From positions 5,983,616 through 6,047,615 of the forward strand of contig CM028333.1 of NCBI GenBank assembly GCA_016647705.1: a stretch of 64,000 bases of DNA. The letters run 5' to 3'. Of this stretch, positions 1-64,000 are shown in pieces (position 1 is the stretch's first letter; each line of letters opens with the position of its first letter). The notes beneath the pieces were generated by a model. The model ran no database searches, had not been told where the DNA came from, and saw only the letters and a program-made list of their open reading frames with translations. Made by a program: the position numbers and the translations under genes. This stretch comes from Eucommia ulmoides. Its lineage: Eukaryota > Streptophyta > Magnoliopsida > Garryales > Eucommiaceae.

Positions 1-130
1 TGGTTGTAGGGCTGCAGGTTGATATGCTTGTCTTCTCTCTGTTACAAATTATTAAGCATGTAATTTTGTAGCTGATTATTAGGGCCGCTTTTGTTTACTT
101 TTTGAAAACAGTTATCAAAAATTTAATTGT

Positions 131-927
131 GGGCTTATTTGGTAACGTAATTTAGCACTTAAAACTAAATAGCTTAAGTACTTATTCAATTAAGTGCGTT
201 TAAAATAAAACAGTCATTTAACACAAAGTATCACACTTAAAAATAGGCCAAAAAATTAAGTAATGTGCACATAGCTTATCATTTGTCACTGAAAAGTATA
301 CTATTCATTAATTCAAGTATCATTACACTAGAATCATTTAAAAATATAGAGAAAAAATATACCGTAAAATTGTAGAGGGAGAGGAGTAATACTAAGAAAA
401 AAATAGAGAGAAAATTGAAGAGATTTTTTTTGAGAGATCAAGTTGTAAGAAAATATTTATAAGTGAAAAAATATTCAAATAGAAAATATTTAAAAGAAAA
501 TTACTTTATCAATTCAACACTCAATAAATTCAACACTTAAATTTCAGAATTTATATTAGCTTTCAACATTTAATTTTCAATTTTATCAAAAAGGCCCCGA
601 GTAATGTGAAAACTATTTTGTAAAAGTGTTTTGGAGTTGTGTTGTTAAAAGAGTAATAGTTGTATTTTATGTTTAAAAGAAAATATTTATAAGAAAATTA
701 CTTCATCAATTCAACACTAGATAAATTCGGCACTTAAATTTCAGAATTTGAAATTCTGTACCTATAAGCTTTCAACACTTAATTTTCAATTTTATCAAAC
801 AAGCCCCAAGTATTGTGAAAACTATTTTGTAAAAATGTGTTGGAGTTGTGTTGTTAAAAGAGTAATAGTTATATTTTATGTTTCTGAAAATTGAAATTAG
901 TTGTTGGAAAATGAACCAAACAAGGCC
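131..927. repeat. MITE-like repeat with an internally duplicated arm
   Basis: The sequence opens with GGGCTTATTTGGTAACGT near 131 and closes near 927 with a sequence whose reverse complement is GGCCTTGTTTGGTTCATT, so it has imperfect inverted ends of the sort seen in hAT-like or other small non-autonomous DNA transposons. A segment of about 170 bp (510-675) recurs at 708-882 with small differences; both copies pass through a 'caa(g)gcccc' end-like motif (about 593 and 799). I see no coding potential and found no convincing target duplication. The superfamily assignment is inference. Confidence 0.4.
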
Positions 928-1031
928 TTATTACCTCATCCTAACCTAACCAGACCACTTATATATCTGGATTCTGATGCTCCCTTTTTACCTTTTTCTT
1001 CTTCCCTTTCCACTGGAACAGCTGCATCTGA

Positions 1032-1151
1032 AGCCAGCCAAGCCCACACTACCCTTTTGACGATGCCTTAGACAACAAGAAGACCCGACCCGACGAAGAG
1101 TTAGAGAAACTTTTGACCAAGCTCTTGGGCCATCCTTGTTGTGTTATTTAG
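1032..1151 (+). other. Possible terminal coding exon (39 codons), unidentified
   Basis: An open stretch reads SQPSPHYPFDDALDN then KKTRPDEELEKLLTKLLG and ends GHPCCVI followed by TAG at 1149-1151. The composition is charged and helix-prone, unlike the surrounding AT-rich repeat DNA. The last four residues (C-C-V-I) would fit a CaaX prenylation box, but this may be chance. Candidate splice acceptors (an AG at 1019-1020 and another near 1031) precede it. I recognise no family and see no upstream exon in the window, so it may be a gene relic or nothing. Confidence 0.2.
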
Positions 1152-1861
1152 GCCTACCTTTTTAATTTATCAATGCAAGTCTATGTTAGAACATCCATTA
1201 TGCCCTTGTACCTAGTGTTACCAAAAGTATGTGTTTCCAAATCTAATGTGTTTGAATCATTTTTTTGGGTGCAATTTAGTGACATTTTGAATATATGCTA
1301 CTGATAAAATTGCATCATATATCGTGTATTTGATATTATAACCAGTGCAGTTTTTGAATTGAAAGCAGTAGAGTTTGTAAATAGAATGGTGCTTGGAATT
1401 ATGATTTCTGGCCAGTTTATGGAGGGAGGAGGTATGCAGGGGGTGGAACCAGCCCTACAAGTTAGGGGTACCAACTGCAATTTAAGGGCTATTTGTACAT
1501 TTTTAACAGTATTTTTAAAAAGACACATGAATCCCTATTGTTTTTCTAAATTTTACCCGTGCCAGGACCACCCCCAGCCTCCCTTCCATCCGTCCTGGGA
1601 CGTATGTTTTCTCCTCCAATTTTTGTTCTTTTTTTTAGGGTTTTATGCTTCTGGATTTGTTGTCGTCTGGTTTTCCAGGGTAATCGGAGTCTCTTTTCCT
1701 CAAACCTAGCGGTGCTTAGACTGTCCCATAATAGCAGGAAGAGTATTGATAATTTGCCAGTGGTTTTAGCTTCTGTAAGTTTCTCTCTTACCAGCCTCAT
1801 TAGGAGGATGAGTATTGATGCTTGTGTTGTATTTGATACGAGGATGCGGCACATTTAAAAA
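1152..1861. other. No gene recognised
   Basis: This interval carries short overlapping open frames on both strands but none shows a recognisable domain, splice structure or codon pattern. I see no repeat boundary until the target-site-like sequence at 1853-1861 that precedes the next element. Confidence 0.5.
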
Positions 1862-2980
1862 AGGGCAAATTCCATGATAAACCTTTTAAACGATGACCAT
1901 GTTTCTATGTGATACAAACATATGGTGTAATAAGTTTGTACGCTTCACTTTAAATCCTGTATCTTTAATTACGGTTTTCATTAGTTCATCCGTCTAATTT
2001 AGCTATTAAATTAGGCAGGAATGAGGAAAAAATTGTAAATTAATTATTATTATTATTTTTTTTTTCTTTCTCTTCTTTTTTTCTTCTTCTTTCTTCTTCA
2101 CCGGGCAAGCACCACCCCACCCCTGCAACTCTTTGGCACCGCCGCTTTGGAGCTCCTGCAACTCTTTGGCACCGCCGCTTTGGAGCTTTTGTTCCATCTT
2201 TGCGTTCCTCTTCTTCACGGTGGAGTTTGAATGTGCCAAAAGACGAAAGTGTCCTTGCCGTTGCTGTTGCTCCGGTTGAGGTCTTGGAACTTGTCTTGGA
2301 ACTTCAACCGCTTCGACGAATTTCTGAGAATCGAATTTCCGAGATTTCAACATAGCCCGTGAGGTATTTCCGAGAATCAAGTTCTGATTTGATCATCAAA
2401 TTACCCATCTAACGAATTTTCGACCTCGGATCGCCCATGACATGTCTCCCACTGGAAAGTGGCGCAAGCACTTTAGTAAATAAAGCTCAAGGTCTTTAGT
2501 AAATAAAGCTCAAGGTTAGACATTGACGATAACCCTTTTCTTTGCGCGTTGCCTCCGAGATTTGTGTTCATCTCGAATCCAATGGGTAGGAAACCCAAAA
2601 TTGGCCGGTGTTCTTCAAGGTTTTAATCGATAATGTAGAAAAAAAAATCATGTGTTCCCTTTTTATTTTCTCCAATTTATGGATCTGTTTCTGTGTTTGA
2701 TGAGAATCCAATTCAAATTATGGATGTGTTTTCGGATATCAAGCTAAGCTCAATTTTCTTGCTATTTGGATCTATTTTTCCGAGTGAATTGATTTTTAGG
2801 TGTTGAAAAATGGTTGAATCAGGGGAGTCATGGGTAGTGAAGATAGCACAGATGGTGGGGGTTGCTCGGTGAAGCAAAAACTCCGGCGCAGCGGTGGGGT
2901 TGCTCGGTGAAGATACACAAATGGGTAGTGGAGCAAAAGATCCGTCGTGGCGGTGGCGGTGGTGCCCGGTGAAGAAGAAG

Positions 2981-3012
<32 letters not shown>

Positions 3013-3209
3013 GAAAAAGCAATAGAAAAAAATTTAAAAAATTGTAAATTTATAAATGTGCCCTCATTTTTGTCTAATTTAATTGTTAAATTAGACAGAA
3101 TGACTAATTAAAATCGTGATTAAAGATATAGTGTTTAAAATGAAATATAAAAATTTGTTGGACCCTTTAGAAATATGATTATAATTAGAGGGTTTAAAAT
3201 AGAATTTGC
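1862..3209. mobile_element. TIR foldback element, possibly MULE-type, non-autonomous
   Basis: The left end (CAAATTCCATGATAAACC, about 1866) is matched by the reverse complement of the right end (CAAATTCTATTTTAAACC, about 3190-3207). Similarity between the arms continues inward for roughly 150 bp, through a 'cacttta..tatctttaat' and a 'gtctaattta' stretch. Flanks ATTTAAAAA (1853-1861) and ATTTGAAAA (3210-3218) could be a 9-bp target duplication with one mismatch, the length used by Mutator-like elements. The interior also has inverted symmetry: a CTTCTTCACCGGGCA-like segment near 2092 and its complement near 2968. A 33-bp unit containing CTCTTTGGCACCGCCGC is repeated in tandem around 2127-2190. 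No transposase is encoded. Confidence 0.45.
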
Positions 3210-4231
3210 ATTTGAAAAATGAGGATATGTGTACGGCTACGGCTGGGATATGACATTATATTATTATTGTGTCTGTTAAGTGTTTGAGTTAATTGACTTT
3301 TATTTTCTTTTAGTACCCATAGTATCAATATATTAAAAAGGGATGTAATATTTTTTAAAAAGTTTGCCGCTTCTCTTGTACCTTTTGTATTCTTTATTTT
3401 ATTTACATTTGTTACCCATTATATTTTTAAAATACTAAACATTACCCAACCGTATACCCTTAATGTATCCTGACACGTCCTAGATGTATCAAACTTAAAA
3501 TTTATTTATTTTTCTTCTCAAGGACACTCCGATACATATCACGTACGTATCTCTCGTGTTTCCGTATCCGATATGTGTTTGATACACATAAGGCGACTTT
3601 TGGTGAAGTATCTGTGTGTCCTAGTGTCCTGATTTTATTTTGCTACAATGTTGTATAAAATTTGATGAATGGGTAGTCTCCCCCCCAACCCCACCTCCAT
3701 GCCCATATCTCAATGTAACATCACAATTTTCTTTTAATCATTTTGTTTTTGGGTGATTAATCTGAACCAGACATTGCTATAAGCTTTCTGTGGGTTTATT
3801 ACCTGTAATTCAAATTTGGCAAGGAGATAAAGAGGAGATGTGGTTGAGCCGTAGGAGAAAAGGTAAAGTGGGTGAGAAAATGATGGGTTCCAGCAAATAT
3901 GGCCTTCACATGCACTGGTTTCAAACATGTCTGATGTCCTCATATTTCTTCTATATACGCAAAAAAGGTTTCACAGGCATCATGAATCTCCCTTTTCCAC
4001 TCTTTTGTTTCCCTAAATAGCATCCACATCACGCCCATGCCTTTCCAATGCAACTTCCTCCCCGCCCACCCTACACCCCCTACCCCCCACCCCCACCCCC
4101 ACCCCCACCGCCTATATCTTCATTTTCTGTTTCTTTTTTCTGCATCACTGGCTCTTCTCACTATTCTTTCTTTCATCTTCTTCATTTGAATTGAATGCAT
4201 TGATATTCATCTGAGTTCTTGCATGTGGATG
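3210..4231. other. Intergenic DNA upstream of MIR169
   Basis: No gene is recognised here. A pyrimidine-rich stretch with (CCCCCA)n lies at about 4071-4110 and is followed by CTATATCTTC (4112-4121). That could act as a TATA-like element for a plus-strand transcript through the MIR169 hairpin, but this is weak, composition-based evidence. CT-rich sequence between 4130 and 4185 would then be the 5' part of the primary transcript. Confidence 0.3.
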
Positions 4232-4352
4232 CAAGGTATATAGCTCGTGCAGCCAAGGATGACTTGCCGACTCCCCCCCTCTTACGTCTGCCACAGGGTG
4301 AGATAGTAGTCGTCGGCAAGTTGTCCTTGGCTACATGACTGCCTGGTATTCT
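4232..4352 (+). ncRNA. MIR169: MIR169 precursor hairpin
   Basis: Positions 4250-4270 match the plant miR169 mature sequence from memory (core AGCCAAGGATGACTTGCC). The opposite arm, about 4314-4336, contains GGCAAGTTGTCCTTGGCTAC, whose reverse complement pairs with the mature arm apart from two adjacent mismatches. The loop is about 43 nt and contains a run of C. Pairing continues a few bases past the duplex on both sides (CTCGTG with CATGAC), as expected for a DCL1-processed precursor. miR169 is known to direct cleavage of NF-YA (HAP2) mRNAs and is linked to drought, nitrogen and development. The gene is transcribed toward PNSL2, whose stop codon lies about 300 bp away on the other strand. 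A minus-strand open frame across this hairpin is a shadow. The family call is strong; the family member is not resolved. Confidence 0.9.
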
Positions 4353-4589
4353 CATGATAGATCTCCGATGATCTAGAAGAGTCTCTGACGTCGTGCATGT
4401 GGACGGCTGTAAGTTCTTTCTGAACACACTATTTTTTGTATGCCGGTTTAATATGCTTTTACCATATAATCTTATTCTATAAATCAAAATATATTTTATA
4501 TTTGAGACATTTTTGACCATTGGATGATTGAAAATGTTTCTAACTAGTTGATTTAGATTTTGCTAAGAAACTAGATAACAAAGCACAAA

Positions 4590-4591
<2 letters not shown>

Positions 4592-4623
<32 letters not shown>
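4592..4623. repeat. (TA)n microsatellite
   Basis: About 16 TA units lie just beyond the PNSL2 stop codon, in its probable 3' untranslated or flanking region. Such tracts vary in length between individuals. Confidence 0.9.
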
Positions 4624-4625
<2 letters not shown>

Positions 4626-4649
4626 CATAATGTATGTAGGTATTATGGG

Positions 4650-7600
4650 CTATAGCAATGCGACAAGAGCATCTATTGACTTCAGTGTCTTCTCATAGTA
4701 TAGGTAGGATTCGTACACCCTGGGTGTTCGAACATGAATATCCAGCTGCAATCACAACCAAAATACAGCAGTCATAATCACCATCATCGGTAAACAAAAG
4801 CCTGATATTATGGGTAAAGTAAAACTAAAGTTGCACGGAAAATCACATATGCAATCCAAAAAGAGAAAAAAAGGTGTTTCTAATGATTCATGAAAGGTGC
4901 AAAAACATTATTAAGTGATGCAGAAACTTGGGAAGTTACCTCTATGCAGATCTGAGAAGAATGCAGAGGTAAAGGAAGGGAAGACACTCCCCAAGATACC
5001 ATGGCTGATTGTGGTACTGTTTTTGCTAGTAATATTAATGTTCCAATTGGGGAACCGAGTAGAGGTAAAAAATAATCTCTGCCACTCAAGACCCTAGGGA
5101 TAAGAATGAGTCAGATAGTGTCAAGATGAAAGGAGTTAGAAATCTAGCTGATGAAGAGGAGGAAGTTTTATCGGAGGGCGTGATCTGGGAGGCTAATAAG
5201 AATTCGAATCAAGATTCTGATTCTCAGCAAATTTCGAATCTCAATCTCTCTCCTAGGTGAGTTAGTGAGGAGGTCAATTGTGATGAGGATGAGGATGACT
5301 TTAAGCAGGTTTCCTATAAAAGGAGAAACAAAAAGAAGTTACAATTCCTAATCAGAGGAGTTACAACTAGATCAATGGGATCAACAAGATCGATGGAAAG
5401 AAATTATCACTCCAGTTACATGGACGATTTTTTGTATTGGGATGAGTGATTTTGTTTGATTTGATTTTTCTTTTTTCTTTTTTGCTTTTTGCTATTTCTT
5501 CCTTCTATCAGTATTGGCCTAGTCTCCTGATAGGTTTGTTTGGTTTTTATTTTCTAATAATTTTTTATTTAAAAAAAGAAGAAGTGATGCAGCAACACGT
5601 TATTTCTACTTAGTTGAATCAGATGAATATATCATGCCGAAATTCATTTGTGATTAGGGAAAATTTCATTTTTGGTCCTTAAAAGTATAGTATGGGAGGT
5701 TAAGTGTACCATGAGGGTTTGTCAAATTGCATATTTGATCCCTTAACTTTCACATTTGTTTTAATTCTGTAAAAAGTAAAAACTTTGTTAATAATTTTGG
5801 ACATAAAATGGGTTGTGCTCGGCACGTGGTCTTTTAGCATGTATGTTTTTGTCATTTTGTCACTTCACTAAACGTAAGACTTTTTTTTTTTTCCTAATAA
5901 CGAGTTAAACTTCTCTCTCTTATTCTTTAGATTTGGGAAAAAACGTCTTAGATTTAATATAGTGATGAAATGTCTAAATATTTCCATTAGAAGACCACTT
6001 GCAGCGAACAATCCGTTTTTCATTCAAAATCAAACGTTTTTTATTTTGTGGAATTGGATGACTAAATGTGCAATTTGGTCTCTGACGAGGCCTCTAATTC
6101 GTCCCTTTCTGGAGTGCAGTTAGTCATGTTAGGATGTAAAAGTTTTATCCAAGAGGAGTGTATGGAGGAAGGCTTCCAGTAGTTCTCTAGACAAGTGAGA
6201 AATTCTGGAAGCAAAAGAAGAAGTATATTGGGAACATCTGTCAATCACTTCTTATTCCTATTCTTCCACACTTGCCAGATGGTAGCAATGAAAAAGTAGG
6301 AACTTCAACGGTTGAGATCCTATTGAAATTTGCCTTGATCCTAGAAAATGGCCAACACCCACATTTGCTTTGTGGAATCTCCTTAACACATGACATTCCT
6401 CATTGATAATATGCAAGATTAGTAATAGTAACCATCCTCCTACATCATTCAAGATGTCAAAAACCTTCATATTGTACATCTCCTGAATATTTAGTCCCTA
6501 GAGGATTTTTTACCCTAGTAAGGGATGGTCATGGGCCGGATTTTGATTACGGTATTACACAAAAATGTTAGGCCCTAATCCAACCCGGCCCTATGATCGG
6601 GGCCTAATTTCATACCCAAGCCCAGCCCTACAAAAAAAAATTAAGCCCAGGCTCAGCCCTAGCCCGACCCTATAATTTTTTTTTTAAAATTTAAAAACTA
6701 AATACTAAAATTACAAAATGGCCCCTCAACTCTCTCTCTATGGAGATGAATGAAACTAGAGTTTGCTAAATTATCTAGTTGAAATTGAAAATTACAAAAT
6801 GGTCCCTCAACTCTTTCTTTATGGATATATATATAATTTTTTTTTTTTTTATATTTTAAAAAAGTTTGGGCCGGGTCGGCCCTAAACAAAAATGATCAAG
6901 CTCTAGCCCGGCCTTAAAAATGAATGGCCCTTAGTCTTTAGGCCTTAGTCTGGCCCATGGGCTCAAACACCAAGCCCAAGCCCTAAAAAAATAGGGCCGG
7001 GCTGGGCGGGCCGATCGGGCCCATTTGAGCTATACTTTCTTTAAAGTTCTTATTCGAGGTTATCTAGATATATAGAGAATTTCTGATCTTGGGTTTTCTA
7101 GATTCTTTTTAATTGGGCAAGAATGTTACTTTTCTTCTTAAAAATGTTACGAAATGGTTCCACTTCTTGAGAATATTAGTCAAATTATCTAGTTTTAGAG
7201 TCAGATTAGGATCCCAACAATTTTTCAAAAGATTGTAGAATTTAGGGTGGGTTAGCCTCATAAATTCAAAACGGAAAGGCTTTTTAAGAAACTGAGAATC
7301 ATAATATTTCAAAACATATATGATTAAAGCAGAGTAGTCAGAGTACATATATGGCAGGTTTTCAACCATGGCATTAGGGAAAAAGTGCACCTTCTACTTG
7401 GCTCTGTCAAGTCTTTAATTGATCTTGATCCAATTTTGACAAGTCTGAGACCACGTTATGTGAGGTCCAGTATTGAACAATCCACAATCATTCACATTCT
7501 TACTGAATTTATTGATTCTAAGAAGATTGCGGGAACTGCAAGAGCCCAGTTTCCCACTATGAGTAGTGATCCTGCCGCAAGCCAAGACATGTCGTTATTC

Positions 7601-9391
7601 TGGCAGAAATCCCTAAGCTCTCTCCACAGCTTCTCTTTCTTTCTCGGGTTGGGATTGGCATAAACCGCGGAGAGGACCCAAGTTGTTTTTATTAACCATT
7701 GAGTGGATGACTTGGTTCTTTATGGATATGGCCTAGATCTTAAGTTTTTTTGGAACCCACATAACCCAAATTCCTCTCTCTTCCTTAAGAATTGATGTGT
7801 AAACCCAAATTATTGAAAAAGTTCCCCATGGAATTAAGCTCTACCATTGTTTCCATCAGCACACCAAGTTAGGGCAGTAATTACTAGCCAGATCTCTAAT
7901 TGCATTTTTGAAATTGTCATTACCTGCGCCTCTACAGTTCCAGATCAGAAGCTTTTATCGATCGTCTGCTTGGTAGGGAAGCAGGAGTTTCCATCTCCCG
8001 ACACATTGTTCCCATGCAATTATAAATAGCAATTCAAGAAACAGGGTTGCAGTTTCGCTCCTTTCGATTATCCTTACTGCCAACCGCACTCTTTCTAAAA
8101 TACAAAATATTTCCACACAGTGAATCATCCATTCCTCCTGTTCTGGGAACAGGGAAAAAGGATTCTTTAGGAGGAGGAATCGGATTTGGTCTTCCATACT
8201 TACTCCGATTCCTTCATTTTCTTCTAAGCTGGGTCTTGGTTTCCGGCTGTAGTTCTTACATGACTCGACTCTGATCCGGTTCTGGTCCCGACACCAGAAT
8301 CTTCTCCGGCGTAGGATTCTGGTTTTCTCCAAGGCCTTTGAAAGGGCAAAACTCTGCCCGATCATTTACTCTTGCACATGCATAGCACAGAGCATGTAAG
8401 CTCTCGTATCCTACATTGCAGATTCTTCGTTTATTTCATATTGAGCAATTGGAGGCTTGGTAAGGTCCAGCTCAATGCATATTCTTACAAACTTACCTAT
8501 AATAAGGCCTCATTGTTTCCATCCATCTTATTTAATAGGTATTCCCATTATTTTACCGATGTTGTACAATATGGGTGGTTCGTATTCTTCAAAGACGCTT
8601 ATTTTTTCATTTATCTAGGAAATAATTACCAACAAAGTGTGAACCCAAGATGCGTCAGTTCGGTTGGTAAAGAGAGGGTTCATTTTTTTAGTTTGACTCT
8701 AGTTTGGTTGGCAAAGAGAGGGTTCATTTTTTTAGTTTGACTCTACTGAAGAATACTTTAATAGTTAAATCTTGAATTTATTAAAAAAATACCAGTCCGA
8801 TGTGGATTGGTGCGCTCTTAAAATAATTCAAGGAGATAATTAGTCGAGGTTTAATCTAACAGACACACCTTACTATAAAAATAATAGAAAACTGTGTATA
8901 GATATGGTATATTGGCTTACATCGGTCATGCTATCAACCAAGTCATTGGCCGCTTGTACATAAGCTCCTCGCCGGCTCTCCGGCACCGTCGCCATCGCAT
9001 TCGTCATATCCTGAGACAGATACGCCTGCTTCAGCCGGATGTAGAACAGCACATACCTCCACGACATAGTATCGAGCATCTCCCTAATGCTGTGGAGTCC
9101 TTCCGCCGTCTGCCGAATTCTCGCCGCTGCATCCTCCGGCGAAAGCCCCGGCTCGAAGAACCGTTCCTTGAGAAAGGAGCGCGTGCCCCACTTCTCCGCC
9201 AACGCTAGTGGCGCCGCCCCGAATGCTGCAACTGAACCGGCCAGAAATGTCGCGACGAATTTTCTCTTGGTGGTCGAGTTTTCATCGGCGGAAATTGACG
9301 ACCGTATGGACGGGATAGTCCGGTGCCGGCGACGGTAGAGTGTGGTGAATTGGGCGTGGAATAGAGTAGTGGGGTTAATGAAGGCGCTCAT
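4650..9391 (-). CDS. PNSL2: PNSL2, PsbQ-like lumenal subunit of chloroplast NDH
   Basis: Two exons on the minus strand, 9391-8921 (157 codons) and 4745-4650 (31 codons plus TAG), join in phase 0 to give 188 residues, the usual size for this family. The donor GTAAGC follows MTD and the acceptor TGCAG precedes LDIHVRTP. The N-terminus is a bipartite chloroplast-to-lumen signal: an R/S-rich transit part to about residue 40, then TKRK, a hydrophobic stretch and ALA|E at 63-66, suggesting cleavage after residue 65 (KR in place of a twin arginine). The mature part is a PsbQ-like four-helix protein with EKWGTRSFLKERFF, PGLSPEDAAARI, MSWRYVLFYIRLKQAYLSQD and, in exon 2, RVYESYLYYEKTLKSID. In Arabidopsis the homologue is part of the lumenal subcomplex of the NDH-PSI supercomplex needed for cyclic electron flow. 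The intron is 4175 bp and full of LINE debris. Without exon 2 the first exon reads through into intron and would be misannotated as a 172-residue protein. Confidence 0.93.
4913..5592 (+). mobile_element. 5'-truncated LINE insertion with 11-bp target duplication
   Basis: The direct repeat AAGTGATGCAG (4913-4923 and 5582-5592) brackets an insertion that ends in an A-rich tail (about 5570-5580), the signature of target-primed reverse transcription. The interior reads, with frame breaks, as the acidic C-terminal part of a LINE first ORF: ADEEEEVLSEGVIWEANKNS, then DEDEDDFKQVSYKRRNKKK and TTRSMG, with one internal stop. A T-rich 3' region containing TTGGCCTAGTCTCCTGATAG follows. There is no reverse transcriptase. 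It sits in the PNSL2 intron, antisense to that gene. Confidence 0.7.
5593..6229. other. PNSL2 intron, unclassified repeat-like DNA
   Basis: The stretch beginning AAAATTTCATTTTTGGTCC (about 5658) resembles the ends of common plant DNA transposons, but I could not find a matching second end. A T-run lies at 5881-5892. There is no coding potential. Confidence 0.35.
6230..6500 (-). pseudogene. LINE ORF2 C-terminal remnant
   Basis: Read on the minus strand across one or two frame changes, the sequence gives FFIATIWQVWKNRNK near 6245-6290, which fits the tail of plant L1-type ORF2 proteins (IW..WK.RN). Upstream in the same strand (about 6300-6480) are further ORF2-like but scrambled residues. It is in the same orientation as the endonuclease fragment at 7046-8040 and was probably continuous with it before insertion and deletion. 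The reverse transcriptase domain is missing. Confidence 0.5.
6505..7045. mobile_element. GGGCCGG-rich insertion splitting the LINE
   Basis: This block is dominated by repeated GGCCC/GGGCCGG words (for example about 6532-6680 and 6865-7025) that are unlike the flanking LINE. It starts with AAGGGATGGTCATGGGCCGG and ends with GGGCCGATCGGGCCCATTTG, giving imperfectly inverted ends reminiscent of hAT-type MITEs whose consensus begins with a similar GGGATGG motif. Two near-identical segments (GTCCCTCAACTCT-like, near 6720 and 6800) lie inside. I could not confirm an 8-bp target duplication. Confidence 0.4.
7046..8040 (-). pseudogene. LINE (L1-type) endonuclease-domain relic
   Basis: On the minus strand LLIWNCRGAGNDNFKNAIRD (from about 7955) is the start of an L1-type apurinic endonuclease domain. 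It continues, with stops and frameshifts, through GIWVMW, EKEREAVERA, INKFSKNVNDCGLFN, WSQ and FPNAMVENLPYMYSDYSALI to RFEFMRLTHP and KKWNHFV, then out of frame to a segment like KSNILAQLKRI. The order and spacing match the endonuclease and its C-terminal linker. No intact reading frame and no reverse transcriptase remain. The upstream open frame at 8041-8365 could be part of the same element but shows no recognisable domain. It lies in the sense direction of the PNSL2 intron. Confidence 0.75.
8662..8745. repeat. 42-bp tandem duplication in the PNSL2 intron
   Basis: Two near-identical copies carry GAGAGGGTTCATTTTTTTAG and end TTTGACTCTA(C). The copies differ by one base (GTTGGTAAAG against GTTGGCAAAG), so the duplication is fairly recent. 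It is non-coding. Confidence 0.85.
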
Positions 9392-9525
9392 AGTGTAAAG
9401 AAAACTGAATTTTGGAAATTCAGGGAAACTTGCAGGAAAAAAATGTTATTGATGGATAAAAATCTTGGGCAGGTTTCGTGGCTGACCGATGTGACCGTCA
9501 ATCCAACATGGACCTTCGCTTTTGG

Positions 9526-9535
9526 TGACGTGGCA
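9526..9535 (-). promoter_or_regulatory. ACGT-core element upstream of PNSL2
   Basis: The plus strand reads TGACGTGGCA, a C-box/G-box hybrid with an ACGT core, about 135 bp upstream of the PNSL2 start codon. Such sites are bound by plant bZIP factors and are common in light-regulated photosynthesis promoters. No clear TATA box lies at the usual distance. The regulatory role is inferred from motif and position only. Confidence 0.35.
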
Positions 9536-9639
9536 TCCGTTATCCTGAAAGAAAATGGGCCAGCATTTGATTTCCTTTGTCTGAAAGCCCAAACCAACAA
9601 CAATTTTCACTTACTATCCGTCTACAATTTTTTGAAATA

Positions 9640-10158
9640 ATTGAAAGTTATTGTACGCTATAAATATTATTATAATTTTTTTATATAAAAAAATTATTGT
9701 TACGATACGATAATTTTAAATTTTTAAAAAAATTACTGTATCACATGGATTGAATGAGCAAAAATTTTAATTTGGTAGACTGTTCACCGATTTTTTTTTA
9801 TATTTAGTGAAAATTATTTGTAGCTTACACCAAATTAGTAAAATTTCTTAAACCAATCAATCATTTTACTTTGATCTCACTTATTAAATTTCATAAAAAA
9901 ATTAATGCTCCAATTAGAGTTACATCGTTGGCCGCTGCTCTATTGCCGTCGTACTCCGATCTCACTTAATAGATTTGGCGTGTTTTTGGTTCAAATTTTC
10001 AACATCATTTTATTCTAATTTTGATACCGACCTAATTAAGCCTTGAAAATTTAGCTATTTGCTATTTAGAGTATCCAATTATTTTAAGGCAATTATTAGA
10101 TATTATTGGTGTTTGTGCAGTTTTAAGAAATAAAATATTTATCTATGTATTTGTTTTT
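9640..10158. other. Intergenic AT-rich DNA
   Basis: No gene or clear repeat end is seen. It separates the PNSL2 promoter from the left boundary proposed for the composite Mutator-like element. Confidence 0.4.
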
Positions 10159-11483
10159 AGGGGCACATACCGGTAGCTCCCATTTTACAATTGTGCATAC
10201 CAATCCAACCTAATGCCTTTTTTTTTGGACTTTTAACACCTTTTGTGCAATTACTGACCGTAATACCCCTGCAACATGCCAAATATGGGATGTTTTATGA
10301 CCCATGTTTGTGGTGCATTTAAAAGCCCACACACAGCTATCCCGCAAAAAATGGGGCATATTGCTTGGCCATCTTCGGAACAAAAACCTGGATGTACTCT
10401 GCTTTTATGATGTCGAAAAATGAAAATTTTTGCATCATATTAATCATAAAAAATCATCTTTCTATAGATATGCTATTAATGTTTTTTGGCCGAAGAAATT
10501 GTTTTCATGTGGGTGTTACATTCCACACTCAAAGGTGTGTTGAATGTAACATCAACGGCCGTATGTTCGGGAGTCCGTGTTGTCATACGTTCGCGAATCA
10601 CCTGATCGTTGCCCATGTGCCGCCTCAATCAAATCACCCGTACTCCATGCGACGTGTATGTGACCATTTTTGGTAGTGGCGCGGTTTTCATTTGGAGCCT
10701 TTTCGTGTTCCATTCTCATCCAAAAACCCTAGAATCACACTCTCTTTCCATATCTTCTCCACGATTTCATCATTTGACTACCCTAAAAACTCCGTCGTCC
10801 CAAAAAAATAGTGACTACTCGATGAAAGATGCAGACCATGAACCCTAATACTGCTGCTACCTCAGTGAACCTCACAGAATCAGGTAAGTTTTCTCATTTG
10901 TGGAATGTTTACTTCGTGATTGGCTCTGTGCACAATGAAGCACTATTTTCTGCGTCTTTCTGTTTGTTTGATACTAAGAGACTTGGCATGCATGAAGTGT
11001 AACGCACCGAAACTTTAAAAAAAATGACCTGTGTACAATATTGTTTGCTCTGTTTCTTTATGTTTACCTGTTTTTAGTCCCGTTCTGTTTTTGTGCTTTG
11101 ATTGTGCTTCCTGTCGTTGTAAATGCATGTGTTTCTGTTTTGGGTTTTTTTGTTATTTACGCATTCTATCACTTGTGTTTGATGATTTTATGTGTATTAT
11201 TTTATGTTTACAACATTGTTGCGCTCTGTTTTGTTGTGGCTGCATGTTTATGGGCCCGTTTTGTTTTTTGTGCTATGGTTGTGCTTCGAATCCTTGTAAA
11301 TGCATCTATTTTCTGTGTATTATTTATGTTTAAACTTTTAATCGCTTGTGTTCTGGTATGTTCTGTGTATTATTTCTATTTATATCAGTTGCGCTATGTT
11401 TCCCTATGCTTAAAAGGGGTTTTAATCCTTATGTTTCTTGTATGTCATCTGACCATAATGTTAAACAAAAATGCATATGTGTG

Positions 11484-11706
11484 TTGAATGTAATACTGTC
11501 ATTATGTTGAATGTAACATTGTGTTGAATGTAACACTGTCAGTAAATTGAATGTGACATTGTGTTGAATGTAACACTATCATCCAACCATAATGTTAAAC
11601 AAATTGCAAACATATGTTGAATGTAACATTGTCGTTATGTTTGAATGTAACATTGGTGTTATATTGTTGAATGTAACACTGTCATTGTGTTGAATGTAAC
11701 ATTGTT
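11484..11706 (+). repeat. TGTTGAATGTAACA motif array 1
   Basis: About nine copies of GTTGAATGTAACA(T/C)T, all in the plus orientation, are spaced 18-50 bp apart in intron 1 of the protease gene. Linkers repeat TTGTGTTG and CTGTCAT. Two more copies, in opposite orientations, lie at 10518 and 10541, before the gene starts. Confidence 0.9.
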
Positions 11707-12610
11707 GTTATTTTTTTGATTCCAAAAAGAATAGATCCATGTTTTAATTTAGAAGTATGTTCAAGTCATGTTGAGTGCAAACACTGTCTTGATCTTAATT
11801 TGTGTTTTAAGATGAAACAGTTTTCATCGAATACACACAACCCGCTGCGCCGACCAATGTCTCTGACATTTCCACTGTGCCATCATGCAGTTCCTTTGAC
11901 ACAGAAGCACCCGTTTCATCACCGTCTAGACCTGCGGATTCGCTCACATTGGATAACCCGAGAGCTAAATACAGGGAAAATCTATCACAGTTTTGCTCTC
12001 TTGTTTCCATTGTTTGCCTCCGCGATTCACATACTGAACTACTTAGACGGACACTATTTTGGAACACAATGTCAGCGCTCTTCCCTGGTTGCTCGGCGAA
12101 TCTGGCTTTTAACAAAATAGATAGCTTGTGCGCGAACATCATAATTACATACCAACCGCATCGTAAAGCCTTCAAAATCGGGCTCAAATTAGTGTTGCTC
12201 ATGCCCGATGACGTCCAACTGATATTTGGCTTTACATCTGGTAACAAACCAATACCAGGACGGTATGCCAAGAAGGCTGAATGCTCATTTATCCGTCGTT
12301 GGTATTTGAAGACTAACCGATTGAGTGTCATTCAGATCAAGAACATGCTGATAGGGATTGTGGATAGTGATGCTGAGGATGATGTTGAGGATGTTGTGTG
12401 ATTACTCTGTCTGCATCTTATTGCAACATGTTTTTTTGCAAACAAGGGGTAATCGTGTAGTCTTTCTGATATAAAACTCGTTGAGGATTTGAATGCGCTT
12501 TCATCCTATAATTGGGCTGAGTGCGTGCACTCAAACTTAATGTCTTCGATAGAGGATGGGTACCAGACGTCGTCGTCGGTCATTGGTTGTGTTATCGCAC
12601 TACAGGTTAT

Positions 12611-12611
<1 letters not shown>

Positions 12612-12657
<46 letters not shown>
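12612..12657. repeat. Poly-T tract of 46 bp
   Basis: An uninterrupted T run lies in intron 3 of the protease gene, directly after the donor site. It could be the remnant tail of a retrocopy on the minus strand, but no body is visible. Its length is liable to sequencing error. Confidence 0.85.
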
Positions 12658-12661
<4 letters not shown>

Positions 12662-12904
12662 ATCTAACTTATTAAAAACTGTCAATTTTTGTTGTTGTCC
12701 CTTGTTTTGTTTCTTAAAATCAGTTTTGGCTGTGCGATCACACTAACATTATTCGTGTTGTTCCCGAGCGCGAGACATTTATACCACGATGGGGAAAGTG
12801 GAATATGATTGAATTGATGACTGTTGCATCTGGACTGCGATTGTGTGACCTTGGTGAAAACTAGGTATGTTGTGCGACCTTGGTGAAAAACGATACATTT
12901 CGTT

Positions 12905-15900
12905 GTTGAAATGTAACATGAATATGTCTTTTGGATGTTACCTTCAACATTCCATATGCTCCCAATGTGATGTCTGTGTACAACCCACTGTTTTGACTGT
13001 TCGTGATGAATGTAACATGGCTCTGTCCCTGAGTGTTACATTCAACATTAATGTTACATTCAAACATTCAAAAAGAGTGGACTGTACACATGTACATACA
13101 ACACACGGGGTGCCTGTGCATGTTGAAAGTAACATGGATCTGTCCCTGGATGTTCCATTCAATATTATTGTATGAGTTTTTGTAAGACCCAGATTTTAGC
13201 ACATACGTCATTCTAGTTGCATTTTAGAGTAATTGGAAAATACGGGGTAAAATTTTGCTAATTCATATCCAAATTAAAAGTTTATGGGTCAAATTATAAA
13301 TTTAAAAACATTTATTCTAGACTTGGGATGCAAATTGTCAATTAAAATTTAAAATTTAAAATGTTAGGGGTGAAATTACAATTTAAGAAAATCCAAAAAG
13401 GTTGAATTGGACTAAAATAAGGATTTAAAGAAATTAGGGGCGGGGGAAAGAGTAATTAAAATAAAAGTTTATCATATATATATATATATCATATATATGC
13501 ACATGTGGGTGTGTGACAAGAGACCGCCGACGACAGAGAGGAGAGAAAGTGGGAGGCGACGTAGCAAGCTAGGATGAATTGAAACCACTTGAATCATGCA
13601 TATAAAAGGGATCCATGCAAGATTTTCATAATCCAAAATCCCAGAGAAGAAGAAATCATTTAGAATTCTAGAGAGAGAGAGGGGATCGGAGGGAGGTCGC
13701 CGGAGCTGTTCATGATCGTCGACGATGGTGGGTTCTTCGGCGTGAGTATGGGTGTTGGTCATTGATCATCCAGCGATCGTGGATTGGTTGTGTCGTCACC
13801 GTTTTGCTCGACGGTGTGGGGGTGTTGGCCGTCGTTGGTAAGTGTGTGTGTATGTGTTTGTGATTTTTGCGTCAGACAGTGTGTGTGCGTGTGTGCGAGA
13901 TCATGTGTGTGTGTGTATTCAGACGAATGCTTGTGTGTGGCATTATGTATGTGGGTTTTGTGTGTTCATTCGCGTGGGTGTGATCAGTCGCGGATCGTTC
14001 GGCGTGCATGTGGGTGGGTGATTGTCGTTGGTGGTCCGGAGGTGCGCGTGAGCATTTGGTAGTTGTGTGCATGTGAGTTGTTATCAATTTCATGTGTGCA
14101 TGTGTAATCGTCATGTGTGTGTGATTGTCATAGGGGGTGTGGGAATGGCCGGAGCTGGCAAGAGAGAGAGAGAGATGGGCTATCTGAATGCAAACAGGGA
14201 GCAGGACGAAGAAGACGACCCTCGCCAGGCGATGAGGCGTTCGCCTCGGCGATGGAGGGTCAGTGCGCCAAAACAGAGTGAAAAAAGGAAAGTTTGCCGA
14301 GGCGGTGGAGGGTTAGTAAGCAAATTAAAGAAAGAAAGAGCGTGTCGCCGCGGGGGTAAGCCAGAATCAGAAAAACAGTGAAACTTCAACCATTTGAAAA
14401 AAGATAAAATTTCGACCGATTTTAATTTTGTTAAATTTAACTATTGACATCAAAATTTCGTAACCGGGATAATAAATCTCGTGACCATTCATATTTATAA
14501 ATTGTGTATAGTAATTTTTAAAGGACCAAAAAAATTAACCAAATAATAATTTTTCATAATAAAATGTGGAGAATGGGAAATTGGTGAAATATAGGGCCTG
14601 CAATGCATGATTAGGTTATGTTGAATAAAATATTAATTTAGGCCCTATCACTATTAGGTTCGCAGGCACCGGCATACCAATAGAGTGTGGTTAGTAGTAA
14701 TTTTGCGGAGCGGATATCGAGGTAAGCGTACTGTCTTCTACGTAAATTACAAATTGTATTTTCGTATATATTATGGAAAATGTGTTTATTTAAAAATTGG
14801 ACGAATTTACAACTTATATGGATCAAGCGGTTTTAGGTGTTTGTGGAAAAATGATTTGTGGATTACGTTGGTTTTAAAAGGGTGAAAAATGATTTGTTGA
14901 ATCTAGTTGGTTTCTAAAAGGGTGAAAAATGATTGTGGACCGAGCCGTTTGTTTTTTAGGTGGAAATTGGTGTTTGGTCCGATTATGCCATAGTATTTCT
15001 TCCCATAAGGGATGTGAATTTTCTTCCCGTAAGGGATGTGGATATTTTTCCCGTAAGGGTTGTGGATTGACCCGTTAGGAAGTGCAAACCCTGTGGGTGG
15101 TATGGTACCGTTGCAACTCTCGATCGTAAGGTTAAAACGATCCTATGACTAGTCGGAGGGTGGTGTGGTGTTTTGTCGTGTACGGTGAACCAGTTGGATA
15201 AATTTATATATATTACTTTATACTGGATTGGTGTATCTATTAGTTTAGTTGCTTTACACTATTTGGTTAGATATAGTATTCTGGTGGATTTTCACTACTT
15301 GGTTGGAATGTTATAAATCTATGGGTTTATTTCTGTGGTGACAGGAAAACGGAGTTTTTCAGGTGGTATATGATTTTTGTATTATTATTTGAAATGTGGT
15401 ATTTAAATTATTATTATACTTGATCCATATACAAAAAAAAAATGTTTTTTATTATAAAGACAGTACACCGATAAAATTTTTAGTTTCAGGTACAGCGGCT
15501 AGGAATCGGTTCCCTACTGGCACTAGATAGAGTCCTGCTGTAGCGTTGTTTTGGAAGTAGGCTGTCTGAGGCGAACTCGTGGGAGGTTCAGCATTATTAT
15601 TATTTCGTTGTACTATTTTTGTTGTATATATATTTAGGGATGGATGTGTCCCAGTCTGAGAGGATATATATGGTTGTGTGCCTGTATATGTATATATATG
15701 TCGTGGGTTCTAGTTGGTTGGTTGTTCAAGGGAGGTCATGTCGACGTCACGCCGGCCCAGGGGTGATGGGTGTCCGGGGTGGGGTGTGACAGTTTTTGTG
15801 CATACCCCATGATTTGACTGTCTTTTGGATGTTACATTCAACATTCCTTGTGTTCCCAATGTGATGTCTATATACAACCTGCTGTTTTGACTGTTCGTAA

Positions 15901-16165
15901 TGAATGTAACATGGCTCTGTCACTGAGTGTTACATTCAACATTCATGTTGCATTCAACATTCAAAGAGGAGTGAATTGTACACATGTACATACAGACACG
16001 GTTTGACTGCGCATGTTGAATGTAACATGGATCTGTCCTTGTATGTTCCATTCAACATTATGTGTGTGAGTTTTTGTGCATACCCCATGATTTGACTGTG
16101 TGTATTGAAAACCAGGTATGTTGTGCGTGATTCTAATACATTTCGTTGTGTGTTGAATGTAATGG
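12905..16165. repeat. TGTTGAATGTAACA array 2, with a duplicated 300-bp unit, split by a solo LTR
   Basis: Before the LTR (12905-13180) and after it (15797-16165) lie two copies of one unit of about 300 bp. Shared order: GGATGTTAC.TTCAACATTCC, CAATGTGATGTCT, ACTGTTTTGACTGTTCGT, GAATGTAACATGGCTCTGTC, TGTTACATTCAACATT, TACACATGTACATAC, AACATGGATCTGTCC. The second copy also contains GAAAACCAGGTATGTTGTGCG (about 16107), a duplicate of the exon 4/intron 4 border, so the duplication included a splice donor. Motif copies occur in both orientations, giving paired inverted sites. Confidence 0.85.
13181..15791 (+). mobile_element. Solo LTR, Ty3 Tekay-like, with target duplication GTTTT
   Basis: The element begins TGTAAGACCC, ends GGGGTGTGACA and is flanked on both sides by GTTTT (13176-13180 and 15792-15796), a perfect 5-bp target duplication. 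No internal coding region is present, so this is a solo LTR of 2611 bp left by recombination between two LTRs. The end TGTCGACGTCACGC.GGCC and the middle ATGGTA(C)GGTACCGTTG and GACTAG(T/C)C segments match the LTR at 38725-41265, so the two are one family. It contains GT-rich microsatellite (13840-14110) and GGCGATG/GGCGGTGG words at about 14220-14312. Open frames inside it are spurious. Confidence 0.88.
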
Positions 16166-17339
16166 CCACGCTGTTTTATTGATTAATGTCATATTTTCAG
16201 GTCAACGAAGGTCAGCTAGTTGAGACACTAGCTGAAATACAAGTCGGTGTCATGTTGCCAGTGCATGGTGATACTACGGAGTCCGGTACCAAAACAAAGG
16301 GCAAGGGAAAAGTCACCTCGTCAAGCGAATTTCCATCTTTTGACTTGTGTATATCACAAACGTTTAACGAGGAGGTTGCTGACTTTTGTGGCGGTTCACA
16401 GAACTTAACTGAGCTCGTTGATTGAAATCGCCAACTGACGTCTAAGGTAGATGCGTTGAGGGAGTCTTGAAGATGTCTAAGATTAAGGAAGGCAGCAAGG
16501 ATTGAAAAGCTAAGAGCAACGGTACGAGAGTTGAAGGAGAAAATACAACAATTGCACGGAAGCCTCATCGAGTCAGAGGTGCATGTGATTACACAGAATG
16601 AACGCCATGAATCTGAAAAGAAGATTATTGAAGAAGAATTGGTTGAGGTTATTGTTCATTCTGTAACCCAATTAGTCGAGTAGAAGCGAAAACATGAAGA
16701 GAACATTGTTGGTGTGTCCGAATTCTATCAAATGGAACCGGGGATATGAATCGTGTTATTGGCCAGCAGGCTGCAGAGATTGTACGTTAGGATAATCCAG
16801 TGACAGTCCACCCCCCGCGACGTGGTGCGCGAACGAGGAATCGACCACCAAAGCCCACTTCGCTCGCTAAAAATGTGAAGAAATGTGTGAGGACGCGGAG
16901 GACTGGAGATGACTCTGTCCATGAGTGCACTGTACCTGTTAGAAAACAGCGCCGATTGAAGCAAAAAAATAATAATCTTGTCAGAGATATGGTTGTTTAC
17001 ACAGGTGAGCCTTTCGTATCTGGTGCAGTTGCTGTTGAACCTCGTGTGTTACCTCCCCAAGATGGGCCTGTTGCTCGTCTATTGGTCCCAGCTGATTGGG
17101 AAAAGCTTGAGTTGATTATACGCACTGAAGGATCGTCGTAAGTATTTTATTTGTATTTGTATTCTTATTTGTACTTATACTGACATTATATATACCTCAA
17201 TCTGCAAACTTTGAAAATCCTGTAGTACGTACGTATGGGGCGATGAGTGGCCGGATGCTCAATTATCAATGCGTGACATTCTTAGGCTGTTATGGGAACA
17301 CCAGTTGACGAATTTTGTAAGTACACTTTTGTTCATCAT

Positions 17340-17595
17340 AAAAACATATTGTGTGTTACATTCCACATCTGTTGAATGTAACATAATATATTTTGTTGAA
17401 TGTAACATGCTCTTGTGTTTTGAAACTGTAGCATACACCTGTAAAATTGAATGTACCATTGTTTTTCATTCCACACCTGTTGAATGTAACATGCTCGTGT
17501 GTTTTGAAATTTAATAGAGCATGCACAATACATGTTACGTTCCACACGTGTTGAATGTAACATGTTATGAGATGTTGTTGATTGTAACATGCTGC
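17340..17595. repeat. TGTTGAATGTAACA motif array 3
   Basis: Intron 6 of the protease gene carries repeated pairs of GTGTTACATTCCACA and TGTTGAATGTAACAT facing each other, with a TGCTC(T/G)TGTGTTTTGAAA linker. The paired sites would form short hairpins. Confidence 0.88.
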
Positions 17596-18668
17596 TGTGT
17601 CCTGAGAATATGGCATGCACCTGTAGAATTGGATGTAACGTCTGTGTTAAGAACCCTCACAAATCCACTCATTCATTGTTGCGTCTTTGTTTGTTTTGTT
17701 TCGTGTAGGTTATCAATGCATATATGGAAATTATGTGGACCGAGCAGTGTAAGGTTGTCACTCGAGCAGTGTAAGGTTGTCACTTATCTGCCTGATCTAT
17801 CTAATTCCTCATTTTTTATAAACAGTGCATGTTGGGTGAGTGTCAGGGGACCTATACAATTTTTGTTAATGTGTTTTTACTCACTAATTTGTAACGCCAT
17901 GCTTACCTGCTGTTGTTTATGTTTTGTACCTTTTTTGTTCCATGCACTTACCAGACTTGGATCCGTCAAAATGTTTTTGATTGCCTTAACGATATTCTGG
18001 ATCCAAGTATAATACAAGCGTTTTCATCTAACGTCCGGTATATGCATTTTCCTCTACATAGTGAGGGGTTGGGCCCTGAATCAGGACACTGTACGCTTCT
18101 TGTATGTGATAAACAAAAATCAACTTGGAATCATTATAATTCTATTGACCTGCAGCAGCTAGGATCAATTGACGTTTATTACGAGAATGCCAAAAAAGTT
18201 GTAAGTTTTGTTTCAATTTTTTTTTTGAGCGAAAAAATGCGAAAAAATATTCTTACCTTTGGTTTTAATTCTGACAGATTTTATACATCAACCTTTCAAA
18301 AAAAGCTAACCAACATAGGCTGAAGCGTGTGAAAATTTCCAATGTTGCTAAAGTACCTAATCAGGGGATGTCAATGTAAGTGCACCCCCTTTCCCTTCAA
18401 TCAATTGCGCTACCATGTCGTTTATTTATGTAATCGTATTATTGACTGTTGTTTCGAATTGTACGTATGCAGTGTTGACTGCGAGGTATGTGTGGTTTAC
18501 GTGATGAAGCAGCTATACAATGCACAACCGATCAATGTCGATTTGGGTCCTGAAGATTTTTGAATGGAGCGATCTGCACTTGTGCATACATTCCTTAATG
18601 ATCCACCCCGTTCTTGGACTCTCGACACAACTTTAGCGAGGGAACTTAATGAAAAAATATCGCAGTGA

Positions 18669-19939
18669 AAATACATGGTATCTTATTAACCCCCTGGCCT
18701 ACATTGATCCCCACTAAGAAAACTGTGTATAAGTGACAGTGTTTTATGCTTTTTTTTTTTTTGGTTTTCCTTATATGAAACAATTTAGCCTATTGTTTTT
18801 TGACATGTTTTTACGTACTGGTTTTGATCTTAAATTAACTAATGCATAAAGTCATGTAAAAGAAAACCCCGTTGTTGATATGATTGTCTGTTGTTTTTTG
18901 ACATGTTTTTACGTACTGGTTTTGACCTTCAATTAACTAATGCATAAAGTCATGTAAAAGAAAACCCCGTTGTTGATATGATTGTCTTGTCACCAAAGCA
19001 ATCTTGGAAACGTACTTTAGAAATGCACTTACGGTTAAAGGTATGTTGTGGTGTTTAACATACCAAGTGCTTACATTACTGGATGTGCCCACCAGCCATG
19101 TTGAATGTAACATGACCGTGTCTTTGGATGTTACATTCAATATTCCTTGCGTGCTTCCAATTTAATGTCTGTATACAACCCACTGTTTTTGGCTGTGTTC
19201 GTGTTGAATGTAACATGGCTCTGTGCCTGAATGTTACATTCAACATTCATGTGTGACGTACCCTCCCCATGATTTTTCGTGGGACTGTAATATGGACCTT
19301 GCTGTGCATGTTGAATGTAACATGACTTTTGTCCCTGGATGTTACATTCAACATTTTGTGTGTATGCGTTTTTGTGCATACCCCATGTTTTGACTATGTG
19401 TGTTGGATGTAATATGGCTTGCCAATATTACGTTCAACTTTCCTTTTGTGTGTGTAATGTCCACATGTACATAAAACTCTGTTTTTGCTATACGTGTTGA
19501 ACGTAGCATTGCTTTGTCCTTGGATGTTACATTTAATATTCCTTTCTGCGTGCGTGTTGTGCATGTATATGTAACCATTACAAACGGTGTGTTTAGCATA
19601 AACACAACTTTGCTGTTTTTGCACTCAACCTTTATTTTTGAGTGTTGGATGTAACATGAACATAAAAACATGGTTTGCTTTTGTGTGTTGAATGTAACAT
19701 TGCTTTGCCAAAAATGTTCCATGCAAAATCATTATTTATGATGTTAAAAAAAGATCTAACATGCACATAATAAACGGTTTACACACTTGCACTTTTTTTT
19801 CCTGACCGTGATATGAATAAATATTCCAATATAAACCTGTTGTATATAGCAAGGAAAAAAATGTAACTATGGAAAGGAAAAAAAATGTATTATCCATAAA
19901 AATGAAGACCCTATATGTTTTATCTTTGTTAATGGGAAT
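18669..19939. repeat. Spacer between the MULE genes, with motif array 4
   Basis: Two tandem copies of a roughly 120-bp segment (about 18782-18990, sharing TTTTTTGACATGTTTTTACG and AAGTCATGTAAAAGAAAACC) are followed at 19100-19720 by about a dozen motif copies in both orientations and a third copy of the 300-bp unit (19110-19390: CTTTGGATGTTACATTCAA, TGTATACAACCCACTG, AACATGGCTCTGTGCCTG). No gene is present. Confidence 0.8.
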
Positions 19940-22249
19940 CTACAAGAAGTAGATTTTATTTTGGTACGAATGAACAAAAAAATCAAAGTCTCTATCTTCC
20001 CCCCTTTCGGGCGGTACTTTGCATGATTTCCTATTGTGTCTCCCCATTTGACCACATCGACCACATAGCCTTTATTTTACCTCTCCACGGGATGCAATCC
20101 GAACTTTCCTTGGACGTCCCGGTTGTTTTCTTGATAAAGGGGGTAAGATAATTGCTTCACTCTTGACCGATATTGGTTGTTCCATCGTTGGTATTGCATA
20201 TATGCCTCTTGAATACGTGTCCCAATAAAACCAACTCCGAAAATAGTCCTCTATGTATCTGAATGTTGGCAGTCCACACTTGTTTATAGCAGCGAATGCA
20301 TGTGCGCATGGAAAACCTTTTATCTGCCACTATTGACATGAGTATGATCGTCTCTCGGTATCAACTAAGACAGAATGGGCTGAATGAACCTCAAACACTC
20401 TATTACCTGATGAACTAATGTTCCACGTTCGTCATTCGTTCAACAATTCACACATCTTATTCTCCCAATATGGCGTTATCTCACCTTGTAGCTTGTTTGC
20501 TTCGTCCCTCATCTCTTTCATTAAGTCCATCCACTTTATCCTTATCTTGTTAATCAGTAAAATTTTCAGGAGGTGGCGAAATTCACTTATCCAAGAATTA
20601 AAACACTCTGCCAGATTGGAAATCATTTTATCGTATCGTTTTCCTCAAAAAAACGCGTTACTGTATTTCATGGCTGACAATTCATGGATGAATCTCTGCA
20701 CTTTTATGCCCCCATCGTGCATTAGTTGATCGTATAGCAGTTTGCATTTTCGACGTGTGTGCGTATGCTAATCCGTTCAATTTTTGGATCATCGTTTCCT
20801 TGAATGTCGTACTTGTGTCGGTCATTGCAGCCATCAAATTCATTTTCAGATGATGCAAACAGTATCCATGATGGCAACGTGGGAACACGTTCTGTATCCC
20901 TTGCAAAATCCAATTGTGCCGGTCGAAAATGAATGTTATCACCATATCCGGCTCGACGATCTTCTTGATTTCTGATAAAATCCAATACAAATTATCATCG
21001 TTTTCTGCACCAACAATGGAGAACGTGACTAGGAACATCCCTGCATAAAACGATGTCCAGTGAAATAAATCCATGTTGAATGTCACAAACAAAATGTTGA
21101 ATGTAACATTGTTACATGTACAAAAAAGTTGAATGTAAAAATATTGTTATGTTTGAAAAAACATAGTTTATATACATACCTTGGTTCCTTTCCTTTGCTG
21201 CTAGTAAATTCCCTCTATACCTACCAGTCAAGAATGTGCTGTCGAGAAACAACATGGGACGACAAAAACGAAAACCACGTATGTACGCTTGGAACGCAAT
21301 GAATATTCTTTTGAAACGCTTTGTGTCCTCGTTATATTCTAGCGTGACATGACTACCATCTTAATTGATCGTATGACGACGAGTAGTCACCAAATACACT
21401 ATTCCTTGTTTTCTCTACCCCCATCCATGCATTCCGATACGATATATCTAGTCCATATTGTTTCCTAAAACTCTCAACGACATCTATTGGGCGAGTTTTT
21501 GGATTTGCACGCACCTCGTCAGCCAAACATGACGATATAATGTCTGAACTCAATCGTTTGCTCTTATTTGTCCGGAATGCAGCACCGCATGTGTGTTCCT
21601 TTACTAGACTGCGTATGTAGAATACGCCATTTTCTCTCCTCACGCGTCCATGGATAAACCACGGGTAATTTCTTTCCTCTCGCAATGCGCATGCAACCGT
21701 TACCCATATCTTGTCGTTTCTAAGGTACTGAAAATTAAACATCACTTCTACCACATATTTCTGCAATGCCATGCGAAAGTCACTTGTCCCCTCCCAGAAT
21801 TTTTGCCCTTACTTTTGTATGCCATCAACCCATTTTGCGGATAACAACGTTTTGTTGCTAGAAATTTGTAACATACCACCGTAACTGCCTATATAGTCCA
21901 TTTCAGCTTTGCTGTTGCCGCTGCTGCGATTGGTGACAGGAACTATCGCACATGATGATGCGCCTGTAGACCCACTTGAATCACTAGCTCGCCTTTCGAC
22001 ACACACTTCAATCAACTTGATCTTCATAATCCCCGCTAGGAAAAACATTTCCTCGTAATCGTTTTGGTCGTCTAGCATGCATTTTGGATGCCCCGGGAGT
22101 GAATATGAGAACTCAAACTTTCCGTTGCGTAATTCTTATCATTTGTCTTTAATTTTTTGACGCAACTCACCGATTTCACAATCATTCCCCATCCTCAACA
22201 CTATTGTCACATTCTTGTACTTGCACAGTAATGAGATTGATAACGTCAT
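19940..22249 (-). pseudogene. mudrA: MuDR-type MULE transposase, decayed
   Basis: Reading starts at ATG 22249 and stops at TAG 19942-19940. Parts in order: an N-terminal region with EIGELRQKIKDK and EMDYIGSYGGMLQISS; the zinc-binding/MuDR segment (EGTSDFRMALQKYVVEVMF, NDKIWVTVACALREERNYPW, KEHTC); ANPKTRPIDVVESFRKQYGL; LFLDSTFLTGRYRGNLLAA with the first catalytic Asp; after an intron (about 21181-21045), GMFLVTFSIVGAENDDNLYW, then ITFIFDRHNWILQGIQNVFP with the second Asp and HHGYCLHHLKMNL; NLAECFNSWI; a SWIM finger (SCQWQIKGFPCAHAFAA); and a CCHC knuckle (CGRCGQMGRHNRKSC). Breaks include two stops near 22148, TAA at about 21809, a frame change near 21355, another near 20740, a stop near 20655 and stops at about 20425 and 20070. 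The protein would bind the terminal repeats and cut the element out; this copy is inactive. Confidence 0.85.
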
Positions 22250-22730
22250 CTTGTTCAATAAAAAATATAATCCCTATCAGTACAAAATGCTTATGCAGCG
22301 ACACACACTGATTCTTTTAAAAAAAAATGTCAGTAGTAACGTCAAAATCTGAACGTGCTGTGTGCATGTGGAATGTAACACCCATGTGTTGTGTATTTAA
22401 AACGACACACATGATCATGGATGTTGAGATATACAAATCCATGATTGGGTGTCGTGTATGTGGAATGTAACACTCACTGATTCTTTCCAAAAAAAAATGT
22501 CGGTAGTAACGTCAAGGCTGATCATGTTGTGTACATATGGAATGTAACACTCATGTGCTGTGTGTGTAAAACCACATGCCTGAAAGTGGATGTTGAATGT
22601 AACATCCATGCATTGTGTCGTGTGTGTGGAATGTAACATTCATTGTTGCTTCAAAGAATGTGCCACCAAAAGCGTAAAACTAATTTGTTGTTGTGTGTGC
22701 ATGTGGAATGTAACCCCCACCATGTTCGCC
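21060..22730. repeat. TGTTGAATGTAACA motif copies around the transposase gene
   Basis: Three copies lie in the transposase intron (21073-21140). Six to eight more at 22370-22720, upstream of its start, take the form GTGGAATGTAACA(C/T) with CATGT linkers and are again tandem-like, spaced about 60-90 bp apart. The positions upstream of the start codon would place them in the transposase promoter. Confidence 0.82.
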
Positions 22731-23475
22731 CGACATCTTATTCAAAAAAAAATGACAGTAATAACGTCAATGGATTGTGTCGTTTGCATGTGGAATATGA
22801 CATCCTCTGTTATATATGGTCGCCGACAAATGTGTTGTGTGCACACACGTATATTTGTGTGCGTCAAACAAAATGATTTTTACGTACTCGTTTCGATCTG
22901 TAGCTCTGAATCTATGAAATGGTGACTGATTGATTCTTCGACTTCTGCTTTCTCAATAGATTCTGAAATTCGTAGAGCTCCACCTGTTCTTCTCCGAATA
23001 AACCATATATCGAAGTGTGTTTCGGAAAGGCTCGACCTGTTCTTCTTCGATCTTTCTTCTCTACATTGATTTTCAAATTTAAAAAACCCTAAATATGGGA
23101 AGGTCTTATAGTCCCAACTGACTGTGCCGTTTCATATGGTAAAATGGATCTATATTTGTTAAAATCTATTGCGAAAATGAAGGGAGGGTATATTGGTAAT
23201 CCATTACCGGCGATTCTCGGGGAACGGGATTACCTTCTTCAATTACTCTTACCAATGGGAGTTATCGGTCTACTGTTGAGTTCTTGGGCTTGATCGGTAA
23301 CAGAGAAACAAAAACAGTAGTTATTGGTAATTTTCTCTTGTTTTTATTGTATGTTGGTATTTAATTTATTTTATACCATATATCAAGATTTTTTAATTGG
23401 GTTGTTTAATTCTGGGAGTGATAGGATTGATTCTTTAAATCTTAAGTTGCATTACTAGAAATGAAAAATCGCTAA

Positions 23476-24190
23476 CGGTATATTTGTTTGGATGAAATCA
23501 AGGTGAAATGAAATCATAATTCTCATTCTCTCGTTTGTTATATAATAAAATTAAAACAAAAATTAATTGCCTTAGAATAGAAAATAGAGGAATGACATTC
23601 TTTACTTTAAGGAGTGGAATGATGTTACTCTATCGAAATGATTTATTTTTCACTCTTAAAAATTGATTTTTAAAAAAATATATTGAGCGAATGTGTCTAA
23701 ATACAAAAATTTGAAGAGAAAAAAACATCACATATATATTATGCAAATAGTTTATACATTAATGAAAGAATCAATTGTAAAGAGAGTACACTGTAAAATA
23801 AAATAATTTAGAGATAAAATTATGCTAGAGAGAAAGTAAAAGTACAAATTTTGAAGAAATCAGTAATTAGAGAGAGAAAAAACATATTTTTTTAGTTTAT
23901 AAGAAAAAAACATATTTTTTAGTTTATAATTTTGAGTATATTAACTTTTAATTATATATGTAAAATTATTGTATACATACCATTCCATTCATTTATATAT
24001 ATAAGTCAATCAAACAAGAGAATAAAATAGTGGTTCCGCTTGTAATCACTATTCTATTCCTTTAAGCATATAATCGTAACAGTTTGAACACTGATTTCAT
24101 TGGTAAATTCATTTCTATCTTTTCTTCCATTTTAATATTTTTTCTTATTCTATTTTACCTCAATTCCATTCCATTCAATCAAACAAGCCG
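23476..24190. mobile_element. Harbinger-like MITE (older relative of the next)
   Basis: The left end CGGTATATTTGTTTGGATG pairs with the reverse complement of the right end, CGGCTTGTTTGATTGAATG. The flanking trinucleotides are TAA and TGA, compatible with a decayed 3-bp target duplication. The interior is AT-rich and non-coding. The ends clearly belong to the same family as the element at 24440-25610. Confidence 0.6.
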
Positions 24191-24439
24191 TGAAAGTGAT
24201 GACAATATTAGTACACATCAGCAGATCATTGGGGCATTTGGACAAACACTACATGAGCAATCACAAATTGTGGATGGAAGAAAAGCTTCCATACATAGGG
24301 CAGTCGCATAAGTTATATTGCTGAACTCATCTCATGTTAGTTAAGTGATGTTTTAGTTAGTTGTTGATCAAGATTCTGTTATAAAGATTGTGTTGTAACT
24401 TATAACCAATTTTAGCTACTTGTATTTAAGACACTGTTA

Positions 24440-25610
24440 CGGCATGTTTGGTTGGACGGAATGGAATGAAGGTGGAATGAAATGGAAGAAGTAATGGAAT
24501 GAGAGAAGGAATGGAATGGAATTGTGAATGAAATCACTATTCCATTCTCTTGTTTGGTTGCTATGAAATGAAAGAAAGAATGAAATAGCGAAATATAGTA
24601 AAATTTCTATTTTGCCCTTATAAAATTATTATTCTATTTTTTTCTTGGTTGGTTATAATAAAATTTTATTATATTTCACTATTCTATTTCTTTCCTCATT
24701 TTATTATATTTCACTATTCAACTCAATTTTAAATTTTCGTTCTCTAATTTCTATTTTTGTTCTCAATTTTCAGTTTCTATTCTTTAATTTCTGTTTTTGT
24801 TCTCAATTTTTAGTTTCCTTTTTCAATTTTTCGTTCTCTAATTTTTTATTTTTTGTTCTCAATTTTCAGTTTATGTTTTCAATTTTTTGTTTTTGTTCTC
24901 AATTTTCTGTTTTTATTCTCAATTTTCGGTTTCCGTTCTCAGTTTTCTATTATCTAATTTTATGTTTTTGTTCTCAATTTTCTGTTTCTATTCTCTAATT
25001 TTATGTTTTTGTTCTCAATTTTCAGTTTTTGTTCTCAATTTTTCGTTCTCTAATTTTATATTTTTGTTCTTAATTTTCAATTTATATTCTCAATTTTTAG
25101 TTTATGTTCTCAATTTCATGTTCTCTAATTTTATATTTTTGTTCTCAATTTTTAATTTATGTTCTCAATTTCCTGTTCTCTAATTTTCTGTTTTTGTTCT
25201 CAATTTTCGGTTTATATTCTCAATTTTCTGTTTCTATTCTCAATTTTCAATTTCTGTTCTCAATTTTCTAGTTCTGTTCTCAATTTTTTGTTCTCAATTT
25301 TCTATTTCTATTCCCAACTTTCTGTTCTTTAATTTCAATTTATATTCTCTAATTTCTGTTTTTGTTCTCAGTTTTTAAAGGCTTAATTACAAGGACTATC
25401 ATGTAATTTAAGATGTTGATTCTATTGGGTTGGAATTCCATTCCACCCCATCTTAAATGGAATCTCATTCCATCCAATTTTATTCCAATGAAATCACAAA
25501 AGTGATTCCATTGGAGAACCAAACAACGGAATAGGAATCGAGAGAGGAATGGAATCGAGGGTGGAATGCGATTCCATCCCGCCCTTGATTCCATCCAACC
25601 AAACATGCCG
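24440..25610. mobile_element. PIF/Harbinger-like MITE with TTA target duplication
   Basis: Terminal inverted repeats begin CGGCATGTTTGGTTGGA on both sides and continue imperfectly with GGAAT-rich sequence for about 60 bp. TTA occurs directly outside each end (24437-24439 and 25611-25613), the 3-bp duplication typical of PIF/Harbinger. No transposase is encoded, so it is non-autonomous. At 1171 bp it is long for a MITE because of the internal minisatellite. Confidence 0.85.
24745..25380. repeat. T-rich minisatellite inside the MITE
   Basis: About 25 degenerate copies of a 20-25 bp unit, consensus near TTTTTGTTCTCAATTTTCNG, are arranged head to tail. Phe/Leu/Ser-rich open frames across it are artefacts of the repeat. 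Confidence 0.85.
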
Positions 25611-25690
25611 TTAGAGATGCCTTGTTCTTTTGTCTATATATGCCTCGTTTGTATTTGTTATTGAATGCAACTAACAAAAGGTACCTAAGC

Positions 25691-26140
25691 TGTTGAGTTT
25701 ATCCCACATCGGAAGTGGAAAGAGCTGATAGTCAAATTCGAAGAGTGAGAAAAAATCTCATCTCATTAGGTAGCTTTTAGGGTGAGAGAGACTGAAGATC
25801 ACTCTACACTAGTATCAGAGTATGAGCTAACTTTTAGGGTTGAGAGAGGTTTAAGACCACCACTATATTGGTATCAGAGTCCATATTACAATAACTTTAA
25901 CCCAATAATTACAAAGGGAGAGACTGGTTAGGGTTAGCCGAACAAAGGCCAGATGTGTAAGGGGGATATTGTTGAGTTTATCTTACAAGAAAACAGAAGA
26001 GATTGACTGTCAGATTATAAGTGTGAGAGAAAGTCTCATTCCATTAGTTAGTTTTTGGAGTGAGAGAGACCAAAAACTACTCTGTACCAATATCAAAACA
26101 TGAACTAATTTTGGGAGTTAGACTAGTTGAGAGAAGCCCA
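25691..26140 (+). mobile_element. TRIM-like miniature LTR element
   Basis: Two direct repeats begin TGTTGAGTTTATC (25691 and 25970) and share TGAGAGA.A.TCTCAT and AGGTAGCTTTTAGGGTGAGA-type segments. The first is followed by TGGTATCAGAGT (25869-25880), a tRNA-Met primer-binding site, and the second is preceded by the purine tract AAGGGGGATA (25959-25968). The arms are about 175 bp and the interior about 100 bp, too short to encode any protein. This is the layout of terminal-repeat retrotransposons in miniature. The second arm is more diverged than the first. It lies just downstream of the CYP704B1 stop codon. Confidence 0.7.
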
Positions 26141-26268
26141 ACACCACCTTTACATAATTTCGCTGGAAATAGAAGTAACAGGAGAACACATTCCATTCCA
26201 TATCATTTTCTTTTCCACCATGAAAACAGTAAGAAGCTAAATTACGGAACACTCCTGGAGAAAAAGGC

Positions 26269-29200
26269 TTACGAACGCCTGGAAACAGTAAGCTTCAGGC
26301 CATATTCCATGGACAAAATGGTCATCATCCTGTACTTGACTTGGTGGCCTGGTACCAATCTGAACTCATAAAATCTACACAAAATAGCAAGTGCCATCTT
26401 CATCTGCAGATATGCAGAGTCCTTCCCCAAGCATATCCTCGGCCCAGCCTGAAATGCGGTGAACTTGAAAGGAGAAGCATTTTGGAAGAAGCCTTCTTTG
26501 AGCCACCTTTCAGGCTTGAATGAAGAAGCGTCAGGACCCCAGTTGTACTCCATCCTGCCCATGGAATAGGGCACGTACGTCACCAGCCCTCCTGCTTTCA
26601 CTTTTGTTCCATCTGGCAATACATCATCCTCCAAAATACCCTTTGGGTCCTGCTCCCCCCATTAAAAAAAGAGAGAAAAAAAGATCATTCAATTTTATTA
26701 GTTTTGCAACAACATTGTCCTGAAATTGTTTATTTTAATTTACAAGAACAGAAACAAAAAAATACGTTTGGCTATAATATTTATTATTTTTTTTTAAATA
26801 TATAAAAATAAATATACATATTTTTAAGGTGACAGAGTGATGATGGCCTACAGGTTGTGGTGGCCGGTATGGTGTGTTGGCTAGCGGGGTGATAGTGAGA
26901 ATAGTTTTGTGAGAGTGAATAGATTATCAACATGTTTTTTTTGTTTCTTAGATTTTCAAGGAATTCAAGAAATACTTCTAAAATACTTCTAAAATTTTAG
27001 AAACAGAAATGTGTTTACCGAACGTGTTTATTTACATTAATCCCAAAAATTTTGGGGAAGGGAACAGAAATCAAGGAACTTAAACAATAACCAAACGGGG
27101 CCTTAGTGTTTTTGTTTTCAAATTTTTGTTACTGTTTTCATTATGTGGGAGCAGAATGAGAACATATTTCCCCCCCTATATATGTTTCGGTTCCCCTTTG
27201 CTTATTGGAATTTAAAATTAAAAACACTACAATGGCATTATTTAGTGTTTCTAGGGTTGGTCAACGACGAATATCATAAATTGTACCTCCGGTTTATACA
27301 TTCTATTAATAAATCAGGAAGGTTTTTACTGACTGGGACATTTCGACGGTTTGAAATGAATCTTGAAGGAATGAATGATTTAGATTTACCTTACTATTTA
27401 GGAATAATTGCTTGCTTAGAAATATGTGAGATGGTTATAGGTCGGGATAATTTCATTTACGTCCCTTCAATTATAGTGATATTCCACATACAACCCCCTA
27501 ATTTTTGAAATTTTCACGGCGACCCCCTGCCTGAGTTTTTTTTTAATGAATTGCCTATTTTGCCCTTATTAACCCTAACATAAAAAAACAGAAAAATTAA
27601 AAAATAACATGAGAGGTACAATTACCAATTACAATTGTACCCATAAAGTTTTCTAACTCATTATATTTTAGCCCTCTAATTTTAATTTAATGATAATTTG
27701 ATTTGGGCTCTAGCTAAAGATGAGGAAATAAAGACATTGGTTGCAATTATACCCTTAACTTTTTCTCATTTTTAATTTTAGACCATTAATTTTAATATAA
27801 GGATAAATTTTTTTTCTCTTTTATATTTATGGATGAACTAGGAGTGATACTCCTAGTTTTACTATAACCGGGAGTACCAATCCCGGTTTATGTGGGTTTG
27901 GACTGGTATTTTTTTTAATTAATAGGTGAAGAAATTCAATATCAGGGAACAAAAACATTAATTAAAAAGAACCATGGGCTAAGGGCATATTTGTCAGTTC
28001 ACCTGAGGAACAGCAGGGTAGAGACGAAGGGTTTCGGTGATGATAGCATGCAGGTAATACAATTTTCCCAGCGAATCGTAGCTCAACATTCCGGCAAACT
28101 GCTTCACTCTCCGATCAAACGATTCCTGGTCGTCAACATCACACGTGAGAAGCTCGATGTTCTCTTCTTTCGCCCTCTCCTGTTCGAACGATTTCAGCTC
28201 CCGAAACAGCTTTTCCGACACATGGGGATGGGTCATGACCATGTATATCCCCCACGACAACGTCGTCGCCGTCGTGTCTCTGCCGGCGATCACGAAGTTG
28301 AGCACTATGTCTCTCAGGCTCTTGTCTGTCATCTCGTTCTCCGGGTCTTTCCCTAACTCTATGAATCTCGACAGTATATCATGCTTTATCTGATCATACA
28401 CTTCATAATTAATTTCATAAACCCACAAAAAAAAAAAAAAAAAAAACTAACGAGAACATTTTTGAATTGAATTGAATTATATTACCACATCGTTTTGACA
28501 TGTTTCTTGGGCTTTGAGCTCGGCTTTCCTTCTCCTAATAACAGAGTAAGTGAAATCATCAACGGTTTTAATGCTGTGATCAAGAACAGCTTCCGACCCA
28601 ATATTAAGAAACTTCTTGATCTTCCAAAAAGGGTCTATGAATCGAAGGGTGACGATTATATTTGCAGTGTCGAACGCCTTTGCAAACAGATTTTCAGGCA
28701 GATCAGGAGCCAATGTTCCGATCTCTACCCCAAATCCAACCTTACATATGGAGTCCAAAGTCATCCTCATCAGGAGTTCCTACAAAAGACACCCACCCAC
28801 CCACCCACACACAAAAATACTCCATTAAATTTCATGGTATAATTTTGAGGTTGTCTCTGTATTTAACGTGATCTTGATTCATTTTACCTGCATGTCAACT
28901 TGTTGTTTTGCGAAAGAAGATCGAGAGAGAATATGAGAGAGTTTGAGGCTATAATCTCTGAAAACAACAGTACTGAAATCCCTCAAGTTCTTGGAAGCAA
29001 ACTCGAAGCTAGCAGTCTTCCTCTGTTTTCTCCAAAGCTCTCCGTCCACGTTGAATATCCCATTTCCAAGCAGCACCTCCATGTACGAACGATAAACTTC
29101 ACCCTTCAAAATTTTAACAAGAACAAAATTAGCCTGTTTTTATAACAAAGGTGAAAACTACACTTACTACCCTGAAATATACTGTGTTTTTTTTCGCAGG

Positions 29201-29567
29201 TCCCTGTGCTTTTTTCTTTTAGTACCTTTGGGTAATTGGCAAAGTTGGTTTTGAGAACATGCTCGACATCAGCAGGATTGGCAATGTAGGTGTGAGTCAT
29301 GAACGGCATCCGGACCGCGATAGTTCGAGATTTCGACAGGTACGCGACGATCCAATCGTGCATGCGGTCATAGTTCACGAGCTGCTCGATGGCATTACCG
29401 ATGAGGGGCCATGTTTTGGGGCCGTTTGAGTTCCTCTGCTTCAACCTGTGGATGAAGATCCATGAAGATACCATGCAGGCTAGGACCAATACTATGTTGT
29501 TGTATTCATATAGTGAGGAAGTTGTAGTTATGGTGGAGCTAGTTGATGGGTTATTTTTGACATCCAT
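26269..29567 (-). CDS. CYP704B1: CYP704B1-type cytochrome P450 (pollen exine fatty-acid omega-hydroxylase)
   Basis: Five exons on the minus strand, 29567-29226, 29103-28888, 28779-28486, 28389-28003 and 26649-26269, join in phase 0 with GT-AG borders into 539 residues, near the usual length. An N-terminal anchor (IVLVLACMVSSWIFIH) precedes GPKTWPLIGNAIEQL. Landmarks: the WRKQRKTASFEFASKNLRDF C-helix region, I-helix AGRDTT (319-324), ExxR ETLR (403-406), PERW (459-462) and the haem loop FQAGPRICLG with Cys 486. Exons 1-3 are close to Arabidopsis CYP704B1 as remembered. That enzyme omega-hydroxylates long-chain fatty acids in the ER of tapetal cells for sporopollenin. I chose ATG 29567 over the in-frame ATG at 29720 because a TATA box lies between them and the extra 51 residues do not fit the family. 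No stop or frameshift is seen. Intron 4 (1353 bp) holds simple repeats and repeat-like DNA. Confidence 0.94.
26650..28002 (-). other. CYP704B1 intron 4
   Basis: This intron is long compared with the other three (96-122 bp). It contains an A/T-rich transposon-like stretch, a segment (about 27450-27560) of the 'cgtcccttcaattatagtg' type common in plant repeats, and two adjacent inverted repeats (CTAGGAGTGATACTCCTAG at about 27838 and ACCGGGAGTACCAATCCCGG at about 27868). The open frame at 27143-27508 on the plus strand has no recognisable domain. Confidence 0.55.
28788..28812. repeat. (ACCC)n microsatellite in CYP704B1 intron 2
   Basis: Six ACCC-type units followed by ACACACA lie within the 108-bp second intron, close to the exon 3 acceptor. 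Confidence 0.85.
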
Positions 29568-29631
29568 CTGAAGAGTAAAAAAGGTAACAGGGGCAAGTTT
29601 GAATGGAAAAAGAACAATGGAGTGATGGGTT

Positions 29632-29639
29632 CTTATAAA
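29632..29639 (-). promoter_or_regulatory. TATA box of CYP704B1
   Basis: The minus strand reads CTTTATAAGA about 66-73 bp before ATG 29567. With the usual spacing of about 30 bp, transcription would begin near 29604 and leave a leader of about 37 nt. This places the upstream in-frame ATG (29720) outside the transcript. Confidence 0.6.
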
Positions 29640-29888
29640 GGAGGGGCGAAAAATTGTAGAAGTGGGTGAGATATGGTTTGCCAATGATCCAGCTATAGTT
29701 TTTGAGAACAATCTTTGCATGAGTAGGTTAAATTATGGTTTCATGTTCTTGGTCATGTCTCAATCCAATAATTTTTACTAAATTTTAGGCAAATGTGGGC
29801 ACTTCCCACCCTCCCACATTTAACGCACAATATGTTAAAATATATGGATTTATTTATTGGGATTAGGGGTATTTTCACCGGCCACCAT

Positions 29889-30124
29889 AGATCACTTAGT
29901 GTCCTACACGCGGTAGGGTGGCACCCGAGAAGACCCCATTGACCGATTAGTGTTCACCAAGCAACTGATTGGACCACCCAGGGCCCCTGTCCAGTTAGAC
30001 CACCGCCTAGATCACCTAGTGTCCTGCATGTGACAGGGTGGGACCATGAGAAGACCTTTGATCAGTTAGCGTTAAACAAGCAATTGACTGGATCGTCCAG
30101 GGCCCCTGTTTGGTCAGACCACCC
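29889..30124. repeat. 118-bp tandem duplication, GC-rich
   Basis: Two adjacent copies share TAGATCAC.TAGTGTCCT, AGGGTGG.ACC..GAGAAGACC and CCAGGGCCCCTGT, with about 85% identity. The sequence is more GC-rich than its surroundings, and the region to 30450 includes GGGTTGAGTCCCACCTCC and CTATAAATAAC (30441-30451). It may be part of an LTR whose ends I could not define. Confidence 0.7.
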
Positions 30125-30451
30125 CCCTGAGGTTCGCCGCGTCCGATCACTACCCAAAGGCCCTTCTTGTCTGTTTATTAGTGTCCAGAGCTAGGGCATT
30201 CGCCTCTGTCTGCCTGATCACCGCCTAGCGGCCACTGAATAGAGTCTCCACGTCACTAACTAAGCTCATGTATGTTCGTGGGTTGAGTCCCACCTCCTGA
30301 TCCTTTGGCCAGCCCATTGGCTTCTCTTGGTAGGCCAAAATGCCAAGTCATCCCACACGCCTCTTCATTAGCCACGTGCAGAATTACGTTATTCGACTGT
30401 GCTCATAGCCTGAATTAGGTGGGGCTGATTCAATTCCTCTCCTATAAATAA

Positions 30452-30853
30452 CATGGTAGTAACCTTTTAAAATTTAACGAGATCGACTGTTTAAAAAAAA
30501 AAAATAGCGAAATTGAGATTTTTCAGTGAGCTATAACCTTTGAAAATTTTCCTATTTTGAGTTTCAGATGAATTTTTTCTATTACACATTTAAATGATGA
30601 TTTATTATATATAATGGTACCAAAATCAGGGGGGAGGGGTTCGTGACTGTTAGACTTTCACACGAGTTTGATTGTTTTAAAAATTTAGCAAAATTTGAGA
30701 TTTTTTGGTGTGCTATATAGTCTTTGAAAATTTCATGATTTTGAGTTTCAAATGATTTTTTATGTTACCCCTTCAAATACTGATTTATCATAATTATACC
30801 AAAGTCGGGGGGTTTCATGAGTGCTAGTCTTTTAATATTTTACGAGTTCGACT
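30452..30853 (+). repeat. 180-bp satellite, block 1
   Basis: About two monomers of the repeat whose consensus order is TTAGCCTTTCAAAATTTCACG, AGTTCGACTGTTT, AAAAATTAGCGAAATTGAGA, TTTTTCGGTGTGCTATA, TAGCCTTTGAAAATTTCACG, ATTTTGAGTTTCAGATGAAT, CTTCTGTTACCCCTTCAAAT, GATGATTTATCATAATGGTA and a G-run. The block is cut at 30849-30853 by the next LTR. Confidence 0.8.
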
Positions 30854-33197
30854 TGTTGATCGTAAGATTTTGATTGACAATTAAATGTTGATATTTTTTG
30901 TGGAACTAATGAGTTTATTGAGTGTTTTAGTGATAAAGTTTCATTGGCGTTTTAATCACGAAGAAATTGTTGAAAAAGGTTGTGGATACAAGAGACTGAT
31001 AAAAGAAGAGTATTAAGAGACCAAAGATTTTGAAGAATGTAGGAGAAAACAACTCGGGTTAATTTTTACTCTTAATATATTCCGTTTAGGATCACACACG
31101 ATACAAAAATAATTTTATGATTATATATGTTTTTGATAGGGTCCTAATTAGTTAAACATATTTGTTCATATGTGAAATTGAAGAAGAAATATTGATTTAA
31201 AGAAAGATTAGAAATTAAAATTGATTTAAAGTGTCAATTAAGTTAACTGAGAAAATAAATCAGTTAAAGGGGCAAAAACGTTGAAAAGTTGAGTTAAAAA
31301 TTGATTAAGGAAGAGGAGTTCCAGTAGGATCGGTCAACCGACCAACATGGTTCGGTTAATCGATAAGAAGGAGTTGGGAAATGGTTTAGTCTCTGAATCG
31401 TTCGGTCGACAGTTAGGTCGAATTGTGGCCAAAGGTGAAACTCTCTTAATCATTAGGTCGACAGACCAAAGTGGAGCGGTCGACCTACCATAGTTGGATT
31501 TTGTCTTGAGGAACTCTTTGAATTGTTCGTTCGACAAACTAAGGAGTAGCGATTGACCGAAAGGCTAGAACTTTTGGCTTGGGCTACAACCTGAATCGAT
31601 CGGTCGACCTGTGGTGATTGGTCGGTCAACCGATGGTTCGGTATTAGGTTTTGAGGATTTCATGATTTTGATAAAAAAAAAGTAGATGTTGCTAGCCATT
31701 TTATGGTTAAGATCTGAGGATATCTTAGGGATTTGATGTTATTTGAGATATGTCATTGATATTTTATTATCCCTATAGATACAGTTCATATAATTTAATT
31801 ATTTCTCAAATTGGTGCATGTAATACTTTCTATTCTATCTAATTGAGTTTGAGAAAATATTTGAGGGACTAAATTGAATATTTTAAAAAATATAATTGAG
31901 TGAATTGAACCAAGATTGAGTTATAATGATATAATGGGTTTATAAGTGCAATTAATTGTCTTGATATGTGGGAACTAGCCGTTGGACGGATTGTTTCAAT
32001 TCCCAATAAATAGACCTCCGTTTTTAAGATTCCAATAATCCCCATCAATCAAATTTCAAGAGTTATTCAATTCCTGAACTTTCTGAGAGTGATCATTCTG
32101 AATTCATATTGAGTGTAATATGAAAATATTCTTGAGAATTGTTCTTGAGAAAATTTGCTGTGAATTATTGCTGTTATCGATTTGAAGTTTCATTGTTATT
32201 CATTCTTTATTCATTCGGTGGATTCCTGTTGAGATCATTCCAAGTCATTGCTATTAATTGTTGTTTGATATTATTGTTTACTTCTTGGAATATTGATCTT
32301 TGAAATCGTTTTTCTAAACTTTAAATTGATTGAAATTTTTTGAAACGATTTCTTGTGAAAATCTGATTACGTGCTAAATTGTGTACTAACTGTTTTTATT
32401 AAAATCAGATTTTGAAATTTTCACTTTATTTCTATCACTAGTTTCGGGACATTAATTGAGTTCAAATTAATTTGGGGTGGTAGAAGCTCCGAGTAGAAAA
32501 AAATTTATCAATTTTGTAATTGGTGAGTTGTGTACGAATTAGATACTATTGAGAGTATCTAATCAATGGTAGTTGGTTTTAATCTCTTCCGGTAAAGAGA
32601 TTGACGTTTGATCTTTGCCTAGAGTATAAAAAGATTAGGTTATGTTTTTCCCGTGAAAAGAGATAGGGGTAATTCTTCCCGACTAGAATTAATTTGAGTA
32701 AATTTGTAACGGTTCAATCCTTACCAGGTAAAAGGATACTTGGAGTGTTTTTGTGAGGTTTAATTCTTAGCCTAAGTATAAAAGAATTAAATTAATCTTT
32801 AGCATGTGAAAAAGATAGGGTTATTTCTTAGCCTTTGAAAATGAATTATAAAGGTTGATTCTGAGCATGCGAAAAAAATCATTTTGTAAGGGTTTGGTTC
32901 TTACTTGATTAAAAGGATCATAGTGATTAGTGGGTGCGACTCTCCGCGGAGCTCAGGGGATTGGATTAGCCAAGAGTAGCTTGGTGAACCAGTATAAATT
33001 TTGGTGTGCTACTTTCTTTACATTATTTATATTCTGTTGTTTGGGTGTGGACCTAATCTATAACACATATCCGCTGCTATAAAGATAATAATTAATTTAG
33101 GATAAAGTTAATTATTTGTATTTTCAAGTGTTAATTATTTGATAATTTTTATTACTACCTAATTCACCTTCTTCTTGGGCAGCTCACTAGGCCAACA
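30854..33197 (+). mobile_element. Solo LTR, copia-like, rich in CGGTCGACCG-type motifs
   Basis: It begins TGTTGATCG and ends GGCCAACA (5-bp inverted TGTTG/CAACA ends) and is flanked by CGACT (30849-30853) and CGGCT (33198-33202), a 5-bp target duplication with one mismatch. The satellite resumes in register afterwards. At 2344 bp with no internal region it is a solo LTR. Between 31329 and 31640 it carries about eight words of the form ATCGGTC(A/G)ACCGA, each nearly palindromic. The copia (SIRE/Maximus-like) placement rests on general resemblance of the ends and is uncertain. Confidence 0.75.
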
Positions 33198-34023
33198 CGG
33201 CTGTTTAAAAAAATTAGCAAAATTCGAATTTTTCGTTGTGCTACATAATCTTTGAAAATTTCACGATTTTGAGTTTCAGATGAATTTATTTTGTTATCCC
33301 TTTAAATGATGATTAATCATGATAGTACCAAAATCGGGAGGTTTTGGGAGTGTTAACCTTTCAAAATTTCACGAGCACGACTATTTCAAAAAATTAGCGA
33401 AATTAGTATTTTTTGGTGCGCATAATAGTCTTTGAAAATTTCACAATTTTGAAATTCGGATAAATTTCTTTTGTTACCCCTTCAAATGATGATTGATCAT
33501 AATGGTAACTAAATCAAGTGGTTTTGTGGGTGTTATCCTTTCAAAATTTCAAGAGTTCTACTGCTTTGAAAAATTAGCGAAATTGTGACTTTTCGGTGTA
33601 TGCCTTTGAAAATTTTGAAATTTCAAGTTTCGGATGAATTTCTTTGGTTACCCCTTCAAATGATGATTTATCATAATGGTAAATAAATCGAGGAGTTTTG
33701 TGAGTGTTAGCATTTCAAAATTTCACGAGTTCGACTGTTTTGAAAAATTAGCAAAATCAGGATTTTTCGGTGTGCTAACCTTGAAAATGTCACGATTTTG
33801 AGTTTCAAATAGATTTCTACTGTTACCTCATATATCAAAATAACTAAATCAAGGAGTTTTGGGTGTACTAGCCTTTTAAAATTTCACGAGTTCGAATGTT
33901 TAAAAAAATTAGCGAAATTAAGATTTTTCAATGTGCTATATAGCTTATGAAAACTTTACGATCTTGAGTTTCATATGAATTTCTTCTGTTACCTTTCAAA
34001 TGATGATTTTTCATAATCTATCC
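33198..34023 (+). repeat. 180-bp satellite, block 2
   Basis: About 4.5 monomers run head to tail in the same orientation as block 1, continuing it across the LTR insertion. Monomers differ from each other at roughly a fifth of positions. Confidence 0.85.
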
Positions 34024-34028
34024 AAGGT

Positions 34029-36356
34029 TGGATGACGTGCCCCAATTTTTCGAAAGAAAAAGGGAGATGGGTTTTTGAAGTGCCGATTTTCTCAAAAAGT
34101 ACTTTAGCCATTTTAAAACAAGAAGTCACCACCTAACATTGGGTTTAAGTGCTGTTCTCGGTAATTTTAAAAAATAATTTAAAATGCCTAAGCAAAAATT
34201 GACTCCAAAAAACACGGTCAAATAAAAGATTCATTTAAGAGCTCGAGGGTTGGCTACGCTCGGGGAAGGTGTTAGGCACTCCAAGTCGCTCGTTCAAAAA
34301 CGGTACCTTATGTCTAATTAAGTCCAATTAATTTAGTCTGAATGTTTTATTTTATTTTGAAATCTTTTCATTCTTATGAAATATTTTTGCTATTTTAAAA
34401 AATAAGGCGAGACAATTTTTTGGTATTTTTGGTAATGTTCTTCCAGTATTATATCTTATCAAATATTAAGTATTCGACAAGGATGGTCTCCAGGGGTAGT
34501 TTTATATATGTTTTTTTTTTTTTAAGATGGGCAAATTAAAATATGTGAGAGTATGAAGGTATGTATGCAAGTGCAAACAATAATATTGAACTAAGTGATA
34601 TGAACCTTTATTTATGCAAAAGCAATACCCTAAAAATGACTTACATGAATTTTATGCAACATAGTCTTAATTTAAGCATGTCAATGTAAGTGACATGAAT
34701 GCGGGAATGAATTCGAGAATTAGATGGATTAACGTGATTATGCATGACAACGATTTAATTATTTAATATATATGAAAAAAGTGCAAGTATGTGTACGTGT
34801 CATAACTAAATGAGAAGAAGTGGCATGGATTTATGAATTCTAAAAGAACCTATATGTATGAAATATAAAAAGATGTGAGTGGTAAAAGTGTTCTAAACAT
34901 GCCATCTAAATGATACAAGGAATAAACATGGATTATGAAAAAAAGTTAAAGGAAGCTATATGTAATGGAATATATAAAAAAAGTGTAAGTGATGAAAGTA
35001 TCGTAAACATGTTGTCTAAGTAATACAAGAAATAAATATGCGAGATAGATGCACATGATGTCTATTTTAAGTTTGTCCAATTAATTAAAAAAAATGCCGA
35101 TTTAAAATTCTCTCAAATTCTATGGAGGTGAGAAGTGAGGGAAGATTACAGAAACAAATTTGTTGGAATTAATCTTTTCAAAACTTAAGCGAAATCCCAT
35201 TAAAAGGTTTACCGAGGAAAACTATTTTCTAAAGTCAATCCTTTTTAAATTCCACTCTAGTTGGGGAATTGAAACGAGATCACGAAAAACTCTCCGATGA
35301 TTTATCGAATCATCGAATTCATCTTAAGGTTCATAATGATTAATTCCCACAAACTAAGATTTTATTATTTTTTTGGATTTTTATATTTTTTTTTTAGTTT
35401 TTTAGTGTTTTTTTTTTTTTTTTGGATAACGAGGATAAAAATAAAATAAAAAAATACATAAAAATAAATAATGAAGAAAACATCATTTACCAAACGCTGA
35501 AGGATTAAGTTTAAGTACGAGAAACCCATCCTGACGTTTTCATCGAATTGTCGGACGACTTACTTTTTATTTTTTTTTATGAATTGTGAAAAATAAAAAG
35601 AATATAAAAATAAATAAATAAATAAAAAACAAAGAGATATGAGTATCCTCGTCTAAACACTCAAAGGTTTAGACGAGGAACCTTATCCCGGCGTTCTTAT
35701 CGAGTCATCGGATAATTAAAAGAAATAAACTTTCAGGAATTTAAATTACGAGAAAACGAAATAAGCTAAAAAAGAGAATTAAAGATAAAAAAAATACCTA
35801 TTTTAGGCCAAGAATATCGCAGCCAGCTTCCTAAAAGGGCTTTAAATGATAATAACTCTTTTAGGGATTGTTCCTCTCAATTTTTTGAATGCTTAAACTA
35901 TGAGGGGAAGGGTGTTATTTATAGGAAAAAATGTGAAATGAAAAAAATATTGAAAAACTAGCCTTGACTGCCAAATTCTAACCCTAATTTGATTACGAAG
36001 AAGAAAAATTGTTAAGAAGATATTTTTGTACTAATGCGGACGCGTGGCAGCCTAAGAAGCTACCACGTGTCCGCTGCCTTTTTTTTTTTTTTTTTTTTAC
36101 TATTTGACCATTAGTTGGAGCCGCTCTCCTTTACTTCTCTCTCTCCTCTAACCACGGGCCCTACTCCATTTATTCTCTCTCTCTCTCTCTCTCGATTCTC
36201 TTTCTCTCTCTCTTTATTTCCATTTACTCCCCCCTTTTCCTTTGTTCTACTTTTAACCCATTTTCTTTATTTTGATTTTTTTTTTTTTTAATTTTTTAAA
36301 AATAAAAAATAAAGAATAAAATATTTTTACGGGACGGTCAAAATGCCGTGTCTACA
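34029..36356 (-). mobile_element. LTR of a Ty3 Ogre/Tat-like element
   Basis: On the minus strand it begins TGTAGACACGGCATTTTGAC, a start typical of these LTRs, and ends GGGGCACGTCATCCA. The interior has the characteristic GTCACCACC...GGGTTTAAG and GGGGAAGGTGTTAGGCACTC segments (about 34125 and 34263). A purine-rich stretch, GATAAAAAGAAGCAGC, lies just outside its minus-strand start, as a polypurine tract next to a 3' LTR would. The left edge adjoins satellite DNA. Only one LTR is present, so the boundary at 34029 is approximate. Confidence 0.65.
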
Positions 36357-38510
36357 GCTGCTTCTTTTTATCACACAAGTTTCACTTACATGACAAATAT
36401 AGAAGACCACGTCATTTTGATCATCCTATTTTTTAGATTTTCAAAGCATTTGTTTTGACAAACAGAGAAAATAAAATATGAAAAATGACTCATGACGATA
36501 CTCATGATGAACAAGTGTCTGTTTAAAGGATCGTTTAGAGTAATGAAAAAATGATTCATGACGATATTCAAACGAACAAGTGTCTATGTAGAGAATCTTT
36601 TGGATTAATGAAAAAAAATGACTCATGACGATACTCATGATGAGCACATGTTCATTTAGAGGATCATTTAGATTAATGAAAAATTGACTCATGGTGATAC
36701 TCATGATGAGCAAGTGTCCGTTTAGAGTAATTAAAAAACGATTCATGATGAATACATGTTCGTTTAGAAGATCGTTTAGAGTAATGACAAAATGACTCAT
36801 GATGAACAAGTATCCATTTAGAAGATCGTTTAGAGTAATGACAAAATAACTCATGACGATACTTATAACGAACAAGTGTTTATTTAGAAAATCGTTTAGA
36901 GTAATGAAAATGGAACCCATGCCCCAATCCTCTTGACTGGGGGGACAAAAGAAATTCTAAAGGAATAAAATAAGCCCCAGCCTATGGCTGGGAAAAAAAA
37001 TGAGAGATCAAAGATATAAAATGTGCCTCAACCTATAGCTGGGTCTGATTCTCAGATGACCGAACTTTTACAGGTTGTCTATGTAGCTTAGCATTACATC
37101 AAGGATCAGGTTTAGTGTAGTTCATTGAATGCCCCTTTCAAGGAAAAACACATACCTGGATGATCATTTTGAGTTTTTGAATTTTTAGCAGAAAGAGTTT
37201 TTGATTCGAGTCAGCGGGAAGGTGAGAAGACCTAGTGATAAGGAAATTCATGCTCCCGGCCTTTGTGAGGTCCTTGTAAGTGGACAAGATAACACTTCCA
37301 AAATGAAATCTTAGTCAGAAATTATTAGTCACCTTCGATGACTAGCAATTCCGTTCTCTCTTTTTCTGTCATAATCACTCGGCTGACGGCGCTTGACTTT
37401 CTTGGGATGATTCGATGAATTCCTTTATTTGATTTTAGAAACTCTACTTTCTAACTCAGGGGAAGGGTCCGACATGCCTCGAGGTAATTCAATGAGACTT
37501 TTTTTTTTGAATTAAGATACTTTGCTTTCTAACTCAGGGGAAAGGCCCGATGTGCCTTGGAGTGATTCAATGAGACTCCTTAGCTCACCCAACTGGATTC
37601 TTGTATTTTTTAATTTCTAAGTGTTTCAATACTTGGGGTTTTAATACTCCTGAAAGCTCTTTGTTTTCCCAAGTCCAACAAAATTGATTTAGTCCAAAAA
37701 ATGGGCAAAATGTCAAAAATTATTAAAATGTGTACCTTCAGTGCCTGATATGATTTTTTGTGAGATTTTGAGTGGGATGCAGAGAAATATGGTTCCAATA
37801 CACTTCCAGACCATGACTAGTGTTCCATTTTACAAATTCTGATTCCAATCAAATCCATCAAGTTTTGATTCGGAGAAACATTGTTTGCCCACCAAATTGA
37901 CCCGTAACGGAAACTTTGAGAGAACCAATTTATTATCTTTTTTTACTCTTCAAATCTCTTTCACATTTGCACCAGTGCTTTTTACTCGGTTACCCCTATT
38001 TTCATTTTTTTTTTTTAAAAATAGATGATCAAACTTACAATGGTTCGAGGGCAGCCAAGCTTGGAAATGAACTTGATATTCATTGCGAATTGAAGCCTTC
38101 TTGTAACATTTGAGAGCTTCTTTACTGGGATCAGTGACCTGGAATGATTGTGTTCCCTTTTCGCCATTGGGTCCGATACTAGATGAACCAGGATGTTTAC
38201 ACTCGGTTTTATCAAATCATTAAAGAACCACCAGAAATAGCATGATCAACTTGCAACAATATATCAAAGCATCGTTAGGGCAATGGATGCCAATCTTGAC
38301 TTTCGAATCCTCTGGTACTCTAAAATTGCTGTCATATTTGGTCAAAGGCATTTTGGATCTCACCATCATTTGGTAGAAGAGAATCTTCCTTTGTTTATAT
38401 TCCCATTGGACCGTGGTAGAGCTTGTATTGAAATCATATCTTCACATCCTCGCTTAGTCATATCACATACTATATATGTAGGCAATTTTGGCTACTTGAA
38501 AGAGTAAGGA
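36357..38510 (-). mobile_element. 3' internal region of the Ogre/Tat-like element
   Basis: This stretch follows the LTR on the minus-strand upstream side. Besides the minisatellite at 36474-36912 it contains two related segments (about 37382-37470 and 37495-37580, sharing CTAACTCAGGGGAA and ATTCAATGAGACT) and several words such as GGTTGAGGCAC (minus strand) that I associate with the untranslated 3' region of Tat/Ogre elements. No gag-pol domain is recognisable, so this is a remnant. The right limit is uncertain. Confidence 0.45.
36474..36912. repeat. Minisatellite of about 65 bp, seven copies
   Basis: Degenerate copies of a unit containing ATGACTCATGACGATACTCA, GATGAACAAGTGTC and TTTAGA.GATCGTTTAGAGTA are in tandem. 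Some copies are shortened. The open frame of 159 residues on the minus strand simply translates the repeat. Confidence 0.85.
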
Positions 38511-38724
38511 CATGTTTGATATAAAAATAAGCACTTAAAAATGAACTAAATCAACCACCCGATTATTTTAGATCAAACAACCCAAATATTTTATATCAAC
38601 CCGTCCAAGTAATTTAGACCCACTAGTCCCACATCTCAACACATGATAAAATATCACACTAGTCAACCAAAATAATATATATTTATACGCCAATCATTTT
38701 AAAGTAATACGTATCCGAACTAAA
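38511..38724. other. Unclassified AT-rich segment
   Basis: It starts like a small DNA element (ACATGTTTGATATAAAAATA, about 38511) and ends where LTR homology begins. It replaces the first 27 bp of the adjoining LTR. GAACTAAATCAA occurs near both ends (38542 and 38717). Confidence 0.35.
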
Positions 38725-38995
38725 TCAATCTAAGTTGTATTGTAGCACATTTGAAAATAACGAGGTGGACGACGCTACTAATGGTGAGATTTAAAATTTT
38801 AGGGGTTAATTTGTAAATATTAAAACCTTAAAATAAGAATTTGGTCTAAATTTTATCTTAACAAAATAAAAGGGGAGATTTATGTAATTACAACTAAATA
38901 TATATATATATATATATATATATCTACCTAAAGTGATAAAGATCAAAGGAGAGAGAGTGAGGTAAGGATGGCATGGGGGGGAGCTTGGCCTCTTT

Positions 38996-39030
<35 letters not shown>

Positions 39031-41265
39031 GACTCATACACACAAGACAGAGGGAAGGGGAAAGATCCAGAAGCGGTCAGAGAAATCAGGAAAGAGAGAG
39101 GAAGATGATTGGTGCTGGTCTGGTTCGTCAGTAGTGCGGCTATGTATGTGTGCATGATGTTCCATTTTCCGACCGTGTGTGGTGTGTATGTGTTCTATTT
39201 CCATCCATCGTCAAGTGTGGCGTGTGTGTATTGTTGTGTATGTTTGTGTGTGAGTAGTATGTGTATATGTTGGTATGCTATGTGTGTGTGTGTTGTCAAA
39301 AAACAGAGAAGAGAGAGAATTGAAAGTGGGTTCGTTGGTGAGTGTCCGGTGGTCGGAGATTGTGTGGGTTTGTGTGTGTTGTTTAGGTCGGAGGTAAGCC
39401 GTCGGAGTAAAGAAAGAGAGAGTGTCATCGGCGCTGTTGTTCGTCCTACGGTGCATTGGGGTATTTGTGAGGTCTTTGTGTGTGTTGTGTGTGCTGTGAC
39501 GTTAAGGTTTGTGTGTGTTGTGGGTGTGTATGGGCCGTTGGTGGTCTGGTTGCCGGAGTTGAGTTGGTAAGGTGAGAGAGAGAGAGAGAGAGTGGCGGCT
39601 GAAAAACCCAAACAGAGCAAAGAGGAAGACGATCGTCCGCCTAGGTGGTGGAACATCAGGAACTAAAATTGCGCGAGTTTACCTAGGCAGTGGCTGTTTC
39701 GCTTAGGCGGTGGGCAGCAGTAAACGAAAAATAAGGAATTTGTAAGGAGATCGACAACCGATTCGGAGCGGGTAACGTTTCTCATTAAAATTTCATGATT
39801 TGTTAATTTAAATTACTAACGTCGAAAATGTCAAAATAATGAAAAACAAATATTGAGACCGTTTATATGAACAAAGTTTATATAGTAAATCGTAACAGAG
39901 CGATGTTAATTAAATAAAAATATTCCAAAAGAAAACGCGGGGAATAGGAAATTACGGAAATGAGGATTTCATAGCATGGTTAGGTTGTTTCTACATAAAA
40001 TATTAATTTAGGTTCTGTCACAAATATGTTCACAATTATTGGAAGTTTAGTAGCGGATAGTCGGTAGAGCTTTTGAGAGCCGAATATAAGGTGAGTGTAC
40101 TGTCTTCTTGCCAAACTATTTTTCTATGGATATATATATATGATGAAATATATGTTTATTGAAATTGTATGATTTTATAAATGATATGGATCAAGCAGGT
40201 TTTGGGTGAGTTGGGAAAAATTGATTTTTCGTGAAATTATGGTGGTTTAAAAGAAAGTTGAAAAATGAGTTTTTTGTTGGATTTGTGGTTCTAAAAGAGA
40301 GTGGGAAATATTTGGTTTTCTAAAAATAAAGATGGAAAAATGGTTTTGTTGAAATTAGACGGTTTTCAAACGGAAGTGAAAATATGATTTTCGGATTAAA
40401 AAGTCAGTTTGGAAAAAAAGGTGTATGTTGGTGATTTGACGATATTGATGATATGATGTTATTGATTTGTGATTTGATGATGATGTTATTGATTTGACGA
40501 TGCCATAGTATTTATTCGCTTCGGCGGAGTGAGATATATTCGTTTCGGCAGAGTGAGATTTATCTGCTTCGGCAGAGTGAGATTATACTGCGCAGTGATT
40601 ATCCGCTTCGGCGGAGTGATGGGTGTTCATAGTGAAGGCATATCCTACGGATGGTACGGTACCGTTGTAACTCCCGATCGTGAGGTTAAAAGGATCACTA
40701 TGACTAGCCAGTGTGTGTTGTTTGAGATGTGGTGCTTTACTTATATTGGGTGATTTATTATTTATTATGGTGATTGGTATAATTTTATATTAGATGAATT
40801 TGAATGGAACTTATTTATATCGCTTTATTTTCACTGCTTATATATACTGAAGATTTTATAAGCTATGTGGTGTTTATATACTTACGCTTGATCCATTTAG
40901 ATATTGTAAAATGATTTATTATTATAAAATATTTTACTAAGAAGGCAGTACACTCGCAGGTGAAATAGTTAGGAGTCGGTCGGTCCCCTACTGGTGCTAG
41001 ATAGAGTTATGCGGGTCATGCAATGGAGTCATTTGAGAGGAATTTTGAGGCAAGGTGTTAGAGATAAATCTAAGTGAGATTAATGGGTTTCGTTCGGCTG
41101 TTCTTATATTTGGGATGGTGTGTCCCTATCAGATGGAATTACGTATAGGTTGTATATATTTAAAGTTTGTATACCGTTGTATTGTGGTTGTCTAGTCAGT
41201 TAGGTAATGTCATGTCGACGTCACGCTGGCCCCATGGTAGCGGGTGTCCGGGGTGGGGTGTGACA
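38725..41265 (+). mobile_element. 5' LTR of a Tekay-like Ty3 element, 5' end missing
   Basis: From TCAATCTAAG onward the sequence matches the start of the 3' LTR at 45095, so the first 27 bp are gone. It ends GGGGTGTGACA, directly before the primer-binding site. It contains (TA)n tracts (38905-38925 and 38997-39027), GT-rich sequence and CCTAGGNGGTGG words at 39638-39715. It is of the same family as the solo LTR at 13181-15791. No target duplication can be read because the left end is lost. Confidence 0.8.
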
Positions 41266-41269
41266 ATTT

Positions 41270-41282
41270 TGGTATCAGAGCC
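41270..41282 (+). other. Primer-binding site (initiator tRNA-Met type)
   Basis: TGGTATCAGAGCC lies four bases after the LTR end and is complementary to the 3' end of initiator tRNA-Met, as in most plant Ty3 elements. Confidence 0.9.
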
Positions 41283-44200
41283 TAGGTTATAGGTTCTATA
41301 AACTTGTCAGTGGTTTTGTCAGTAGAAGACCCTAAGATAGGAGGACGTGCTAGTCGTCTAGTCAGTAGGGGACATGAGATAGGGTGTCAATAAGTTAGTT
41401 CGATACGTGAGTGTTAATTCTTACATTACGTTAGTTGGTGGATTGGCATGGTGTATGGAGGGTTGTCTTGTTGGAAAATAGCGATACGACCACGTGGTGA
41501 TATTTCCAGTTGGCGGATTTGAGTGGTGTTGTGTTGTTGGTGGTGAAAATGAGTGGATCGCGATTGTGGGAGTGATAATAGTTGGAAATGTGAGAAAATT
41601 GTGACGAGAAGGTAGTATATTCTAGATTGACGGGAGGGTAGAGCAGAAGTTTCTGGAACTTATAGATATAGAAAACGTATTAGAAAATGATTTGTAGGAA
41701 GTAGCTGAGAATTGTGAGGCTAGGATGAAAATAAGTACGCATATAAATAGAGTCCGTTTCTAGGAGGTAGAGTTAAATCTTAAAAGAATCAAAGGGTGTA
41801 TTGTCGGGAAGGTGTAATTAGTACCCCAATTAGTTTGACAGTAGGTCTGGAAGGTCAGAAAAGTGTTAAAAAAAGAATATCAGAAAAAAAAAAGAAGAAA
41901 TTCAGTACGTGGGTGCTGGGTACCAGACACAACAAGTTCAGGCGGTGGCTAATGTAGTAGCTAGGGATTTTCCCTAAGTAGTTCCGAGAGCTGTCGAGGT
42001 GCTGGGTAAGTGTGATTAATAATTGTGATTGTTGTAAAATAAATTCCATAATATTAAGAGGTGAACGTTCGGCTCCTTAAGTTGGCTAAATATAATTGTG
42101 GTGATAAAATACGGGAAATTGGGATTTGGAATTATAACTTTGGGGACATTAAAGGTGGTCGCCGTGGTGTTAGTAATTAAAAATTTGCCGAATAGTGGAA
42201 ATGTGAGTAAATTAGTTTTTGGTTTAGGAAGTCTCTATAGGAGAAGCCTTGTGACGACCCTGGGAAACCGGGTCGTTACAATAAATTGGATCATTAACTT
42301 ATGATTTACGTGGACCTGGTGTTTTATCCAGGAAGATCCAATGTTGGTACTCATTGGTTAGAATGGTTGGTTTGTTAAATCGACTTGCAAAAGACCAGGA
42401 TGTTAGATTGAGGGTATTATCAGTTGAAGGTTGGAGACTATGACGTGGTGAAAATAGTAACTTGGTCGAGAGTAGAAAAGAGCCTGTAGAACATTTCTAG
42501 AGTATGTTGCTAATGCTGAGAGAAAAGAAATTGTGTGCTAAATGCAATAAATATGAGTATTGGTTGAATCGAGTGGTAATTTCGGAACTAGTGCTCTGGA
42601 GGCATGGTATTCAAGAGAATCCAAAAGGAGTCAAAGTGGTGGATTGACGGAATATGGAAAAGGCTGAGAACCGGTGACTGGAACTTGAAATCTTTTGGAG
42701 CTAGTAGTAATTGTATTTGTTTTGACATTTAGTGACATTTCTTGTATGTGGGAATTTGTGTTTTAAGTTGAACGTATTGGGTTACTCATACTAATGTATG
42801 TGTCAAGTTGGGATCTTAGTGAGTTTATTGGGCAGTTGGTCAGATGACCACTCTAACTAAGTTTTTAAATGTGAAAGTGATATGTATCAATGGTAGGGTA
42901 GAAACACAGAAGTAAGATGTCCAGTTGGGAAAGATTAGAGAGGAATAGAATGAAAAATGGACACATGGCTGACTATAGCAAATATTTCTGACCGAAAATT
43001 GGTGAGTTGGTTGTTCATATTAACTTATTAGTTGAGTTGAGACCCTTGTAGGTTTAGTGGGCGGTTGGTCAGATGGTAGCATTTTTTGATACGGCATTGA
43101 TTGACCGTATTGTAGAAATGTAAAAGTCGGATGTCCAGCTAAGAAGATTTAGCGATGCAGTGGGAATTGACTGTAGAGCTGATTAGCGTGTCCAAAAGAA
43201 TGGTGAAATTTTGAGGATTTGAAATAAAGTGCGTAGGTTCAATAATGCCAATTGACGGAAGAGACCTTAAAAGAGGTGCCTAGAATAAGGTATGCGATAC
43301 CCCAGTAATATTAACTATATGGTGATTTCGTGAGTATGATTAGTAGTTTGGAAAGCAATGGAAAATCACAACATTTGTTGTTCGGTGATTTGTTAGTAAA
43401 GTTAAGATTGAGAAGTAACGAAACCTTTAGGTGGGTTATTGTAGCCTTGACCTATGCCAGAAGGGAAAAGGGAAAGTAGTTCGAAAAATATTTTTCTGAT
43501 GTGTATGCCCAGTATATATATATATATATTAATGAGATTGTTCGATTGCATGATGCACCCATTTTAATGCAAATGTTAAATTATGTTGGGATAAGATATT
43601 ATTTTAAATTAAAAGTTATAAAGGTTAGTAAATCTGGAAATTTTATTGATCGGTTATTCGAAATTTTGGAATTGGAATTCTGAAATCATAAATGTTATCG
43701 TAGTGTTGTAATGTGGATGATAATTGTCATCAAAGTAAAATAAGTCATCCGTGTAAGATCAGTCCGTGGAAGAAACTTATGCAGTAGTGAAGAGCGATAA
43801 CTTAAATTGGCGTGAGTTTTAACCATAAAAAGTTGGGTAGTTAATCCCAAGTAATAATTCCTTATTGGAAAAGCTGTTTTGGGGAAACTATAGTAGCAGA
43901 AGCCGATGGTTATTTTAAACGTTTGGGTTGAATTTTCTATACTCCTTTAAGTGCCCAAGTGGAAGTTGATATAGTGTTCCATTTATGGATTAACGGTTTA
44001 TTAGGAATATGACTCAAGTGTTGGAGGATATATTGAGGAGTTGCATTTGGGAATTTCTGGTAGCGAGAAGGATTACGTGGCGCTAATCGAAATTTGTTTA
44101 AACTAATAGATACATTTTCGGTGACTAAGGTGGTACCGTATAAAGCATTGTATGAGAATGATATATGACTTCAGTCGAATAGACTGAACTGAGATAGGAG

Positions 44201-45051
44201 AGAGAAAAATTATCAAAAAAAATTGGAGATAGCCGGTGTGGTTATTTTTTTGAAAACGAAGTAGATAAAAGGAACTCAATCAAATGTATTGATTTACTAA
44301 TTATTAGGCGAAATCGACATGTGGGGTCATTAAGATCTCCTGAGGAATAAATAATTTGAATTATTCTGAATGACTTTTGTAATGTATTTAAATTTTGTAG
44401 TTGGAACATAGTTAGGTACTTCAATCTATATTTTTATGTGTTTGAAACATGAGAAGGTAGAGTGAAACGTAATTGAAGCGTGTGACCTTGTCAGGGACTT
44501 GATTTAATGTGGAAACATGAAGTGAATTTTGACAAACGACCCATTGGATGTATTTTGATACATATCTACGTGGTTTGAGTGGTGATAATAGTTCTAGAAT
44601 ATTCATAAGAGTATTGAAGATCTGACGTAGATATTGAGGTTAATGACTTTTTGGGGCTATCTGAGCTTATAAGATTGGTGGCGAGTTTTGTTGATTTAAA
44701 TGTTGGTTATGAAAAAGATTTCTAGGAGCATAGACTTGTTGGGAATAAGATAGACCCAATTCATTGAGACTACCGTGATAATTTAAGAATATATGGTATT
44801 ATATTGTATTAATTGTAGTTTTATCATAGTAGCGCAATGGAAACGTTAGAGATATGAAATAGTTGTTGTCTGTGATAGGTGTTATCAATCAAAGTGCAGC
44901 CTGTTTGTTGGTTGTTGGGTATAATGTTAACCACTGCGAATGGACTTGTAGCGATGTTGGAACGGATATTGATGATTACAAATTAAGGGGTGATGAAAAC
45001 TTTTAATTCCATTTGTTCAGCTAGGTACAAAAATTACGGGACGAAATTTCT
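41283..45051 (+). pseudogene. Decayed gag-pol of the Tekay-like element
   Basis: About 3.8 kb without a long frame. Integrase remains are readable between 43430 and 44170 with frame breaks: RWVIVALTYARREKGK, INEIVRLHDAPI, then TQVLEDILRSC, WEFLVAREDYVALIEI and VPYKALYEND. These correspond in order to the WVIVDRLTK, DEIVRLHGVP, QTLEDMLRAC and FEALYG blocks of Ty3 integrases. Protease, reverse transcriptase and gag cannot be recognised, and the region is shorter than in intact elements, so large deletions have occurred. Confidence 0.65.
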
Positions 45052-45067
45052 TTTAGGAGGGAAGAGT
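45052..45067 (+). other. Polypurine tract
   Basis: The sequence TTTTAGGAGGGAAGAGT immediately precedes the TGTAAGACCC start of the 3' LTR and would prime plus-strand synthesis. It is typical for Tekay/Del elements. Confidence 0.8.
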
Positions 45068-45284
45068 TGTAAGACCCTGATTTTTGGTGTATGCTCAATC
45101 TAAGTTGTATTGTAGCACATTTGAAAATAATGAGGTGGACGGCGCCACTAATGGTGAGATTTAAAATTTTAGGGGTTAATTTGTAAATATTAAAACCTTA
45201 AAATCAGAATTTGGTCTAAATTTTATCTTAATAAAATAAAAGAGGAGATTTATGTAATTACAACTAAATATATATATATATATA
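45068..45284 (+). mobile_element. 3' LTR fragment of the Tekay-like element
   Basis: The first 217 bp of the LTR are present (TGTAAGACCCTGATTTTTGG onward), about 95% identical to 38725-38910, and are then cut within a (TA)n tract by the Helitron-like end at 45285. Confidence 0.85.
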
Positions 45285-45479
45285 CTAGTGTATAACCCCT
45301 GCCTGAAGGCACGGGTGTAAAACATATATCATCATTTGGGACAATTATATCAATTTGTTTTGCTATTTAACTTGATTCTATAGCTGCTTCCCTCCCTCGT
45401 CGCTAGCTTGTCTTTCTTCCCTCTAATTCTACAATAGAACAGAAAAAAAAGAAGAAGAACATTGAAATAATATGTTCTC

Positions 45480-47055
45480 AACAACATGGCAAACGACACA
45501 CACAAAAAACCAAAACAGAAACAGAAACAGGGAACAGAAACAGAAACAAAAACAAAAACAGGGAACACAACATAAATCAACTAAACAGAAATCTGAGTTC
45601 ACAACAAACGATAAATAGTTTTGTATTTAAAAAAACAAACACATTTAGGATAAAAAACAAAAACAAAGAACAAAAACAGGATCAGAAACAAAAAAACAGA
45701 AACAGAAATAGGGAACAAAAACAGGGAACAGAGCATAACCAGGAACATTAACCATTTGATATCGAACGGGAATAACGTTAGCATGTTTGTTTCCATATTT
45801 CAACATCCAAAACATAATATTGAGCTTGTACCTGCACATAGCCAGTATCAAAAGTTTGTTCCCATATTTTTGCAAAATCCATCACAAATTCACAATACTC
45901 TTACCTACAAAACTTATAGCAAAGTGTTTCGATTTAAACATAAAATGGTAAAAAAATAATTATCCTATTAAAGATCTAATTTTTAAGGGAATTTCTTATA
46001 AACAATAAAAAAAAAATTATTAGCTTAGTAATATTACTAACTGAAATCATTTAGGAATGATTGTAAAATCTACTGAGATTTGTTTAAGAATGTTTCCAAA
46101 TCTAGATTTTTGAATAATTAATTGTTAAAAAAAATTTAGAATGATGCTACCGCTAAAAAAGTGAAATGATTTTGCAGCTAAAAAACCCTATAGGAGCAAA
46201 TGCAACTATATAAATATAGAAGTATATAAAAAAACACAACTGAAGTATCATATCTCGCACCTGATCAGGAAGTAAACTGTGAAGAGAGCTCCCAATCTCA
46301 ATTCAAAATATCATAATCTCGATGGCTGCAGAGTAGTAAAATTAGAGACAATATTGACATTAAACCATAGATTCATAGATGAGGAATCAATAAAATATAT
46401 TAACCCTATATATTTCTATTATGTTCCCTGAATTTTAGAACAAAATTATGAAAACAGAAGAACATTGTTCCAGATTTCTATTTATATTCCAACTCTTTGA
46501 GAACAATAACATAAATCTGGGAACCAAAAACACCAAACAAAGGTCGACCTAATCTCAACTTAAGGTGAAAAAGTTATATGCACAAACCTGTGGTGCTGCT
46601 TCAAATACACGAAACTGCTTGTTAAGAATAGAAATAAGAACAACAACAGCAACATAATAGAAACAGGAACAGGACAGAAACCGGAACGGAAATAGGAACA
46701 GGTATATATCTCTAAAAAATAATTCCAAAAAGTATAAATATAACTAAATACATTTTCAATTTCTAAAAAACACAAATATAAACATTTCTAAAATTTAAAA
46801 AAGTATAAATATAATAAAAAAACACAAACACAAACACAAACTATTTCTAATTTTTGTTAGCCTAAATATAAATATAAACAGAAATTAAAATAGAAATAGA
46901 ATATAGAAATGAACACAACAGGAACAACATGAACAGAGAACATAAACACAAATAGGAACATAACAGAAATAGGAACAGGAACAGAACAGAAATAGGAACA
47001 GAACAGAAACAGTAACATGAACACGAACAGGAATAGGAACAGGGAAACACAATTC
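45480..47055. repeat. (GAACAG/AAACAG)n degenerate microsatellite
   Basis: Clusters of GGAACAGAAACAG-type hexamers lie at 45510-45740, 46620-46710 and 46900-47050, with another at 49260-49425. Val/Phe/Cys/Ser-rich minus-strand frames over them are artefacts. Confidence 0.8.
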
Positions 47056-50011
47056 TAGAAAAGAGAAATTAGTACACATATAATTTATGTTTTGAATCAT
47101 ATATCCACATATGGTGGCAGTAATGAAGAAAAATTGACATTCTTAACTATAACGCAAATTTTCAGATCAAAATTTTGCGAACAAAACAGAATTGTTACCG
47201 AATTTCTATTTCTGTTCCACATTTTATGGGAACAGGAATAATAAACAAAACCACCTAACACTCCATGCACACATGATTTGCCTCATAAACTTACTGATGA
47301 TGCAAAAGTACGGCATGAATGTCGAGATTCCTATCATTCATGCATATAGCTTTCTTTCAACCTGCAAGAATGAACTTATCTACAAGAATAAAATGTCTGT
47401 TAGAGTCAAATTTTAAGCACTCACCCTTGGTTCAAAATAAATCATATTGCTTCATTACAATACTATAAAGAAAAATATGTTCAAACACTCCAAACAATCA
47501 AGAAGACATGGAAAGTAACAAAAAAAAAATAAAATCAAAATATTAGTTCAATACATCCACCATTACATTCAATTGAAATATAGATTATAAAGACTTTAAA
47601 ATAGTATCCTCTCCTTTAAAAATAATGGATGTCACTTCTCAAGATTCAATAGACTATTGCCAAAATAATTATACTAATCAATTACTGCACACTGACACTA
47701 ATCAATTAGATAGAATAGAAAATGCCTTAGATCCAAAACAAAAGTGAATTCTCCCAAATTTATGTTTCTGCTCCAAGTTTTCTAGGAAGAAAAACTCAAA
47801 CATTGTCGCTGCATAGATTAAATTATTAGTAGATTTATAAGTTATTAGTATATCTATATAATGAAAAAAATACAACTATATGAAAAAATACATCAGTTTT
47901 TCAGGAAAGTAGAATACCTAGGAGTTCGCTGATGGCATTTAAACCATGGCGCCAACACGGGTGTCCCATAGCTGGAAGTCCAAGCTTCAGTCCACTTCAT
48001 TAACCTAATTTGAATTGAAAAATAAAACAATGTAACATAAAATAGTTCTTGATGCTTCGTGTATGATTTATTTTCAATTTATTTTTTTCCAGCATAAGAG
48101 GTAAATCATACCTTAAAGCCATTCAAGTTGATTTGAATCCACCTCGATGCAACTGTATGGTTTCAGGAAATTGAAGAAGGAAATTAAGCGCTTGTCACCT
48201 TCAAATCAAACAATTGAAACAATAGAATCTAAGTCGAAGCAAGAACAGTTGTACCTAGAAACTACACTCATAGGATTCAAAAAACAGAAACAAAAATAGA
48301 TTTTTTTTTGCAAACTGTATCATTCTAACAAAACCTCACAAAATTTAAAAAAAAAAATGAAACAAACACTATCAAATTAGTGAGAAGACTGAAATTATGG
48401 TTGAACTTACCAAAATTAGAATTGAGGTCCCATCCTTCCGCCTCAGATAGTAACAACACCAATCCGATTGAGTTCAATACTGATTTCTTATTAAAGATAT
48501 AAACAATAAAAAATAAAAAATAAAAATTAATCAAATAATTACTTTTTATCAACTAAACTCAATCAAACCAAAACCAACAATGTACATTTTCTATTAAAAA
48601 ACATCACATATTAGAAAATTACCAATCAATGCAGTCCAATAGTGAAAATAGAAATCCACAACTAACAGGACTCGAATAGATATGGAAAAGCTAATTCAAC
48701 ATCTTGACGCAATCCGCGAACTTACCAGACTGGAACAACAGAGCGGCCTCTTTCGCGAGCCCAGTAGTGAAATACACTACTGTAAACTGAAACACTAATT
48801 AGGATATTTGGGTAAATTATGGTGAACATACCTGAATGGAGAAATTAGGCGTCGAACAATGTCGCGAAATTTTAGAACAGAGACACTAATGTAAACAGAA
48901 ACAATAATGTAAATTAGGGGAAATATGGGTTGAACCTGAAATTTCTGAGATGTGGGAGAGAAATATTGAAGCAACCTGTTCAATAAGAGAGAGGAATGGC
49001 GATCAACCACCGCACAATCGATTGCCAGGGCCAAACACCGATCAATCACGACCGAGCGTCACCATTCAAACCATCGCTGAGCTGCTCGCTGTGCTTACCA
49101 AGTTCTCATGTTGTCGTTAGGGTTCTGCGCTTTTGCCGCATCGTTGAAGAGCAAGCAACCAGTAGTAGTGCAAGAAGCCGAAAGGAACTACATTTTCGAT
49201 TCAAAGAAGCCGAAAGGAACTACATTGTATCAGTTCTTTACCATGCACATTGAAGCTTGGTAAAGAACAAAAGCAGGATTGAAAACAAAAAAAGAAACAG
49301 AAACAGAGAGCATGAACAAAAACAGAAACAGGGAACAAAAACATGAATGGAAACAGAGACGGAAACAGAAACAGGGAACAAAAACAGAAATAGAAACAGG
49401 GAATAGGAACAGAACAGAAACAAATGCAAATTTAATCTGATTCGAAATTTGGTTCCCTCCCTCCTCGCTAGCTTGTTTCTATTTCATCTGATTCTACAAT
49501 CGAACAAAACAAATATAAATTAAAAGAGTAGAAATATGACAACAGAATAGAAACAATTGGCCAAACAAACACAACAACACAACACTATTCTCAGGTAGAA
49601 AACAAACACAACAGCACAACACTGTTCTCAGGTAGCATTTGATCATATAATATTAGACACTCTATTTGAACAGAAATCTGGAGGACACTCTATTTGAACA
49701 GAAATTTGGTTAAGAATTTGAAAATGATTTGAACAAAAAACAAAATTTATAACCGTTGTGTTTTGAACATGATCTGAAAGCCAAAATTCTCTACAAAGTT
49801 GTTCTTGGAAAAAAAAAAGCTATTGAACATGATCTGAAATCAGTAACATGATTTGAACTATGGTTAAGAATTTGATTATGATTTGAACATGATCTGAAAG
49901 CCAATCCATTATTCGCGGAACAAAAAACAGTAAAAAACCAAAAAACAGAAACTAACCTTGCCAAAATTCTCTACAATAGGTAGCAAAACAAACAAAAAAC
50001 AGAAACTAACA

Positions 50012-50880
50012 TTTGCTTCCAGTTTTTTGGGAACATAAACAGAAATCTGGGAACCAAATCAAACTCGACATGGAACATAAATAGTAAACATGACTAAATC
50101 AAACTCGACATGGATAAAATTCTCTACAATCGGCACCAAATCAAACTCGACGTGGCTAGAAACAGTAACATGATTTGAACTATGGTTAAGAATTTGATCA
50201 CGATTTGAACAAAAAATAGTAAAAAAACAAAAAACAAAAACTAACTTTGCCAAAATTCTCTACAATCGGCAGCAAAACAAACAAAAAATAGAAACTAACC
50301 TTTGCTTCCAGTTTTCTGGGAACATAAACAGAAATCTGGGAACCAAATCAAACTCGACATGGAACAGAAACAGTAAACATGACCAAATCAAACTTGACAT
50401 GGCCAAAATTCTCTACAATCGGCACCAAATCAAACTCGACATGGCCAGAAACAGTAACATGATTTGAACTATGATTAAGAATTTAATCATGATTTGAACA
50501 AAAAATAGTAAAAAAATAAAAAACAGAAGCTAACCTTTGCTTCCAGTTTTCTGGGAACATAAACAGAAATCTGGGAACCAAATCAAACTGGACATGGACT
50601 AGAAACAGTGAACATGACCAAATCAAACTCGACATGTCCAAAATTCTCTATAATCGGCACCAAATCAAACTCGACATGGTCAGAAACAGTAACATGATTT
50701 GAACTATGGTTAAGAATTTGATCATGATTTGAACAAAAAACAGTAAAAAAACAAAAAAACAGAAACTAACTTTGCCAAAATTCTCTACAATCGGCAGCAA
50801 AACAAACAAAAAACAGAAACTAACCTTTGCTTCCAGTTTTCTGGGAACATAAACAGAAATTTGGGAACCAAAGCTTCCAC
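50012..50880. repeat. 290-bp tandem repeat, about four copies
   Basis: The word TTTGCTTCCAGTTTTCTGGG recurs at 50012, 50301, 50536 and 50826, that is at spacings of 289, 235 and 290. Each unit also holds AATCAAACTCGACATGG two or three times (a nested period of about 65 bp), CCAAAATTCTCTACAATCGG and TGATTTGAACTATGGTTAAG. The third unit lacks a 55-bp segment. Copies are over 90% identical, so the amplification is recent. Confidence 0.88.
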
Positions 50881-51800
50881 CACTCCAAGAAGCTGTTCTT
50901 TGTGAATGAGATGAAAGCGAGCTACTGCCTCTTTTTATCCCTTTGTTTGAGATGAATTCCTAGAACGAATTAAAGAAAAGAGATCACACTCATTTAAAGC
51001 AACTGTTAGCTCAATAAAACAAAATACACGACACTAATAAGGTGACTACAAAAAAAAGTGTTGAAACAATGCGTATACAATATGCATAAACTACCGTCAA
51101 ATAGAAGAAAATAATAAGGTGCTAAAGAAAACCATTACCTTCATCCTACGTAGACCAGCAGACACGATTAATCGAAAAAAGAAAAAAAAAAGAACCAAGC
51201 ATAGCAAATCTCGCAAGAAATGAATAAAGACTGATATATAATTTGTATACAAAATAAAGTAGATTTGCAATCATCGGAGTGGGAGATCGAAGCAAGCAGC
51301 ATAACCAAACCAAATCTGTTTAGGTATTACCCTTTTCAAACAAAATTAAACCCAAATCGAACAAAATCAAACCCAAATAAAAAAAAAGTAAAGCTAAAAA
51401 AATCACACCCATTACCTAATTAACAATCTGAGACCATGAGAATATAATAAGAACTTCATACATACTTGTAAACACAAATTCAACAATGTGTTTTTGCAGT
51501 GGATGCTATCACAACAAACAAAATTCACGATTTGTGTTCCCAATTCCATTTGTGTTTGCATTAAATCAGAAACCAAAAAGGTAAGTCAGATTCAACCGAG
51601 AGAGAGGAGAGTACATGTAATAGGGATGAATAGAGAAACGAAACTTTGCGTCGCTGAGAAGCTTGAGATAGAGATTTGTGCATACCTGAGCGGTGATGTC
51701 TGGTGATGGAATAGTGATAACAGCCATGGCCGAGCATGGCAATACCCGACAATGGAGCAGCAAAGACGATCATGGCGGTGGGTGGCGATGCGTGGCGATG

Positions 51801-54057
51801 GAGGAGTTTTGATGAGTGTTAGCCATTCAAAATTTCATGAGTTCGACTAATACAAAAAGTTAGTGAAAGTGAAAATTTTCGATTTTGAATTTTGGATGAA
51901 TTTATTCTGTTACCCTTTCAAATGATAATTTATTATAATGGTAACTAAATTAGGGGGTTTCGTGAGCGTTAACTATTCAAAATTTCACGAGTTTGATAGT
52001 TTAAAAAATGAGCGAAATTGAATTTTTTCGTTGTGCTGTATAGCCTTTGAAAATTTTGTGATTTTGAGTTTCAGATAAATATCTTCTATTACTCCTCAAA
52101 CGATAATTTATTATAATAGTAACTAAATTGGGGGGGTTTTGGGAGTGTTGGCCTTTAAAAAATTCACGAGTTCGATTGTTTCAAAATTAGCGAAATTTGA
52201 ATTTTTCGGTATGTTACAATTTTTGAAAATTTTATAATTTTGAGTTTCGGATGAATTTCTTCTGTTACATTTCAAATTATTATTTATCCGAATGATAATT
52301 AAACCGGAGGATTTTTGTGACTGTTAGCCTTTCAAAATTTCACGAGTTCGACATTTACAAAAAATTAGTGAAATTAGAATTTTTTGGTGTGTTATACAGC
52401 CTTTGGAAATTTCAGGAATTTGAGTTTCGGATAAAAAAATTTCTATTACACTTTCGAATGATGATTTATTTTAATGGTACAAAAAGTAGGGAGTTTCGTG
52501 AGTGTTAATCTTTCAAAATTTCATGAGTTCAACTGTTTCAAAAAATTAGTGAAATTAGAATTTTTCGGTGTGTTATACCCTTTGAAAATTTTAAAATTTC
52601 GAGTTTCGGATGAATTTCTTTGGTTACTCTTTCGAATGGTGATTTATAAAAATGGTAAATAAATTGAGGAGTTTCGTGAGTGTTAACTTTTCAAAATTTC
52701 ATAAGTTAGCCCATTTAAAAAAAATTAGCGAAATAGAGATTTTTCGTTATGTCAGCTTTTAAAATTTTCACAATTTTTAATTTCGAAAGAATTTCTACTG
52801 TTGCCCATTCAAATGATGATATATCAAAATGTTAACTAAATTCAAGCGTTTCATAAGTATTATCCTTTCAAAATTTCACGATTTCGAACATTTAAAAAAT
52901 TAGCAAAATTGGGATTTTTTAATGTGCTTATGGCAAGGAAAATTTTACGATTTTGAGTTTCGAATGTCAATTTATTTTTAGTGATAGTCTTGCAAAATTT
53001 AACGAGTTTGACTGTTTAAAAAAAATAGCGAAATTGGAGTTTTTCGGTGTATTATAACCTTTGAAAATTTTACAATTTTGAGTTTCAAATGAATTTATTC
53101 TGTTACCTTTCAAATCATGATTTATCATAATGGTAACTAAATTAGGGAGTTTCGTGAGTGTTAGCATTTCAAAATTTTCATGAGTTTCGTGAGTGTTGCC
53201 TTTCAAATCATGATTTATTATAATGGTAACTAAATGGGGGAGTTTCGTGAGTGTTAAAATGGTGATTTTTCATAATGGTTACTAAATTGGGGGGTTTTCG
53301 TGAGTGCTTGTCTTTCAAAATTTCACGAGTTCGACTATTTAATTTTTTTGAGAAGTTGAAATTTTTAGGTGTGTTATACTTTGAAAATATCACGTTTTTG
53401 AGTTTCGGATGAATTTATTTTGTTACCCATTCAAATGATTAAAAATCATAATGGTAACTAATTCGGGAGGTTTCGTGACTGTTAGCCTGTCAAAATTCTA
53501 CAAGTTCGACTGTTTAAAAAAATTAGCGAAATTGAGAGTTTTTGGTGTGCTATGTAGCCTTTGAAACAATTTCACGATTATGAGTTTTAGATGAATTGCT
53601 TCTATTGCCCTTTGAAATTATGATTGAGCATACAAAAATCAGGAGGTTTCGTGAGTGTTAGCCTTTCAAAATTTTACATGTTTGAGTGTTTCAAAAATTA
53701 GCGAAATTGAGATTTGTCGATGTGCTACCTTTGAAAATTTCACAATTTTGAGTTTCAGATGAATTTCTTCTATTACCCATTTGAATGATTATTTAGCATA
53801 ATGGTAATAAATAGGGGAGTTTCGTGTGTGTTAACCTTTTAAAATTTAATGAGTTCGATTGGTTAAAAAAATTAGCGAAATTGAGATTTTTTGTTATGCT
53901 ATAGCCTTTAAAAATTTCACAATTTTGGGATTCAGATGAATTTCTACTATTATCCATTAAAATGATGACTTGTTATAATGGTAAATGAATCGGGGGGGTT
54001 TCGTGAGTATTTAACCTTTCAAAATTTCACGAGTTCGACAGTTTAAAAAAATTAGCG
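51801..54057 (+). repeat. 180-bp satellite, block 3
   Basis: Roughly 12-13 monomers, all in the same orientation as blocks 1 and 2, with some partial monomers (near 53170-53290 a shortened unit is repeated). It ends inside the ATTAGCG word where the next LTR begins. Confidence 0.88.
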
Positions 54058-56290
54058 TGTTGATCCCGAGGTTTTGATGGACAATTCAGGATTGATGTTT
54101 TTGGTAGAACTAACGTGTTTGTTAAGTGTTTCAGTTTGAAAGTTCCATTAAAGTTCAAATCATGAAGTAATTATTGAAGATACGGAGATGGACATTAAAG
54201 AGATGAAGAATGTTGAAGATTCTGAAGAAATTAGGTGAAAATACCTCAAACATCTTTTACTCTTAATATATCCCAATTAGGATCACACACACAACAAAAA
54301 TTAATGAGTTATATTTATGTGTATTTAATTTGATAAAATTAAGGTCCTAATTAGTGTTAAATTATTTGCTCCAATGTGAAATTGAAAAATAAAAATTAAC
54401 CTAAGCAAGATTAGTGTTTAAAATTGAATATTAGTGTCAATTGAGTTAATCGAGAAAAGAAATCGGTTAAAGGAATAAAACGTCGAAGTTTGGAGTTAAA
54501 ATAATTTTAGGAAGGAATGTTCCAGCAACGATCAGTCAACCGACGGGATAAAGGTCGATCAACCGACGGGCGTAGGCTCGAAATTGGGAAGTCTCTGAAT
54601 CGATCGGTCAACCAACCAGGAGAGATCGGTCAATTGATGGACCGAAGTGAAACTTTCTGTATCTATTGGTAAACCAACCATAGGGGATCGGTCAACTGAC
54701 CAGGGCTTAAAAATGGCCTAGAAGTACTTCCTTAATCGATCGGTGAACCGACCCTTGGGGGATCGGTTAACCGACTGCTGTTTGAGAAATGACTTGGCTT
54801 GTAATCTGTATCAATCGGTCGACTGATGGTCTGATGATCGGTCAACCGAATGTCTGGTTAGAATTTCGAGGATTTTAATGATTATTCAAATACTAACCGT
54901 TAACTAGCTATTTTTGACATATCTCATTAAGATATTCTTGGAATTTAAACATATTTGAGATATAATATACTTATTTAGATATTCCTATAGATATGGTTCA
55001 TAAAATCGAAGTGTTTTTCAATTTGGTACAGTTAATACTTCCTATTTATTCGATTTGAAATTGAGAATTAATTTGAGAACTTAATTGAGAGATTTTAAAG
55101 CCATATGTGAGTGAATTATACTAGGAATGAATGGTTATTATATATGTGGTTTATAGATGCATTTAAATGTTATATCTTGAGAAAATTAGCCGTTAGAGGA
55201 CTTGTTTCAAAATAGTTTAAATAGACCTGCGAATTTCATATCATAAACAACATATCAATCAAGAACTATCAAAGTTCCTGAGCTTTCTAAGAGTTGTTAT
55301 TCTGAGATATATTCGAGAGATTATTTGTGAGATCAATTGAGTGTGAAGTTCTTGAGTTAAAAGGGCTGATTGTTTTGGCGTCACTGAATTTGTGCTGTCT
55401 TGCTATTCCGATTTCAATCTTTCGGTGTTTTTCTGGTGAGATCTTTCCAAGGTATTATTCTTTATTGTGAATTCATATTACTATCATTGCTTGGTTGATA
55501 AAATCTTAGTAAAATTATTTTTGAACTTTAAAGAGCATAAAAATTCTTTTAAAATAATTTTTGTGATTATTCGATTACGTGCTTAATTCTGTGCTACCTA
55601 CACATATTATAATCAGATATTAAATTCCTTACTTAATTTCTATCATTAGCAATTTCGGTACATTAATTGAGTTTAATTGGTTTGAGGTGGTAGAAGCTCC
55701 GAGTGGGATGATACTCAGTAATTATTTTATAATTGGTGAGTTTGTGTTGATTAGATACAGTTGGGTTGTATCTAATCAAGGTAGCTGGGTTTCAATTTTT
55801 TTCGGAAAAAAGATTGACGTTTGATCTTTACCTAGTGGATAAAAGGATTAGGTTATTCTTTTCCCCTGAAAAGAATTAGGTGTGAATTCTTCCTGAATAG
55901 AGTTTGTGTTTTTGAGCGAATTGGAACGGTTCCATCTTTACCGGTGAAAAAGATACATGGAGTGTTTGTGAGGTTTAATTCTTAGCCTAATAAAAGAATT
56001 AGGTTGTGATTCTTCCTGTAATAGAATTATGTTAGTCTTAAGCTTGAAAAAAGATAGGGTTCTTCTTTAACCTGTGAAAAAAGAATTGTAAAGGTTGATT
56101 CTGAGTCTGTGAAAAGAATCATTGTGAGCGTTTGGTTCCTACCTTTAAAAGAATCTAGGTTTTAGTTGGTGCGAATTTCCGTGGAGCTCGAGGGAGTGGA
56201 TTAGCCAATAGTAACTTGGTGAATCAGGATATATCTTTGTGTTCTGCATTGTTTACATTTTGTTTGGTTGTACATGTAGCCAATAGTAAT
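54058..56290 (+). mobile_element. Second copia-like LTR, truncated at its 3' end
   Basis: It begins TGTTGATCCCGAGGTTTTGA and is collinear with 30854-about 33050: GAACTAACGTG.TTGTTAAGTG, a cluster of ATCGGTCAACCGAC words (54530-54850), GTGGTAGAAGCTCCGAGTGG, repeated 'cctgaaaagaatt' segments and a GATTAGCCAA.AGTA.CTTGGTG end region. About 140 bp of the 3' end are missing and no target duplication is present. Confidence 0.7.
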
Positions 56291-56312
56291 TGTGTCTGTT
56301 CACTTTAAAACT

Positions 56313-57204
56313 AAGGGTAATTTTGTCATTTTGTTTAAATAATTCAAGGGACCTATTTGCAAAATTTTTAAAAATTAGAAGGGTCAAAATGTATTTTTCT
56401 CCAAAATTTTCCTCTACTCCGACGACTCCGACGATGGGGGCGAACTTTCAACGTCTTTTCTCTCTCTTTTTCTTCTGGGTACCAACCACCCCCAACCCAA
56501 CCATCCAATGTCGCCGACCACCCCCAACTCAACCATCCAACGTCGCCGACCACCCCCAACTCAACCATCCACACCGGCCACTCCAAACATCACGCACATA
56601 CATATACATATACATAGGAACTAGGGTTTCGATTTCGATTTTGAAATCGAAATCGAAACGGAAAAGACAGAGAAGATGGAGAAGACGACGAAGACGTAAG
56701 GGTTTCGAAATCGAAACCCAATTTCGATTTCGACATCGAACGTGACGGCGAAGACGGAGAAGAAGACGAAGACGACGGCGAAGACGATGAAGACGAACGT
56801 GAGGGTTTCGATTTCGATTTTGAAATCAAAACCCAGTTTCAAAATCGATTTCAAAATCGAAATCGAAATGGAGAGGACGACGAAATGGACGGCGAAGACG
56901 GCGCCAATGAGGGAGAGCAAGCGAAGAAGATGAGATATATTGAAAAAAATACACTTATAGCTCTTTAAGTTTTTGAATAGTATTAAAATAGTCCTTACTC
57001 AATTTTTTAAGGGTATAAATGTCATTTCATACTTTTTAACAGATTTCCATTGACTTCCGTCCATTGACTGCTAGATTTAATGGAAAATGTAACCGTGACA
57101 CTTAAGTCCAAGACCACAGGGGAGGTAAGTGGCGATGTTTAAACCACAAGGGGGTAAAGTGCAAATGGGCCAAACCACAAGGGGGTAAAGTGTAATTAAC
57201 CCTT
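56313..57204. mobile_element. Unclassified insertion with GAAGACGAC-rich core
   Basis: The left edge AAGGGTAATTTTGTC and the reverse complement of the right edge, AAGGGTTAATTACACTTTACC, look like weak inverted ends. The right part has CCACAAGGGGGTAAAGTG twice, a motif common in plant DNA transposons. The core (56600-56930) repeats AGGGTTTCGATTTCGATTTT and its complement with GAAGACGACGAAGACG runs. Glu/Lys- or Ser-rich frames over it are low-complexity artefacts. Confidence 0.4.
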
Positions 57205-60071
57205 TATCATAATGGTAACTAAATTGGGGGATGGGGAGGTTCGTGATTGTTAGCAATTCAAAATTTCACAAATTCGATTATTTCAAAAAGTTGGCGAAAT
57301 TGTGATTTTTCGATGTGCTATTGCCTTTGAAAATTTCACCATTTCGATTTTGATGAATTTCTTGGGTACCCAATCAAGTGATGATTTATCATAATGATAA
57401 ATAAATCGGAGAGTTTCGTGATTGTTAGCCTTTCAAAATTTTACTATTCAACTGTTTAAAAAAATTAGCGAAATTAGAATTTTTCGTTGTGCTGTATAAC
57501 CTTTTAAAATTTTGCGATTTTGAGTTTCAGATGAATTTCTTCTGTTACTCCTTTAAATGATAATTTATTATAATGGTAACTAAATCGGGGGGGGGGGGGG
57601 GGGGGGGGGGGGGCGGAGGGTTCGTGAGTGTTAACGTTTAAAAAATTCACGAGTTTGAATGTTTTAAATTATTAGCGAAATTTGAATTTTTTGATATGCT
57701 ACAACTTTGGAAAATTTTGCAATTTTGAGTTTCGAAGGAATTTCTTCAGTAACCCCTTCAAATTATTATTTTTGTGACAGTTAACCTTTCAAAATTTCAT
57801 GAGTTCGACATTTTCAAAAAATTAGTGAAATTGAGATTTTTTGTTGTGTTATATAGCCTTTGGAGATTTTATGAATTTGAGTTTTGGATGAATTTTTTTC
57901 TATTACCCTTTCAAATGATGATTTATTTTATTGGTACAAAAAATAGGGAGTTTCGTGAATGTTAGCTTTTGAAAAATTCACGATTTTGAGTTATAGATGA
58001 ATTTATTTTGTTACCCCATCAATTCATGATTTTTCACAATGTTACCAAAGTTATGGGGGGTTTCGTAAGTGTTAACATTTCAAAATTTCACGAGTTCGTC
58101 CGCTTCAAAAAATTAGAAATTTTTTGGTGTGCTATAGCATTTGAAAATTTTGTGATTTCGAGTTTCGGATGAATTTCTTGTGTTACCCCATCAAATAATG
58201 ATGTATCACAATGGTAACTAAATCGAGAGGGTTTTGTGATTGTTTGTATTTTATAATTTCACGAGTTCGACTGTTTCAAAAAATTAGCAAAATTATGATT
58301 TTTCGGTGCACCTTGAAAATTTCACGATTTTGAGTTTCAGATAAATCTCTTCAGTTACCCCTTCAAGTGATGGTTTATCATAACAGTAACTAATTGGGGA
58401 GTTACGTGAGTGTTAACTTTTTAAAATTTTATGAGTTCGACTTTTACGAAAAAATAGCGAAATTGGAGTTTTCGGTATATTGTAGCCTTTGAAAATATAT
58501 CGATCTTGACTTTCGGACGAATTTCTTGAGTTACCCATTTGAATGATGATTTATTATAAGGGTAAATAAGTCGGGGGGTTTTGTTAATGTTACCTTTCCA
58601 AAATTTCACGAGTTCAACAATTTTAAAAAATTAGGTAAAATTTGGACTTTTCGGTGTACTAGCCTTTGAAAATTTGGCGATTTTGAGTTTTGGATGAATT
58701 TCTTCTGTAACCCCTTGAAATGATGATTTATTATAATAGTAACTAAATCATGAGGTTTCGTGAGTGTTGGCCTTTGAAAATTTCATGAGTTCAATTTTTT
58801 CAAAAAATTAGCGAAATTGGAATTTTTCAGTGTACTATAGCCTATAAAAATTTCGTGATTTTACGTTTCGGATGAATTTTTTAAGTTACTCCTTCAAATG
58901 ATGATTTATCATTCTGGTAACTAAATCCCGGGAGGGGGGGGGGGGGGTTCTTGATTGTTAGCCTTTCAAAATTTTCACGAGTTCGACTATTTAAAAAAAT
59001 TAGTGAAATTGTGATTTTTCGATTTGTCTTTGAAAATTTCATAATTTTGAATTTCGGACTAATTTCTTCTGTTACCTCTTTAAATGATGGTTAATTATAA
59101 TAGTAACTAAACCGGGGGGTTTCGCAAGTGTTAGCCGTTCAAAATTTAACGAGTCTAACTGTTTTAAAAAATTAGCGAAATTGAAAATTTTCGATATGCC
59201 TTTCAAGATTTCACGATTTTAAGTTTCAGACGAATTTCTTCAGTTACCTCTTTAATTAATGGTTTATCACAACGGTATCTAAATTGGGGGGTTTCCTATG
59301 TGTCAGCCTTTTAAAATTTCACTAGTTTTAACTTTTCCAAAAAGTGAGCAAAATTGGGATCTTTCGGTGTGCTAGCCTTTGAACGTTTCGCGATTTTTAG
59401 TTTTGGATGAATTTTTTCTATAACCCCTTTCAAATGATGATTTATCATAGCAGTAATTAATTAGGAGATTTAGTGAGTGTTAACCTTTCAAAATTTTACG
59501 AGTTTGATTTTTTTTGAAAAATTAGTGATTTTCGGTGTGCCATGGCCTTTGAAAATAGTCTGAATTTGATTTTTGGATGAATTTCTTCAGTTACCTCTTC
59601 AAATGATGATTTATCATAATGATAAATAAGTCGAGGGTTTTTGTTAATGTTAACTTTTCAAAATTTCAGGAGTTTAACAATTTTAACATATTAGCGAAAT
59701 TGATATTTTCGGTGTACTATAGCCTTTGAAAAGTTCACAGTTTTGAGTTTCAGATTAATTTCTTTTCTTACCCTTTCAAATGATGATTTATCATAACAGT
59801 AAGTAAATTGGTGAGTTTTGTCAATGATAACATTTCAAAATTTTACCAGTCTGACTGTTTAAAAAATTAGCGAAATTGGAATTTTTTGATGTGGCCTTTC
59901 AAAATTTCATGATTTTGTATTTTAGACGATTTTCTTCAGTTACCCCTTCAAATGATGATTTATCATAACAATAATTAAATCAGGGGGTTTTGTGAATGTT
60001 AGTCTTTTAAAATTTCACAAGTTTGACTTTTTAAAAAAGTTATCGAAATTGAAATTTTTCGGTGTGCTAGC
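57205..60071 (+). repeat. 180-bp satellite, block 4
   Basis: About 16 monomers in the same orientation. The G-run before TTTCGTGAGTGTTAG varies from 2 to 27 bases: 27 at 57587-57613 and 14 at 58934-58947. Within each monomer the TAGCCTTTNAAAATTTCACGA word occurs twice. The block is interrupted at 60067-60071 by the next LTR. Confidence 0.9.
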
Positions 60072-61638
60072 TGGTGGCCGCTAAATAAGCACTGCCACTT
60101 TCACCGCAAGCGTACGGATCAAGTTTTAGTATAATGGACCTTTCGGTCGGGTATCGTATCCACAGGGATTGGTTGAGATTACTATCGAGTACCGCGATTG
60201 TCATAACTCGACTTTATCTAGGCGACAACAATGGAATATAATTTATACTAATACTAAACTAAAATACTAATTTAATTAACTATACTATAAATACTATAAT
60301 GAGATTGTTTAGGGGAGTTGATTGCCTAGGGATTAACTTTATTTACTTAAATGCGTTTGGTTTCGTTTTAGTTAACGTTAACGGCGTTCCGCGTATCCGA
60401 CAATCTCGGTTTGTAAACTCCTCCGCCACCTCTTCCGAGTGTAAGAAGGGGGAATACGCAACTTCGAATTAACGCCAAAATCCCCCTCAACGTCTTAATG
60501 ACTCTAGGCCGCGTTAGTCTCACCCCAACGTCATTGATTGCACACAATCCAACTCCCTCTCGGGTTATTAGATCGTCGTATTGTGTTTACCCTATCGAAA
60601 ATCTCAGTTCTAAAACTTCTCCATCACCTCTCTTGAGTGTAAAACGAGGGAATACGTGACTTCGCATCAACGCCGAAGTCCCCCCAACGTCATCGATTGT
60701 CTACAATCGAAACCCCGACCGGGTTATAGGATTGTGGCGTTTGTTTTTTCTAGTTCGAATCCGGAGTTATCTCTTCTGAAAGTCAAACCCTGTATTCTTA
60801 ATATGAAAATCTAAGCACGATAAACAAACAATAAGGCACACATAATCAACATACGAAGAATAACCAAGAACGAAACATAAACTTAACAAAAACTATATTT
60901 TCATAAATAAAATGTTAATCCCCATTTACAATCTATGTTTAGCTCGTGGCCCTAACTGTATAAACAATAAAAATCGAGCTAAACATGCTCAACAATCTAC
61001 AAAAATGAAGAAAATAAAGAGAGAAACTGTAATCCGATTGCTCCTCCTTCATCTTCCTCCTCGGGATTGGATGAGCACTCTCCAAAACTCTCTCTCTATT
61101 CTATGTAACCTTAGGAAGGCCCTAATGGCCGGAGAGAACTGAAGAGACGAGGAGAGAAGGGTTCTAAATAGGCCAAAAAATATCTACAAAATATTTAAAC
61201 TGTGCAGAGGCCTCCGCCTAGGCAGTGGAATTTTCGCCTAGGCGGAGGAGTATGTCGGTTAGTGTTTCGCTAAGGCGATGGAGTAGGCGGTGGACTATGA
61301 AAACAATCTGTTGGATTTTCGCTTAGGCGGTGGGTGATTTTCGCCTAGGCGGTGAAATTTCCACCTAAGCTGAGGGTAGTCAACAGCATTTTGTTTTTCT
61401 CAGCATCTTCACCGCCGCGGCGGTGGGCCTGTTTGCATAATCTTGTTGTCTTGCTCATTTTTCCACCGTTCTCATTACGAATTGATCGTTTATGCTCCGA
61501 TTTCATACCTTTTCACCCAACGCACTTGTTTTAATATAAAAAGAATAAAAACATATTAAAACATATAAGAATAACTATAAAACTACTCTAAAACTAACAA
61601 ATTCGATTTGGAAATATAGGGGTAATTTACACCTATCA
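60072..61638. mobile_element. Solo LTR with target duplication CTAGC
   Basis: TGGTGGCCGC at the left and ACACCTATCA at the right give TG...CA ends; CTAGC directly flanks both (60067-60071 and 61639-61643). The interrupted satellite word GTGCTAGCCTTTG is restored when the insert and one CTAGC are removed. The segment CCGCAAGCGTACGGATCAAG and TCGTATCCACAGGGATTGGT near the left end is a common plant Ty3-type LTR end, and the minus-strand start TGATAGGTGTAAATTACCCC fits the same group, so the element probably lies on the minus strand. At 61207-61375 it carries five CGCCTAGGCGG-type words. It is 1567 bp long, with no coding region. Confidence 0.88.
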
Positions 61639-62067
61639 CTAGCCTTTGAAAATTTTGCAATTCGGAGGTTTGGATGAATTTCTCCTGTTATCCCTTAAAA
61701 TGATGATTTAGAATAATGATAACTAAATTGGGGGATTTCCTGAGTTTTAGTTTTTGAAAATATCAAGAGCTCAACTGTTTAAAAAAAATCGTATTTTTTG
61801 GTGTGTTGTAACTTTTGAAAATTTCATGATTTTGAGTTTCAGATGAATTTATTTTGTTATCCCTTCAAATGATGATTTATCATAGTGATACAAAAGTCTG
61901 GGGGTTTCGAGAAGCATTCTAAAATTTGAAGAGTTTGACAGTTTCAAAAAATTAGGAAAATTAGAATTTTTCAGTGTGCTATATAGCCTTTGAAAATTTC
62001 ACGATTTTGAGTTTTGGATGAATTTATTTTGTTACCCTTTCAAATGATGATTTATCATAATGGTACC
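61639..62067 (+). repeat. 180-bp satellite, block 5
   Basis: About 2.4 monomers between two insertions, in the same orientation and in register with block 4 across the LTR. Confidence 0.88.
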
Positions 62068-63612
62068 TGTTGGTGCATAAACTTGGTACACATCTCGAGT
62101 ATGGTCCAATCGGATGACAAGTGGGTCCTCTTGCTGAGGTGGAGTCGTCGGTTGAAAAGTCCTCGCGTGAGCTGTGCTGGGTCTTGGGAGAATTGACCTG
62201 TTATGTCTAGAGTCCTCCTGCTCCTTAGAGAGTGTACCTGCAGAAGGCTCAGACCGGGGTTTGTCCCAGTAAAGTACCTCCAGCATGGTAATCAGTGCTT
62301 AAAGAGAAAATGTACAGAATATAGTAAGCAAACAAATTACCTCGCGTGTAATGTAAGTCATTCAAGCGTACCTCGGGCTTACATAACCCTCGATATATAT
62401 AGGCGTTGGAGATGATTAGTCGGGCCTAAACACGATTAATTAGTAAAAACCCTGTATTTAGTTGATAATTTGGGACGTTTAGGAGATAATCATTAGGCTT
62501 GGGCTTTTGGGCCCATTTGGCGAAGCCCGCGGGGTTTTATCAGGCCTACGGCGGTGAGCTGGTGAAGGAGCATGAAGATCCATGGAGTCCTGGAGAAAAA
62601 ATAAGGTAAAAAATAGAGTCGGTCTAGGTGAGCGGCTGAGTCCCTGAAACTGATTGCCGACGGCACAACGCAGAGCTCAGAGCGGCACGTCCCTGCAATG
62701 CTTCTAGCTCATCTCTGGGTGCAAATGAGATTACAGGGAGGATCTGTAGTCAGCGTATGCTCTAGCATGGAATTGTGGATTCCGGAATACATCCCTGTTA
62801 TTGCGAGGGTTGACACGTGGCTGGGTCTCATGTGCTGACTTAGAGGTGCCCATGGGACCTAGCCACGTGTCAACCCTTGCAATGACAGGGACGTATTCCG
62901 GAATCTACAACTCCACGCTGGAGCATAAGCCGACTACAGATCCTCCCTGTAATCTCATTTGTAGCCAGAGAGGAGCTAGAAGCCTTGTAGGGACGTGCCG
63001 CTCTGAGCTCTGCGCTGTGCCCTCGGCAATCAGTTTCAGGGACTCAGTCGCTCACCTCGATCGACTCTCTTTTTCATCTTATTTTTTCTCCAAGACTCCA
63101 CGGATTTCCGCGCTCCTTCACCAGCTCACCGCCGTAGGACTGATAAAACCCCGCGGGCTTCGCCAAATGGGCCCAAAAGCCCAAGCTCAATGATTATCTC
63201 CTAAACGTCCCAGATTATCAGCTAAACACAGGGTTTCGACTAATTAATCGTGTTTAGGCCTGACTAATCATCTCCAACGCCTATATATATCAGGGGATAT
63301 GTAAGTCCGAGGTACACTTGAATGACTTACATTACGCGCGAGTTCATTTGTTTGCTTACTATATTCTGTACATTTTCTCTCTGAGCACTGATTACCACGC
63401 CGAAGGGGCTTTACCGGGACAAACCCCGGTCTGAGCCTTCTGCAAGTATACTCCCTGAGGAGCAGGACTCTAGACATAGTAAGTCAGTTCTCTTAGGACC
63501 CAGCACAGCTCACACGAGGACTTTTCAACCGACGACTCCATCTCAGCAAGAGGACCCACCTGTCATCCAACTGGAACATATTCGAGATGTGTACCAGTTT
63601 TATGCGCCAACA
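62068..63612. mobile_element. 1545-bp palindromic LTR-like element, target duplication GTACC
   Basis: It begins TGTTGGTGCATAAAC and ends GTTTTATGCGCCAACA. GTACC flanks it on both sides (62063-62067 and 63613-63617). The left arm (62068 to about 62837) is the reverse complement of the right arm (about 62851-63612) with roughly 90% identity, leaving a loop of about 14 bp. Each arm carries GGGACAAACCCCGGTCTGAG, a TATATATA box and GACACGTGGCT near the centre. The TG...CA ends and 5-bp duplication point to integrase-mediated insertion rather than a DNA-transposon MITE. It encodes nothing; the 130-residue frame at 62801 runs through the loop and is spurious. Confidence 0.88.
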
Positions 63613-64000
63613 GTACCAAAGTCAGAGATTTTCGTAAGTGTTATCTTTTCAAAATTTCACAAGCTCGAGAGTTACAAAAAATTAACAAAATTGGGATTTT
63701 TCGGTGTGTTACCTTTTAAAATTTTGAGATTTTGATTGTCGGATAAAGTTCTTCTGTTGCTCCTTCAAATGATAATTTATCATAACAGTAACTAAATCGG
63801 GAGTTTTCGTTAATGTTTGCGTTTTAAAATTTAACAAGTTCGAAAATTTCAAAAAATTTACGAAATTGGATTTTTTCAGTATGCTATAGTCTTTCAAAAT
63901 TTTGTGATTTTGAGTTTCTAATAAATTTCTTCCGTTCCACATTCATATGATATTCGTAACCAAATTGAGAGATTTTATGAGTGTTAACCTTTTAAACTTT
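63613..64000 (+). repeat. 180-bp satellite, block 6 (runs off the window)
   Basis: About two monomers, continuing block 5 after the palindrome in the same register and orientation, and still open at the right edge, so the array extends beyond the window. Confidence 0.88.

Follow-up and report, generated by a model that had tools for sequence, protein, structure and literature searches.

Introduction

The closest described systems to the locus analysed here are the VANDAL transposons of Arabidopsis, whose VANC proteins have a DUF1985 domain and bind short words in the non-coding, tandemly repeated parts of their own family (PMC5735166). As described for VANDAL21/VANC21 and VANDAL6/VANC6 (Hosaka et al. 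2017, PMC5735166), these Mutator-like elements (MULEs) combine a transposase gene with a DUF1985 gene, the word is concentrated in introns and in intergenic and terminal non-coding DNA and infrequent elsewhere, arrays expand as tandem repeats, and related families have different words. These traits recur in the element that we describe from a 64-kb window (the whole stretch of DNA analysed). According to the same description, however, VANC words are of 8–9 bp (YAGTATTAY; AGTTGTCC/AGTTGTAC), against a near-palindromic word of 14–16 bp here, VANC21 targets are arrayed in one orientation, whereas both are found here, and VANC also has DUF287, in place of which we find a weak Ulp1 match. Furthermore, binding and demethylation by VANC have been demonstrated (PMC5735166), whereas here both are predicted from sequence. 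The arrangement is known from Arabidopsis transposons; the word here is a different one.

In the case of the KIU-carrying VANDAL and KAONASHI (KI) MULEs, the elements are non-TIR and an Ulp1-bearing gene lies opposite the transposase, as here; such Ulp1-bearing elements are reviewed as recognising motifs specific to their own group, with Ulp1 conserved in eudicots (PMC13317346, PMC2528002). Those elements carry Ulp1, whereas the match here falls below Pfam's cut-off. TnpA of En/Spm and MURA of MuDR are transposon proteins that lower the methylation of element DNA, comparable to the role proposed here (PMC10398659). In that account the MURA effect is located in the terminal inverted repeats, whereas the present sites stay clear of the ends and occupy introns and spacers.

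Results

Element structure and genes

The window element (E1; Table 1) is a MULE, with a MURA-type transposase containing the MULE domain and a 9-bp target-site duplication, a length within the 8–11 bp given for MULEs (PMC6446971). The duplication, TTGTTTTTA, is perfect over its 9 bp; among the relatives it is also perfect in E4, has one mismatch in E3, and in E2 was recognised by eye after a one-base shift of the left end. Homology to E2, searched with the flanks included in the query, starts at 10161 and stops at 23339. The ends are short and degenerate (GGGGCACATACC / GGTAATTTTCTC), and the left end matches the reversed right end at 26 of 50 ungapped positions (7 of the outermost 12), so that the element, which is without long terminal inverted repeats, is a non-TIR MULE. 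The span 10518..22720 proposed in the earlier note holds as the extent of the motifs, but the element reaches further on both sides.

The + strand gene stands opposite the - strand transposase gene, which is the orientation of the KIU / KAONASHI type. In the transposase, MULE (PF10551, 1.4e-9) and DBD_Tnp_Mut (PF03108, 3.8e-8) exceed the Pfam cut-off and SWIM (0.0043) does not. Both genes of the window copy are interrupted by stops, as are many of the transposase matches among the 150 listed. A Pfam search of the window's own broken ORF gave no DUF1985; the domain is found, at E 6.2e-7 and 29.9 bits, below the cut-off of 35.1, in a relative (L037) that shares 90% identity with the window over the DUF1985-bearing exon and carries 42 motifs. 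DUF1985 profile matches also adjoin transposase relatives, with matching geometry, on contigs C10, C16 and C9. Judged from these matches, the second gene of the window element is of the DUF1985 type. Its hand-joined approximate exons match Ulp1 (C48, PF02902) at E 0.031 and 14.5 bits, against a cut-off of 20.7, and a DUF1985-type gene with a weak Ulp1-protease match is, in predicted domains, the make-up of the VANC/KIU anti-silencing proteins. A sequence search for a solved structure of DUF1985 returned none that was convincing (best E 0.54, histone H3).

Motif A in the window

Sites of the word TGTTGAATGTAACA, hereafter motif A, were scored at ≤2 mismatches unless stated otherwise. The count against shuffled sequence that the earlier note had called for gave, at ≤3 mismatches, 72 matches in the window versus 16.3 expected (sd 3.7; maximum of 100 shuffles 26), 62 of the 72 falling in 10514–22802. 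At ≤2 mismatches there are 50 sites, 23 of them exact and all in 10514–22715, and the remainder of the window has no site; 35 lie on the + and 15 on the - strand, and none overlaps the modelled exons. The earlier description of dozens of motifs in both orientations, lying in introns, spacer and upstream regions of both genes and lacking elsewhere in the window, is thereby borne out. In the same element, 100 permuted versions of the motif gave a mean of 0.17 matches (maximum 2). The nested LTR, taken for this count as 13178–15789, contains no site. The arrays contain tandem repeats and their site maps differ among related copies; within the two intron 3 clusters, 15819–15994 is an 88% copy of 12925–13100. 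A literature text search with the motif letters found no paper.

Table 1. Positions of the element, its genes and its motif arrays in the window
Feature	Position	Strand	Remarks
Whole MULE, E1	10160..23337		13,178 bp including nested LTR; ends read, refound by script
Left target-site duplication	10151..10159		9 bp, TTGTTTTTA
Right target-site duplication	23338..23346		9 bp, TTGTTTTTA
Nested insertion, solo-LTR look	13181..15791		TGTAAGACC...GTGTGACA; 5-bp duplication GTTTT
DUF1985-type / Ulp1-like gene	10829..18563	+	Approximate exons; stops and frameshifts in window copy
Approximate exons of this gene	10829-10884, 11812-12608, 12724-12863, 16203-17141, 17225-17318	+	
Approximate exons, continued	17709-17838, 17953-18201, 18277-18377, 18472-18563	+	
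Transposase (MURA-type) gene	20020..22265	-	Two approximate exons, 21183-22265 and 20020-21052; stops inside
Inverted motif pair upstream of + strand gene	10514..10551		
Motif array, intron 1 of + strand gene	11482..11701	+	All sites +; tandem repeats, period 40 and 49
Motif cluster, intron 3 of + strand gene, before nested LTR	12936..13164		
Motif cluster, intron 3 of + strand gene, after nested LTR	15830..16164		
Motif cluster, intron 5 of + strand gene	17354..17589		
Motif cluster between convergent 3' ends of both genes	19099..19699		
Motif cluster, transposase gene intron	21074..21140	+	
Motif array upstream of transposase gene	22367..22715	+	Mostly TGTGGAATGTAACA variant; on 169-bp tandem repeat

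Motif A in relatives and across the genome

Exact copies of motif A number 16,912 in the assembly, and those of the reversed word 15; in 15,366 of the former the two flanking bases are R and Y, which extends the match to RTGTTGAATGTAACAY, a 16-bp imperfect palindrome. The motif recurs in six related elements as well as in short non-autonomous copies. Frequency at the genome background and absence from relatives were the two outcomes on which the earlier note would have given up its proposal, and both are contradicted by these counts. Elements E1, E2, E3 and E4 contain 50, 44, 50 and 51 sites, none over projected exons, with 40–45% of the sequence coding; their flanks (1.3–4.7 kb each) have no site, and motif 8-mers rank top among the over-represented words in all four. 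Shuffles, reversed word, word ranking and permuted motifs together rule out chance or base composition as the source of the motif.

Motif A is confined to the non-coding DNA of one transposon lineage. Among the matches listed on C1 and C2, the TGTGG variant lies ≤10 kb from 12 of 17 transposase relatives and from 0 of 15 other MULEs; the remaining 5 relatives are without this variant within 10 kb. The unrelated MULEs L032 and L033 lack the motif, neither shows an over-represented word of similar strength, and no site at ≤2 mismatches was found in L028, L032 or L033. We therefore reject motif A as a general MULE feature, given its absence from L032, L033 and the 15 other listed MULEs. On C1, 23 motif clusters were delimited in loci L009–L027 (2.5 kb joining rule; 9.9 kb fetched per locus), of which 8 are bounded by convincing ends and flanked by a 9-bp duplication with ≤1 mismatch (L009, L010, the second cluster of L013, L018, L021, L022, L026 and L027, the ends of L022 and L027 being weaker than the other six). 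The other 15 showed no ends, through decay, the cut at 9.9 kb, or something else, and none were found for E5 (L020) and E6 (L012).

Between relatives, identity is 0.950–0.966 in the motif cores and 0.852–0.933 in their flanks. The core–flank difference was matched by 6 of 300 placebo sets in one of the four comparisons, and for the E1/E2 pair the Fisher p is only 0.014–0.015. Aligned sites with a worse consensus match in the relative number 10/32, 3/29, 11/33 and 8/32. Alignment anchoring or repeat homogenisation can account for part of the lower core divergence. Most non-coding parts of E1 give no BLASTN match of ≥120 bp to E3/E4, yet the word of 14–16 bp is retained.

A second DUF1985 family

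Another locus, L038, recognised here by its DUF1985 gene (Pfam 6.6e-9 and 6e-8), lacks motif A at ≤2 mismatches. Instead it carries 26 sites, at ≤3 mismatches, of a different palindrome, AGTAGATATCTACT (motif B), none of them in the three ORFs tested. Genome-wide, AGTAGATATCTACT has 4,120 sites versus 6. Below 12.31 Mb on C1, each of the four listed L038-type DUF1985 matches is ≤1.2 kb from a motif B site and >257 kb from motif A, and the two words stay apart in this listed part of C1. Two DUF1985 families are associated with two different words.

Discussion

The reading that we favour, with a probability of roughly 0.6, is that motif A is the target site of the element's own DUF1985 protein, in a sequence-specific anti-silencing system like that of VANC. 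The protein from the + strand gene would recognise RTGTTGAATGTAACAY, whose imperfect 16-bp palindrome suggests a dimer; sites in introns, intergenic spacer and upstream regions would let it cover its family's non-coding DNA, and, once bound, it would keep off or strip silencing marks, as VANC does for VANDAL in Arabidopsis. We infer these three steps (binding of motif A, dimeric contact, and counteraction of silencing) from sequence comparison. The arrays would expand through local tandem duplication, and the short non-autonomous copies, by retaining them, would share the anti-silencing benefit. The likeness to VANDAL-type sites drawn in the earlier note is well supported by the non-coding location of the motifs, their tandem amplification, their less diverged cores and a family with a DUF1985 second gene, whereas the transposase-binding role that it had offered as an alternative comes out weaker.

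That role would make motif A a site of the MURA transposase, for recognition of the ends or as a transposition enhancer, like the subterminal repeats of other DNA transposons; the sites of TnpA are subterminal. In its favour, the transposase contains a DBD_Tnp_Mut domain, the motif, end type and 9-bp duplications are common to autonomous-type and short non-autonomous copies, and, since the association of the motif was measured with the transposase lineage, it does not by itself support DUF1985 over the transposase. We nonetheless consider transposase binding unlikely, because the sites fill introns and spacer and in E1–E4 leave 355–1240 bp free at the left end and 610–673 bp at the right one, and another DUF1985 family, that of L038, has its own word in like places. 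A host transcription factor site, in a promoter or enhancer of the element's genes, is rather less probable still. The intronic clusters and those upstream of the two genes would suit it, and a near-palindrome fits many dimeric factors, but the absence of sites from the rest of the window, L028, L032 and L033 gives no sign of host-gene use there, copies of 1.0–1.7 kb, too short for both genes, retain dense arrays, and the words of the two DUF1985 families are separate in the listed part of C1.

Neutral minisatellite growth, in which slippage and transposition would have spread the word with no binding protein involved, draws on the tandem repeats in several arrays and on duplicated units such as 12925–13100 / 15819–15994. 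We regard it as improbable, given the persistence of the word where most non-coding sequence of E1 and E3/E4 gives no BLASTN match of ≥120 bp, the lower divergence of the cores than of their flanks, the avoidance of exons in all four elements and the occurrence of pairs at several unrelated spacings. As for the inverted pairing noted earlier, of the 28 pairs of neighbours ≤60 bp apart 12 are indeed inverted, several fold stably with RNA parameters, and a 21-bp overlapping palindrome occurs 886 times versus 0, as would be expected if hairpins in RNA or single-stranded DNA acted, for example, as a small-RNA source. However, 8 of the 12 are convergent at 30–31 bp, a single duplicated unit (family D3) accounts for 7 of these 8, none of the 12 deviations in the eight pairs is compensated in the partner arm, and some arrays have one orientation only (e.g., 11482–11701 and 22367–22715). 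The pairing stands, whereas a hairpin function is rejected for want of compensatory change between arms and is the least probable of the explanations considered.

Returning to recognition by the DUF1985 protein, we tentatively propose, at slightly less than even odds, that in one genome DUF1985 transposon proteins use at least two separate codes of self-recognition, written in the long palindromes RTGTTGAATGTAACAY and AGTAGATATCTACT, present in thousands of copies in non-overlapping sets of elements. Each protein, probably dimeric, would un-silence its own family and the short copies that freeload on it, but not the other family.

The signature of Arabidopsis-type, sequence-specific anti-silencing is visible here in a genome with 16,912 and 4,120 sites of two words, each of which adjoins DUF1985-type genes at the loci read. 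As two related proteins and two clear, well separated words are found in one genome, a direct test is possible. Should this be confirmed, dense orthogonal words next to DUF1985 genes could reveal such systems from sequence alone, and they would offer a way to study how the specificity of a DNA-binding protein changes jointly with its thousands of sites. Since short non-autonomous copies also carry the word, one may ask, in addition, in what way they load on an anti-silencing protein.

Results

The motif lies in the non-coding parts of the element

The ends of the window's own Mutator-like element (MULE), E1, were placed at 10160 and 23337 by reading the sequence, and the same pair (GGGGCACATACC... 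at the left, ...GGTAATTTTCTC at the right) was recovered by script; a perfect 9-bp duplication, TTGTTTTTA, flanks them. Homology with E2, a related element elsewhere in the assembly (87–91% identical in the main blocks), spans 10161–23339 when the query includes the flanks, stopping two bases into the duplication. Compared as inverted repeats, the two ends agree at 7 of 12 and 26 of 50 positions, a poor match that makes E1 a non-TIR MULE. The minus-strand gene is a MURA transposase (PF10551, 1.4e-9; PF03108, 3.8e-8), the convergent plus-strand gene has about nine exons, and stops and frameshifts are present in both.

The earlier note had described a word repeated dozens of times within this element and not noticed in the rest of the window, and this observation as a whole was confirmed. 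At up to two mismatches, 50 sites of TGTTGAATGTAACA (23 without any mismatch) were counted, and every one falls within 10514–22715, leaving none in the rest of the 64-kb window; at up to three mismatches, the window holds 72 sites against 16.3 expected from dinucleotide shuffles (maximum 26 in 100). Permuted versions of the word occur in E1 0.17 times on average, and at most twice. The sites form eight clusters (see table), in arrays that are partly tandem repeats with periods of 40, 49 and 169, and E1 also holds a motif-bearing duplicate of 176 bp (88% identity). The nested LTR-like insertion contains no motif at up to two mismatches; pieces related to it are also found in the stretches L026, L011 and L027.

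Features of the window and of related loci
Feature	Position	Description	Sequence
E1	10160–23337	MULE of the window	
Motif cluster		upstream of plus-strand gene	
Motif cluster		intron 1 of plus-strand gene	
Motif clusters		intron 3 of plus-strand gene, either side of nested LTR	
Motif cluster		intron 5 of plus-strand gene	
Motif cluster		spacer between the convergent genes	
Motif cluster		intron of transposase gene	
Motif cluster		upstream of transposase gene	
Nested insertion	13181–15791	solo-LTR look, in intron 3 of plus-strand gene; TG...CA ends, 5-bp duplication	GTTTT
ORF, minus strand	8873–9445	left of E1; 190 aa, chloroplast-protein look, presumably resembling PsbQ-type proteins	
Minisatellite	24722–25375	right of E1; about 650 bp, pyrimidine-rich, periods 20, 34, 55, 75	
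GC skew	38001–46000	strongly positive, 0.20–0.44 across 8 kb	
Short element	L009	1,297 bp	AAAAAATAA
Short element	L021 (C1:15134000-15143900)	1,115 bp	TTAATCTTA
Enclosing stretch	L021 1391–6760	5.4 kb, encloses the L021 element; matching ends and 9-bp duplication	GGACAAATTACAATTTT; TAAAAATTA
L038	C8:53217400-53223400	other DUF1985 element type; pair of tandem DUF1985 genes separated by about 5 kb	

In E1 and its three relatives E2, E3 and E4, with the exons of the latter projected from the window by BLASTN, coding sequence makes up 0.446, 0.453, 0.408 and 0.396 of the element, and not one of the 50, 44, 50 and 51 sites overlaps an exon; independent-site probabilities make this avoidance look stronger than it is, because the sites cluster. 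The outermost sites lie 355–1240 bp from the left end and 610–673 bp from the right, and the flanks examined (1.3, 4.7, 4.2 and 3.9 kb, respectively) contain none. Pieces of the motif rank first among de novo 8-mer counts in all four elements.

The word is abundant in the genome and follows the transposase lineage

Against a genome background given by the reversed word, counted on the assembly of 947 Mb, the exact word stands out with 16,912 copies versus 15 (8,425 + 8,487 versus 7 + 8 on the two strands). The 16-bp form RTGTTGAATGTAACAY has 7,634 + 7,732 copies versus 2 + 0, and since both extra positions are thus present in 15,366 of the 16,912 copies, the word is an imperfect palindrome, with arms RTGTT/AACAY surrounding GAATGT. 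An overlapping 21-bp form, TGTTGAATGTAACATTCAACA, is found 886 times versus 0.

The first 100 places listed are all on contig C1 and, with a joining distance of 15 kb, make up 25 clusters. Between 2 and 28 sites are present in each of the 19 stretches taken around motif places on this contig (L009–L027), and none in L028, a stretch chosen at an arbitrary place. Among them are short elements of about 1.0–1.7 kb with window-like ends and 9-bp duplications; of 23 motif clusters, 8 could be given convincing ends and the remaining 15 could not. L021 also has two exact AGTAGATATC words.

The motif is likewise present in related elements, where it was sought. Transposase relatives picked by similarity (best 150 of 2,034 candidates scored) contain 23, 35 and 37 sites, the first figure being for the L029 stretch alone, and L037, on C10, contains 42; L020 and L012, which were picked up by their motif sites and can be aligned with the genes of the window, have 26 and 17. 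Two MULEs of other lineages (L032, L033) have none. A variant frequent upstream of the window's transposase, TGTGGAATGTAACA (961 copies genome-wide versus 19), allows the link to be assessed at loci picked without reference to the motif, on C1 and C2, where its listing is complete. It lies within 10 kb of 12 of the 17 transposase relatives listed there (best 150 of 2,034), ten of them with a copy 1.2–3.9 kb upstream of the matched transposase domain, and is absent within that distance from the other five. The share of the sequence lying this close by chance is about 1.2–1.3% (C2 size assumed), and none of the 15 other MULE-domain matches listed on these contigs (best 150 of 2,936) has a copy within 10 kb.

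E3 (11.2 kb) and E4 (11.5 kb) share about 90% identity, and their aligning blocks are 67–78% identical to the window. Apart from roughly 0.5 kb where the plus-strand gene begins, block-enclosed introns and block edges, no BLASTN match of at least 120 bp links their non-coding parts to those of E1; even so, the word is dense in these parts as well. In pairwise alignments (two comparisons per pair), cores of sites with at most one mismatch are more conserved than their flanks, both for E1/E2 (0.960 and 0.966 versus 0.926 and 0.933; Fisher p 0.014 and 0.015) and for E3/E4 (0.950 and 0.953 versus 0.852 and 0.867; p 1.5e-9 and 1e-7), a difference to which alignment anchoring and homogenisation may add. 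Placebo windows matched the core value in 0, 6, 0 and 0 of 300 draws. Sites in indels (6, 1, 4 and 5) were left out, and 10 of 32, 3 of 29, 11 of 33 and 8 of 32 aligned sites fit the consensus more poorly in the relative.

A DUF1985-type gene and a second word

Pfam detected neither DUF1985 nor Ulp1 in the ORFs of the window's plus-strand gene, whose joined exons give C48 (Ulp1) at E 0.031, below the cut-off; the gene probably ends in a diverged Ulp1. L037 aligns with the window exon by exon (exon 2 at 90%), and an open piece of it matches DUF1985 (6.2e-7, 29.9 bits, cut-off 35.1); for these reasons, the window's gene is assigned to the DUF1985 type. A whole-genome scan with the DUF1985 profile (PF09331) gave at least 105 matches at E ≤ 0.001 (best 150 of 580 candidates). 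Three listed matches (C10, C16, C9) lie 5–7.5 kb from a transposase relative and are convergent with it as in the window, whereas in a fourth pair (C5), 3.4 kb apart, both partners share one strand; comparing the listed matches by eye, no further pairs were seen. Many of the remaining listed matches are of the type of L038, and tandem spacing of about 5 kb recurs at many places among those listed.

At L038, the single locus of its type that was read, the DUF1985 ORFs score 6.6e-9 (above the cut-off) and 6e-8 (below). The window's word is absent at up to two mismatches, and there is a marked excess of GATATCTA / AGTAGATA, which combine into AGTAGATATCTACT, a perfect palindrome. Allowing up to three mismatches, L038 has 26 sites of this palindrome (permuted palindromes: mean 0.7, maximum 8), and all of them lie outside the two DUF1985 ORFs and the coiled-coil-like ORF that were tested. 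Across the genome the count is 4,120 versus 6. The two words were compared on C1 up to 12.31 Mb, the part covered by the listing, where the second word forms 10 clusters. Each of the 13 clusters of the window's word there begins 67 kb or more from any second-word site, and all four L038-type DUF1985 matches listed there (best 150 of 2,518) have the second word at a distance of 0.2–1.2 kb, the window's word being over 257 kb away.

Discussion

The earlier note had likened the motif to the arrays of VANDAL-type MULEs, and this reading is well supported as an analogy by our analysis, given the non-coding arrays, the DUF1985-type gene and the recurrence of the motif in relatives. According to PMC5735166, the VANC proteins of Arabidopsis VANDALs contain DUF1985, bind short words within tandemly repeated non-coding regions of the family that encodes them and remove methylation, the words of VANC21 and VANC6 being different; the partly tandem arrays and the duplicated unit of E1 resemble these targets. 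In a 2023 paper (PMC10398659), the regions bound by VANC are described as targets of RdDM as well. Some VANDALs, according to a 2026 review (PMC13317346), have a VANC gene with Ulp1 (KIU) recognising motifs specific to its own group, and PMC2528002 places Ulp1 opposite to the transposase in Arabidopsis KI-MULEs and in both orientations in grapevine MULEs. E1 fits these systems: its plus-strand gene is of the DUF1985 type, with a probable Ulp1-like end, and runs opposite to the transposase, the arrays occupy non-coding sequence, and each family has a word of its own. The hairpins that the earlier note had proposed for inverted copies did not hold up as a function, the compensation test having failed: of 12 deviations in eight inverted pairs, none is shared.

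The word would be a target of the element's own DUF1985 protein and would serve anti-silencing, its near-palindromic shape suggesting binding as a dimer. The transposase might be the binder instead, and since it travels together with DUF1985, association alone is silent on which of the two proteins binds; the second word, at a DUF1985 locus, would favour the DUF1985 protein. The broken state of the E1 copy and the weak domain scores within the window count against the anti-silencing reading. Judging from sequence, E1 probably belongs to the DUF1985 anti-silencing kind; its word is long and near-palindromic, and the same genome contains a second such word.
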